DNA of 64,000 nt, taken from contig QCXZ01000064.1 in assembly GCA_025024175.1 (NCBI GenBank), positions 57,433,325 to 57,497,324 of the forward strand. Direction: 5' to 3'. The position numbers and the translations under genes were made by a program. Positions within the stretch are counted from its first letter, which is position 1; each line of letters starts with the position of its first letter. This stretch comes from Rhyzopertha dominica. Taxonomy: Eukaryota > Arthropoda > Insecta > Coleoptera > Bostrichidae. The notes beneath the pieces are model-generated. The model made no database searches and was not told where the DNA came from. It saw only the letters and a list, made by a program, of their open reading frames with translations. This document shows, piece after piece, positions 1-64,000 of this stretch.

Positions 1-712
1 ACGATATTTCAGATACCCCCATAGGAAAAAATCAAGCGGCGTCAGATCAGGGGAACGTGCTAGGCATTCTATCGCTCCGCGCCTACCACTCCACCTGTCT
101 GGAAATACCACATTCAAATTTCTATCGATGACAAAAGGCTCAATAATGCGCTCACCGATAATACCACACCAGATGTTCACTTTCTGAGGGTGTTGTATGT
201 GGACTTGTTCCATCCAATGTGGATTTGTGTCCGACCAATATCTGCAATTACGTCTATTCACATTACCATTAAGGCAAAAAGTCGCTTTATCAAAAAACAT
301 AGTCCAATTTAAAATGTTTCTATCTTCATCTGTCATGTTCATAGCAGTTTCGCAAAAATCTGTCTTACGATCGAAATTATCTTCGCTCAGTTCTTGTAAT
401 ATGTGAATCTTGTATGGTTGAAACTTCTCTTATTTTAAATATTTTGAACAGATCTTCTGCTAATATGGTGAGTGAGAGCACGCTGTTGTGTGGAACACTT
501 GGGATTTTTTTTGTGCATATAAAAGGACATTCAAGCTACTTTCCTCACTCGTAGCAACCTTTGGACGTCCAGGTTTCTGACGATTTTTAACACCGCCGGT
601 TTCGTCAAAACGTTGCGATGTTTTAATAACGATCTTCATGAATTGCATTGTAGAGTGCAACTACTTCCGAATAACTTTGCCTTCTTCATCATCAAAATAT
701 CGATGCATCATG
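1..712 (-). pseudogene. DUF4817-type DDE transposase, broken
   Basis: Reading the minus strand, one frame runs from about 660 to the window edge and resembles the insect DDE transposases that carry a DUF4817 helix-turn-helix. In order it shows a linker (TGGVKNRQKPGRPKVATSEE), a first-Asp block (MFFDKATF), NPHWMEQVHIQHPQ, VNIWCGIIGERIIEPF and the terminal block ARSPDLTPLDFFLWGYLK. The frame carries two in-frame stops, at 460-462 and 430-432. The block with the second catalytic Asp, normally a QQDGAPPH-like motif, is absent: FVIDRNLN runs straight into VVFPDRWSGRRG, so an in-frame internal deletion is likely. The C-terminus continues off the window. It is certainly dead. Family assignment is from motif spacing only. 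Confidence 0.82.
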
Positions 713-2183
713 TTCAATTAACTGAGGTATTACGATTACAAATAACAAAGTGAATGAAAATTATCACCAGTCACGAGGAAAATGGAGAAACCTGGAGTTT
801 TTGTTCTTACTTACCAATAACGAATATTATTTTTATCCCGAAGACCCAAGTTTGTCATCACACCTTTCTCAACTGAGAAGCATTAAATTGTACAAGTGTG
901 GCATTTTTGAAATCAGGAAAAAATATCCATTTCAATAATGTGCCTTTTGACCCCCCTTCCCATTAAAAAATGCAGCTTCCAACAGAATAGGCCTATGCAC
1001 AATTTCAGAAAAATCGGTCGAACGGAACCTGAAATATCCTGCTGGTTTCATACTTTGTAGCGACCCGGTATTTATTAGATAATAATAACAAATTTTACGG
1101 TCAAGACAAATACAAAGGATCGTAGAAATGCGCTACTGTATCAATCTACTGGCTCTGGTTGTCTGGCTATAGCAACACGATAACTTTTAGCTACTGTTCC
1201 TACTTTTTAATTCATTTCTTTTCGACGAATCATCTTGACGAATACAACTAGATGGTACGGAACTGAAGAAAATCTTCTCATTCAGCTGGTATTTGTCTCC
1301 TAGGTAATATAATAGAAACAATTACACATATCTGAGGTCCTTCAAAAATTTTCCACACATTCACATTGTGAAACAACATAATGAACTTAGTGGCAAACTT
1401 CTTCCGATGTAATTACAGTAATAATATAACTACCTGCTGTAATCCAGAGCGGATATGTGTACACGAAAAAATTGTTATAGCATATAACGTTTAATAATTA
1501 CCTAGAATTCATTAAGGATAAATTCATACTCCTTAAGCATTCGTTTTACTGATTACCTACATGCTGATGATGGTAGTATCGCAAATTGTGATAGTTTGCA
1601 GTTTGAACATTAACAGAGTAGTGGCTTTTTTATTATTGTTTCGCTGTAAACGTGTTTACGTCAGTATATCTAACCAGACTGCGCGACGCTAGCACGCCAT
1701 AGAGCCAAGGTCGCCTCACTCGCGTTTGCACACGGCATCGTAATAACCGAGCGATATTAACTTTCAAATGACCAGCAAAAACGGAGGAATGAACTGGGAA
1801 TAATTTTGCTGCAAAAAAACCCGATGATGCAAATAATGGATTGTTTCGAAATTTTCCGCACTGTTACATAAACCTCTAATTATAAATTAATCCTTGACCC
1901 CCGTCAAATGTCTAAAGATACTAGTAGGTGCCTAATTGGGCAGATGCTGGGCAGATATCCGTAATAATTTGTAGGTTAACGAATTGATAACTCAGATGTA
2001 TATTACGTTATGTAAGATCCTTGAATTCTAAGTTAAGTCAAGGTCGGTTACAGCAATATCGACTTGAGCCAATAGATGGCGCATGCTTCAACTTCATACA
2101 CGTCCGTAAAGTACACGGCGTGAATCTGTTTTTCAAATGGCTTTACTTGGTTTGCATATAGGACATTCGAATCTTTGAATTAG
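713..2183. other. No gene seen
   Basis: AT-rich DNA with no frame that looks like a protein family. A short GC-richer stretch around 1680-1760 stands out from the surrounding composition but has no coding signal. Confidence 0.5.
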
Positions 2184-2185
2184 TA

Positions 2186-2217
2186 CGAGGCATGTTTTTT
2201 AAGTAAGTACCGTTTTG
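2186..2217 (+). repeat. mariner copy A, TIR (transposase 3' side)
   Basis: 32 bp starting CGAGGCATGTTTTTTAAGTA. It matches the reverse complement of 3484-3515 with one mismatch (GGCATG versus GGTATG). Confidence 0.95.
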
Positions 2218-2282
2218 GAATTAAAAAAGACGTGCAAGGATATCACAATAATTTTATCTTACATGAAAGCCTGTACCTTAAT

Positions 2283-3353
2283 CTACTTTTCTACATAATT
2301 TCCGTGAATATTGAGGCACTTGTCATAACGTGGCACCAGTTTTTGAATACCCTCCTCATAAAATTCTGCCGCCTGACTTGTTAACCACTGTATCACAAAT
2401 GTTTCGACTTCGTTATCGTCTTGAAGACGCTGACCACCCAGGTGTTTCTTCAAGTGCAGGAACAAATGGTAGTCGCTGGGTGCCAGATCGGGGCTGTATG
2501 GAGGATGATCTAGAGTTTCCTATTTAAAAGATTTGATGAGATCTTTGGTCCGATTAGCCACATGTGGACGGGCATTGTCATGCAGCAAAACGATACCCTT
2601 ACTCATCTTGCCAAGTCGTTTATTCTGGATTGCACGACTCAGATTGTTCAATGTCTTACAATAAGACGCTGCATTGATTGTCTCATTACGAGGCAGAAAC
2701 TCCACTAGCAATACTCCTTTTCTGTCCCAAAAAACTGTGCACATGATTTTCCGGGCAGAAATTGTTTGCTTAAACTTCACTTTTTTGGGTGATGATGAAT
2801 GTCGCCATTCCATGGATTGTTGTTTCGATTCTGGTGTGACGTAGGCCACCCATGTTTCGTCACCAGTAACAATTTGGTCTAAAAAATCTTCACCTTCATT
2901 GTGGTACCGCTCAAGGAAAGTCAATGCACTGCCTAAACGTTGGGTTTTGTGCAAATCCGTCAACATTTTCGGAACCCAACGTGAACACAATTTCCGGTAA
3001 TTCAAGTTCTCGGTCACAATGCGATACAAAACACTACGAGAATATTGAGGAAAGCAGTCGCACAATGATGAAATTGTAAAGCGTCTGTTTTCTCTCACCT
3101 TTTCGTTCACTTTCTGCACCAAATCTTCATTAACGACCGAAGGACGCCCACTCGGTTCTTCATCATGCACATTTGTGCGGATATCTCTAAATGCTCTCAC
3201 CCATTTCCTTACCATTCCATCACTCATAATGTTTTGTCCGTAAACTTCACAGATCTCACGATGAATCTCGATTGGTTTTACGCCTTTAGCACTAAGAAAT
3301 CGTATAACAGCCCGTACTTCACAATCGGCGGGACTCACGATTGTCGGAGGCAT
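2283..3353 (-). pseudogene. mariner transposase, one nonsense codon
   Basis: About 356 codons, close to the usual 345-350 of mariner transposases. The ATG at 3351-3353 opens an N-terminal HTH region (CEVRAVIRFLSAKG), followed by a second HTH, the WVPKMLT motif and the catalytic blocks GDETW, HDNARPHV and YSPDLAPSDYHLF. The frame is open except for one TAG at 2520-2522, after KSFK. Counting that stop as one residue, the second and third catalytic Asp are separated by exactly 34 residues, the DD34D spacing of mariners, so a single sense codon (probably Trp, TGG to TAG) became a stop. All three catalytic Asp codons survive. The same stop occurs at the same place in copy B. Subfamily not assigned. 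Confidence 0.93.
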
Positions 3354-3483
3354 CTTAAACACTCAGTAAACAACGTATACAATGAAGAATCAAACTGTAA
3401 TGGCGTCAGTGCGTAGACAAGAGATGTAGGTGACCAGCGCGCATGCGCGGAACGCCGACTGTAGCGCTGCGGCGGCGGAATCG

Positions 3484-3515
3484 CAAAACGGTACTTACTT
3501 AAAAAACATACCTCG
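3484..3515 (-). repeat. mariner copy A, TIR (transposase 5' side)
   Basis: Inverted partner of 2186-2217, followed directly by the flanking TA at 3516-3517. Confidence 0.95.
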
Positions 3516-3517
3516 TA

Positions 3518-4864
3518 CCTGTACATAGATTGCGTGATATAATTTTAAATTGATGATAGTCTATAAAAGTGATTAAAATTTCAACCTCGTACAATAGCAT
3601 AATATGGTAAAAAGAGTAATATTATATCTGACCATCGCATCTTCTGATTTTTTTAATTATTTATGTTCGACATAATGATTGGTCAATTTTTCCCAAGCAG
3701 TACAAACTTCTTATTGGAGGTAGGATAGTCTGCGAAGGATGTATCAAGTTGATCCTACTAATCACATCCCAAATATGTTAGACATGATTTCAATTGGGAA
3801 AAGTTTCGTGTATCTGGTTTATTGTTTTTCTGAATATGTAATACAAATAGTTAGAGAAAATGTGGCAAGCAGCTACCTTACCGCTACTACTCTAATAATG
3901 ATCTGCTTCCATAAGCGATAATTGCTTCCCAAAACATTACTCCAACAGTTCGCTTTCTACGAATGTCAGACAAAAAGGACTAATGCGACGATAGTTAGAC
4001 TGGCAGGCCTGTGTGAAGAATTGGTTCACAGTTTAGCTAGTGGTGGATAAAAAGGGTCTCTGACAGTCAAAAGCCCTAAGCGGAGGTCTTGAATGGCACT
4101 AATACGTTTTACTTGTTCGGCGACTCTTCTTTTTCGTCGTTGTCTTAGAGCAAGAGGAGCAAGAAAGCATGTATGAGAAAACAGATGTGGGCAGAGAAAC
4201 TAGAGATAAAATTATTATACAAAGCAGATTGCAAGCTTAAACTTTCATATTTTTATATTCCATTATGCAATCATATATATCGAAAATAATTATCTTTTAT
4301 TGGTTGTTGCAGATCCAATATTGCGCAGTATATTAACAAAAATGAGTCCAACTGGTTCAGTTTTATTTTGTACAAAATAATTGCACTGCCGTATTTTTTT
4401 CAAACCAAAATATATTCAGTTTATTTTCATCAGCAAATCACAAAATTCATATAATTCGGCATTGTCATGTACGTACCAGAACTAAAAGTGAAAATGACCG
4501 CTTTGGAACCTTAGATAATATCAGTCTCAAAGGAGTTGATGAACACTACATTATAGTTGTGAACAATACAAAGCTGTCCGAGAACTCATTATTAATAAAT
4601 TAAAGATCAAATACCAACAAATGCGATAGCATATCCCAAAGACAAAATTATTGCTGAACGATAATTGTTTGCCAATAAGTTTTAGTGAACTGATGTTCAT
4701 GTGTATAAAAGGGTACAACCACTTAAGGTAGAAGACATTAACATAATATAAAATCTATTAGTTATTAAATATCTGATAACTACATAATCAATAAATTGTT
4801 GGAAACACACCAGGATCATGTCGAAATTCCTGCACACAAAAACACAGCTCGCCAATGAAACGTA
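3518..4864. other. No gene seen
   Basis: AT-rich sequence. The longest open frame near 3739-3921 is about 60 codons and resembles nothing I know. Confidence 0.5.
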
Positions 4865-5535
4865 TATTTTAGAAAATTGCAATAAAGTCGTTCAACAAAT
4901 TCCCTTGCAAATCCAAAGCACGTTGCCATCGCTTCGGCTGTAATATTTTGCCAAGATGTTTCAGCAGTTTCAGCGCACATGCTGTCGCAGGGCTTTTATC
5001 CTTTCAAGTCAATAATTCGAACATAACGAAACCCTCTTTTCCACTGGGGGAACAGATCAAAATCTGGAGGACTCATGTCAGGGCTGCACATGGAAGAATT
5101 TTTACAACAGATCTTCTAGCAAACTCCTTTGACTGACACTGCTTTATGCGATCAAGCGTTACGTGCTAGAGAATTACGCCGCTGTCTTTAATATCTCGTA
5201 TACACTTTTGGAATCATGCATTTAAATTTTCTACAAAGAAGACCAAATACATTTGTCTTTTGCTATTTGTCTATTGCTTGTTTGTCCATGCGGTCTCTTC
5301 TTCCATTATTGTAGCCACTATAGCAGCAAAAGTGTTGTCGGTAGCAGTATGATGTCTCCAACTCCTTTAACACTAGTCTAACGCTCTTGAACGCTTACTC
5401 CATCAAGTTACTATTGAACTATCCACCCACAACTCCTGGCAAGCTTCTTGTAACGCACTGTGAATTTCGGCAACCGTTTTTTCGTGCAGTGTTTGAATTT
5501 TGACGTACGCACATTAATCCATTACAGTGACGCGT
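4865..5535 (-). pseudogene. mariner-like transposase, heavily decayed
   Basis: Minus-strand peptides in roughly one frame recall a Tc1/mariner transposase. An N-terminal part (YVKIQTLHEKTVAEIHSALQ, then VDSSIVT*WSKR and HTATDNTFAAIVATIMEEE) lies at about 5530-5285. A C-terminal part with NA*SHKAVSV, CSPDMSPPDFDLFPQW and KRGFRYVRIIDLKG lies at about 5160-4985. Several in-frame stops and at least one frameshift interrupt it, and most of the central catalytic core is missing. The third catalytic Asp (PPDFDLF) is kept. It differs clearly from the two mariner copies A and B, so it is a separate and older lineage. Confidence 0.68.
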
Positions 5536-7784
5536 TCCAAGCCATCAAACTTCAGCTAAGTGATGTCTCAACGATAGACTTTTATAATTTGACAGCACTT
5601 GTTTTTCACCATCGCCAGTTCAGCGCCAGCTTGATATGTGCATATGACTATCGTATATCAAATTCTGAAATTTCATTGATGTTACCCATACCAACAGTCG
5701 TGGCATTTGAGGCCTTCGCATTTAGCTTCATATATTATCAATCAATATCAAGGAAAAAGGAAACATTGAATTCTTTTAGAACTTTTTTGTTTGAAGAATA
5801 TATTTCTGTCTTTTATTACCATCAGTATTGTGATTTAGCCTAAGGCACATCGAAAGCTTACTGGAAAAAAGAATATAAAAATAAATTACAATGTTAAGTA
5901 ATCCAATAAACCTTAATGTACAATGTTTCAAGCATAATATTTTGTAATGCAGTAAATTCAAAAGATTAACTTCATTTGAACACACACACAAATTCATATT
6001 AGGTATAGTAAACCCTCACACAGGTTCAATATCGATGTAGAAATTTGTGAACTACCTACATGATACATGTAACAACCGCAAAGTTTTTTGACAGCTCTCA
6101 TTAACACATACAAAGGATTTCATCAGCAAATGTTTACAAAGGGTTTCCTGACTTGATATGGATTTATACCGATGCTGTAAAGGTCAATGACGAGCAAACT
6201 ACTATGTAGAAGCTGAATCACCCAAATTTTCGCCAGCTTCATCTGCCAAGACTATAGTACGAACCGAATTAATGTGTTATCAAAGTTTTGACCCACTGCA
6301 ACACCTGTGTCAAGCCGGGAAATTTGGATACTTTTAGTGTATCTTATGGCTTAAACAGAGAAACTTACCCAATCAGTATGGGTCATCGAGGCATTTACTT
6401 TTCTATCTAAAACTCGTTTTGCTTCCATTCTGGAAATAATGTGGGTAATTAATCGTTGAATACGACAAATACTCTGTATAAGACGTAGTAAGTTTTACCT
6501 TTTGTATCGACAGTTTTCATATATCAAGAAAAGAAGCAAGGTACGGCCCTGAAACTTCTAGCTAGCAGGAAGACTGACAGGCGTCACAAGCGTATGTAAG
6601 AAAGTTAGAGCTTTCTTACATACATGTTACTTCGCTTCAAATAACACTAACGTTGAAAGGCATTGGAGTAAAACATTTGTTTGATTATGGAAATATGTTA
6701 GCATATAATGATAAGGATTATAAAGGAGACTCAGGTATAAGTTTGTATCCATCAACTGACATATATATGCCGTTTTTTATCCACAGCATAAGGAAAAGTA
6801 TTAAGAGAAGACCATGCATGTCATTAAAAATTAAATTAGTGTTTTACCAGTCTGAAAAGGGCAACATTTAAAATAAGCCACAAATAACAGAAACTGATGG
6901 CGTTCCTGTTGTGCTATCCAAAACAAGTTTGTGCTAATTATATGCAGTACGGTATCTAGACAACGAAAAAACACAATAACAAATATTGAAAACTCAGCAA
7001 AAAGGGTAATGTGTAGCATTATCTTGTCGTAAACACATCATATTTCTAAATATAATGGCACACATACTTATCTAAATTATGGCCAGCATGTGTTCCGTAT
7101 TCTGCAGCATATTGCGGAGCGTGTGATATGAAAGGTCGCTTCGAACAACATTACTATTTCTGATCATAAAACTTGAAGCATGAAGGTTTAATCATATCGC
7201 AAACGTGACACTACATAATTGATATATTTGTATACATATTTCACATGGAGGAATAGTTATTGCGTAATGGGCAGCTGGGATTTAATTTTACAGCATTTAC
7301 GAAGAAGCTGGTAATGCTTTATGCACGTTGATCATTGCTTAACTGGAAAGGTCAAAATACATGATTACGTAGAAAAAAAATAGAGCAAAGAGAACCAAGA
7401 CCAATGTAGGTAGTAAACAGTCTTGCTTCCGCCATAAACGTGGATGTGTCTTTTACTGTTGGACACTTATTCTTTGTTTGAAGAAGATGGAAGTAAAGCT
7501 ATCGAGACGTAATATTTTAAGTTAATGCTTGTATCTTATTTTGTATAACCTAACACCTAACCTAAGTATGCATGCAATTTTTTTCTAAGTATTTAATAAT
7601 GTGTCATGTCCGTTTCTATCAATCCTAAACACATACTTTCATTGTAAAAATAAATAATTTAACAAATTAAGTTAATATCCCCTGATTCGATTTCAGCGTG
7701 CAGAAAAAACTATTCTTACAAAATGATTTATTTTATGCAGGTTTTGTGAAAGTTCAATACATTCAGTGGGTACATTCATATAAA
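5536..7784. other. No gene seen
   Basis: AT-rich DNA. An open frame of 127 codons on the plus strand (5460-5843) begins inside the decayed transposase on the opposite strand and has no recognisable domain. I do not call it a gene. Confidence 0.45.
6592..6623. repeat. Perfect 13-bp hairpin
   Basis: GTATGTAAGAAAG and its exact reverse complement are separated by six bases (TTAGAG). Isolated short palindrome of unknown meaning. Confidence 0.7.
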
Positions 7785-7805
7785 CAGTATCTTAGGTAAA
7801 GGGGA

Positions 7806-7994
7806 GCATAACTATAGCCCCATCTTGATTATCAATTTTTTTTGTCCAAATGCAAACGTAATGTAATTTAACTTACAAGAAGAATAAAAGAAGTAAAAAT
7901 AATAGGAATTGGACTATTTAAAGCAATTTATTAATAATTTCCATAATTTAATGAAATAATTTCTAAAATTTGTATGGTGCATAACTATAGCGCC
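7806..7994 (+). repeat. Tc1-like left IR/DR arm
   Basis: Outer direct-repeat motif at 7806-7821 and inner motif at 7979-7994 (GCATAACTATAGCGCC). The arm aligns over its length with the reverse complement of 11498-11690, with many point differences. Confidence 0.75.
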
Positions 7995-8031
7995 ACTATA
8001 GCGTCACCGTATTGTAACAATTGTGTTAAAA

Positions 8032-8189
8032 ATGCCTTATGGAGGCTATCTAAGTGACACGGAAAAAGGAAAAAACTTGGATTTTTGGGATAAAGTGAAA
8101 AATTGCTCAAAGAATTAACCGGTCTCGTAAAGTTGTCGCCAATTATTTGCGAAACCCCGAACAGCATGGCACAAACAAAAAAGGAAAAA
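8032..8189 (+). pseudogene. Tc1-like transposase, N-terminal part
   Basis: The ATG at 8032 opens MPYGGYLSDTEKGK. After one frameshift near 8098 the frame continues as KIAQRINRSRKVVANYLRNP and EQHGTNKKGKR, which is the paired-like HTH of Tc1 transposases. It breaks off where the inverted repeat of the inserted Penelope-like element begins. The rest of the gene resumes after about 10623. Confidence 0.8.
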
Positions 8190-8288
8190 GATAATATTTT
8201 GTCGGATAGATCGCTGTCTCTTGAAAACACTGACAAAAAATGAATAGTCTGACGTTTCGATTACACCTGTAATCTTTGTCAAAGACGA
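8190..8288. repeat. Penelope-like A, left terminal inverted repeat
   Basis: Matches the reverse complement of 10521-10622 almost base for base, including GATCGCTGTCTCTTGAAAAC and GACGTTTCGATTACACC. Read on the minus strand it contains a 6-bp stem (GATTAC/GTAATC) followed by CGAAACGTC, recalling a hammerhead stem II and GAAA core, but the expected CTGANGA box reads TTGACAA. Confidence 0.82.
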
Positions 8289-8343
8289 TAAAAAGGTCGT
8301 ACCAAATTTTCTTAACATCAAAACACACAAGTCAAATAAAATT

Positions 8344-9600
8344 ATGCTACAAACAAAATTTGCTTTAATTAGGAAACGCATACACAACACACGTGGACAA
8401 CTTAGTTTCTTAGATGAAGACATACACACAACATTGCAAATTCTATCCCACAACCTTTTTTATCAAGATTTTGAAGACATAATAAAGTTTACACAAAAAG
8501 TATACAAACAACTCTTTAACAAGGTCAAGGAACAAAACATACTTAAATTTGAGAAATTCAGTACCATTAAACACAATAAGTTCAAATCATCTAACATAGT
8601 TAAAACCAACATCAACAACACTGTGATAAACCTGTCAAAAAAGAGTGTCTCAGATGCTGCTGTAAATATTTTAGCGAAGGGGATGAACTTTGCTGTAACG
8701 CCACGGACCATTCCAAAAGTGGAGATAATGTCATCTGTGGAATCTTGTATAAGACTGCTTCCGAAAGATCAAGCGGATAAGATTAGGATGGATGTATGCC
8801 ACGCTATTAGAAATGCACGTACGCCCAAACCTAATGTGATATCTGAGGATATGAATGCTCTTAAGGATTTGAATACAGATAAGTCCATTATAGTTACTAG
8901 AGCAGATAAAGGTTCAGCCACAGTAATTTTAGATAGAACAGATTACGAGAATAAAGTTAAAGAGTTGTTAGATGAGGAAACATATCAAAAATTATCCCGA
9001 GATCCTACCTCAAAAATTTCCAAAATTACCAATGATCTTATCAAAAGTTCAAATCTTTCGAATGAGGAAAAGTCTCTTTTAACTGTTTCCGATTGCAAGG
9101 TACCTAAATTGTATGGTTTGCCCAAAATCCACAAAACCAATGTCCCGTTAAGACCCATAGTCAATACGATTGGCAGTCCTTGTTACAGATTGGCAAAATT
9201 TTGTGCCAACTATTTACAACCTTATGTGGGAAATACCAGTAGTTTCATCAAAAATTCTTCAGACTTTATTGATATTATAAAAGGTTTAAGTATTTCAGAA
9301 GCTGATATTTTGGTTAGTTTTGACGTGGTTTCTTTATTTACGAAAGTACCCATTCCTGAAACGATAGATATCATCAAATCCAAGCTTAATAGCGGTCCCT
9401 TAGGTGACACGATACCCAGATTATCCGAACATTGTTTAAAATCTACTTATTTCTTATGGAATGATAATTTTTATGAACAAAAATCAGGTTGTGCAATGGG
9501 TTCACCTCTAAGTCCTGTAGTAGCCAATTTGTTTATGGAAAATTTTGAACATGTAGCAATAAACAGTTTTCAGCTTAAACCAAAATGTTGGTATTTACAG
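8344..9600 (+). pseudogene. Penelope-like reverse transcriptase, YVDD lost
   Basis: The ATG at 8344 opens a frame that contains the family's ADKGSATVILDR, PKLYGLPKIHK, LRPIVNTIGSPCYRLAKF, LVSFDVVSLFTKVPIPET and GCAMGSPLSPVVANLFMENF blocks, i.e. RT motifs up to box B' in order. After LKPKCWY, where the catalytic YVDD box should follow, the sequence jumps to the region just before the endonuclease in another frame. The palm Asp-Asp codons are therefore deleted and reverse transcription is impossible. Retained homology is otherwise good, suggesting moderate age. Confidence 0.9.
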
Positions 9601-9619
9601 AACAAACACTGGACAGTTA

Positions 9620-10342
9620 GGACACAAGGTTTACAGAAAACCAACACACACAGACAGATATTTACATGCCACATCTCACCACCCTCCTTCTCAAAAGAAT
9701 AGTCTTATTAGGACGTTATTTGTTAGAGCACAAAGGATATCAGGTGAAAGTTCTGTACAAAAAGAAATATATCATCTTAAATCAGCGCTAGTGAGAAATG
9801 GTTATAGTAGTAAGAATATTTGGTCAGTTTTTAATAAAAGTGCTCATCCAAATCAAGTAAATTCTCAGCCACGACAAAGCAAATTGAAGTTGAGTTTGCC
9901 TTATGTACAAGGCCTTTCGGAAAAATTACAGAGGATGCTTAGAAAACACGATATTTTAGTTGTTGATAGTACATATAATAATTTAGATAAAACTTTAAGT
10001 TCTACTAAAGATAAAGTAAATTTAGAAAGTGAAGGTGTTTACAAAATTACTTGTTCTTGCGGAAAGTGTTACATAGGTTAAACTAAAAGAAAAGTAGGTA
10101 CGCGTTTGAAAGAACACATTCGTGCTACTAGGTTGCAACAGATAGATAAATCTTCCGTAGCTGAACATTCATATTTGACTAAACACATGATTGATTTTGA
10201 TAAAGCAAAAATTTTACATAGAGAAAAATATTATCACACACGTCTAATAAAAGAAGCTATAGAAATTTGTAGAAATACTAATAATTTTAATAGGGATTGT
10301 GGAAATTATGAGTTAGGTGACATTTGGAAGGCTATTTTGTAG
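9620..10342 (+). pseudogene. Penelope-like connector and GIY-YIG domain
   Basis: Same reading frame from 9620 to the stop after 10339, broken once by TAA at 10079-10081. It begins GHKVYRKPTHTDRYL, passes a connector with NGYSSKNIW, and reaches a GIY-YIG-like nuclease: GVYKITCSCGKCYIG, then, after the stop (CAA to TAA in the usual YIGQT position), TKRKVGTRLKEH and the helical tail. Family knowledge: the endonuclease nicks the target for priming. The single stop in the catalytic module plus the RT deletion make the element defective. Confidence 0.87.
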
Positions 10343-10520
10343 TTAACTTTTATCAAGTAGTTCGTGTATATCTAGTAGGTAGGTAGTTCCTTTTTCATCG
10401 TTAGGTTCCTTTTTTATCAGGTTGGCACGTTGTTTCTATGACGTCTCGCATCCTTGGTGATTTGTTTATTTACTTTCAAAATTTTGTTTAAACTTGTCTC
10501 AAGCAAATTTTGAGGTTCTT

Positions 10521-10622
10521 CGTCTTTGACAAAGATTACAGGTGTAATCGAAACGTCAGACTATTCACTTTTTGTCAGTGTTTTCAAGAGACAGCGATCT
10601 ATGCGACAAAATGTTATCTTAT
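10521..10622. repeat. Penelope-like A, right terminal inverted repeat
   Basis: Inverted partner of 8190-8288. On the plus strand it reads CTTTGACAAAGATTACAGG followed by TGTAATCGAAACGTCAG, a stem-loop with a GAAAC-GTC tail like that of hammerhead motifs in Penelope-like elements, though two bases of the CTGANGA core differ. Confidence 0.82.
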
Positions 10623-11494
10623 AATTATGGACGCTGAAAGCATTCACCCTCGTATAAGAAAGGAAAAAATTTCGCCCAGGGTCGAAAACGAATTGCCCAA
10701 GAGTACGGGCTTGACTATAGGAAGGGTTTAGAAGAAAAGTGAACACATTGTACTCCGAAAACTAAGAAAATATCCGAGACTTCTTCACCATAAAACAGCC
10801 CGTTTGGGATTTGCTCGTGAGAATATGAATCAAAATTGGGAAAATGTAAACCAAAACTTTACAATTAAATCTCGAATTAAACCATGTATTTTTTTTTAAT
10901 TTGGGATATCTTTTCTAAAGAAAAAATGCAATCTTGATTGTCCAGATGGTTTCTATTGTTATTGGCGAGATTTGAGGATAGGACCTGAGTATCTATCAAA
11001 ACGAAACGAAGTGATACATTAATGATATAGGGTGTCTTTTCAAAAGCAGGCGTTTTAACATTGGCGTACCCATCAACACGAAGAACAGTCGAGAGTACAT
11101 TCAAGTTCTTGAGACAAATCCAATGCCTCTTTTAAATGACAATAACGAACGAGATTTCATTTTCCAACAAGAGAGTGCGAGGATTCATGACAGTAGAGAG
11201 TCGATGACTTGGTTTGCCAAACAAAATGTCGAATTGTTAGGGTGTCCCTTTTGTTCACCTGACATGAACCCAATTGAAAATCTTTAAGGTATCTTACTTC
11301 GGCGAATATATGCAGATAACCGACAGTATGCCACCATAAATGAACTCAAAAATTTATTAGAACAGGTTTGGGTCAATTTGGAACCAAGAATATTAAATAA
11401 TTTGGTTGGAAGCACGAATTCTATAACTTTTGAGCAAACATTATTAATTTACGAATGCTTTGTTAAAATTTGTTCAATTCTGTGTGAAATTTAG
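10623..11494 (+). pseudogene. Tc1-like transposase, C-terminal part
   Basis: After the nested insert the Tc1-like gene resumes. STGLTIGRV and HIVLRKLRKYPRLLHHK are the second HTH and linker, RLGFARENMNQNWENV precedes the first Asp, then DGFYCYWRDLR, NDNNERDFIFQQESARIH, SPDMNPIENL, GILLRRIYADNRQYATINEL and NLEPRILNNLV. The 34-residue spacing between the second catalytic position and the final Glu fits DD34E, but the second Asp is now Glu (QQES instead of QQDN). A TAA replaces the Trp codon after ENL at 11285-11287, and there are earlier frameshifts. The frame ends at TAG 11492-11494, inside the inner right repeat. Confidence 0.85.
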
Positions 11495-11497
11495 ATA

Positions 11498-11690
11498 GGG
11501 CTATAGTTGCGCACCAGTCTAATGAAAAAAATTATTTTATTAAAATATGGGAAGTGTTAATAAATTACTCTGAATAGTCTAGTTGTTATTATATTTGTTT
11601 GTTATCTCTCTTGTTAGTTACACTAATTTATGTTTGCACTTGACGAAGAAAAACTTAAAATTCAAGATGGGGCTATAGCATAACTATATT
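11498..11690 (-). repeat. Tc1-like right IR/DR arm
   Basis: Inner motif at 11498-11515 and outer motif at about 11669-11685, in inverted orientation to the left arm. Confidence 0.75.
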
Positions 11691-11775
11691 TACAGTGCAC
11701 CTTGCCAAAATGTTGACTACTTTTTGGATGCTTTCGAAAGCGATTTCTCACTTCTTATGCCAAGAGTAGACAAAT

Positions 11776-11990
11776 GTATTTGCGTTCTGAATAAAACGAA
11801 TAGAAATATTTGTTTGTTCGTTTCCGAATAAAACGAATACGGATATTCGATTATTTGCTTATTCGTTTCCAAATAAAATGAATTCAAATATATGTTTATT
11901 CGTATCGAATATTATTCTGGGCAATTTTGAACGAATATTCGGTCTACGATCGTATTCGAATAACGAGTATATTCGATACAAATAGACAAC
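11776..11990. repeat. Degenerate tandem repeat with ATTCG words
   Basis: Three or more imperfect units of roughly 36-50 bp built from GAATAAAACGAATA and TTATTCGTTTCC, then ATTCGAATA-type words. Low-complexity in composition. It lies between the Tc1-like element and the LINE at 12.3 kb. Confidence 0.65.
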
Positions 11991-12319
11991 ATTAGTCTTT
12001 AATAATCCACGAGCAATATAGATTGGTGTAAATGTATCATATATGAATGCAATTTATTGCTTTTTACAATTGATTGTTATCAATGAATAGGAAATATATT
12101 CCTACGTCATTATCAGACGAACTTAAATATGGGGATCTACACCAACACGTGTGTGTACTTTGTTTATTGCTGTTCTGGATTCCCCTCGAAACAACTATCC
12201 TTACGTAAATATTTTGCTAATTTCAAAAGCATTGAAAATATTCTATCATATAACATAATACCGAATTAAATTGACCCGGCTTGATAGAATTAAACTTTTT
12301 CCAAGGGTAACATCCTTTT

Positions 12320-13610
12320 TCACAAATATTTGACTTCAATTGTGCACTGTCTTTCGCATCTGATGATATTGTGAACGCTTTTGCCGGCCATTTTTCCAGC
12401 ACCTTTAAGATGCGCTTACCCGATGCCGTTCCTGAGGATTTTCGTGGTGGTGATCACTCGCCGAGTTTTGGTGTCGGTGTGAATGTGCTGCATCGGTTCC
12501 GCGTGTGTCCTGAGGAAATTACCCGTGCCGCCAAAAAATTGAAGCCTTCGATGACTATGGGCCCGGACAACATTCCAAGTTTTCTAGTTAAGGACTGTAT
12601 TTCTTGTCTGTGTCAACCTCTTAGTTTTAATTTTAACTTCATTTTAACTAATGCTGTATATCCTGTTGCTTGGAAAGTATCGAAAGTTTATCCTGTTTTG
12701 AAGTCCGGTGATAAAACTAACATACAAAATTACAGACCGATTGGTAATATTTGCAATTTTTCGAAATTGTTTGAATGTATTTTATCGGACGTTCTCTATA
12801 GTCATTTTTCGTCATTAACTATTGCTGAACAACATGGTTTTATTAGAGGAAAATCCACTCTAACCAATTTATGTGAATTTGTACAAAATTTGTCAAGTGC
12901 ACTTGACGCAAGATTGCAGGTCGATGTAGTTTATACGGATATGTCTAAGGCATTTGATACTGTGGACGTGGATATTCTCCTGAGCAAGCTGGATAGCATC
13001 GGTCTCTGTGATAATCTTATCAAATTGTTTCATTCAATGTTGCACGGTAGAAGGCAGTTTGTTGAATATAGAATTGTTAAATCTGCACAATTCAATACAC
13101 CAACTGGTGTGACACAAGGCTCTATTCTTGGTCCTTTACTTTTCAATATTTACCTACATTAATAGTGTGAAGGATCAAGTTGTCATGTCCGTTTTTGCTA
13201 TAAGCAGATGATTTAAAAATATTCAATGTAATTAATTCGGAATCTGATTGTGTTGCATTGCAGAAGTCTATTGATTGCTTTGTTCAGTGGTGTAGCCACA
13301 ATAGACTGACAGTCAATATCACTAAATGTTGTGTACTAACGTGTTCTCGCAAAATCAGTAATTTTACTTTTGATTATAATATAAATGGCATTATTTTGGA
13401 GAAACGCTCTCGAGTTCGGGATCTTGGCGTCGTCATTGATAGTCAGCTGTCCTTCTCTCCGCACATTGAGAAAATTTGTGAGGATGCTTTGAAGATGCTC
13501 GGTTTTGTAAAGAGAAATACCAGAGGTTTTGTGGTAGTAGCTTAACATTTAAGAAAATTTCTAAAAGTGTAATAACTGGTATTCCATAGTGTTTATTCCT
13601 CGAATTCCAC
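12320..13610 (+). pseudogene. LINE reverse transcriptase, 5'-truncated
   Basis: A non-LTR retrotransposon RT in the order expected: MGPDNIPSFLVKDC, WKVSKVYPVLKSGDKTNIQN with YRPIGNI, EQHGFIRGKSTLTNL, VDVVYTDMSKAFDTVD and GVTQGSILGPLLFNIY. A frameshift follows and the catalytic box, seen as GCAGATGAT at about 13203, is disrupted by a small insertion upstream, so YADD is no longer encoded. The frame resumes as ALQKSIDCFVQWCSHNRL, RVRDLGVVIDSQLSFSPHIE and ICEDALKMLGFVKRNTRGF. The remaining C-terminal part is deleted before an AT-rich 3' UTR that ends in the TTA microsatellite at 13788. No endonuclease domain lies upstream. Jockey/CR1-like by eye; clade not fixed. Confidence 0.87.
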
Positions 13611-13784
13611 TCTGACTTTATGTACTTTTTTTCATTATTGTCTTTGTTATACATAAATTCATTCATTTTTGTATTCTTTGAATTATAGAATTTAATTCAA
13701 TTTGTGCATACATGAACATTTTTGCTGACTGTTTCTGTTTTTGTATTTATCCTGTAATTCGACTTAATTGTCTGCTGGATAATG

Positions 13785-13787
<3 letters not shown>

Positions 13788-13875
<88 letters not shown>
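13788..13875. repeat. (TTA)n microsatellite, about 29 units
   Basis: An uninterrupted TTA/ATT array directly after the 3' UTR of the LINE. Its position suggests it grew from the LINE's 3' tail. It gives long homopolymeric Tyr or Asn open frames on the two strands, which are not genes. Confidence 0.97.
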
Positions 13876-14721
13876 GTCGAATGAAAAAGTACACATATAA
13901 AAATAATTTGGAACGATTATCAGACAGTTTGTTTTTGTACCGTATAAAAATGTATCGGGTTTGTTAAACTTTGCCAAAATAAGGAAGATGTAAGGTCACG
14001 AACACCAAAGTGGATTCACTTCAAATACTGGAGCTCAGAAGTAGATAATCCAGCACTCAGAAAGGAATGTCTTTATATTTATATTTGTTTATGGATATCC
14101 TTCTAATAATCACGTAAAAATTTTGGCCTCCACGGAGCACTCTTGTACTTAGGTTATCCAGTGCCAACAGAAAATTTAATTCAATCTCGCCCTAGCCGTT
14201 TGTTTACGAATAATTTTTATCTCTCCCGCTATCGCATTTCACATACTGAACATTAATAACAATAAAACATTTAATGCATTATTCAAATATACCGGCCCGC
14301 CTGATATATCCTAGTTGCACAATGCATTTTCTCCTCGATTGTTTATATAGAAAACCGCAGTTTCTCCTACAGAACCTAATTAATTTAATTGATAGAGATC
14401 ATTAAACCTAGCGTGTTGCCGGCAGCTTTATGTCCCTTATTCGAACACTGATCAGATGTTCCAGATAAGATATAAATGTTCACGTGCTTACCCAGTAACA
14501 CTGCATTGAACAGGACCCCTTCTATGGGAACTTGTACCTGGGTATGGAAATATTAATGCCGATATCTGGTCAACGATTCTTTCTATTCGTGCAACGTGTT
14601 CTTTCCTTCAAAGGCAGCGTGTGGAGATATGGAATATGTAGGGTCTTTGACCAAATCCATGTAATAATAATAAGAATAGAAGAAGAGAACCGGTAATAAA
14701 GCTTAATCATTACTCGTCAAG
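13876..14721. other. No gene seen
   Basis: AT-rich sequence with a mixed-composition stretch around 14400-14620. No frame resembles a known protein. Confidence 0.5.
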
Positions 14722-14880
14722 ATGATGGTATATCCTGCTTCTCAATTGGATGATTGGAAGCAGTCAGCAATTAAAAGACTGTTGCAATTAGAACGCAGAT
14801 TTATTTTGAAAGAAGAGTATTCAAGATTTATGCAAGAGTATTTAGACTTGGTACACACCTATGCACTGAAAAAAATTTGT
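14722..14880 (+). pseudogene. BEL/Pao-like pol fragment
   Basis: AIKRLLQLERRFILKEEYSR followed by FMQEYLDLVHTY matches the shape of the short segment between protease and reverse transcriptase in BEL/Pao polyproteins, where a SLERRL...Y..FM.EYL.LGHM pattern is usual. Nothing before or after can be attached to it, so this is at most a 50-codon scrap. The alternative is chance similarity. Confidence 0.5.
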
Positions 14881-16101
14881 TGTAGTAAAGAATTATTTGT
14901 TGTAAATACTATACATTTGCTTCCCTGTTGTTTCGATTTACTAAAATCATATTGTTGCCTGTACCAAGATAAATTTTGTTACCGCAAATAATATATATGA
15001 TAAAGCCAATAAATTAAATGAGTTACATACACAACAAAAATTTGCTGTCATTTTCTAGCGAATAATAGCCATTTAAATCACGCCATTACCATATAAGGTC
15101 ATAACCGAAAATGCGCCTAAAGCCATTCATTGTTGCCAGGTTGGGCGATTCATCCCCAAAGAGAAAGAATTCGTATTTGGCAACTTTAAATTTCAAAGCC
15201 AAAAACTATATCTCTAGATTTGATTTATTAAACGTTGTAACAATATAATGTTTGTGTTCATGCAGAACTCGCTCTAAGTTGAATTTATTTTTATTGAATT
15301 TTTGTTCATTATATGTTAATCTGACTGTATGTTACGACAATCAATGACGGTTTTAGCGTGTTCGTAAAGGCGGTAGCAATCTGCATTTGATCAGTCTGGA
15401 CGACATTTTGCCGAGTATGGGGAATGGGGGACATACTGCTGAAGAATACTGGCAATTCTGTCGGTATTGGCAGCCCGATTTACGCAAAGCGGCACACCTT
15501 GCCATGAGTACGGACGCGTGCAGTGCAGTAGTATACTGCATGTTAGTAGAATAGGATTTATCAATATTCAAGAAGTGTGTTTTAACTGGGTGCATCAGTC
15601 GCGAAGGTCTTGGAAACGTGGAGTTTCCAGAATCCCGATCTAATTAGAGGTTTTCAATGTAAGTACAATTAATTATTTATGTTATTTCTTATGAGTTTTT
15701 AGGGTAGTTTCAAATTGAAGCGTTTAATTACTTGTATGCCCTATAGTAGAGCTACAGTAATCCCGATCTAGACTTGACTCATCCGTGTTAGTAAAAAATC
15801 CAGATTGTTGGTTCCCTTTGTTACTTTGTATTATTTCCTACTTCCCAGCAAGTTAATGCTTCCTACTTTATGCTGTTTTCTGGGCGCCATTTTGCTTATT
15901 TTACCCGTTTCCAGTCCATGTTCATACAACGCTACATTTACTGATATCCACGACGGCCAATGTACACGTAACTTTAAGTTTTGTGTGAATAGAAACATTT
16001 ATTTTTATATTTTCAGGAATACATTCTTTCAGTTAATAAATGTTTGATGAATGAAGTCTTGTTTTATTATATTGTATTATATTGTACTGTTACAGACCTC
16101 T
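14881..16101. other. No recognised gene; one open stretch at 15356
   Basis: Plus-strand frame about 15356-15550 is open for some 63 codons (includes DDILPSMGNGGHTAEEYWQF) in DNA richer in GC than its surroundings, ending in a stop. I do not recognise it. A GTAAGT-like donor follows at about 15660, but the frame is already closed by then. Confidence 0.4.
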
Positions 16102-16341
16102 CTATATGGTAACCATCGATCGTTTAAAACTGCCTGTTTGAAAAAGTCGTGCATGGAGACGTATAAAAATTTTTGCGTTAGGCGCTACACGCTGAGGAAA
16201 TCTTTCATGATCAACGCGTCTTACTGCATTAGAGTTTCTATGAGCCATTCCATAACAAAAGTGCATATCGGTCAATTCACCTCTAGTAAATTCAACCATA
16301 TTGAACAAACTTAACCAACAAACATACTCTTTATCTGTCAA
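16102..16341 (-). pseudogene. DUF4817 helix-turn-helix fragment
   Basis: Minus-strand reading of about 75 codons: FTRGELTDMHFCYGMAHRNS, then VDHERFPQRVAPNAKIF and RLHARLFQTGSF. This fits the N-terminal HTH domain (DUF4817) of an insect DDE transposon family, with its conserved RFP/RYP and ETGSF-like ends. The transposase that should follow at lower coordinates is absent. It may be the same family as the relics at 1-712, 37.6 kb and 63.5 kb, which show the catalytic part. Confidence 0.72.
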
Positions 16342-17908
16342 GTTGTATACTAAATGATACCTGCAACTGTCTTCTAAGGTAATCCTTGATTATTCAATAT
16401 TCCTTTACTAATTCAGTAAAATTCGTTAATTTAGATGTTAATGTTATCTATTTAATTAAGTGATTATTTGTGTTGTTTATAAAAAATTATAAAAAAAGAA
16501 TAGTTTTTCCATATTTCTTGTGTGATCCAGAAATATGTAATTAAGTAGACCTATTTTTTTTTCTCGAAAACCAAGCATAGTAGGAAAATAATCAAAAGAC
16601 AAAATGGTTATATTTCAGTTGCTTAATGTGAAAAAAATATAAAAGTTTTACAAAAGTCTGTGGCTTACATTTTTTTGTCAATAATATTGATTAAGGTATT
16701 TTCAGGGACGCCACTGGACTTAATAAACTTAATCAAATCAGGCCCAAATGAGTCCCTTAACACTAGTATTAACACTCACTGAAAACGAAGCATTTGAGGA
16801 CCTATGTTTATATGAAGTTTTTGTTTTAGAATAACTCGGAGAATCGTCTGTTAAAGTTATGGCACATACTTAATTAACACCCTGTATAATCGTAGATAAA
16901 TATTGTTCTACTCATTACCTGGACGGCCCTGTCAGCTCCGTAAATACGTCAATTCTACTAGTGTATTCTGTGAATACGTTTTTTTTTTTTTTAAAAACCG
17001 ACTAGAAACCACGGAAACGACCTCGTTGAATGTACTACAGACAGGTCACGAACCTACCGACCCACGGGTGGGTGTAAGTCCCTTATAGTGCCACAGAAAC
17101 CAATACTAATAAGCATTAAATATGTGAAGAAGGACTTTTCGAAGAAACAAGAGTATGTATTATTGGAAACCACGAATCTCACTCCACTGTTTTGAATTTG
17201 AGGCCTGACGTTGTCGTATCTCGTTATAGACACTCTCATTGCTTTCACGTATATCGGCTGCTTAAGTTATCTGGCTACGAAGTTCGAATTCAAAGACATC
17301 GATCTGCCCACCCTATCTGAAATTATACATCAGCCCCGGTAAAGGCGTTTATAAAATATCGCGTCATTTGCATGAGAAACGCATTACAAACTACGTTACC
17401 TGGAGACCGAAACGCAGTGTAAGTGAACTTTAGCTTTATAACGAATGTCATTCATTTGAAGTTATCATTAGATCTCCGACCATTTGTACACAGCTAATAA
17501 GCGCTTTCATTTTTATTCATGTAGTGTAAATGTAACAATCACCCATGAATATTTATGTCATCGTGACGCATTTCGCGCGCAAGCACTCCATTTGATCAAA
17601 ATTGCGGCTCATCGATCCCATGCGCTGGGAAGTCGATTTAATTGTCTGGCTGTTCTAGAGAATTATATGATACATTATTTCCATGAACATGTGTTTGTAG
17701 ATGCCGATAAAGGATTTCTAACGAAACAATTAGCTTTAGATTTCTACCTACTGACTAAATTATCATCATAAATAATGAATGATGTGAGCGTTTACCTTTT
17801 ATACATTTATGGGATCCTGTTCAGCAGACCAAAAAAAACTGTGATTTAGACCCTCTGCATATACTGAATAATAAAATAAGAGCTGAGTGTGTGGTTTTCT
17901 ATTATAAT
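16342..17908. other. No gene seen
   Basis: AT-rich DNA with a GC-richer island at about 17530-17640. A 95-codon open frame (17484-17771) has no recognisable motif. Confidence 0.45.
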
Positions 17909-18043
17909 CAAACTACAATGAAAAAACCCTAACCACTTTGATTTATAAAGCCTAAGTATTTCTACTGAAGATGGCAGCTTTGCTGCCGAAATACGTCTTT
18001 AGGCTCTCTACATCATTGTGGTTGGTATTTTTCATTATAGTTT
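17909..18043. repeat. 135-bp imperfect palindrome
   Basis: The left arm (from AAACTACAATGAAAAAACCC) pairs with the right arm (ending TTTCATTATAGTTT), with mismatches and small gaps, around the perfect centre GGCAGCTTTGCTGCC at 17973-17987. Central bases also fit a hammerhead core. It may be the terminal hairpin of a lost Penelope-like element. Confidence 0.72.
17965..17997 (+). ncRNA. Hammerhead-like ribozyme core, probable relic
   Basis: CTGAAGA (17965-17971) matches the conserved CUGANGA box. A 6-bp stem II (GGCAGC/GCTGCC, loop TTT) follows, then GAAA (17988-17991) and TACGTC ending at 17997. The order fits a hammerhead with minimal stem III, as known in Penelope-like elements. Stem I next to the core is weak (one A-T pair, then mismatches), although the outer arms GCCTAA/TTAGGC pair. 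The surrounding palindrome could form instead. Confidence 0.45.
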
Positions 18044-20799
18044 GGTTAATGCATATACTGGACTAATATAAAAGTAGCAACACTAAACAATAATTATTCT
18101 ATTATAAGCAAAGTAAGGAAATCATTAAGAATACTTTTTCGCCTGCTTCAGTGGCCTAATAAGCAAAACTGTAATAAGTTTTGCTTAATATTTCAGTTTC
18201 ATTGCGGACACATGTTCTCTAAATATCTGCGATAAAAGTACTTATTATATAAATACATTATCAGCAAAACCATATTCAATACGATAAAATAACTTACTAC
18301 GTGGACTCTACTGCCTTTTATTTAACTACATTTACGGTCAAAAAGTTACCAATTATTATTTGAGACTACATATTCTATATAGGTATACAACATTTATTTA
18401 CTTGTATAAAATTTGCCTAGACAGAGGCCTAGATCTATATGTATAGCTCAGTTCTAAAACTTTAATGAATGATAAAAATGACCTTTTAAATTTGACTGAC
18501 ATAAGTAGACATTTCAGACAGCTTTACAAGGAGACAAGCATGCTTCACCTCCTCTAAAATGGTACATTTTGCCATCTAATAAAATTGTACATAAACTTGT
18601 TGAGGAATGCGCTCTTACATTTCGTGTTTTAACTCTGATATGCTTTTTATCACTACTACAGGACAATCACGTTCTGTCGTAGTGTGTAATTATTACGCTG
18701 CGCAATATTCGCTGTCAATGGCCTTTTGATATACATCTCAAAATACATATTTCTATATTAGAGGCGTTTAACCGCCTGTTGATAAGACAACCTTAGCATT
18801 AATTAGCATGTGTATTCTCAGCGTCAATGCACTCGTAAAAGCAGCTGGCATTACTTGCCGTCGTAAGTCAATAATGTAAAATGTAATATAATGTAAAAAA
18901 AACAACCCAAAGTTAGATATATTTCACAAGATATCTTGACTGTTATTTAATTGGTCCCCCTCTTCTCTATTTTAAGATAATTTCAACTCAGTAATTAAAA
19001 TTCAAACCAATGGCATACGTATCATATTACTTTAAGGTGTTCTCGTGGTTACTGGGCTGATTTTAGGTAAAATCAACACCAAAAAATACCAAATTAAAAA
19101 CAAACTTCTATAATTTAAGCCTAATAATTTTATATTCATAATTTATAGTGTGCGTTGGAAATTTCAGGTCATTAGATCTTAGTTTCCACATTAATTAATA
19201 ATATTTCCTTGTACCATTAATACAGTTTTAAGCTTTCACTCTTAAGGATTCTTAGCTATATAATAAATCGATTGATAGGTTTGCACGAAACCAAATAAAC
19301 CTCATGTGAATTTTAAGTGTTACCTAAATATTTGTTAGCCTATTCCAGTTCAACAATTGGAGCTGAAGTGTAAATTGTCTACATATAATTATGTATAGCA
19401 GATGTAGAAAACATTCTAGTTTAAAGCCGGTTGTCAGCATTTTACAATTTGCCTACTATATGAACCACCCATCAAACCTAAAAATCGGAAGCATATGTGG
19501 ATGATACCTGCATGTGACAGAATTAGATATTTGTACAATTAGTAATATTTGTAATTCATATCTCACGTAAAACATGTTCGTTTGTAATCTACTGGACACA
19601 ACGCCACCACCAGATAAATTTCGATGTATTACAGAACTGCTGCATTAATTTAGAATTATGATATTAATTTTACAATCGGTAAATCGCAGATTGAAATATT
19701 TCGCTAGGAAAACCTAAAAATGAATATTGCCGATTTAATTGAATTAGCCACAAATTACACAAATAGAATTTAATCGCGAACATTGAGTGCACATTTTAAT
19801 TGTATTTTAACACATTTAATATACGGAATATTACAATAAAATAGTAATAATAATAATAATAATTGTACGCTTTTATTCACAGCCTTCAAAATAAAACAAA
19901 TATCTAAGAGCTTATAGAAAATTGCATATCTAGCCATCTTGATTATAAGTAGGTACCTGTAACTAGCCAGTAGAGAAAGTAGCGCCTTAACTGTAAATTT
20001 TGAAGGTTTGAAGTAAAGAAATTTGAAGCAAACAGCGGGATACCAAATGGTCAGGATGACTTTCAGCGTGCTAGACAAGCAAACCTACACAACACATCCT
20101 CGTTTTTTCAATGATATCGATTCAATTATTGGTATTAAATGATAAAACCTATTAGGTAAATAATATTTCTTTATTACACTTCATAACATTTCAATATTCT
20201 AAACCACTTTCCTCGAAGTTTTTATAATTAACAGCTTCTTCTGGGTATTGCTCTTTGTTTTCCCTTAACATCTTTGCATGGAAAATGTCCAGACACCGTC
20301 CACTTTCATCCGGTTGTCAAAATAAGCTCTAGTAATGAACGTTTTCTGTTCTGCAAAATATTAATTTAGGGCACATAAATAATCTTGCTTTGTAATAACT
20401 GACACAATCCACACAAGTGACAGCTCATTCTGTTGCAACACTGCGACATTTGTTCACGACGACAAAAACCGACATCGGCTTACTTGACCATTTTCTTATG
20501 AACGCCCATTAGACAGCACAAAGCCAAAACACAGATTAAGGTCTTTAAATTGAAACATCAAGAAATTAAGCAACCCCAAAAATATAATCGTAAATCACGA
20601 TAAGAGTGTTTTAAAACGCAATCCCTTCAGAGCTGTTAAAAGGAACTAAGCCTCTCTGGACAAACCTAACCTAACCTGTGCAGAATAATATCGTACAGAA
20701 GATTCGGGAGATTCGGGGGGTGTGAAACCAAAGCTTTGTATAACTAACTATAGAGATGCAAATTTACCACAAAGTTGACCATGCTTTACAGTAACCTAT
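18044..20799. other. No gene seen
   Basis: AT-rich DNA. The longest minus-strand frame (19770-20078, about 102 codons) is hydrophobic because of AT-rich codons and a TAA/TTA run, with no domain I recognise. Confidence 0.45.
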
Positions 20800-22323
20800 T
20801 TATGAATCTTATTGTCGTTATTGTTCTATGATAATATTTTAGATACATGTAGTATTCCAAGTTTATTTCAGAAACCAAAGGTGATTGTTGTCTTAAAGTC
20901 TGGGAAACCTCCTGAGTGTCTGCAACAATTACTCTACCAGAGAATAGGACCTATTACTGAACAAGCAGGTTTGATTAAGAATAACAGAAGCTGCTGTGAT
21001 CAAGTCTCGCCTCTAACAACATATGCTGAAGTTGGTTGTCAGAAACGATTGAAAACTGGAGCTGTGTTCATAGTCTTATCGGCGGCCTATGATACTGTGT
21101 GGAAAGATGGACTGATGCTCAAACTATTTAATACTCTAGCCGAGAATAGCAGCAAATTCAAGATTTTTAATAATGGCCTTCCACAAAGATCGGTGCTGTT
21201 CCCTATTCTTTTCAATCTTTACATAAATGACCTTCCAGTAACTCAATAGAGAAAATTTGCGAATGCAGGCGACATTTCAAGAAACACCGAGATTAAGATT
21301 TGTTATTTCAAAGCTTGGCGCCTGTGCCCTAATCCATTGAGGGCAGAAATAACTTGTTTTCATCTCAACAATCATCAAAGACAAAACAATTTCAAGTTAT
21401 GTCAAATAACATAATTCTCAAACATAACTTCTCGCCATAATACCTTGGAGTGACTCTAGATACATCTGTAACTTACAAGAAACATCTAGAAGACATCAGT
21501 AAAATATTACAGAGCAGAAATAACATCCTGCGTAAGATTGCTGGTATAAGTTGGGGTGCAAACGCAAGTGTACTCCGTACTTCTGCAACTGCTTTGCTTT
21601 GTAACACTACTGTCATCACACTGGAAAAATTTACACTCGACTAAATACTGCAGTGCGACTAATCAACGGAGCAATTAAGCCAACTCAATTACCTTGGCTT
21701 TCGATTCTTTCAAACATTGCCCTTCAGAGATTCGCAGACAGTTTGCTACCTGTACATATAAAACGTGGCAAAAATATCATAATCAGCTCCTAATGAGTTT
21801 CTGATTTCCCGAGATCTGCAAGAGCTACCTACAGCTGGGCTTACTTCCAGAAAACCTCTGTGGACAGAAGATTTCCTTCGGGCTCCTTAGACCATTGAAA
21901 ATAGATCGTGTTCTGCTTGGTAACTTAAGAAACATGATATATATAATCAAGAGTTTATAGACGATCCGACAGAAAAGGTGGCAGGAACTGACCTCCCGAG
22001 AAGGTCTTGGGTCACTCGGAATGCCCTTCGCACTGGTCATGGGTAATGCAACTTTTTTCTTAATAAATGGGACCCAACTATCAACCGATCTTGTGAATGA
22101 GGAGACCTTGTCCAAGCAATTGGACATAATGGTCAATAGATGCCCCCGTGCACCATGTCCTGATGGTTTTGCGTTTATCCGTCGTGTTGATGAAGGTGTT
22201 AAGGACTGGCTTAAGACAATCGAGATCGGATTGGTGTTTTTCTACGGTTTTTTCCAATACTTTATCCATAATAGATACACACAAGTATGGATAGAAGACA
22301 AATGCGAGATCTCTTATCGTTAA
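20800..22323 (+). pseudogene. Jockey-like LINE reverse transcriptase, decayed
   Basis: Plus-strand fragments of one RT in order: FQKPKVIVVLKSGKPPE, a short deletion, RIGPITEQAGLIKNNRSCCD, TGAVFIVLSAAYDTVWKDGL, NGLPQRSVLFPILFNLYIND, then after a gap YLGVTLDTSVTYKKHLED, QSRNNILRKIAGISWGANAS, RLINGAIKPTQLPWLSIL, and the C-terminal cysteine/histidine-type end MVNRCPRAPCPDGF with VKDWLKTIEIGL. Frameshifts, stops and loss of the YADD box break it. The 5' part, including the endonuclease, is missing. It differs from the LINE at 12.3 kb in all these blocks and belongs to another family. Confidence 0.82.
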
Positions 22324-24179
22324 ATGAAAGGTTTTTATTCTTTCAACTCTTTTATAAAAGTCGACAGTAGTCGCATGAAATTAGCAGCACTGTGTAACGT
22401 ACTAATGATTTCTATAAGAATATATATTTATGAATGTAAAAGATGGTTGTGAATGTCGGCCCAAACACTTTTCGGAATTTTCCAAGCACCTGTGGAACAC
22501 TCCTGTACTTAATTACGAACCCACAAGTCATTTCAGAATCGCTCTTGCAAGTAGAGTTAATTTAGTGTACGTCAATTTTTCACTTTCCGGTTAGTGGTCG
22601 TGCATAATAGAAAAATTTTTGTGAGAAAGCAACGTGTAAATTCACTCCAGTTCAACAACGAAATTATGTCATCATGTGCCATCCAATTTTGTGTGTAATA
22701 CGCAGTCACGGTGACGGTGAGCGATTACCTGGTCAGTGACCAGGATGCGGACGGGATGCCGGTAAAGCAGAGCCCGTCATTAGAGACTATCGCTGTTGGG
22801 GTCGTGACCGATTGTGTTGGTGCTGTTGCGTTGTTCTTCTGATTCCGTAATGTACTAATTTCAACTTGCTCTAGACTAACGGGCTTCTATGACATATGTT
22901 AGGTATACTGTCCAATATGATGCAACAATCGACGAAAAACAGCTGCAAATCGAATTAATACTTCCACATCCAATTGTCAAAATGACATTTACGCTTTTAC
23001 TTCTTATACTATACGATCAATAATGAGTATATGAGCGTTTTTTGGAAAACTAACGGTTCTCGTGACAGCAAAAAATTGAAAGATAGCTTTTCGATCAGAA
23101 ACATGATTTGCTATATAATAGCAAAATTCTAAAAAATCGTGTTAACTGGGCACAAAATCCGGTTTTTTGGAAATATTTTGAAAATGCCAATTTTTGGAAA
23201 AAAATTTTAAAACACGTTTTCTGAGAAATTTTAGCTTATATTATACTAACTATTTTATGCATTATAGACATATTTTCATAATTAAGTAATATTCATCATC
23301 TGCTGTTGTTAGACATTTTGTAATATCGTCTTAATACTTTAGATTATTTCGCTTTACAACCTCCGGAATTTCTTTTCGAAAAAGCTATGAGATTATTAAA
23401 CCAACCTCTTTAGTATCAACCTCTTTATTCTTCGATAACATTGTTCTCAGCATTGAATAGTGCCTAAAAATGAGGAAGGTTATATGACTTTGGATTTTTA
23501 TTAAAAATATGCTAATAGAAAATTTTCGCTGGGGTTCATTACACTTACATATACCATAAGTATCTTTAGTGTTTATTAATGTTACCTGCCTAGCCACATT
23601 TTAAGTTACCAGTTCCAAGCCTGAAAAAAAACAGTAATTCTAATTCAATAATGTTGACTGCAAAATAAGTAATAACATTTAGAATCAAGTATTATAAAAT
23701 GATTGTAAAACAGTTAGCAAGTTATTACAAGAAAATGCTTGGTGTTCAGAAATAGGTAATATGTAATCACAAATATCTGCAAGATTATTAGAGATAGACC
23801 TAAATGTATTTGGGTAAAGTAGAAAAGTAATCAAATTTTATATTTAAGAGTGCAAAATAAATACATCATTTCATTGAAGTAATTAAGTTAACTGAAATGT
23901 TTGTTTATAATGATGTTATGTATTTGTTTTTCCATTTTTGTTGTTAAGCACATCACAATGTACTCCTTTTAGAAGCCGAGGTGGCAAGTTTTATATTTAA
24001 TATGCAAAAATAGTTTGGACACCCTTGCCACCGAATAACAGGTAAATCTATCTACTAAAGTTTCTCAAGAACTACTTTAATTTTGTACTGAAACTCTCAA
24101 TATAAGAAAGACAGCAAAAACCAGACCTAACTTGGATAGGAAGCCCCTTTTCAGGATTATTATTGACTTGTAAATTGTC
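22324..24179. other. No gene seen
   Basis: AT-rich DNA with one GC-richer island at 22690-22830. No coding motif on either strand. Confidence 0.5.
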
Positions 24180-24664
24180 CTGTCAGCGATTCCTCGGTCT
24201 CAATGTGTTGGTATTATATATAAGTTGGTTTAACGACTTTATAGGATAATCATTATGAAGCAAAATGCGTCTCAGTAAATCGATGTTCTTTTTATATAAG
24301 GGAGGATGAGAAATATTTTGTGTATTATGTCCTTTAAGCATAGCACCAAGTTAATTTTCATGCTAGTTTTTTTTATAGGAGTGAACATGCGTGTAACAAA
24401 CAGAAGACATCGGTTTCTATACCAATCCAACACAATGATATTATTTTGCCCTCTAATAAGCTTGATGTCTAAGTAGGAAACACGCCCATCCAGTTCACAT
24501 TCAACCGTAAACTGGATATTGCTATTATATGAGTCAAAAACCTCAAGCAACAGATCAATGCCATCAGACGGAATTGCCAAAATAAAGTCATCGACGTACT
24601 TAAAAAAAGCAATTTAAAGGGCAACAACAATGGGATGACCGCATTTAAGATATGGTCCATGACA
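24180..24664 (-). pseudogene. Penelope-like RT B, 3' half with YVDD
   Basis: Reading the minus strand from 24664: MDHILN, then AFFKYVDDFILAIPSDG with the catalytic YVDD intact, QFTVECELDGRVSYLDIKLI, DWYRN and, after frameshifts, NIDLLRRILLHNDYPI. These are Penelope-type RT blocks from the palm onward. The endonuclease is not present: homology fades at about 24180. The 5' half of the same gene is at 26923-27102, on the other side of a 2.25-kb insertion flanked by TA. It is a different element from Penelope-like A. Confidence 0.82.
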
Positions 24665-24734
24665 TACAGATTGCGCTACGTCAAACTCCACAGGCTCGTA
24701 TTTTCTTTATTTTTTTAGGTATGACCTTAAGTTA

Positions 24735-26063
24735 CGAGGCATGTTTTTTAAGTAAGTACCGTTTTGCGATTCCGCCGCCGCCGCGCTACGGTCGGCGTTC
24801 CGCGCATGCGCGCTGGTTACCTACATCTCTTGTCTACGCACTGACGCCATTACATTTTGATTCTTCATCGTATACGTTGTTTGCTGAGTGTTTAAGATGT
24901 CTCCTACAATCGTGAGTCCCGCCGATTGTGAAGTACGGGCTGTTATACGATTTCTTAGTGCTAAAGGCGTAAAACCGATCGATATTCATCGTGAGATCTG
25001 TGAAGTTTACGGACAAAACATTATGAGTGATGGAATGGTAAGGAAATGGGTGAGAGCATTTAAAGATGGCCGCACAAATGTGCATGATGAAGAACGGAGT
25101 GGGCGTCCTTCGGTCGTTAATGAAGATTTGGTGCAGAAAGTGAACGAAAAGGTGAGAGAAAACAGACGCTTTACAATTTCGTCATTGTGCGACTGCTTTT
25201 CTCAATATTCTCGTAGTGTTTTGTATCGCATTGTGACCGAGAACTTGAACTACCGGAAATTGTGTTCACGTTGGGTTCCGAAAATGTTGACGGATTTGCA
25301 CAAAACCCAACGTTTAGGCAGTGCATTGACTTTCCTTGAGCGGTACCACAATGAAGGTGAAGATTTTTTAGACCAAATTGTTACTGGTGACAGAACATGG
25401 GTGGCCTACGTCACACCAGAATCGAAACAACAATCCATGGAATGGCGACATTCATCATCACCCAAAAAAAGTGAAGTTTAAGCAAACAATTTCTGCCCGG
25501 AAAGTCATGTGCACAGTTTTTTGGGACAGGAAAGTATTGCTAGTGGAGTTTCTGCCTCGTAATGAGACAATCAATGCAGCGTCTTATTATAAGACATTGA
25601 ACAATCTGCGTCGTGCAATCCAGAACAAAAGCCGTGGCAAGTTGAGTAAGGGTATCGTTTTGCTGCATGACAATGCCCGTCCACATGTGGCTAATCGGAC
25701 CAAAGATCTCATCAAATCTTTTAAATAGGAAACTCTAGATCATCCTCCATACAGCCCTGATCTGGCGCCCAGCGACTACCATTTGTTCCTGCACTTGAAG
25801 AAACACCTGGGTGGTCAGCGTCTTCAAGACGATAACGAAGTCGAAACATTTGTGATACAGTGGTTAACAAGTTAGGCGGCAGAATTTTATGAGGAGGGTA
25901 TTCAAAAACTGGTGCCACGTTATGACAAGTGCCCCAATATTCACGGAAATTATGTAGAAAAGTAGATTAAGGTACAGGCTTTCATGTAAGATAAAATTAT
26001 TGCGATATCTTTGCACGTCTTTTTTTAATTCCAAAACGGTACTTACTTAAAAAACATGCCTCG
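24735..26063 (+). mobile_element. mariner element, copy B
   Basis: 1329 bp with the same 32-bp terminal inverted repeats as copy A, flanked by TA at 24733-24734 and 26064-26065. It has inserted into the left arm of the palindromic element. Its flanks differ from those of copy A, so the two are separate insertions and not a duplicated block. Confidence 0.95.
24897..25965 (+). pseudogene. mariner transposase, frameshift and two stops
   Basis: Starts at ATG 24897 (MSPTIVSPADCEV). Same gene as in copy A, with about a dozen amino-acid differences. Three lesions: a 1-bp gain in an A run (seven A at 25464-25470 against six in copy A), the shared TAG at 25726-25728 between the second and third catalytic Asp, and a private TAG at 25873-25875 (CAG to TAG). 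It also lacks one codon in the WDRK(G)VLLVEF region and has GDRTW where copy A has GDETW. The catalytic Asp codons survive. It cannot make full transposase. Confidence 0.93.
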
Positions 26064-26922
26064 TATATCAAATTGTAGAACTTCCTAAACTTTTTAAAAT
26101 AGCATAGTGGGTCTCCAAAAATTTTTTTGCAGATTATCATATTTTGCAAATCAAGTTAATTTTTTTAACCTTACACCGTATAATAAATATTGCTTCACAG
26201 ATGGATGCCGCCTTTTACTTTCTTCAATTTGTGTCATTACCACGTATGTAATTTTTACCCCTTCTTAGTGAAAAACAAGAAAGCTTAGTAGTTGCCATGT
26301 TCTGTTAATAGGGTTGTTTTTAAGTGTTAGTTTAGTAGCTTATTACGGTACAAATTTGGAGTAACTTTTAAATAAATAAAGTACAAAGATCGTTCTATAG
26401 AAAGAAAGAGAGAGGCTAGAAAACGCAACCCTGCGATGAGCCTAGTTTCTACATTACGCATTAGCCTCATCGCAGGGTTTCGTTTTCTACCCTCTCTCTC
26501 TATAGAACGAACTTCGGACTTTATTTGTTTAAAAATTACTCCAAATTTTAGGGTTTTGTGTGCAGCGACGCGTATTTAGGCATAATTTATACCGCAAGAA
26601 GCTGTAAAACTAACACTTAAAAAAACAGAACATTGCGGCGACTAGTTTGTCTTGTTTTCTACTAAGGAACATGGTAGTTACACAAATTGAAGAGAACAAA
26701 AGTCGGCATCCAAATATGAAGCAATATTCTATACGGGGTAAGGATAAAGTATATTTACAAAAATTAACTTTACTTGCAAAATATCATTTTCTGCAACTGG
26801 ACACTCATTATGCTATTTTTAAGGAGTTTAAAAAGACCTACAATTTAACTTATAACTTAAGGTTGTACCTAAAAAAATAAAGAAAATATGAGGATGGGAA
26901 GTTTTAGGTGGCGGACCCTGTA

Positions 26923-27102
26923 TAGACACAATACAGGAGAAGCTTTTCCGCCCATAGGAGCACCAGAGTCCTTTTTATATATTAAGTTGTTAAAGGAAAA
27001 AGGTATTGTTTTTGTCACGTTATAGCTTTTAGACAGAAAAATCCAAATATACAATAATATAGAAAAATGATATAGGAAAAATGGTACACCCCGAATATGC
27101 AC
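26923..27102 (-). pseudogene. Penelope-like RT B, 5' half
   Basis: Minus strand: FNNLIYKKDSGAPMGGKASP then VLC, the Penelope RT box just before the MDHIL segment found at 24664. The homology stops exactly at the TA where the palindromic element begins. Upstream (above 27100) the rest of the RT cannot be recognised. Confidence 0.75.
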
Positions 27103-28344
27103 AGACTAATTATTAATTGTTTTTTCTTTATAATTAGTATTGATGGTCTTAGGTGAGACACACTCTATAGTCATTTTCTAATTTTAGTAATATCGGTCAT
27201 GTCCAAGCTTAGCATTACCAATCGTGTGCATTTAAGTTAGGCGGGAGATCGTAAAGTAATTATTAATCTCGGCCAGCTAACAACCAGTGGCAAATTGCAG
27301 GTTACGTGTTACACGACCACAGCCTACTGCCAATGGCAGGTTAAAAAACATTCTGTGAGACATTCACCGGGACATTTCCTGTAAATCGTCGACGATCATG
27401 CTGTGTAATTAACCGAGGATGGTCTCAAAGTGGTTGGGGAGTTCGAAATTATTCATAGTCATTGTTATTCGTCAATGTCAATGACAGTGACCTGTCTTCC
27501 TGTTCAGCTGGTTTGATTTAGTAATGGCAGCAGGAGACGCTGAAAAACCTTGACAGCCTCAAGTGTTAATTTAGTAGAGGAAAATACTTCCGTGGCGCCT
27601 TTTCGAGCGTGACCTCCTTTCGAAACATCAACTGCGTTTCTGTTTAGCGTATTATCCCACATGCTTAATTTGATTATTGTCGTTTTTGTATAAATAAGAC
27701 CGTAATGGCATTTGACAGCAGAAGGGNACGCACGATATTAACGNTCGTTAATATACGTGCGGGATTTGATTTTATGTAAATTCGCCGGATAATTTATTCC
27801 CTGCTAAATTTATGGTGCACGTTTATTTGCGACAACTTTACATAAATGAATATGCTCGGTACACGAGCTGTTCTTGTTCGTATGCCGGTCGATTAGCTGG
27901 CTGAACTTCGGCAAAACTAATCCTCAATGGCAGCACTTACGATTAGATTCATCATATCGCTATGTGGCGGGCAAGCAAACAATATCTGCATGTGCAAATG
28001 TATTAATGTGTACGTGGGATTGCACTGCAATTCTCTAATATTCTGTTTGTTCGATTATGACGCACTACATAATTCACTAGCCCAATACAATTGAATTATA
28101 ATTGGTATGTGCTGTAACCAATATCATAAACTAAAAGTCAAAGGTGTAGTTAGATTTTCGGATACACAGAAATTTTCTGCTTCGTACTTCTCCAACGTGA
28201 TTTTGAAAATCGCAACACCATTTGGCTTCACTAGCTTCCAAAACAAACAGAATCATTAGGGTAAAAACCTTACCGAAGTAAAATGGCAGGTCAAACGCAC
28301 ATACGATTGGATAGATCAGTACAGGACAAACAATAAAAAACACA
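27103..28344. other. No gene seen; GC-richer island
   Basis: Mixed composition. About 27500-28000 is richer in GC and CpG than most of the window, with no open frame of note. Contains two N bases. Confidence 0.45.
27728..27764. repeat. Near-perfect hairpin around an N
   Basis: CGCACGATATTAACG on the left and an inverted match on the right (ending TATACGTGCG), meeting at an N at 27744. The palindrome is too regular for chance but the N bases leave its centre unresolved. Confidence 0.6.
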
Positions 28345-28425
28345 TAGGTTCGTCACAAAAGGTATTCAACATGTAGTCCATTTTTGTCCACCAAAGCTTG
28401 CACTCGACGCATCTTGACCGTTTAT
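28345..28425 (-). pseudogene. DDE transposase C-terminal scrap
   Basis: Minus-strand peptide MRRVQALVDKNGLHVEYLL followed by a stop. It has the shape of the last residues of DUF4817/IS630-type transposases (R..Q.C.D..G.HFEHLL). Short, so low confidence. Confidence 0.42.
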
Positions 28426-29558
28426 TAGATATAACTGAATAATAATCTAGTGCACTGAAAATCATTGAATTTTGTCAAAAAATCGCTGTGTAATCACATT
28501 ATTCCCAAACGTTTGCAAGCTTTAAAATGCGCTCTGGCTGTTGCTGTGATATATCGGTGATGACCAGGATAGCCGTCAAGGAAAGGAAGATTGCCGAAAA
28601 GGTAGCAACACTAAAGAACGTCTATCTAGCATAGGTATTCTGGGAAATTAATAAAATCCAACCTATCCAAATGAGGGTAAGTACCTATGTGCTTATTTAT
28701 TAGTTTATTCAACAACCCATCCAGCGAAGGTCGATAAAGTAAGAAGAAATTTTGAAACAGTTAACTTAAGATTAATAAAAACTTTATTTTGGGACGATTG
28801 AAACAGAGCAGCTTGTTACAATGACGAATATATGGCGTCATAATTTAATAGAACCCTGCGCATTTTTTCATTCAAGTCCTTATTTTGTAAGGAATTAAAC
28901 CGTTATGTCATCTGGCATAAAAATAATTAGGTAAAACAGGTACAATTGAAAGAATGGTTATTTAATAAGTGCATTAAATGATTACTTAGAGAAGTAGGGA
29001 AGCAAGTGTTCAAAGTGTGGTCAGTCAATTGTACAATTTAACACACATAATCGATACACATGACATTATTGAATTGAAGAAGAGATTTCCAAAGGTAGCA
29101 AAAACCTCGATTAGTATCGATAAACAAAAAGTTATCATCTGCAAATTCCTCGTAAATTGTTTGGTCATTGGTTCTAATTGGAGTGTATGTTATTTTTGTA
29201 ACCATCTTCCTTAATTTGAGATGTTTAACAAGTACTCACTGCTGTCAGGAGGAACATAAAGTACCAGTAGATTTAACCCACGCTACACCCCGGAACAATT
29301 TTTTAATGTATTATATGAATCGAGTAGGTGTTTTAAATTGTAAATTGACTTATCACTCTTAAAGCATTTGCAATTGGTTTGCGTACTCCACTATATAATC
29401 TTTTGAACGTCACGAGTTAAACAACTATTTTCCAATTAATTGAGTTGGTGGGGGAGGGGGTGAAAAGGCTACATAAATCGTATTCTTGCGACTTTCGACG
29501 AAAGTTATCAAGAATTTCAAAAATCGACTTTTATCTTGCTTTATAGTTTTATATTTTA
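28426..29558. other. No gene seen
   Basis: AT-rich sequence, no recognisable coding or structural signal. Confidence 0.5.
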
Positions 29559-29789
29559 CAATTAGGTAGCTTAAAGACAAGCTGAATGAACATATGTGCT
29601 TTGTCTCACTTGATTTATCAGGTAACTCTGACGATCGTTTCGACCTAGAACGGTCATTGTCAAAGAGACCTAACGCTGTTATCTCTTTGACAATGACCGC
29701 ACGGTCGAAACGATCGTCAGAGTTATCTGATAAATCAAGTGAGACAAAGCACATACGTTCAATCAGCTTGTTTCCAAGCTACCTAATTG
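29559..29789. repeat. 231-bp palindrome with hammerhead-like stem
   Basis: The left arm starts CAATTAGGTAGCTT and the right arm ends AAGCTACCTAATTG; arms are about 108 bp with few mismatches and a centre near 29675. Each arm holds CTCTTTGACAATGACCG, and the right arm continues CGGTCGAAACGATCGTCAG, the same plan (TTTGACAAN, stem, CGAAAC, GTC) as the ends of Penelope-like element A. Because it is a palindrome, both strands show nearly the same short open frame, which is not a gene. Confidence 0.85.
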
Positions 29790-31044
29790 ATTCAGGAGGG
29801 TTCACAATGAGTGCACCTTTGAATCCATTTAACATATTTATATTTTACATTTCTAAAAAAATAATCCAATTTTAATGAAACTTGGTCAAAGTATACTTCT
29901 TTGTGGATGAAATAACCACATTTATTTCGGATTTAAGAATGACGGCGTTTCAGAGATTTTCATGACCAAAACACCTTTTTTAAACGACTAATTCTACCAG
30001 AAAAAAGCATCATACAGAGTTTTGTCGGTGTTCATTTTTTCCGTTCTGACATATGTATACTTTTTGATAATACCAAGGAGCCTAGAGTTACGATTTAAAA
30101 ACGTTCTCAAAAATGCAAAAGAACCAAAAAATAACTCTTGTAACCAGCAGAACTCTGTATGATAATTTTTTCTAGCAGAATTGGTCGCTGAAAGAAGTGT
30201 TTTTGACAGAACATTATTAATATCTCTGAAAATCATTGATTTTTCTTAATACAAGAAAATTGCTGCTTTAGGCATTACTTGTATATAACATATTCAAATT
30301 CAATAAGAGTAGTCAATAAACTGGTTCGTGCAAACCAACGAGATTGTATTTGAGACATCGCAAATGCTTGGATTAATAAGCTAAGCTAAGATATCAACCT
30401 GTTTTAGTCTAATTAATTATCAATTATTATTTTGAAGCAGCTGCAACAACCTTGAACCCTTAGACTATAAGCCTATAATTTATCTGATCACACTTTCTCC
30501 ATTATCTCTAATAAGTCCGTATCTACAAACATTAGACGAAACTTTATAACTGTAGATAGTCGTGACCTACCTAATGACTGTTTGCCTTTAGGGCTGCAGA
30601 TCCTGCAAATGTTATATTATGCATTAACCGTAAAGGAAGCTGGCCACCAATTTATCTGAAGGTTAAATAGCCTTGGGTCACCATATATCGCTTGACGTCA
30701 ACTACGAAATAAGTAATCGCCATGTTGTCCGGAATTGGATAGCGTACTTGAAATTGCCTTCCCCTTGCATATTTTAACGAGACATCGTGCACGTAAATTG
30801 ATGACCTCTGTTCAAACACTCATGAAATAGGAAGTACCCGTGGATGACGTTTGCTCCTTATGCGCCAATTCGAGATGCGCTTTATTTGGACGTCTTGAAA
30901 TTAGGTTACGTGGTTGTCAAAATAAGCTAAATGGATATTAAATTTGATTGGTTGGGCGATCAAGAAGCTGAATTAGACTAGCAGCTTCAGTTTGTAACGA
31001 TGTTGTTTTAAACATACCTGGAGACTGTTGTTAATTTAAAAAAA
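29790..31044. other. No gene seen
   Basis: AT-rich sequence, no coding motif on either strand. Confidence 0.5.
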
Positions 31045-31227
31045 AAGCGACACCCAAAAGGCAAAAATTCTGTTTTACTTGTAAATTCGGTATAAATTAA
31101 ACAACAAAAACTAACAAAAATTTAGGGGTGTTGCTCCGTCGCAATTGTTAAAACAATTGGCGAATCATAGACCGGTTCAAGTAGCCGATGTCTTCTTCTG
31201 GTAAGCGGTCTATGGCTTGTTGAACGC
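31045..31227 (-). pseudogene. Tc1-like transposase, C-terminal end
   Basis: Minus strand: VQQAIDRLPEEDIGYLNRSM, the usual C-terminal helix of a Tc1-like transposase (LPEEDI...L..SM..R), then a frameshifted tail. The preceding part of the gene is at 33004-33250, beyond a 1.8-kb foldback. Not the same family as the Tc1-like element at 7.8 kb. Confidence 0.65.
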
Positions 31228-33003
31228 AAAGGCTATAGTACGATAAGATCGTAAAAAGTGCCCCCGCTGGAATTTGGCTAAAAAATTGACATATATTGTT
31301 CCCAATTAAGGGTATATGTCGTATACCTAATTACACACCCCAGTTCCACCCCGTTTTCCAGTTTTTGCCATTCAACCCTGAACATTTAACATTTTTTTCT
31401 TAAAATTTGTCGGAGATAAAAATCTAAAAAAAATTGGATTAATGTAATTCTATAAGGTCTATTTTTAAAAAAATTAACAATCCTCTAGCGTTACTACCCT
31501 TAAAGTTATGGGGTGCAACCCTCTTTCGGGGGTGTTTTTTTAATCGTGTTTTTAGAGCGACCACTTTCTTTTTCCTATTAAAATAATCACCCATACATGG
31601 ACTATTCACGGTAATTTCTTTGTCACTGTAAAAATAGTACTAAGGGAGTAAAATAATTATTTTGTCTACTTACTACAACCACATCCTAGGAGGCCACAGA
31701 TGAACTCAGCAGCTAGCAATTATATAACAAGAGTAATTTAATAGATAATCATGAAATACATAGGAAAAAAATGGACTAAGGTAGTTTGATAAGGTCTATT
31801 CTTAAAAAAAAAATAATTATTTTGTCTACTTACCACAATCACATCCTAGAAAGCCATATACATAGGTGCACATTAATGCCTCATACAATATACGTATATT
31901 ATTATTTAGTAAATGCAGCGTTTCTCAAACTGCGGTCTGCGGAGCCACTGGGGGTCACTGTAGTGGGATAAAAAACACAAAAACATATTCCTCATATTCA
32001 TATATGCATTAAGTGCTATATATTAAACAAAAAATAGTACATACGAGTATTGTATCAGGCATTCATGGTCTATGTATATCTATCTAGAATCTAGATAACT
32101 ATATGTACATTTTTCATATTTTTGCAGTATGCATATGTGTTACCTTATTATAATTTAAGTCACTGTTATTAAGTATATAACTACTAAGTTGTTGGGTACC
32201 TTTCTGGCCTCCTACGATGTGATTGTGGTAAATATACAAAGTAATTATTTTACCCCCTTAGTAACATTTTTACAGGGACAAATAAAATACCGTAAATAGC
32301 ATATAAATAGATGATTATTTTTAAAGAGAAAAGAAAGTGGTCACTTGAAAACATTAAGAAACATCCCAGAAAGATGGTTGTACCCCATAACTTTAAGGGT
32401 ACTAACGGCAGAGGGATGTAATTTTTTAAAAATAAACCTTATCAAACTACCTTATAGTCCATGTTTTATATGTATTTCATGATTATTTTTTAAATTACTG
32501 TCATTATATGACTGCTATGTTGCTGAGTTCATCTGACCCCTCCTAGGTTGTGATTCTCGTAAGTAAACAAAATAATTATTTTACCTCTTAGTACCATTTT
32601 TACAGTGACAGAAAAATTAGTGTGAATAGTCCATATTTGGGTGATTATTTTAATATGGAAAAGAAAGTGGTCGCTCAAAAAACACGATTAAAAGTACACC
32701 CCCGAAAGAGGGTTGCACCTCATAACTTTAAGAGTAGTAACGCCAGAGAGTTGCTAATTTTTTTAAGAATAGACCTTATGGAACTACACTAATCCAACTT
32801 TTTTCAGATTTTTATCTCTGACAATTTTCGAGAAAAAAAATGTTAAATGTTAAGGGTTGAATGGCAAAAACTGGAAAACGGGGTGGAATTAGGGTGTGTA
32901 ATTGGGTGTGCGATATATATCCTTAGTTGGGAACAACATAAGTCAATTTGAGCCAAATTCCAGCGGGGGCACCTTTTACCATCTTATCGTACTATAGCCT
33001 TTG
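31228..33003. mobile_element. Foldback element with tandem repeats in arms
   Basis: Large inverted repeat: left arm from 31228 (AAAGGCTATAGTACGATAAG) and right arm ending at 33003 with the inverse. The arms match closely for about 550 bp and more loosely inward. The right arm contains two direct units about 332 bp apart (landmark CATAACTTTAAG at about 32388 and 32718). The left arm has one full unit and a second shortened by about 235 bp. The centre (about 31870-32200) is unrelated AT-rich DNA. No transposase. It has inserted into a Tc1-like relic. Foldback family by structure; superfamily not known. Confidence 0.82.
31914..31965 (+). repeat. hAT-like terminus in foldback centre
   Basis: CAGCGTTTCTCAAACTGCGG followed by TCTGCGGAGCCACTGGGGGT resembles a common hAT-type end. 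No matching opposite end or 8-bp duplication was found. Confidence 0.35.
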
Positions 33004-33250
33004 GAATTGGTCCAGTGTCCTTGATATCTGAAGCCATCACTGAGGTGTTCTGCTTATGCTATTCCATGCATGTTCGATTAGCGATATGTTCGGGGTTGTA
33101 GAACTACCGCAATATACCGTCGGGCTGTTGAACCACTCCTAATGAATAGCAAGGGAGACGCATATGCCAGGAGCACTGTTCGTGTGGTGTTCTAATTCTA
33201 CTAAACGTTTTGCGTTCTTTCAGTAATACCTTTTATTTTCGCTGTTCTCT
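33004..33250 (-). pseudogene. Tc1-like transposase, DD34E end region
   Basis: Minus strand: TTPNISLIEHAWNSISRTP, aligned with the SPDLNPIEHVWDMLGRR block, followed by ISRTLDQFQ at the insertion point. The Asp of the SPD motif is lost (TPN) while the Glu before HAW remains. Continues at 31227 after the foldback. Confidence 0.6.
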
Positions 33251-35565
33251 TTGTGAGAGGTTGTTTCGAAGTCCGTTTTTGTAGCCTAATTCCTCCACGG
33301 CGATTCCTTTATATGTATAAAGGCTTTATGGTTTCTGANTTTGATGTAAAGTATTCTTTTTTATTTAACGTTGGACTGCTTATTTCATTCCAGGACGACA
33401 AATTTTGATGGTAGGCATTGATGCATGTTTGGATGCACAGCTAAATGAAACGAATTCGATCTCGATGGTCCGAGTAGCGGATGTTTCTTTAAGAAAATGT
33501 CATGTTTTCTCAAAGGTATATATTAAAAAAATTAATGCATCCTTATATATTTCTCCATTGTTTATGATGTTCGTTAATTAAGCAAGGTACGTCTGAAAAC
33601 CAAAAGTAGATATATTTTTTGGTTTTGTAGTTACAGTAGAAATAGTGGATTGGTATTTGAGGATGGGCTATTTTCCAATTCTATATAAAAGTTTAGCCTG
33701 TGCGGAGTAAATGGGTATCAAAATTGAACATATTTACTTATAAATAACAGTTTATATTGTATCAATCCTTTTAATAAAAATTAATTTTACAGTTTTGTAG
33801 TCTGATCAGGAATAAACTAAGGATATATCCTACTGATCTACTATGTCGTCCTAGTTACAATCTATTTATATATAAGCAGTGTATATATTATTTTATAATT
33901 TGCAACTATTAGCAGAAATACGGTGGGTTTTCGTTTGTTGTGAGTAAGCGGAGACAACAGCTGCTAGCGCTTGTCAAGTGACATAGTTTTTGCTTTGTAT
34001 TTGCATAGAGTTGACCGAATTGTATCGTAATATAGTGCTCTATTGTTAAACAATGCCTTACATAAATGCAGAAGCATATGCAGCAATATTTTGAAAATGC
34101 AGCTGTTGGTTAAAGAGAGATCATGCCATATCCTCTATTAATGTTAGGTTAGATCTGTGCAACTTCAATAGTTATCTCATTACTAACATTAAGCCAGAAC
34201 AATACTAAAACTTCCTTCTATGTTTGTGAATATCGATACAAGTATTTAATATAAGAACAGATCGGTGAATTCCGACAATAAGGAGTTATTAACTGCGTAT
34301 GATCTGTATAGGAAGGTACGGTAAGCAAATGCGAAATTAGTAGAAACGAGGTGTAATATAGGATTAAAGCTGTTATTCGATAAGGTTACAAATGATAAAA
34401 GACAGTCATGGGCTGCCTACAGGAACCGTTCAGTACCTGATCGTCACCTACTTTCAGTAAATATAAGTATATACAAGAATTGGACGCAGGGGAAAGTCAA
34501 TAATTTATGAATAAATGTGTTACTTTTCCTAATATAAAATAGTAGCCGACCCAACGATGGGTTCTTCATTTGGTTTACTATAACCTAGAAACGAATGGAA
34601 ACATTGTTTTTGGATTTAAAAGTCATCTTAACAAAAAAGTCTACAATTTTGCATTTAATTTTTTTATGATATTTGGGTAAATAATATACTTTCTTGAATA
34701 AGGATTCCCGTTGTCAAACAGTTGCAATAAATCATAAATGTTTATGATAATATTGAAAATCAGAGAATTAATTTTGAAACTAGTCATCATTCATTAAATG
34801 CGTTCTCCTATTTTCGTGAAGTTCCTATTTCTTACCTACCATAACAATTCATGGTGTACTGAGTAATAGTTCCCTTTTAAGCAGGAAGGATATTTAATAC
34901 AATTTCAGCACTACGAACTGAAACATGCACGGCCGAATTTCGCATGAGTCAGAACAAAACGAGAATTGAAAGCGTTTTCCAGTTTCATTAGTAGTAGTAC
35001 ACCGTTGTTATTCCATGACGTACTAGAAATATGGTCATGCGAACAGCTGCGGGGTGATGAATGACTCTGTGGCTGAAATGAATCATTCAGATAGCGGATC
35101 ATCGGACAGAATCGGGCCATTCGCGCCATCTACTGAATGTACCTGCACAATGCATTCGCACTTTTATCAGCTATTACATGTTTTATAAATTACTGGCCGG
35201 GCACCCCGACTCGGTTGTTATTACGAGATTAAAGGCGCAATACGCCATGCGATGTTGGAAAATCGAATGGGCTATTCGGTAATAAACGAAACGGCAGTAA
35301 AACAGATATTGGCTGGCATGCCGCATGGTTTCATAAACGTGTGCATACCGCGAACGCCGAATAACTAATCGTTGCGGATGGATTTGCTATTAAGCGAGAA
35401 TTACTGCCCTGTTTATACATGCAGGTGGTTCACAACAACACCTGAATTTACCTCACTATCAGCTTATCCAGTTCTGGTGTGGTGGTGCATTAGCGTCCTT
35501 GATTTCTTTTTTTTACCTATCCGCGTCAATTTTTTCTTCGTATACAACTTAATGCTCTAATAATT
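33251..35565. other. No gene seen; GC-richer island near 35.2 kb
   Basis: Mostly AT-rich. About 35150-35400 is richer in CpG and lacks repeats I can identify. No coding motif. One N at about 33340. Confidence 0.45.
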
Positions 35566-36613
35566 AGGGTTGGTATAGTAATGCAACTCTCTTACCGTTA
35601 TTACAACCCTGCAATAAAATTTATCTTTCATCTCGAACAACAGGCGTCCCCACACAAATTACCACAAATAACCGGATTACCGTAAGTTTAGGTCCGATTT
35701 TCGGAAGATGGTTAAGCAGAGTCGGATTATTTAAAGTTCACTACATGTTCGCGTTTAAGTTCGGGAGTTGTAGATTTAGTGCGTACAGAGGTAATTAGTA
35801 TACCGAAAGAACTGTGGAAAAGCTGTATTAAACATGTTAAATAGCTATGTATCCCCAAATTTTCAAAATTTTATAATACATGTTAATGATGATGCTAGCA
35901 GTGATTCAGAACTTTTTTGAACTTTTTAGACTCTTTTTGTAAAAATATAATAGATAAATGGAATTATTTTCTTTTATTTAGAGCTTTAGATAAAAAATAT
36001 ATATTCTTATTATTCTCTTTTAAAATACTTGTCTTTTATTTACATATTTAATTATGTTAACCGTTAACCGCATGTTTCCAATAGTTAAAAGATTGTAAAA
36101 ATATTAAAACGTATTGTTTATAATTTTCGGCTAGCACATCATTCAACATATTCACATGATATAAATATTACAGGAATGTTAAAAATCAAAATAAAAATAT
36201 TTAGGAATGCGAGATTTTTCTTTGCATATAAAAAAATGCTCAGATGTGCATGTTGTCTAGTTAGATTACAAATTTCATTATAACTAGATATACTTTGCTT
36301 GTGCAAAATAATGTTACTACTCATCTAAAACTACGTACAATTCATTTTGAGACGTAAATAAAAACGATCGATGTAAAACCTCTTATTGACCGAATGATTA
36401 CAAACTACTTAGAATAGTATACACTACACAAACAAAAAAACGAGTTTTAAAACGGCTTAAAGCCGGCACTGGAAATTCGCAAAATCACAAAGAGAGGGTT
36501 TGATTTATGAGGGGTCGCGTGCCGTTCCAACTGTGCCTGTAAATGAAAGGTAAATAGTATTGCAGGGTTGTAAAAACGGTAAGAGAGTTAGTTGCATTAC
36601 TATATACACAACT
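35566..36613. mobile_element. 1.05-kb non-autonomous TIR element
   Basis: The left end (GGGTTGGTATAGTAATGCAA then CTCTCTTACCGTTATTACAA) and the right end, inverted, match over about 75 bp, including TACAACCCTGCAATA and CCTTTCAT-type words. The interior is AT-rich and without an open frame of note. I could not identify a clear target duplication, so the superfamily is open. Confidence 0.72.
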
Positions 36614-37560
36614 GCACTAACATCAAGGAATATGAAGGCATTATGACAAGATTAGCGCAAAAAACGTCTGCGTTTGAACCGTGATTACCAGCATCTTCTT
36701 ATTCATCATCGTCACCATCTTCTTATTCGCCCTTAAAGGAGCTTCGAATCAAACTTTCTTAAGTCCACGACTTGAAATTTTAGACAAACTACGATTTTAT
36801 TTACCATCCCAGTAGTTACAGTGGTTATAGCATATAAAAGGTAAATGATATAATATTGACTAGCACTAAAAGAGAAATAATTTTGTTGCAGGTTTAGAAA
36901 AAAGTAAAAAAGAAAGATTTGGATATAATATGTATTGATGCAGTAATGTAGCAAAGGATTATTGATACATAACAAATTTAATCATGCATCTGTTCTGGCT
37001 CCTCTTCCATACAGTCGCACATAACCGCGTCTTCAATGGGGGTTTCACTAGCTTTTTCATAAGTTTATGGAAGATTATTGCTCTCAATTTGGAAGCACCA
37101 AATAATACCGGCAGTTTATTTTTCTCGTTCACATTTTTGGCTTTTTGAGTCTTATACTGTGTTTACTAACTATAACCCAACCGAAATCCAAATGTAGTGA
37201 AAATTCTTTAAAAGAAAAACATCTCTTGACTTTCAGTTGTGGGGGTACACTAGAGTTGTAAAGTTTTAAAAGTCCAGAAATGCTTAAAGTTGATGGGAGT
37301 TATAATAATTGAGTTTTATTTCGTAAATGGTATCTTTCGTAGGCTTATAATCTTGAAATAAATTGTATGATTGTTTGTTAGAAAACAAGTATTTTTTTGT
37401 GATCTCCTCCACTACGTTTGCAAGGTACTTCTCCTAGTTTCACACACTTCGCCATTTTATCCATTCGACTTTGACCAATACTAAAAGCTGCCTCAAAAAA
37501 CTTTGAACAAACTCTCACGTCCATTCCATTTGATCGTAAGTAATAGGAAACGGTCATAAA
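36614..37560. other. No gene seen
   Basis: AT-rich. Possibly contains the unrecognisable front of the transposase relic that follows. Confidence 0.4.
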
Positions 37561-37965
37561 GATGGCTTTTCACAGACGTGTTGGACCTCTACATCTTCTC
37601 CTTTTAGGCTTGGAGGCTTTCGTCATCAGGGCTTTCTTCCATGACTATAATCTCAACGGTAAGCTTTATCTTGATATGCTAGAAACACTAATCTATCTCT
37701 ATCTGCCATTGATATCATGGAACAAGATTAGGAGTTGAATAGAAATGAACTATATTTCCAGGAGGATGCGGCATCTCCTCATTTTGTTACTCCTGTTAGG
37801 CAATTACTTGATGGTTATTACTTTTGGGGATACTAAATACCAGCATGCTTAGGGAAATTACGTCAAAAATTGTATTTGAGTGCCAGCATTGACTCCAAAG
37901 ATCTATAGAAATATCAGGCAAGCATTTGAGTCGCGACTCTACGTTTGTATGGAAGCTGGTGAAAA
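37561..37965 (+). pseudogene. DUF4817/IS630-type transposase, decayed
   Basis: Plus-strand pieces: IRAFFHDYNLNGKLYLDMLE, then NELYFQEDAASPHFVTPVRQ with LLD (the QQDGAPPH block with its Asp), FWGY and, near the end, FESRLYVCMEAGEKI, which resembles the final R..VC...GGHFE helix. The SPDLTPLDFFL block with the last Asp is missing between LLDGYY and FWGY. The relic at 1-712 keeps that last block but lacks this second-Asp block, so the two have lost different parts. Confidence 0.62.
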
Positions 37966-39547
37966 AATTTGAAATCAGCTGTAACTTGATGTACTTTTGT
38001 AAAAAAAAGGATTAAATAGTTAGGGATGGCATCTGCCAATGGTAGAGAATGGTTAAGAGAATGGTTAAGATAATGGTTAGATCACAGTACAATGGTGAAT
38101 GCTTTCGATTATATTCCTTTGTATTCCTTTTTTTTAATATATGCTATATCTCTACAAGCGTACCTTGTTTTATATTGAGGTGGACCATGGATCGCAAGTG
38201 GGAACATCTTGCTCGACACTTTGGGGTTGTATTGTGTATAAAGAGAGAACCGCAATATATTTTTTTATGATGCGATACTTGACTGCATGGTTTTGAAACA
38301 TTACTCGTTACAACTTCTATTACGCTAAAATTGATATGTTAAATTTAATAGGTAGGTATCTTATTATTTTCTGGTTATGGTCAAAGGATTGGGATTAAAG
38401 TCTGTATTCAACATAACTGAGCAAGAAACAAGATCTGTTTGTGTTATACAATAACAGTTTTAACCAAAACTACAAAACTTAAATTTTCTCAAACAAAAAA
38501 GAAACACTAGTTGTATGAAAGAGGCTACAAAACTGGTCTTGTGAGTGTACCAAAGAAACCATGTTCAAACAGGTAAGGATTTTGTTGAATAAAAATCTAA
38601 CAGAAGTATGGTATCCTATCTATAAACGTTATATTCTTAGTGATCTTGAAGGATTCGTAACCAATGCTTTATTAATGTTAACTGACGATGGCTATAGCTA
38701 ATCTGGGCAACATGTTAATACGTTCATTTACCAGAACAAACTATTAGTTTATATGGATATTAAAAGTGAGGCGCGACGTTTATTTAATTCAATATTATAT
38801 TAAAGTCTTGATGAAAAGTTTTACGTTAGTTCACGCAAGAATTTAATATTGCAATAGTTTACAGCCAGTGATTTCGGTCTGTTTGGACGTTTAACTCGGA
38901 ATCTGAAAATGTCAACGTAAGTTACAGTAAGCGTTTTCGGACATTCAAGTTCCTTCAAACGGAACAGTTGCATGCACCCAACAACTACGATTTTTCGATA
39001 TTTGTGGAAATAATGACGCGATTTACCCCGGTGTGATTATATCCACCTGACCAAACACGGTCCAATTCGGGAAAATTCAAACGCAGAATCGGGTTATTCT
39101 GATATAATGCGACCAGTGTGGTTTATCTAATGCATCGCTAATGTGGCTTTACGCCGGCTATATTCTTTTACGACGGATATCTGCATTTCCCACCGCAGCT
39201 TTGAAAAGCGCGATATTGCTAAATGCAGCGAAAATTATGTTTGCTTACTTCCAATCGCACCCGTACAGAAAAGTTTGTTATTTAAATGAGTTTGGTGTGA
39301 TCGCTGATCTTCATAAGATCATTAGGTGCTGTAATTTGAAACGGGTGAGTAGGTTTAGCAGAAATGGTTATAGAAGACCAAATAACGTAATTTACCAACA
39401 CGTAATGCAGTTTCGTGCAATCCTGAATTTCTACAGATTTCTGATTTCTCTGGTAATTCGCGTGTTAGTTATTCAAGTATGTCTTTGTTGCTGAAAATGC
39501 ATAAGTGTATTCGAGCGTGTCATTTTTGCTGACCATATGGCTAAATC
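37966..39547. other. No gene seen; GC-richer island near 39.1 kb
   Basis: AT-rich up to about 38990, then a stretch of higher GC and CpG to about 39400 that contains an unremarkable 117-codon open frame (39141-39494) without known motifs. Confidence 0.42.
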
Positions 39548-39733
39548 TATATATCGGGTGAATCTGGAGGATCGCACGGAACTCTGCATTCTGCACATCA
39601 AAATAATAAAAAAAAACTCAAATTTATTTGATTGGCTATTTTCCATCATGATGGTTTTTATTTTGATTATCGGGATCGTGGCAAAAACAAACTTATGGTT
39701 TAATTAAGTCGACAGTTTCGTGTATTTCTTATT

Positions 39734-39890
39734 TGTTACACTTCTTCAGGACGAGAACGGAGACAACATAATATTTGATAAAATTCAGTAAAAAATTACA
39801 AACAAATAAAGGCAAATTGTAACTAAACACTTGATTTGATAAATCTTATGAATCTGTTGACAGGTTTATTTAGTCATCAACATCCGAACA
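39734..39890 (-). repeat. Candidate gypsy 3' LTR
   Basis: On the minus strand, downstream of the gypsy pol end, a purine-rich tract (AAATAAAGGAGA, 39902-39891) is followed at once by TGTTCGGATGTTGATGAC, and the segment ends TGTAACA at 39734. TGTT...AACA ends and the preceding polypurine tract fit an LTR of about 157 bp. No second LTR is present to confirm it. Confidence 0.5.
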
Positions 39891-40003
39891 TCTCCTTTAT
39901 TTCACTGCCTTCTAGCTGATCCTATCTCTGCCCTGTTACTAGATTTATGAACAAGTAGTTACATATAACATCATTCCTGCCTAAAAATGCAACAAACTAA
40001 CAA

Positions 40004-40680
40004 TTAGTAAAATACAAAATCCTTGAATTTAGCAGGAATTTTTATTTCTCTCCGTGGTCTAGATGCCTGTGTTTTCATTTCCTCGCTAGGTATGTTGTGA
40101 AGTCCTCTTTCTTGGTTGCCATCTGTAGTCTTCGTTAGATATGCTTCACTGTTTTCTGTCATCTGTGAATAAGAGGTATCCAAATTCTGTGTACCTTGTA
40201 TATTGTCTTCTGGAGCAAATTGTAACTTGTTTTGGTCCGATGTATCTCCTATTGCCTTGTCTGTCATGTCTGTTCTTATAACATCTCATCTATTATACTC
40301 TCTTCTGTTTTCTTTTTTGTTATTCTTTCTTTCACATTGTTGTTCATTATTTGGTTCGAACGGTTGAATGTTTATTATATTCCTTCTGTATGTGCCTCCA
40401 TTTGCGTTTACTTCATACGATCGGTCTTTTAATTGTTTCGTCACTGTTCCTAATGTCCAATTCTTGTTTTTATCAGGATGAGCTCGAACTAAGACTGTCT
40501 GACCTATGCATAATTCTGGGTGTTTTCCTATTCCGATCATAGTAATACTTAGCTTCTTTTTTCTCATGTATTATATTTTGTTCCACATCCTGTATTACTT
40601 TGGGTCGTAATTTATCTGTAGTAGTTTTGAGTAGCGGTTCTTCTGGTGCTTGTAGTTGCATGCCCTTCCACTAGGTACAA
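40004..40680 (-). pseudogene. Ty3/gypsy pol, C-terminal end of integrase
   Basis: Minus strand. LLKTTTDKLRPKVIQDVEQN and KKEAKYYYDRN are the segment after the integrase core. After a frameshift at about 40560, ELCIGQTVLVRAHPDKNKNW and YEVNANGGTYRRNI form the SH3-like C-terminal domain. After one in-frame stop at 40286-40288, an acidic tail ends RPRREIKIPAKFKDFVFY, as in many gypsy polyproteins (RSGR..K.P.RF.DFV). It is truncated at the 5' side near 40680, where a different frame (KANRQILEEVENILYLVE) that I do not recognise abuts it. Confidence 0.8.
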
Positions 40681-40999
40681 AATATTTTCCACTTCTTCTA
40701 AAATTTGTCGATTAGCTTTTTCAGATGCTATTTTAGCAGCTCCAGTCTCGCAAAGTTAGTTAAAAACTCGAATAAATTCGTCGATATTTTTCTACAGCAG
40801 CTGTGACATTGAAATTACAGTACCATAAACAAAATCTATATCAGCATGCCCTAAAATAGAACAAACTTTGACATTTAATAAAAATACTACTGATGTTGAC
40901 AGTTATAAACAGACTTAAACCGTAAATAAGCATGTTTTAATATGTATAACTATGGAAACAAACTTTGTATCCATATTTATTCAAAGAAGCTTAGATATT

Positions 41000-41705
41000 A
41001 GGGAGTTTGCGGTTACCGTGGATTTTAATACCGTAAACGCTAAAATCACATGACTGAGATACGGTATTTCAAACTGACAGAATGGGTAATTTACAGTTTG
41101 CGAACGACGTCACTTGACGTATAACGCAACCAACATAAACTATAATATGGAAGCAGTTATTGATGCAGTTGCATTTGGCGAATTCAATGAAAATGGTGTG
41201 AAAGATGCTTTCACACATGGGCATTTACAAAAAAGCAGACACACTGAGAAAATAAATATAAAAGCGTTTAAATTTGGATGTATCAAACACAAAAGAATGT
41301 CTGCACATCCAAACATCAAATGGTTGCAGCATCATATACAGAGTTACATCGCAAAAACTAAAAAAGAACAAATCGAGATGTTCCACATGGTCTTTCAAAA
41401 CACCCAAAGTAAATTTTTTGCCTGTTGCTTCAACACACTTAGCGTGGATCGTCGCTCATCAACTCGCATCTTCGAAAGTATTTTGTGCTACCACTTCATG
41501 CAAAAGATCTAAATCGACCCGTATCCCAAAGCGCAGCCGTTCTTTTCTTGTCATCATATTACACACCACTATGCATCAATATAACACCACCCGGTATCGT
41601 GATACGGTATATCACGTCAAATAGCGTATTCCCGTAACGCTAAACATTACCGTAAAATTTTGCGCATGCGCTATGCTGCTCCACACCGGTATTCGCAAAC
41701 TCCCT
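41000..41705 (-). mobile_element. PIF/Harbinger-like short element
   Basis: Inverted ends AGGGAGTTTGCG and CGCAAACTCCCT, with further imperfect inverted similarity inside (TACCGTAA-type words). A 3-bp duplication ATT can be read at 40997-40999 and 41706-41708, the length expected for PIF/Harbinger or ISL2EU-type elements. Length is 706 bp, so the DDE transposase has been deleted or was never present. Confidence 0.65.
41225..41557 (-). pseudogene. Myb/SANT-like N-terminal ORF of the element
   Basis: The minus-strand ATG ATG at 41557-41552 opens MMTRKERLRFGIRVDLDLLH with EVVAQNTFEDAS, then two stops (41461-41456 region), then TIHAKCVEATGKKFTLGVLK and DHVEHL. The pattern (R.G...DL.LL.EV...NPFE...W..I......TGK.FT.R.L+.H...L) is a Myb/SANT-like HTH seen beside DDE transposases of Harbinger-related elements. 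The C-terminal part after DHVEHLDLFF is not recognisable. Confidence 0.58.
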
Positions 41706-41838
41706 ATTCATTAATTAAAAAAAAAACGCTATAACTTGAAAACAAATAATAATCGGATAAGAACAGTTAAGGTATTTTGTTGAGCAGAATACAATCCTGT
41801 AGTTTGGTGCGATCATTCCGATTCACCCGGTATAAATT

Positions 41839-43453
41839 GGACTGTAATAAGACAATCAGCAAATTTATCATAAAAAGAAAAACACGTAACAGTACTTATA
41901 TTTTTATTTTAGAGAATTCTATAGGAAATGAATTTATGTACAATGGCAATACACACTGTAGAACATCCAATTATACAAATTTTGAAGAATAATTTCAATG
42001 ACTTTTCTGTATTTTGAAACCCTTGCTTGGCGATTGTTGTGCCTTATTCTTGTTGGTAATAGCAAGCGGCTCTATTTTGCATAGGTACTAAAGACCGGTA
42101 CAAATCATGATATTTATATACGATTTTTTATATGATTTTCGTTTAAAAAGTTATTAGGGTTGACACAAAAAAAACTGCCACGTCTGAATATTGTTTCATT
42201 GTTATTCCTGCCTATGACTTTTATTGTACAAGAATCTCGAGGGATCTAATTTATTTGAGCTAGTTGTTCCTTATACAGCTGTTTCAATTCAATATAATTA
42301 TCAATAAAATTTCCGTTGGTTTGTTTCCGAATGCCTTTAGTAGTTGAAACTTAATAAAAAATTAACCTATTTATTTTGATTATGCTACACGTAGTAAAAG
42401 CCATTTAATAATTCCAAGTCAAAAACGATTTGTAGTAATATATTGAGATGTAGTTCCATTCGCTAATGCATACATACTCGAAAAATCGTGTGGGCTTTGA
42501 CTGTAAGCAACAGCAGTCACACAAAGCATTCCGATAATTCGCTTTGCCTGAATTATTGGTACCAGTTTTTTTTCTAATATGGACTAAATAAAACAAAATT
42601 ATCGACCTTGCACCTACGCAGCTATAAGTGTAAACAAAAAATTGCATTTTGAAATCGGTGAACCGACAGCCTTGAATTGGTATGCCGTAATAGCTTTACC
42701 GCTGCATTACTAATTTTATCTGGTTTTGAATTAAGAAACGGATAACTCCATATGAGGAAAATGTTAAATAATGATTATGGATGTTGATTTTCATTTCATT
42801 AGCTTGTGCAAATGGTGATAGCTTGAGGCCACCGCCCACAAACATCGATGCTTTCTGACTGCCTTTAGAAACGCAATCCTCATGGTCATTGTGCAGTTAT
42901 AATCACTTTTATAAACAAGCTAGTTAATTAGAACTCGTAATAACCTTATTGTCTCTTTTAATAGCGGACGAGACCTAATATATCATTATATCAACTTTTT
43001 TACGATAATATACAGTGCGTTAGAAGGGTGGAATAAATTCAATATACTTTGTAAGTGTGCGTTACTGGAAATATCGTCAGACACATCGATTACTGTTTAA
43101 TTAGTTAAAATGTGCGAGAACTTTACCTACAAAGATTACGTCATTATGGGTAAATAGATTACTGCATCTTGCTTCGTAGTTTGTAGGCTTTAATCTCTCC
43201 AAATTAAGAGGGGTAATCAAGAGGCACGACTGGACTATTGGGCGAATGGACAATAACTTCTGGCTCAAGAAATATAATTGCGAAGTTATATGCACCCGCC
43301 CTATAGTATAAGATCTGGCTCCTTCTGCATTTCATTTGTTTGGGTCGTTCAAAGTTCATTTGTCGTATAAAAGGTTTGAAGGATGAAGTAAGGCTGTCCT
43401 TCTTTGTATATAAATTTGGATTGCACCCTTTAGGATGAGGATATACATACATA
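41839..43453. other. No gene seen
   Basis: AT-rich, no recognisable coding or repeat signal. Confidence 0.5.
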
Positions 43454-43502
43454 AACTACACTGACGAGCTGTAACAAGAGCGAAACAGATCTGTCTGTAG
43501 TT
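43454..43502 (+). ncRNA. Hammerhead ribozyme, copy 1
   Basis: All conserved parts are in place. Stem I pairs AACTACA (43454-43460) with TGTAGTT (43496-43502), seven Watson-Crick pairs. The CUGANGA box is CTGACGA (43461-43467). Stem II is 43468-43481 (GCTGT/AGAGC with one G-G mismatch, loop AACA). GAAA is 43482-43485. Stem III is ACA/TGT closing the loop GATC (43485-43494). The predicted cleavage site is after C43495, in the triplet GTC. Known hammerhead class from layout: stem I open-ended. The weak point is the stem II mismatch. Confidence 0.83.
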
Positions 43503-43678
43503 GATTGTGGTGCAGACAGCATAGCATAGACATGGACTTTAATGTATGTCTGTTCTTGCTCGCTTGCAAAAAGTGCCGTGGGGGCCTGCTGTCAGCTTGA
43601 CGTATGCAGGTGCATGCCAACTTGACAGAATACAAGTAACTTTCTTAAGCCAGCTAGGTGCCTTTCTCACTATGTCAG
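43454..43678 (+). repeat. Ribozyme-bearing 225-bp repeat, copy 1
   Basis: Matches 49662-49892 in inverted orientation. Shared landmarks in order are CTGACGAGCTGTAA, GATCTGTCTGTAGTTG, ACAGCATAGCATA, AAAAAGTGCCGTGGGGGCCT, TGCAGGTGCATGCCAACTTG and CAGCTAGGTG, ending near TGTCAG. The repeat begins at stem I of a hammerhead fold. No open frame, no RNA polymerase III B box that I can see and no poly-A tail. Behaves like a short non-coding mobile unit. Confidence 0.8.
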
Positions 43679-45840
43679 AGTAATGCTGACAGATGGCATT
43701 ATCATCTCATTTTCTACTAACCTAATTACCTAGCTGTATCAGTATAAAAATTAACAAACTGTTTATTATTAACGGTAGTGTTGAATACACAATGCAACTG
43801 CTTATAAATTAACTAATATATATTTAGATTGATTATATTTCCAGAGTTTTTGCCAATTCAACCTTTTAGTGTCCTGACAATGGCTACTCTACACTCTTTA
43901 GCGACAAATATTACAGTATTGTTTAGTGTCCATCTATTTACTGCGCTATCTAGCATGTTTCTGGAAATTGTGCAACTTCTCCGTTATCAAAGAACACCGT
44001 TATAAAGCAAAAGCTGCTGACAAAGATACAAACAAGGAAGAATAAATTCTTGTAAAATAACTTCACTTTGGATAATTTAAAAAGTTTACATAATAAATCA
44101 TCAAAATTAAACTATTTAGAAATATTAGAGATATACAAAATTTTAAATGACCAAAATTGGACAATACTAAATGATTTTTGCAATTTCAGTTGTCCCATTC
44201 TAAATTTTTTATTTGAACGCTAATTTTTACGTTGCTGGTTTGAATGTAGTTTTTCCATTTTTTGTCAAGATTGCTTGTTTATATTTTTAATTTTGACAAT
44301 GTCATTAATTTTTTTCTATAATTTATTATATGGTACTGCATGACTATGGCATATTAGCGGAAAGCGCTTTACCTAAATATATGTATTGTGGATTTACCTT
44401 GGTGAAGTTATTTTACAAGAATTAATTCAAGATTCAATCCACGTAGAGCACAGTGGATCAGTTTTCAACGCTGAAAGAAGAATACTTTATTTCCGTCACA
44501 TTTGACTTTCAATCTGTGCTTTAAGTGTTGAATTCCGAAGTAAGTTTAATGTAGTAGCGTAGAAAAATTTCTGTGTACATCTCAACTTTTTACTTCTGCT
44601 GAACCGAACTTATTCGGAAATTGGGACTATCCTGTCACAAAATTTGAAAAAAGTTATACATAGTTATATAAATGGCAATATCTTATACTTTGTTGGGTCG
44701 TTATGTAGAAATATTTAAATAATTACACGTTTAACATAAAATTTGCTAAAATAGAAAGAAAAAAACGTCTCAGTTTATACAAGATTGGCTCAATATCTTT
44801 CGGCTGGAAAGATCTAACGCAGGTTAACGGATTTCTCCCATTTAAAACACTCGTCAAGTATTCTAATATAGAACAGAACCAAAGATGTAGCTAAAAAAAG
44901 TAAAAAAAACTTTTTCTCGAAACTATACTTTTGGGGTGTATTTTTTTTCTGTATGTAGACAAAACTAGTTGTCTTCGATGACTATTAATTGCTGCTTTAG
45001 CGGTCGTTAAGATATTGTAAAAGCGCTGATTGATTTGTTTGTATCAGGATATGCTAAATCGTCTTTCATATTCTTTGCCATTTCTTAAAACTCAAGGCAA
45101 GCATGCTCTCATTGTCGCTTGCCTTTTTTAGCCATTGGCAAATAAATCCGCTGCAGCTAAAGTACTTTATGTGTATTTTGTTGACTTCAATTAGTAATTC
45201 AAGTGTTATGTTTACGGAACGCATCTGGCACAGCCGCGATTTATAATCAACCAGCTCGGCATTCAAGTATTATTCCTCAATTCACTTAACACTTAACCCA
45301 AATAATCCCAAAAGTAAACCTCTTATGTGCGATGGGCATCTTACGGAGATACATAAAGTACACAATAGTGCATAGTAAACCGAAAACTTTTGAGGGAAGC
45401 ATAAAATTTTAATAATACGCTTCCATTACTTACGCCCATAAACCTTGGATGGGATTAGTTTGGAAGGCATCGTTAAACAAGGATTAGTGTTGGTCGCTGC
45501 ACGGTTCTCTTTCGAATGCCGTACACTGTGTTGAGTTGGGCATAAAAACTCGCGCTTTAATCTCTTTAATATTATATGCTTTCATGGACGACGCGTAACA
45601 CGGTAGCAACTTCGGGACAATGGACGTCGTTCTTAATCCTTTCATTGGTCACTTCTGAAGCCGAATAGCGGATTAAAATTTGACTTACGACATCTGTCTC
45701 AAAAAACATATTGCGCGAAGTCAATCAAGATTTGGAGGTTTACAAAACATGAAACCGCGGGAAAGTGTTTAATATTTGTTGTTCTTTAATTATAATCCTT
45801 AGTACTATTAGCCTAGTTTCCTCCGATTCAGGAATAATAT
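43679..45840. other. No gene seen
   Basis: AT-rich sequence. A 66-codon minus-strand frame at 45066-45266 has no recognisable motif. Confidence 0.45.
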
Positions 45841-46790
45841 AATGTATTTAAAGCACCTGTATAGAAAATTACCAAATTTGAAGACAGGGAGATCTCTGCT
45901 CTGTCGGATTACGATGGAAGAAATGGAAACGAGCGTTGGAATTATATCTAGAGACATCAAATGTAGACAACCCCGTCGAAAGACGTGCAGTACTTTTATA
46001 TACGGTAGGATTACGTCTGTTACAGTCTTCCGGGAGGGCACATTGTAGATGCCTATCAAGACACCGAATTAGACGTTATCGAAGCTAGACGAGTATTTTG
46101 CACCAAAGCAGAGTAAGATTTATGAGAGGCATATATTTGTGAAAAGTTTCAGTTAAATTTGGTGATGCAAGTAGGATAATGCGAATTCGAAAAGCCAGAG
46201 GAACACTTAAGCGAACTGCATTAGATGCACTTGTAGCGAAAGCGAACTCACCAAAAACTACAAATAGACAGCTGGATGTTTTTAAAATAAAACAAGAAGC
46301 AGATTAAGAATGTGTGAGAACAGCTCATCACACAATGGACAATGCCCAGCACGTTACAAGACTTGTCACCACTGTGGTATGAATAGTCACTACAAAAAAA
46401 TATTTCAAAACACGGGACACAAAAAGTAGATACCAGAATAACCCTCAGAGGACACACAAAATGCAAAGAATGCCAAGAGAACCGAGTTCAAGCAAAGGCA
46501 GAGAGATTGACATTGGCTACGTGTTCAACATCGATGAAAGCTGTACAGTGAAACAGTAAAGGAACTTTGCATACAGGCCTTAAATCAGATCAAAAATCCG
46601 GACAAAACTTTTATGGCATATGGAAGTAAAAAAAATCACTCACCATATTCGGCTCGTTTGAAGCAAGTGGCGGGAGGCGGAATAGACCTTAGAGTGGACC
46701 TACTGGGTAAACCACGTTAAAAGAACGCGCCAAGTACTACCTCATAGGTGGTGTGGAAACGTGTGCATATTGTGGAGAGGACAAAGTTAT
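45841..46790 (+). pseudogene. Ty3/gypsy-like gag and protease relic
   Basis: Plus-strand pieces in several frames. In the gag region there is TELDVIEARRVF and YERHIF, then a zinc-knuckle pair SSHNGQCPARYKTCHHCGMN followed by SHYKKIF, which reads as the HN.QCPA..K.C..CG...H...(C) signature of gypsy gag with the last Cys now Phe. After 46560, IKNPDKTFMAYGSK and, one frame over, TIFGSFEASGG resemble the retroviral-type protease region of these elements. Stops and frameshifts are many. No RT follows. Not obviously the same family as the gypsy end at 40 kb. Confidence 0.55.
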
Positions 46791-49661
46791 TAAATTTTGG
46801 AATAATTTTTTCTGAGCTATTTTTATCATAAAAAGAACCGTTTTGCTAAAAGACCCAAAAACCGATTTTTGCTTTGCCCTTGCATAAAATATTTTGCTCA
46901 GATGGGATCGATGGGAATTATATGAGATGAATATTAATGTAAAATTAGTTTTTTTATATGACTCTGCTAGCCCTATTTCTCACAATTACTTAATAATATG
47001 CGCTGAAGATACAAATCACCTTTGTTTTGAAACATTGCGAACGTAATTCTAATTTACATCCGACTTATCAGAATATTAGTTGGATACTTTCTTTCTAATA
47101 AAATCAACACTGCAAAAAATTGCACTCCAATCACTATATTCACTAAGCGCATAAACTATGGCGATGCCATAAAGTCCAGCCGTAATAATTTGGAGGGCTT
47201 AATGCTAGTAATAAATTATTATTTACGTGTTATAATTGTCTGGTTATTGGTTTTCTGCCAATAAACTCATAAAGCTTTATTGAATAAACATTAATAACAG
47301 CGGTACAAAACACAGTGTACGATTTCGATCAGGTTTCATTGCCTTTGTAACGTCATGTAACTAGCGCGAGGTTGTAAAATTCATGTTACACAGGTCGTTG
47401 CTTCTAGCTTATTAACTGTTTCGCTGATGTGATTAATTTTTCGTATATTAAAAATGAGGCAGGATAAGCAGTTAAAGGGCAATAGGGATGTATAGAACAT
47501 AACGGATTTTCCAAAAAGGCACCTTGTTGTAGACCTACCATAATAACGGTACGTCACAGATGTTGAATTAAAAAGTCAGCAGTTCGCTTATGATTTGTTG
47601 GCGGACGAAGACAACGGGCAGTAGTTGCTTATTATTTGCATATGGTGTCAAGATCATTTATCGGAATTCTACTTGGCAATATGGTAAGTTTCTGCAGATT
47701 AAGTTGACATGGACAGGGTCTTTTTTCTGGACAAAAGCCTACAAATGTTTATTACTAAACCCAAGCTTTGAAACGAGCCATCGTACGCCACCTAAAGTGG
47801 ANGTAATAACGAAAAAATTTCTTGTGTCCTGCTTCAAATCCAGTTCAAGACTGTANTTTTGCTAGTTTTGATACGGGGCTTTCTTCNCAAGACTGGTTTG
47901 ATCTGATCANTTGATCAAAATGAGTAAATACGCTCCTGTATAGCAGCGAACCGTTTGAACGACACACAAAGTATTTTTAAACAAATAGCATTTCTAACGG
48001 GCGCTTGTGTGTACTAATATTTTTGGGTAACTACTTTCCTTAAAATGGTGTATTAGTTGTCAGTCACAAACAACTTGATGACATTTACTTTGTTTACGTT
48101 TTATCAAATTTAGCCTTGCTGGGCTATAAACCATTATATTCAAAATATACATTTATATTTCGAAAATAAGAAGGNTCGTTTAACACCAGTAATAGATAAA
48201 GTTTGGTGGCATTTTTTAATAAATTGTTTAGGTGCTATCGAAAAATTAGGCCTTTTGCTACACCTACCAAAATCTATCCATCTATCACTTTGGGGCGCTG
48301 TTTTGCCGGCAGTTTAGATTTACCAAACAAACAAAACTGATAACCTAGCAGTATTACATTTAAGGCGGAGATTTTTTTAAAGTTGTACAAAACTTGAATG
48401 AAGCACTTGCGTGTAATCTGCGTATTGAAACGAGCTCTGTTCCACAGGCTGCCAATACCGTGTATATTATACGGGATACAAAACAGGCTCTAGAATATAG
48501 CCATGGGGCTCAGCAAATTTAGTAAAAGCAATGTATTTCGAGAGGGCTAACAGAGCTTCATGATATGAGCTGTATTGAGAACCTTTAAATATCAAGCAAA
48601 GCAAAGGTTTGTAACTGTGTGTTTAAAATTATGTATTCTAGAACAACTATGATGCAACTTGAAACCTAACTGAATAGGTAGTAAAATGCTATACTTTGAT
48701 AAATCATTTTTAATCTGCCTGCACGTATAGCATGTTTACTGTGTAAAATACTAATAGGTCTAGAATCCCGAAATTTTCTTGGATTATTTATTTTTTAGTG
48801 ATGGAATTATATTTAACATTGTCCATGCAGAAGCAACAGTAGTATGGCTGAATGCAAAGTATGTCTTATAACGAGAGAGTTGGATAGGCAGCAACAATTA
48901 ATTAATATTACGTATAATTGCAGTACCATCACAATCAAACGCCTAAATTTAATTTTTGTTTATAAATATGCTAACATTATTTCCCGAAAATAAGCCACAT
49001 TTGAACCTATAGACGATGAGCGAATTTTCGAGTGGCTCCACCATCCATGAAGTTGGCATTTTTAGTGGGTAAACAGTTCCTATTAGCTGTCAGTTGTATG
49101 GTGTATGCTGCAATTACTGTAGCTAAACTTAACTAATTCTCTTATTTGTGCCTGTCTAGTGATAAAAGAATTACACCAGTAGGTATATTCTTTGATAATA
49201 ATCAACAAGAGTGCTTGAAAATATATATAATCTTTGCGTGTAAGTAAACAAAATGGCTGTGTTTTGGACTGAAACAGTTATGCAAACACAGACAAATGGG
49301 ATAAATTTTACTGCTTTCCATCAAACCTCATGAAAAAGAACGTCGCAATACCTAAAAGTGTCTGTACAGTGTCTGTAGAATAATTGAAAATTAAAACACT
49401 AGATACTTAAACACTTACATATCGAAAATAAGATGCGACCGACAAGAGAAAAGTGTAAGTTACCCGCTACGAGGTGCTGCAAGGTGGTATGCGCTCATAG
49501 CCTATTACTAAAAAACCACTGCAAAAGTCCAAAGTATGATATATTAGAAACTAAATTAAAATTTGCGGCTTAAGAATAACACATATTTCAGTTATCAGAA
49601 TTTATGTTTGCTCAGGCAGCCTCAAAGCAACTATACAGAGTTTAGCAGAAAAGTAAATGGA
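46791..49661. other. No gene seen; several N bases
   Basis: AT-rich, with N positions between 47.8 and 48.2 kb marking uncertain bases. An open frame at 47590-47865 has no recognisable domain. Confidence 0.45.
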
Positions 49662-49892
49662 CTGACAAGATGACAAAGCCACCTAGCTGCCTTAATAAGT
49701 ACTAACTGTAATCTGACAAGTTGGCATGCACCTGCATACATTAACCTGACAGCAGGCCCCCACGGCACTTTTTGGCGACGCGACGGGCAAGGACCAACAT
49801 ACATAAAAGTGCATGCCTATGCTATGCTGTTTGCACCGCAACCAACTACAGACAGATCCATTTTGCTGTCATTACAGCTCGTCAGTGCAGCT
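49662..49892 (-). repeat. Ribozyme-bearing 231-bp repeat, copy 2
   Basis: Inverted copy of 43454-43678 at a distance of about 6 kb, with scattered substitutions and a few indels. Starts at hammerhead stem I like copy 1 and ends at the same TGTCAG. Confidence 0.8.
49844..49892 (-). ncRNA. Hammerhead ribozyme, copy 2, one core change
   Basis: Read on the minus strand. Stem I pairs AGCTGCA (49892-49886) with TGTAGTT (49850-49844) using G-U wobbles. CTGACGA is 49885-49879. Stem II GCTGT/ACAGC with loop AATG is perfect here. The GAAA element reads AAAA (G12 to A), which should abolish or greatly reduce cleavage. Stem III region is ATGGATCTGT, then C. Relative to copy 1, stem I changed at two positions yet still pairs, and stem II is better preserved. 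Confidence 0.75.
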
Positions 49893-52215
49893 TAGGCTAA
49901 TGCAGACAGCATGGTATATGTCACTTCTTTTAGGAAATAGTACCCATTAAGGCTTTGCCATTGTGTAAATTCATTGCTGAAACGCATTTTTTGTCAGCAA
50001 ACCGCAGATCAGTCAAAATATGCTCCACGGAGTAAATTTCATCTGGCATAATTCCGTCTAATAATAGAAGTATTGTAGCTTTGTAATATATTGTAACCAT
50101 GTTTCCAAAACACCTAATTATAACATTTTCTTTCCACCACTTGGTTATTAAAGGTTATAAGAAGGCAAATATTCCTTGATGTTTCTGAGGCAGATCAAAA
50201 TTGTTGGGAGAAAACTGGTGAAAAAAGAAGTACGAAAAAATAGTAAACTTTTGGTATCATCTCCTGTAAACATTATCTTCACGCATATATTCTTAAGCAG
50301 ACCTGATGCTGCTCATTATTTCACACATCAAAGCGAACGCCGAATTAAAAGTAAAGCTATGAGGNATCTNTAATTCATCATCACTCACTAGATCCTAATT
50401 TGCTTCACTTAGTTCCATACAAAGTGTTAACCCGAACTAAAACCGTCTAATCGACAACAGCTGAGTAACGACACAGGATAGTAGACATTAAAAGAACGCA
50501 TTCCAAGAATAAATGATCCGGTTCAAATTATAAATGAATTTACTCAGGGGATCGGACCTTGGTTACGCTCACCACGTTTCGTGTGAATGAACCGGCGGGC
50601 ATTTTACGCGTCGGATACGAGGACAATTACGAATTTCAGTCTGTTTCACGGTTGCATATGTAAACGAACCGGAAATGCTCTATATCCCAAAACTTTTACC
50701 ATTATAAATTTGAAACAACCCATGCATGATGGAATAATATTCTTGAGTTATTGTCGAAGAGGAATAAGAAAAAAGCTCAGTGATTATTTGAATTGAAGGC
50801 AATAATCTCATGGGGACAAGATACAAGCTGTGTTCTGTTGAATTGAACATTTTATTTCTCTTGCATCTAATTAATTTTTTGCTTCGTGCAAAATACTTTT
50901 GACTGAATCGCTTTAATTTTAGACTGATATGCTTACTTTAAAAAATGTTTGGATTAAAGTACATTTCCGTTTGTTTTAAGACACGGACTTATTAATTCAA
51001 CAAAAAATTTCAATATTTCAATTGTTTATACGGGTTTCGTAAATTAAAAGTGGTGGCAGTGTGTTCCGTAGTCTTTATGGTTTGTGCTAGGTCATTATTT
51101 GTTTTTAACAGTATAGTAGGTATAGATGTATGTTAGATTTCTCGCATACGATGAAAGTGAAGAACTTTTTGAAGAGTTGCGTATTGGAGCAGTATTCCAA
51201 AAGACCAAAAACCCGTTTAGTGCAATAACAATGATGTTATCGAATTTATAAAAATATATTTTTTTACTAAATATATAAAAAATAGCTATTCAAAGCAGAT
51301 TATGAGGTAGACATGATTCTGTTCAAAAGCTACCATTAAAGTGAATGTTTTAACAAGCTTTGAAGTACTTAATGCAAAACAAAAAAAGATTGTAGGCATG
51401 TATAGGCACAATAATTTCTAAAACTGGGTAATATTTATAATAACACATACAAGATTCTATTTCTACGTAACAAAATAGGATCTTCTTGGATAACATTATT
51501 ATAAAATCTAAACGGAATAATATGTTGCCTTTGACGTATGTGAGTGCCCGCTATTTAGAGGATCAATGACGCGAAGTTACTGGACATGTTAGTTTCCCAC
51601 GATTCCCAGTACTTACGAATATGTAAGGATAAATTATCCGTCTTTCGTGTCAGCTAAGTAGAGCAGACCTGGCCTCTAATGTGTACTTTCTGCTGCTCCC
51701 TAATCACGGTCATTAGGAACATCTCTCTTATTTGCCTCAATCTGAGTTCGCCTTGCAGTAGGTGGAATAATATGATGTACGTTTCTGACGTTACGCTGGT
51801 GATTTCTTATACGTGTCTTCCACTTAGATACAAAGCACAGAAGTAATGTTAGAATAATGATAATGTGATAGAAGAGACCTAAAATTTAGTTGCTTTTATG
51901 AGGCAAGAATGGAAGAAAACGTGTGAGCGATATTCGCATTGAGAGGGTGTAGAAAAATTGGTATGAAAAACATATAAAAGTGTAAATGACATTGATGTAT
52001 TATTTAGTAGTAATGTCTCCTTTGCTGACCATTTTTCTGATGTCCGTAACTCCTCTAAAACGTATGGGATTATATTCTGCAATTAGAAACCCTTTCAAGA
52101 AGTTGAAAATACCCACATTGCTATTTATATCTTAACCTGTGCAAGCATGCACTTGAAGATTGAATAATATGCAAGAAGAAGGTCATTGCAAGATAGATAC
52201 ACCTTTTCATCGGGC
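49893..52215. other. No gene seen; GC-richer island near 50.5 kb
   Basis: AT-rich apart from about 50500-50650, which is richer in GC and CpG. Two N bases at about 50.37 kb. No coding motif. Confidence 0.45.
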
Positions 52216-53720
52216 TAAGTGTATTTCACAATTTTCATCCAGAACTCATATTTGACCCTTCTCTAATAACTCGTTGAACATGGGCGTACCGAAGGGGGGG
52301 GGGGCAAGGGGAGCAGCTGCCTCCCCCCTGGACCTGCCGGCGCGAGGTTATATTGCGCTCTAGGCAATATCTATTGAACGCCCCCCGTACCACTTCACCA
52401 AATCAAATTAATTTAGAGATGATTTGTTTTATAAACCACTTAAAGTATGTGCAAACATTCTAACAAAAACTGTATTGACATCTATTACGAAGTTCGATAA
52501 AGTTGCCCAAAATTGCAGCTTTTGCGCCCTAGGCGACTGCCTAGTTTGCCTTAATGGTAGCGCCGGCCCTGCTTCCAATTTAAAAAAATTATAAGCAAGT
52601 GTATTTTATAATTTTCATCCAGAACTCATATTTGACCCTTGCAAATGACCTTCTCTAATAAGTCGTTGTCAAATGGTTTCCAAGCTTAATCGATGCCATG
52701 TGCGTTTTGAAGTTGTAACTTCAACATTCTTGTTGTTACGAATCGTTGTCTTAGAGCCGATGTAGCTTTAAAAGGCTACCTTGGTCAGGATGGGTCATAA
52801 CACGATTTCTGCTTAGTTCAGTTCTTCTACGTTTTTCCTATAAAGATTTTTCAACTGACTACTGTTATACGGAATCACATCAGAATCTGTCATATATTCG
52901 GTGATAACTCTAACTTTGGTACCAAATTTCTAATTCACATTACATTTTAACAATTAATACAAAAAAAAACTAAAAATTCATCCGAACTCACGTTTATGAA
53001 AGGCAATTTATTTAATATACGTTTTAGGAATCCAGTAAAAGCATCATCAGCACGAATTAAAACCCGGTGTGTTGTTAAAAATGCAATTAAATATATTTCA
53101 GCTTATTTAAATGAAGCTTAATTTGGTTAAAATATTGAGTAGTCGGTTAATTTTTGAGAGCAATGCACTGGCGATCCAAGAAGGTTGGCTTGACGCATGG
53201 TGCTGAGGCATTTGCCATTCTGAGTTTTAATAATGTTAGTTCTCCATCGAGTCTCTTTCTCCGGGGAGTAAAAGTGACTACAATTGTATCTTTAGCACCT
53301 ATACATATGAACTCCTAGCTTACATTTCTAATGCTTCTAGTATGAGAAGTTGAAACTGTACTAAAAGCGCATCGGTTAATGCATTAGTCTTTGATACGTA
53401 TTAATTCTGAATCAGAAATCGTGGTCCTATAAGTAGAACTTTTAAGGTAAAATGTATGTTCCCTTAGTAATTCGTATGATATCATTATACATTATGTGGA
53501 TCACGGATCTATATTCTCCCAAATAAAATGTATTAACTCATATTTGTTAAACGCGAGAGCGATGCAACTAAATTAGTAATAAAGGGGCGTTATATGATCA
53601 GTGTATAAATATGGAATAAGTACTTCATTAATTGGTGCTAACAAATAAATAACTAAAGTACTAGATATAAAAGGGTTTGAGGTTGCATTGACCACCGAGC
53701 AAAAGCTCACGAACATAGCG
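52216..53720 (+). repeat. 1.5-kb interspersed repeat, copy 1
   Basis: Aligns in direct orientation with 57271-58808, with substitutions and indels. The left terminus CATGGGCGTACC at 52279-52290 is present here, while the inverse terminus (GGTACGCCCATG) is preserved only in copy 2. About 60 bp before the terminus (from 52216, AAGTGTATTTCACAATTTTC) repeats sequence found again inside the element at about 52600-52670. No coding capacity seen. Contains a hAT-type MITE. Confidence 0.8.
52336..52571. mobile_element. hAT-type MITE in repeat copy 1
   Basis: Inner insertion ending GCGCCGGCCCTG. The left end is shortened to GCCGGCGCGAGG by a deletion. The 8 bp after the right end (CTTCCAAT) nearly match the 8 bp before the intact left end in the other copy (CTTCCACT). 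Confidence 0.72.
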
Positions 53721-53869
53721 TAACATAGGAGTTTATATTATACTGATGTAAGAGATCTATAATTTTAGGGGCAATATAAAAAAATTGTGAAGTTCTGTGT
53801 TGCGGAACAGANGCCNCGTTAACGGGCCTTATATTTATTATTATTTTACAAGGTATAGCGGTTCTTTAT

Positions 53870-54850
53870 TTTTAGCAGTTTAAGACATATNTTGCAATAA
53901 TGAAGAAACCTACGTTCATCTCGTCTTTAGCCAACCCAGTTCCTTTATTTTCTCCAAAACATGATCTCGCCGTCGCAGATCATAGACAAACCTAACACAA
54001 GAGTTTTGCAAGCGCTGTAAACGTTGACTATCATATTGAGTCAGCGCAGGTCTATATACAACATCACAGTAGTTTAGAAACGACAAAGCTAAAGAATGAC
54101 ATAAGGTTATCTTAGACTGGAAGTTCAATATATTGCGATCATTATATAACAACTTCAAATTTGATATGGATCTTTTAACAATATAATTGACATGTCATGT
54201 AAATTTTAAGTCGCTGTCAATGAATACTCCAAGGTTTTTAACTTTACAGGAAATAACTTTGTATCATTGAGAGTTATGTCTAACTGAGAAAGACATCGTT
54301 GTCTAATTTGTTTAGGGCCGAACACAATTACTTGCGACTTTGAAGGGTTTAGTTATAAGCAATACTTAGTCGATAAAGATGATAATGATCCCATGTCTGT
54401 GGTTATGAATTTATATGATTCAGTAATATCAGCTTCCTTACAAGAATAATATATCGGCGTATCGTCCGCATAAAAATGGCTTCTATAATTTTTCAGACAC
54501 GGTGAATAAGGGACCCAATATGGATCCTTACGGCACACCGCTTACATACTTAATTGGAAGAGTAAAAGAATTATTGTATTTTACTACCTGTTGACGATTT
54601 CGCAAATAATCATTCATTAGTGACAGAACCTTTTGGTCAAGTCCGATGTTGTGAAAAACAGCAGACATAAGATCATAGTTTATGCTGTCGAACGCTTTCG
54701 AATAATCTAAGAGAACTAGTTTTGTAATGCATTTATCGTCAGTTGCTTTGATTATATCGTCTGTAACAGAAGGCAATGCTGTTTCGCAACTACGATTTGC
54801 CCTAAACCCTGATTGGTTTTCTGGTATGGTATGGAATATCTAAATTATAA
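53870..54850 (-). pseudogene. LINE reverse transcriptase, 5'-truncated
   Basis: Minus strand from about 54845. ENQSGFRANRSCETALPSVT, LVLLDYSKAFDSINYDLMSA, GLDQKVLSLMNDYLRNRQQV, then VSGVP*GSILGPLF with CAA to TAA, then HFYADDTPIYYS keeping the catalytic YADD, NLGVFIDSDLKF, SISNLKLLYNDRNIL, ALSFLNYCDVVYRPALTQYD and RLQNSCVRFVYDLRRRDHV. Several stops and frameshifts. Domain order and motifs fit a Jockey/CR1-like LINE. The 5' part is missing and the 3' end fades at about 53870. Confidence 0.87.
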
Positions 54851-55585
54851 TTAAGATTAAACAGAGCTGTACTAGCTATGCTCATATTCATATGTACGTA
54901 CGTTACGCATTAGCTGTCCCACCATTTATGATCACACTCGTGTCATTAGTAATATTACTATTGCACTGCTGCAATCATTTAAATTACGCTTCTGATATAA
55001 TGATTTAGTAAGTACAGCGATCCTACAGGATAAATCTGGTCGTAAGCTTCCACAGCCGAATAGCTAGAAATTGCCAGACACCTGGAAAGGGCCGGGATGT
55101 AACGCAATAATCCACTTAGCATTAACATATCGTTAACTCTATCCGACGACAACGGAGTATAATTCATTACGGCGCGATAATAACAAAACTTCTTCGGTTA
55201 ATACCGGAGCGGTGCACGCTCGGGCGCACATGCAAAGCAACTCCAAATATTCAAGGGGCGTAACGCGAGCTTCCGTCAAGGCAGTCATCGCACGATCACC
55301 CCGGATCCACCCACCTTTCTAAGGCCGTTCTAACTACGCATTGTGTGTAAATGTACATCCGCATTCGATAATTGTAACATGGAAACGAACAGCCCATTAA
55401 TTTAGTTACAGCTTTTGTACACTTTGCAATTGCGGTTAATGGTTACCGGTTAGCCTAATCTGCACAATCTCCGAAGGTTTAACGTTTCAGGGGGGGCACG
55501 GTTGCCGTGCCTGGTTCATCGGCAATATGAGCGTGCTTCCTCTAGATTACATGGTCGCGAATATTTTCCGACATCGGAGTTGGAA
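54851..55585. other. No gene seen; GC-richer island
   Basis: About 55170-55560 is unusually rich in GC and CpG for this window, without an open frame or repeat I can name. Confidence 0.45.
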
Positions 55586-55589
55586 AGAT

Positions 55590-56340
55590 GTCATATTCTC
55601 AAATGACTGTGAACTGGCATTCAATATATTTTTGAATAGTGTTTTATCAACATTTGAACAATGCTTTTCAAAAAAAAACTTGTTCTAAGGGAAAGAAGGT
55701 AAAGAAAAATAAATTGATTTTAACACCTCACATAATTGCATTAAAAGACACTGTTTCTTTATATGGAGACCTGTATAGATTTTACCCTGAATTTAAAAAA
55801 CGATTTGCTCAAGCCAACAATGAGTACCTACCAGGCAGCCCTGACTAGGTTACAAAAAATGACTAATGACAATTATATAATTAATTCTAATAACAAAAAT
55901 AAAGCCATATGGACAATAATTAATGAAACCACCCGCTGGAAAAACACTAATAAGCAAGGTTACAAAATTACAGATGAAAATAACAAACTTTTAAGTCAAA
56001 GTGATACTGCCAAAGCTTTCAATCATTGTTTTACAGAGGCGCCGTTAAAAACAACCGCCCATATTTCTAAAGAAGTTGATTATAAATTTATTGACAAAGC
56101 TTGCAAGTCAAGTATTAGTAAATTCTTTCNCTTACATGGTGTCCTTGAAAAAGAAGTCTTAATAATAANCAACAGNTTGAGTAACTCATCTGCTGAGATG
56201 ATGATGTAATCTCTAATATTTTATTAAAAAAGATAGCACCAATAATAGTAGCTCCCTTAACTCATATAATAAATTTGTCATTTCAGCAAGGTGTATTTCC
56301 TAATAGACTGAAGACAGTTAATGTGCTTTTTCATTTGCTT
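55590..56340 (+). pseudogene. LINE linker and RT start, fragment
   Basis: Plus strand: FNIFLNSVLSTFEQCFSKK, then (after a slip in an A run) CSKGKKVKKNKLILTPHIIA, LTRLQKMTNDNYIINSNNKN, AIWTIINETTRW, LSQSDTAKAFNHCFTEAPLK and, in the next frame, SNILLKKIAPIIVAPLTHII with NLSFQQGVFPNRLK. This is the segment between endonuclease and RT of a Jockey-like LINE plus the first RT helix. It stops before the catalytic boxes. Three N bases lie inside. Opposite orientation to the LINE at 53.9-54.8 kb; they could be parts of one family but do not overlap enough to tell. Confidence 0.78.
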
Positions 56341-57270
56341 TGAAATGAGTTTATTATTAAAAAAATGTCGATTATATGATACATGCTGAATTGTACCCAC
56401 ATAAAAGCACTACGAACGCTTTAATTGAACAACTTTGCCGCTGTCGATTTTCGATGTAACGCAAAAATCACAAATCGAACGCTAAAGGTTAACGTTCCTT
56501 ACATTTTTTCTCCTCGTCATAGAGATTAAGCAACAGTTCCTCATATCAGCTTTGCATCGGCGTAGGCTGGCAAGAGATACAATCGTGAGGTGAGAGTCAT
56601 GATCTAATCAAGTTGCATTGTGCTTCAAGGCCATTGGCGTGACGTCACGCTGATCGGTGATCGCTCATTAAATCATTATCTGCATCAGCGGATCGACCTG
56701 CCACTGACCCAGTCGGTAACCTCCATTCCTGTTGATCTTGTTAGAAACAGCATATTGTTCTTAGTTTAACATTGTGTGTATTGCAAGGTCTGAAGCCGTT
56801 TCTGCTTACTCTTGTAGAACCGCGTAACCAGCTTTGAATTAATTCGAAAGCGGATTCCTACATAATCATTTTTTGCTTGTAGTTCAAATATTTCGGTTGT
56901 AGATACGTCAATAATGCTATTACTACTAATTTCTAGTGAATGCTCAATTCATATTCATAATAATTTATATTTCTTATAATAAACCAATTATTAGATAGTA
57001 ATTTTAAAAATAAAATAAAAAGATAATATTTGATAGGGTATAAAACCCTACAATAACGGCAAACATTGAATGTTAATGTAATCAATAAAAAAAAGCCGCA
57101 TTTAATAAAGAAAAATTAGAAAAATACTACTTTATGATACTCGATATTACTGTATTGTATTTTAAAATATTTATTGTTACCGTATGTTGTTAAAACCATG
57201 TTTACAATACCCATCTGTATAATTAATCGGCGGTGTTTTAAAACAGATACAGTGCTGTTTTGGTAGTACA
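56341..57270. other. No gene seen
   Basis: AT-rich with a GC-richer stretch at about 56600-56760. Confidence 0.5.
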
Positions 57271-58808
57271 GCAAGGGGAGCAGCTGCCTCCCCCTGGACC
57301 TGGGTTGTCAACTCTGGGCCCTTCCACTCAGTGCCGGCGCGAGGTTATATTGTGCTCTAGGCAATATTTATTGGACGTCCCCCGTACCACTTCACAAATA
57401 CAAATTAATTTAGAGATGATTTGTTTTATAAACCACTTAAAGCGTGTGCAAACATTCTAATAAAAACTGTATTGACATCTATTACGAAGTTCTATAAAGA
57501 TGCCCAAAATTGCAGCTTTTGAGCCCTAGGCGACTGCCTAGTGTGCCTTAATGGTAGCGCCGGCCCTGCTTCCAAATTATGGGCAAGTGTATTTTATAAT
57601 TTTCATCCAGAACTCATATTTGACCCTTGCAAATGACCTTCTCTAATAAATCGTTGTCAAATGGTTTCCAAGCTTAATCGATGCCATTTGCGTTTGGAAG
57701 CTGTAACTGCAATATTCTTGTTGTTACGAATGGTTGTCTTAGGGAGGCTATAGCTTTAAAAGAGTATATTGGTCAGGATGAGTCATAACACGATTTCTGC
57801 TTAGTTCAGCTTTTCTACATTTTCCTATAAAGATTGTTCAACTAACCACTGTTATATGAAATCACATCAAAATCTGTCATATATTCGGTGATAACTCTTT
57901 AACCTCTAACCAAATTTCTAAATTCACATTACATTTTAACAATTAATACAAAAAACAAAGAAAAAGCTAAAAATCCATCCGAACCCACGTTTATGAAAGT
58001 CAATTTATTTAATATAAGTTTTAGGAATCCAGTAAAAGCATTATCAGCACGAATGAAAACCCGGTTTTAGTTTATTTATATGAAGCTTAATTTGGTTAAA
58101 TATTAAGTAGTCGGTTAATTTTTGAGATCTAAGAAGGTTGGCTTGACGCATAATGCTGAGGCATTCGTCATTCTGAGTTTTAATAATGTTAGTTACATGT
58201 CAATCCCTGGGGAGTAAAAATTACTACAATTGTATCCTTACGACCTATACATATGAACTCCCAGCTTAAATTTCTAAAGATTCTGGTGTGAGAAGTTGAA
58301 AGTGCACTAAAATCGCATCGGTTAACGCATTAGTCTTTGATATGTGTTAATTCTGAATCAGAAATCGTGCTCCTATTATTAGTAGAACTCTTAAGGTGAA
58401 ATTTATGTTCCTTTGGTACTTCGTATGATATCATTATACATTATGTAGATCACGGATCTTTATTCTCCCAAATAAAATGTATCAACCTATTTTTTGTTAA
58501 ACGCGAGAGCGATGCAAATGAATGCGCCTCACCTAACTGAATTCATCAATAACGGAATTAGTAATAAAGAGGCTTTGTATGATCAGTGTACATAAAAACG
58601 TATAAATAATTTGCGTCTTTATTTTACAGAAGTTGCTTTAAGTCGCCTTGCAGAAAATCAACGAAGATGAAGATTGTTCATGGAATAAATACTTCATTAA
58701 TTACTTAAGTACCTATATCTGATAAACATTTCTATATATGTTGAATTATACTCTATAGGACGTTCCTGCTTTGCCCCTCCCCTAGACCAAAAGCTGGGTA
58801 CGCCCATG
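57271..58808 (+). repeat. 1.5-kb interspersed repeat, copy 2
   Basis: Direct copy of 52279-53720. Ends with GGTACGCCCATG at 58797-58808, the inverse of copy 1's left terminus. The left terminus is lost here (the match begins at GCAAGGGGAGCAGCTGCC). It keeps about 160 bp near 58520-58690 that copy 1 has deleted. Taken together the two copies describe a TIR element of about 1.5 kb without coding capacity. Confidence 0.8.
57329..57568. mobile_element. hAT-type MITE in repeat copy 2
   Basis: 240 bp with ends CAGTGCCGGCGC and, inverted, CAGGGCCGGCGC. Flanked by CTTCCACT (57321-57328) and CTTCCAAA (57569-57576), a decayed 8-bp duplication. CAG-type ends plus 8-bp duplication are the hAT signature. 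Confidence 0.78.
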
Positions 58809-61143
58809 CCCTTGAATAGATCCATGTAAATATACACATACAGGATGTTTCAGGTTTTAATCTAAAAATTAGTTGTTTTTACTGATAGGTAATTTGGTAT
58901 AAAATTTTTTATTATTGCTATTTCCAAATTACAGGCAATGACTACAAGCAATGTAATACCCGCAAATTGAACGAGATGCTCTTGCATTTTTCCCTGTGGT
59001 GCTCTAAAAATATTTACATCTGTATATAGTACAATGAGTTTCAATGAAACAGCTGCTGTGCTTAAGTTTCTTCACCTCCACCAACCTGGAAAACATCACC
59101 AGGGCTAGACGAATCAGTCACAGTGATCCGAACTCGGTGTACTCAAAAACCCAGTAACGTGTTTTCTCCCTGCTCCAGCTTCTTTGTTTGCTGGATTTCA
59201 CACAATCTGATGGGTCTCCCCCACATCAATTAAAAGAAGACTTCTTCGAAGGTTGAAAACAGAAAATCGAAATGGAATCTTTAGATGAAGAACAGAGAAA
59301 AGACCACACAACTGATAAAATATCTAAACCGCAGAACAAACCTGCAAAATGCAATGTTGAAGGGCCTTCTGGGTCTGCGATCTTTTTATCTCTTGAAGGT
59401 CACGATTACATTTGACAATATATGCTTTTGCACTTCTTTCAAATAAGAATTCCTTCAATTCTGGGCCGTCATCCATAACCTTACTTAAACACGGGTACTT
59501 TTCAATAGAATTGTGAAAAACTGAACACATTTTACGGAAACTTGAAAAATCATAGAACCTTCAAAGTAGATGTAGATGTAAAATTATAGCTCCAAGAGAC
59601 CAGAAACAGGTTGATGTCATAACAATTATTGTGAAAAGAACAAAAATGACGAGGCTAGTGCGTGAAAAGCCTTCTAGACGAAAAATTAGCGATTCTGATC
59701 AATATATGAAAACAGCAGAGAATTTTTTACAGTTTACTGTATTTGGTGCTATTTGTTGTGTCTGCAAGTACATTTGTCTGCTAAACACACGTCATGGTTC
59801 ATGCAGATTCTGTAGGCAGACAGCTCATTATATTTCTGAGGCAGTTTTCAGAAGGTAGCGGGTCTTGTAGTGGAATTATTGGTTGCCTGCTCGACACCTG
59901 TTACTTCTTGGAACCAAGCGCACCCAGCGTCCATTTTAAATGTCTTGCGTTAGCGGAGTTAATGATTTTTCTAATCGTTTCCTCTAACCGAAATAACAAT
60001 GATTGTCCTGGGAAATGCCCCTGTAAACCTGTCAGCCAACACATATAATTTAGTAATCGCCGAACCTGTAAACAGGAATGTTGTTTCGTACAAGCGCGTC
60101 TTTAATACTTCGACGTTCCTAACCGTGACGGAAAACAAGGGAGTGATATTTCCTTTTCGCCCAGCAGTATATCTTTCTGCTTAGTCACCGCGATAAAAAT
60201 NTAAGGAGATGCAAATTAGGAAGACATAATAAATGAATTTACTCGTTGACAGTGTACCAGTACAAGATTAATTCATTGAGCTAAAACTTACAGGAAGCGG
60301 CCACAGGAATTAATTATTTATGAAACATCTTGTTGATTTTGTTTTGATGAGAACACAGTAAGCTGATTAAAAACGTTCCGAATAAATGAATGGTTTACGA
60401 ACATGCGGGACAAGATAACTGTAATCTTTGTTACACGTCAAAATTTTGATGTTGAATAACAAACTATTTGAAATTGGTTAGGCGAATGCAGTTTACATCC
60501 GGCGATAGACTTTAAACTTCATAAAGAGAGCATACTCTTGTTACATTTTTATTGTAGTTGTTTTGCCAAGCATTAGAAGAACAACATATCTAAAAAGCTT
60601 ACGCGACCGGCGTGATTAAAATTAAAAAGTACACATCTTACTGGAATTGTTGTTACGATTGACACATGGCTTCTGTTTAATATATTGCTGGAGTTATAAC
60701 ATTTATTTCAACAGATAATTTACAAACTAAAGGAAACAAAAATTATGCATTCATACATTATTCATACACAAACTAACGCCGTTGGTGTTCTTGAAGGTAA
60801 GTATTATTATTATCCCTTTGTAATTAAAATATAAAACAAAGTACTTACCTGTATGAGAAATTTGGGTTGCCTAGGTGAGGTTTATAATTAGTATCTCTTG
60901 CTATTCGCTAGCATTTTTAACTTTGCCCTGCTTTTCATGAAAACCATCAACGTAAATATATTAGGGTGTTCCTGAAATAATTAAGTTGTGGTATATATTT
61001 CGAAGTCATCGATCTATTAAGAACATTGTGAGCTACGTCATAATTTGATAAGTAACAATTTCTTGTGAACTGTTTACAATATCTGAGAAAGATCTTTAAC
61101 AAAAGAGGTAAACCTATACATCCAAAATGAATAGGGTCTTTTA
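58809..61143. other. No recognised gene
   Basis: Mostly AT-rich. Minus strand 59324-59530 is open for 68 codons (CSVFHNSIEKYPCLSKVMDD and following) with a protein-like composition, but I do not recognise it. GC-richer stretch at about 60000-60180. One N at about 60201. Confidence 0.42.
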
Positions 61144-61559
61144 GTGGAGACCCGGAGTTACATCCAAAATATTTTTTTCCAAGTATTTTTTTTCACCTGG
61201 AGGATTAACATTGATTCGATTCCGAAGCAGCAGCGCTTTTTAGGAAAACTAATTCCCAGCATCCGTCCATTTTGCGAACTTGTTCATCTAGATAAGAAAA
61301 CGATTGCCGATATACAAATTCATATAAATAGAGAGCTATTATACCGTAATAAATACTATTCCAACCGCTCAACGATCGCTGCAATCCGATTTCTAATTTT
61401 TGGTCTCTATGTAAAGTTGATGGCGCCCTTAAAAATTTATATTAAAATCCACGACCCCGATATAACCGAGCAACCGACTGGCGTCGCGTTGTGTGAAGAA
61501 GAAAAAAGAAATATTACGCTAAAGAGCAACACACATAAATTGAGTTTGAGGCTTTTGGC
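61144..61559 (+). other. Unrecognised open frame
   Basis: An open plus-strand frame of about 166 codons from a possible ATG at 61144 continues to 61644, but beyond 61560 it is antisense to the LINE 3' end. The first 139 codons contain no motif I know. Composition around 61240-61480 is richer in GC than the surroundings. Could be chance. Confidence 0.25.
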
Positions 61560-62860
61560 CTTCTTCTTTTTTCAGTTCCGTCTCCTATCGGAGGTTGGAA
61601 ATCATCATTGCAATTTTTACTTTGTTAACCGCAGCTGTAAATAGTTCATTTGAACTGCAGTTGTACCACTCCCTTAAATTACACAGCCAGGAAATTCTTC
61701 TACGTCCTACGTTTCTTTTCCCCCTGATCTTCCCTTGCATAATAAGCCTCAGCAACTCGTACTTCTCACCCCTCATTATATGGACCAGGTATTCTAATTT
61801 TTTTCATTTAATATTTTCAATTACTTCGCATTCTTTTCCCATCTTTAAAAATACATCTCTGTAGTTACTTTCTGCGTCCAAGATATTTGCCACATTTTCC
61901 TGTAGCACCATATTTCAAACGCTTCAATGTTTTTAATGTTGGTCTTTTTCAAGGTCAATGCCTCCATACCGTATAATAATGTGGAGAAAACATACAACGT
62001 AGCATACGCACTCTAAGCTTCAAATCAATATCTCGGCAACATAGGAATCCTTTCATTTTTATAAATACTTGTCGAGCTATTTCTATTCTTGCTTTGATCT
62101 CTCTGGTTTGCTCGTTTGTTTCAGTGATCCATGCTCCTAGATATTTGTATGACGTGACTCTTTCAATCTGTATGTTAGAGATTGTTATATCAGCAGGTAC
62201 GTTCTGCTTTTTTGTTACAACCATTAATTTTTTTTAAGATTTAGTTTCAGGCCGTAATTATTACTATAGGTGTTAACATTTTCGAGTAACTGCTGTAACT
62301 CAGTTGCACTGTATGTTATTAGAAGAGTGTCGTCAGCATGCCCTATTAAAGCTTTTTCACATATAGCCTCACTAAATTAAATTAATAATTAAATAAGAGC
62401 GGAGAAAGAACACAACCCTGACGTACGCCTCGGCAAATTTTAATTTATTCAGTTACTTCGTTTTCAACTTTCACTTTGGCTGTTTGATTCCAGTACAAAT
62501 TGATTATTATGTCAATATTTCGACTGTCAATATCTTTATTTTTAAGAATTTGACACAACTTGTCATGTTGGACCTTATCAAATGCTTTTTCAAAATCAAT
62601 AAAGCACACATAAAGGTCCTGATTAACATCTAGACACCTTTGCATCAACACACTTATACCAAACAGAGCTTTCCTTGTTCCTAACCCACTCCTAAATCCT
62701 AGTTGTGTGGAACTTATGTCTTCCTCAAGTTTATGGATGATTTTAAGAAACACCTTCAAGGTGTGACTCATTAATGCTATCGTCCTATGTTCAGAACATT
62801 CTTTAGCTTTTGGCCTAAAAACATTTAAATGATGCTAAAATTAAAACCTTATTTTCTGTT
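61560..62860 (-). pseudogene. LINE reverse transcriptase, 3' half
   Basis: Minus strand from about 62830: PKAKECSEHRTIALMSHTLK, SSTQLGFRSGLGTRKALFGI, LYVCFIDFEKAFDKVQHDKL, NIDIIINLYWNQTAKVKVEN, a frameshifted catalytic box that reads IGHADDTLLI (Tyr to His in YADD), SYKYLGAWITETNEQTREIK, LRVRMLRCMFSPHYYTVWRH, then KYELLRLIMQGKIRGKRNVG and RRRISWLCNLREWYNCSSNE. The element ends near 61560 with a GGAGACGGAACTGAAAAAAG-type tail, typical of this RTE/CR1-like family. It is 5'-truncated, with small deletions and frameshifts. Confidence 0.87.
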
Positions 62861-63472
62861 TTGCTTTCTCAATGAAGCCAATACGAAACGCAATTTGCTT
62901 CCACAAGTAACAATAAAACTCAATTCTCAGCATGCTAAATCTTGATAATAATTTGGAGATTGCGATGACTGATGATTTGTCATACTTTTTTGAAAACAAT
63001 TCATTTCTATGAAGCGCCTCAGACAAGAAAATATGAAGACTTCAAATAAACCTTCTGTTTCTATAACACTGCTTTAATGATAGACATTAAAGCTCAAAAT
63101 CGTCTTCACAATCTGGAACTACACTGGTGTGATTAGTTGAACATAAAAAGCCCTTCGTCAGCAAAAAATAAGACTCAAATCTTTTGACTGCTCATCACAA
63201 CAGCATCTTTGAAGGTGACAGTCCAAAAAAACGTTTTGATGATGATGAAACAATAGGTCGCTGCCGAGCGATGTTTGTATTGTTAAATTACAAAGACGTT
63301 TTATAGAATTAAAATAACTGCTGTTGGTTATTTTACACACAATCACAGAAATGCCTTTATTTTATTTGTTTGTATTTGGTCTAGACAGTACAAGCACTTG
63401 AGGTCTAACTGAATACTACAATACTATTCAAAACTATTTAGGTCATTCAGGTAGAAGGTAGTGCTTTTTTAA
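62861..63472. other. No gene seen
   Basis: AT-rich, no recognisable motif. Confidence 0.5.
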
Positions 63473-63960
63473 ATGATTATTTGCGATCCTCAGGGAAATG
63501 ACCACGAACGATCCCTACATTCGGCCAAAGTGACGGTCTGGTGTGTCATTTCTGTCTACGGAATAAATGGCCCGTACTTTTTTGAGGATCACAACAGCCG
63601 TGCAGTTACCGTACATCAGCGCGCTGCGTGCAAATACCGCAAGCATTCTTTATTCCAGAATATTGACAATTTCCTGTTAATAAAAACAATTATTTCCAAG
63701 AAGATGAAGCAACTAGCCATACAGCCAGAGTGCCGACAGAAGGACCATTTCCCGAATGGCGTTATCAGTAAAAATGGGAATACATCCGGCCCTCCACCTG
63801 ACCTCAGATCTTGTGATTACCATCTACTATCTACGGGGATATCTCATGCCAAAGATATTTCAGACTAGAGGTGAGAGGACGCGCCTTTGAGAATTTTGAA
63901 ATGAGGGTCAGACATTGTATACAAAATTATGTTCATCACTTCGCTACAGTTATTTTAACA
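63473..63960 (+). pseudogene. DDE transposase of DUF4817/IS630 type, decayed
   Basis: Plus strand: LHSAKVTVWCVISVYGINGP followed by YFFEDHNSRAVTVH, a gap with altered sequence where the FQQDGA block should be, FPNGVISKNGNTSGPPPDLR with SCDYHLLS (the SPDLTPCDFFLWG block, Asp kept), and a C-terminal helix NFEMRVRHCIQNYVHHFATV in a shifted frame. It lacks the second catalytic Asp and is dead. Fourth relic of this broad family in the window. Confidence 0.78.
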
Positions 63961-64000
63961 AATGATTTTTTTTCCTATTAGAATACTAACCTTCATCTGT

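Follow-up and report, generated by a model that had tools for sequence, protein, structure and literature searches.

A divergent hammerhead ribozyme in Rhyzopertha dominica and a family of head-to-head inserts suggestive of retrozyme copying from two origins

Non-LTR retrozymes carrying type I hammerhead ribozymes have been published for the animals Acropora, Mytilus and Ambystoma (Cervera and de la Pena 2020, PMC7229834). Passages of that paper describe low-GC, non-coding tandem units of 150-450 bp that are flanked by target duplications longer than 4 bp and share their genomes with Penelope-like elements. Such units have been published to give rise to circles, and the authors propose that a primed circle is copied into tandem cDNA, target-primed or otherwise, by Penelope-like or LINE enzymes acting on it, with Penelope-like elements as strong candidates (PMC7229834). 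Penelope-like elements in turn are described with related features: those of rotifers have head-to-head arms and 8-10-bp target duplications (PMC3846280), an Anolis element carries a hammerhead, and the Anolis protein Poseidon_Ac cuts and extends both strands, starting internally at two adjacent sites without difference between the strands (PMC11167929). In insects, the repeat pDo500 of Dolichopoda contains a hammerhead with compensatory changes (PMC2837043).

We consider here a stretch of 64,000 nucleotides from the beetle Rhyzopertha dominica (the window), and think it reasonably probable that a motif at 43454..43502 (+ strand) is the ribozyme of an eroded, non-coding and non-autonomous retrozyme of the animal non-LTR type, copied by a Penelope-like enzyme at two fixed sites that we call S1 and S2. 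The family to which it belongs shares the published traits, with a unit of 318-350 nt (inside the 150-450-bp range), a type I hammerhead, no frame, GC below 50%, tandem copies, target duplications longer than 4 bp and co-resident Penelope-like elements. It differs from the published animal retrozymes in the anatomy of its inserts, most of which stand head-to-head between two fixed ends, and in the great length of the outer part of stem I. The plant LTR retrozyme does not fit, since it has a type III hammerhead in its LTRs and 4-bp duplications, whereas the hammerhead here is type I and the duplications measure 9-14 bp; pDo500, otherwise alike, is described as satellite DNA. A sequence-only reading of this stretch had proposed an undescribed ribozyme-bearing non-autonomous retroelement. 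Ribozyme-bearing, frameless and non-autonomous it appears to be, with other and tandem copies, but this kind of element is already published (PMC7229834); the new part is the two-origin anatomy of its inserts, which we did not find in the open-licence PubMed Central literature. There, 'retrozyme' combined with 'head-to-head' returns nothing and combined with 'target-primed reverse transcription' returns, to judge by title, LTR elements only, and the word 'inverted' is absent from the available main text of PMC7229834.

The motif has the core CUGANGA...GAA...UH and three helices, and is open at stem I, as in a type I hammerhead. On re-reading the coordinates, each element that the sequence-only reading had named was present where claimed. 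Stem I is formed by AACTACA (43454-43460) and TGTAGTT (43496-43502); the conserved core CTGACGA (43461-43467), stem II (43468-43481, + strand) and GAA (43482-43484) follow in order, and in stem III ACA (43485-43487) pairs with TGT (43492-43494) across the loop GATC (43488-43491). C17 lies at 43495, with cleavage predicted directly 3' of C43495. The catalytic core is intact, and the mismatch already reported in stem II is a G-G at the top pair, beside three pairs; among the 57 aligned copies that have letters at this position, 51 show G-C, A-U or G-U. Identification of the ribozyme draws on a descriptor, an Rfam score, a family pattern and covariation. The descriptor of core plus three helices, which was defined only once the motif was known, matches 43454-43502 as the sole site in the window and finds 0 sites in 100 simulated windows. 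Taken by itself, the bare core pattern lacks significance (29 matches listed, overlapping ones included, against a shuffle mean of 12.7, with 6 of 100 shuffles as high), and we dropped it as support for a ribozyme because shuffles reach the same counts.

Hammerhead_HH9, an isolated vertebrate motif, is the best-scoring Rfam family for the window motif (RF02275; 23.0 bits, E 0.0059 in a search of 1,201 bases), and two other element copies score 25.9 and 28.5 bits with it. All three scores are nevertheless below its gathering score of 52, and gathering was reached nowhere in the whole window, nor in the 8 loci scanned at gathering, so that the covariance-model check names a best family while falling short of the formal threshold. 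Nor is the hammerhead, at -6.2 kcal/mol, the lowest-energy fold of the 49-nt motif, which reaches -11.8 kcal/mol (z -1.49). Because two majority ribozyme types behave like the window motif (-12.8 against -8.0 and -13.1 against -8.1 kcal/mol, lowest fold against hammerhead), folding energy, calculated without tertiary contacts, neither supports nor excludes it.

A search of the genome (479 Mb in 138 contigs) with a ribozyme family pattern allowing up to 2 mismatches gave 210 forward and 197 reverse matches, 407 together, compared with 0 and 0 for the reversed control; other genomic copies sharing the ribozyme, on which the earlier proposal had been made to depend, thus exist in number. A DNA search with the window copy listed 61 matches, 40 being scored of 3,179 first-look candidates. 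We aligned 59 ribozyme regions, the window's own and 58 from 50 loci, under a paired structure that we named ourselves. Among these copies, 92.0% of cells pair (89.5 in shuffles), 95 cells show two-sided change (41.4 in shuffles) and the covariation score is 0.152 (0.107 in shuffles), levels that 0 of 500 shuffles reach in each case, with the caveat that related sequences can exceed shuffles without structure. Neither the number of pairs with two-sided change (9, reached by 148 of 500 shuffles) nor that of further pair types (38, reached by 400 of 500) is above shuffles, and sliding the structure lowers pairing to 15-43%. Since kinship alone can beat shuffles, the paired changes themselves weigh more: among the 59 copies, stem I shows A-U in 29 and G-C in 25, stem II G-C in 35 and A-U in 11, and stem III C-G in 27 and U-A in 27, the U-A type of stem III marking a second ribozyme subfamily. 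Up to 17 further pairs extend stem I outward in other copies. Every core position is kept in 45 of the 59: the window copy, 27 of the 40 whose loci were selected for similarity, and 17 of the 18 whose loci the ribozyme pattern itself had picked out, a biased subset. We judge the hammerhead to be real because of the excess of genome matches over the reversed control together with the compensatory changes in three stems; on this reading the window motif is a divergent type I hammerhead, a case that rests on the family and not on one score.

The window holds two copies of the element. Copy 1 (43449..43721) is a single arm with its RNA sense on the + strand; its right end lies at S2 and its left end is truncated at the ribozyme, stopping at about 43449-43452, so that the outer helix of stem I lacks its 5' strand. 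The 3' strand of that helix is still present (43512..43529, +), and its missing partner is found in other copies. By eye we placed the segment equivalent to S1 at 43530..43543 (+), where other copies have the terminal motif GACATGCATTTTA, and S2 itself at 43707..43721 (+), the right end of the copy, with terminal motif CTAATTTTCTAC or CTAAATTCTTAC in other copies. No target duplication of copy 1 was found, the longest edge repeat being 6 bp, and Tandem Repeats Finder reports no array there. Copy 2 (49661-49953 overall) is inverted relative to copy 1 and consists of a main arm at 49661..49912 (- strand), which carries part of the outer stem I, and a short second arm set head-to-head to it at 49920..49953 (+ strand). 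Its hammerhead, read by eye at 49844..49892 (-), has a core broken at position 12, GAA to AAA, and scores 15.6 bits with HH9 (E 0.53). The part shared by the two copies (49662-49894 in copy 2) is 82% identical. Two statements that the sequence-only reading had made fail on the wider family: its repeat of about 225 bp is only the part common to copies 1 and 2, the full unit elsewhere being 318-350 bp, and the ribozyme that it placed at the repeat edge is internal to the full unit, standing at an edge only through the cut-off at about 43449-43452. Its observation that the repeat has no open frame holds, in that no frame of at least 150 aa overlaps either copy. As far as the DNA can tell, copy 1 is a truncated insert of one arm, and its ribozyme is impaired, probably weak or dead, through the loss of the 5' side of outer stem I and of one pair in stem II.

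To describe the inserts as a population, we used 70 loci (L009-L078) less 5 duplicates, leaving 65; L001-L008, of which L001 is the window copy itself, were omitted as shorter fetches of places already covered. We saw 73 copies and kept 66, dropping 7 that lay at a locus edge or covered under 100 nt. Long arms give a unit of 350 bp in L010 and of 318-350 bp overall, and four natural monomers between predicted ribozyme cut sites measure 318, 334, 334 and 331 nt, with a GC of 0.42-0.48 (4 of 4 below 50%). Folded as circles, the monomers reach -81.1, -97.0, -119.4 and -133.6 kcal/mol, compared with letter-shuffle means of -69.7, -75.2, -79.8 and -89.8. An arm exceeds the 350-nt unit in 20 of the 66 copies, measuring 384 or more in 16 of them and 666 at the longest; the search for tandem copies that had been proposed thus succeeds in this form, and we saw no long tandem arrays in the examined loci. 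Arms that outrun the unit and pass across the ribozyme cut site need a circular or an uncut multimeric template, and multimeric linear RNA would also fit. Neither copy ends nor copy stops fall at the cut site (0 of 95 in each case, where few are expected by chance); for stops, counted within u39-48, about 2.7 would be expected if they were uniform, so that with regard to run-off at the cleavage site the result shows only the absence of a pile-up.

Two arms lie head-to-head, with both outer ends RNA-3', in 29 of the 66 copies; the other 37 are one-armed, and in no copy do the two outer ends both face the other way. The 95 RNA-3'-facing ends comprise 36 at S1 (u84-101), 40 at S2 (u261-302) and 19 elsewhere, so that two bins, drawn once the data had been seen, hold 76 of them, whereas the 37 ends of the other polarity place 0 in the S1 bin and 6 in the S2 bin. 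About 155-195 nt separate S1 from S2. Among the 29 head-to-head copies, the outer ends are S1 with S2 in 17, S1 with S1 in 1, S2 with S2 in 1, and include an end elsewhere in 10.

Target duplications point to the exact insert boundaries in a subset of these copies. Exact edge repeats of at least 9 bp, 9-14 bp in length, flank 18 of the 66, where 0.76 would be expected from flanks swapped between loci; in the remaining 48 there is no exact edge repeat of 9 bp, and we noticed no LTR-like direct flanks. Within a few bases, the S1 ends of the 18 read ...GACATGCATTTT(A) and the S2 ends ...GCCATCTAAATTCTTA(CT) or ...CTAATTTTCTAC. One S1 and one S2 end are found in 15 of the 18, 11 by coordinates and 4 more by eye (L027, L032 and L035 through their short second arms, L042 through an end like S2), and only L024, L043 and L065 show a single site. 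A separate search for second arms recovers L027, L032 and L035, the last with one mismatch; among the 30 testable one-armed copies it finds a second end in 3 and none in 27, with a control rate of 0.044 per window over 294 windows. The Anolis protein Poseidon_Ac differs in that its start sites are adjacent and used alike on both strands, whereas S1 and S2 are widely spaced and mostly occur once each per insert (compare PMC11167929).

A candidate source family for the mobilising enzyme is present in the same window. The element at 8190..10658 (+) has an interrupted frame and head-to-head terminal arms, and we take it to be Penelope-like, an assignment that leans on its reverse transcriptase, on the relatives of that enzyme and on sequence motifs. 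Its arms (101 bp) are 97% alike, the right end extends 40 nt beyond the left, and the 10-bp target duplication AAAGGAAAAA stands at 8180..8189 and again at 10659..10668. Near both ends lie degenerate motifs (10522..10561 on + and an inverted twin, 8247-8286 on -) that we take, from a reading by eye, to be minimal hammerhead-like, although their core departs from the consensus. The element appears to have two start positions, one per end, and its 40-nt offset recalls two traits that have been described in Penelope-like elements, an optional tail of 30-40 bp and a pair of start sites (PMC11167929). Matches to its reverse transcriptase number at least 96 listed in the genome, with 88 scored of 9,142 candidates; 10 of the 96 listed fall within open reading frames of 780-814 aa and are free of stops over the matched part, and four pairs of listed matches are close together and head-to-head. 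Among the 120 relatives listed of 3,308 are an 836-aa Anolis protein and one protein with PF01541 (GIY-YIG); plants, a lizard and a sea urchin are represented among the relatives. Pfam found no GIY-YIG domain in the pieces of the window's element, and no solved structure matched it. The element itself sits inside an older DNA-transposon-like repeat, whose outer inverted repeats are at 7812-7991 and 11500-11678.

Taken together, the insert ends suggest that both strands of a cut target served to copy circular or multimeric RNA, starting from two origins at fixed positions. In the mechanism that we propose, tandem units would be transcribed, type I hammerheads would cleave the RNA to unit lengths, and a host ligase would close the circles. 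A reverse transcriptase/endonuclease, presumably Penelope-like and from the same genome, would then cut both target strands and copy the RNA internally at two fixed sites, priming at S1 from one target end and at S2 from the other. Each copy would extend for a variable distance, in some cases beyond a full turn, and the two would be joined where they meet, leaving a head-to-head insert within a 9-14-bp target duplication. The Penelope-like element is the likely source of the enzyme, a link that we draw from anatomy and co-occurrence because S1 and S2, by eye, resemble neither of its termini and the retrozyme unit has no sequence match to it; since both termini are unlike S1 and S2, the copying could also be the work of a different Penelope-like family or of some other enzyme. 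The claim that the repeat is unlike the Penelope-like elements of the window accordingly holds for sequence, and gives way for insert anatomy, which is similarly two-origin and head-to-head.

The copying enzyme is also where the most substantial of the other explanations enters. The same retrozyme might be moved by a LINE-type (non-LTR) reverse transcriptase, the inversions then being ordinary twin priming, which is known for L1 (PMC2837659), and a fragment at 12311-13159 (Pfam RVT_1) that looks non-LTR lies in the window. We hold this to be unlikely: both insert ends fall at fixed RNA positions, and by eye the exact ends of the 18 copies with target duplications show neither poly(A) nor a simple repeat at S1 or S2. 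Twin priming of L1, by comparison, has a variable inner priming site. Target duplications of 9-14 bp would suit LINEs too. If instead the unit were a solo pseudo-LTR or another derivative of a Penelope-like element and not an independent retrozyme, its head-to-head arms, target duplications, two start sites and hammerhead would all be accounted for, these being Penelope-like features as well (PMC3846280, PMC11167929). A flanking reverse transcriptase/GIY-YIG frame was not found at the 65 loci, however; Penelope-like coding matches occur at only 5 of them, fragmentary and with no shared position relative to the unit. At L041 (1866-2733) the retrozyme copy (2023-2410) has a piece of such a fragment on either side. 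Penelope-like elements, moreover, code for an enzyme of some 800 aa and have hammerheads of the minimal type, while this unit is non-coding, matches nothing in the window's element, has origins far apart, and combines a 3-bp stem III with a long stem I, unlike the minimal Penelope-like hammerhead (PMC7761336), and we regard such a derivation as quite improbable.

Nor do the inverted arms readily yield to self-priming (snap-back) of a single cDNA, an idea put forward for Penelope-like palindromes (PMC3846280) and in keeping with the junctions of L010 and L015 (u323/u58), which make use of the inverted repeat in stem I. Under snap-back the inner coordinates should match, whereas by hand count over 50 nt of the unit, measured round it, separate them in 25 of 29 junctions, and the pairing of S1 with S2 in 17 of 29 inserts against 2 same-site pairs points the same way; we rate it as very improbable. 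A satellite-type repeat or chance motif without mobility, which has a precedent in insect satellite repeats with hammerheads (PMC2837043), is contradicted by the target duplications and set against the dispersal of copies across many contigs and the covariation in the ribozyme stems, so that we give it almost no credence.

Our preferred reading, copying of the retrozyme RNA from both cut strands by a Penelope-like enzyme, can be put more generally: circles of animal retrozymes would be copied from two dedicated and distant origins, one per cut strand, by a co-resident Penelope-like enzyme, giving cDNAs of the same sense joined head-to-head. On this broader statement our judgement is evenly divided. 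If it is true, ribozyme circles would have a two-origin mode of retrotransposition that leaves a readable scar in each insert. Inserts that record the start, direction and extent of copying occur in the same genome as long open Penelope-like frames, which makes the enzyme question testable with one purified system and one RNA.

Other repeats are present in the window. Two mariner-type (Mos1-like) transposons, at 2184-3520 and 24730-26065, are 97% alike and in opposite orientation, and a direct repeat of about 1.2 kb, 86% identical, occupies 52335-53573 and 57332-58523.
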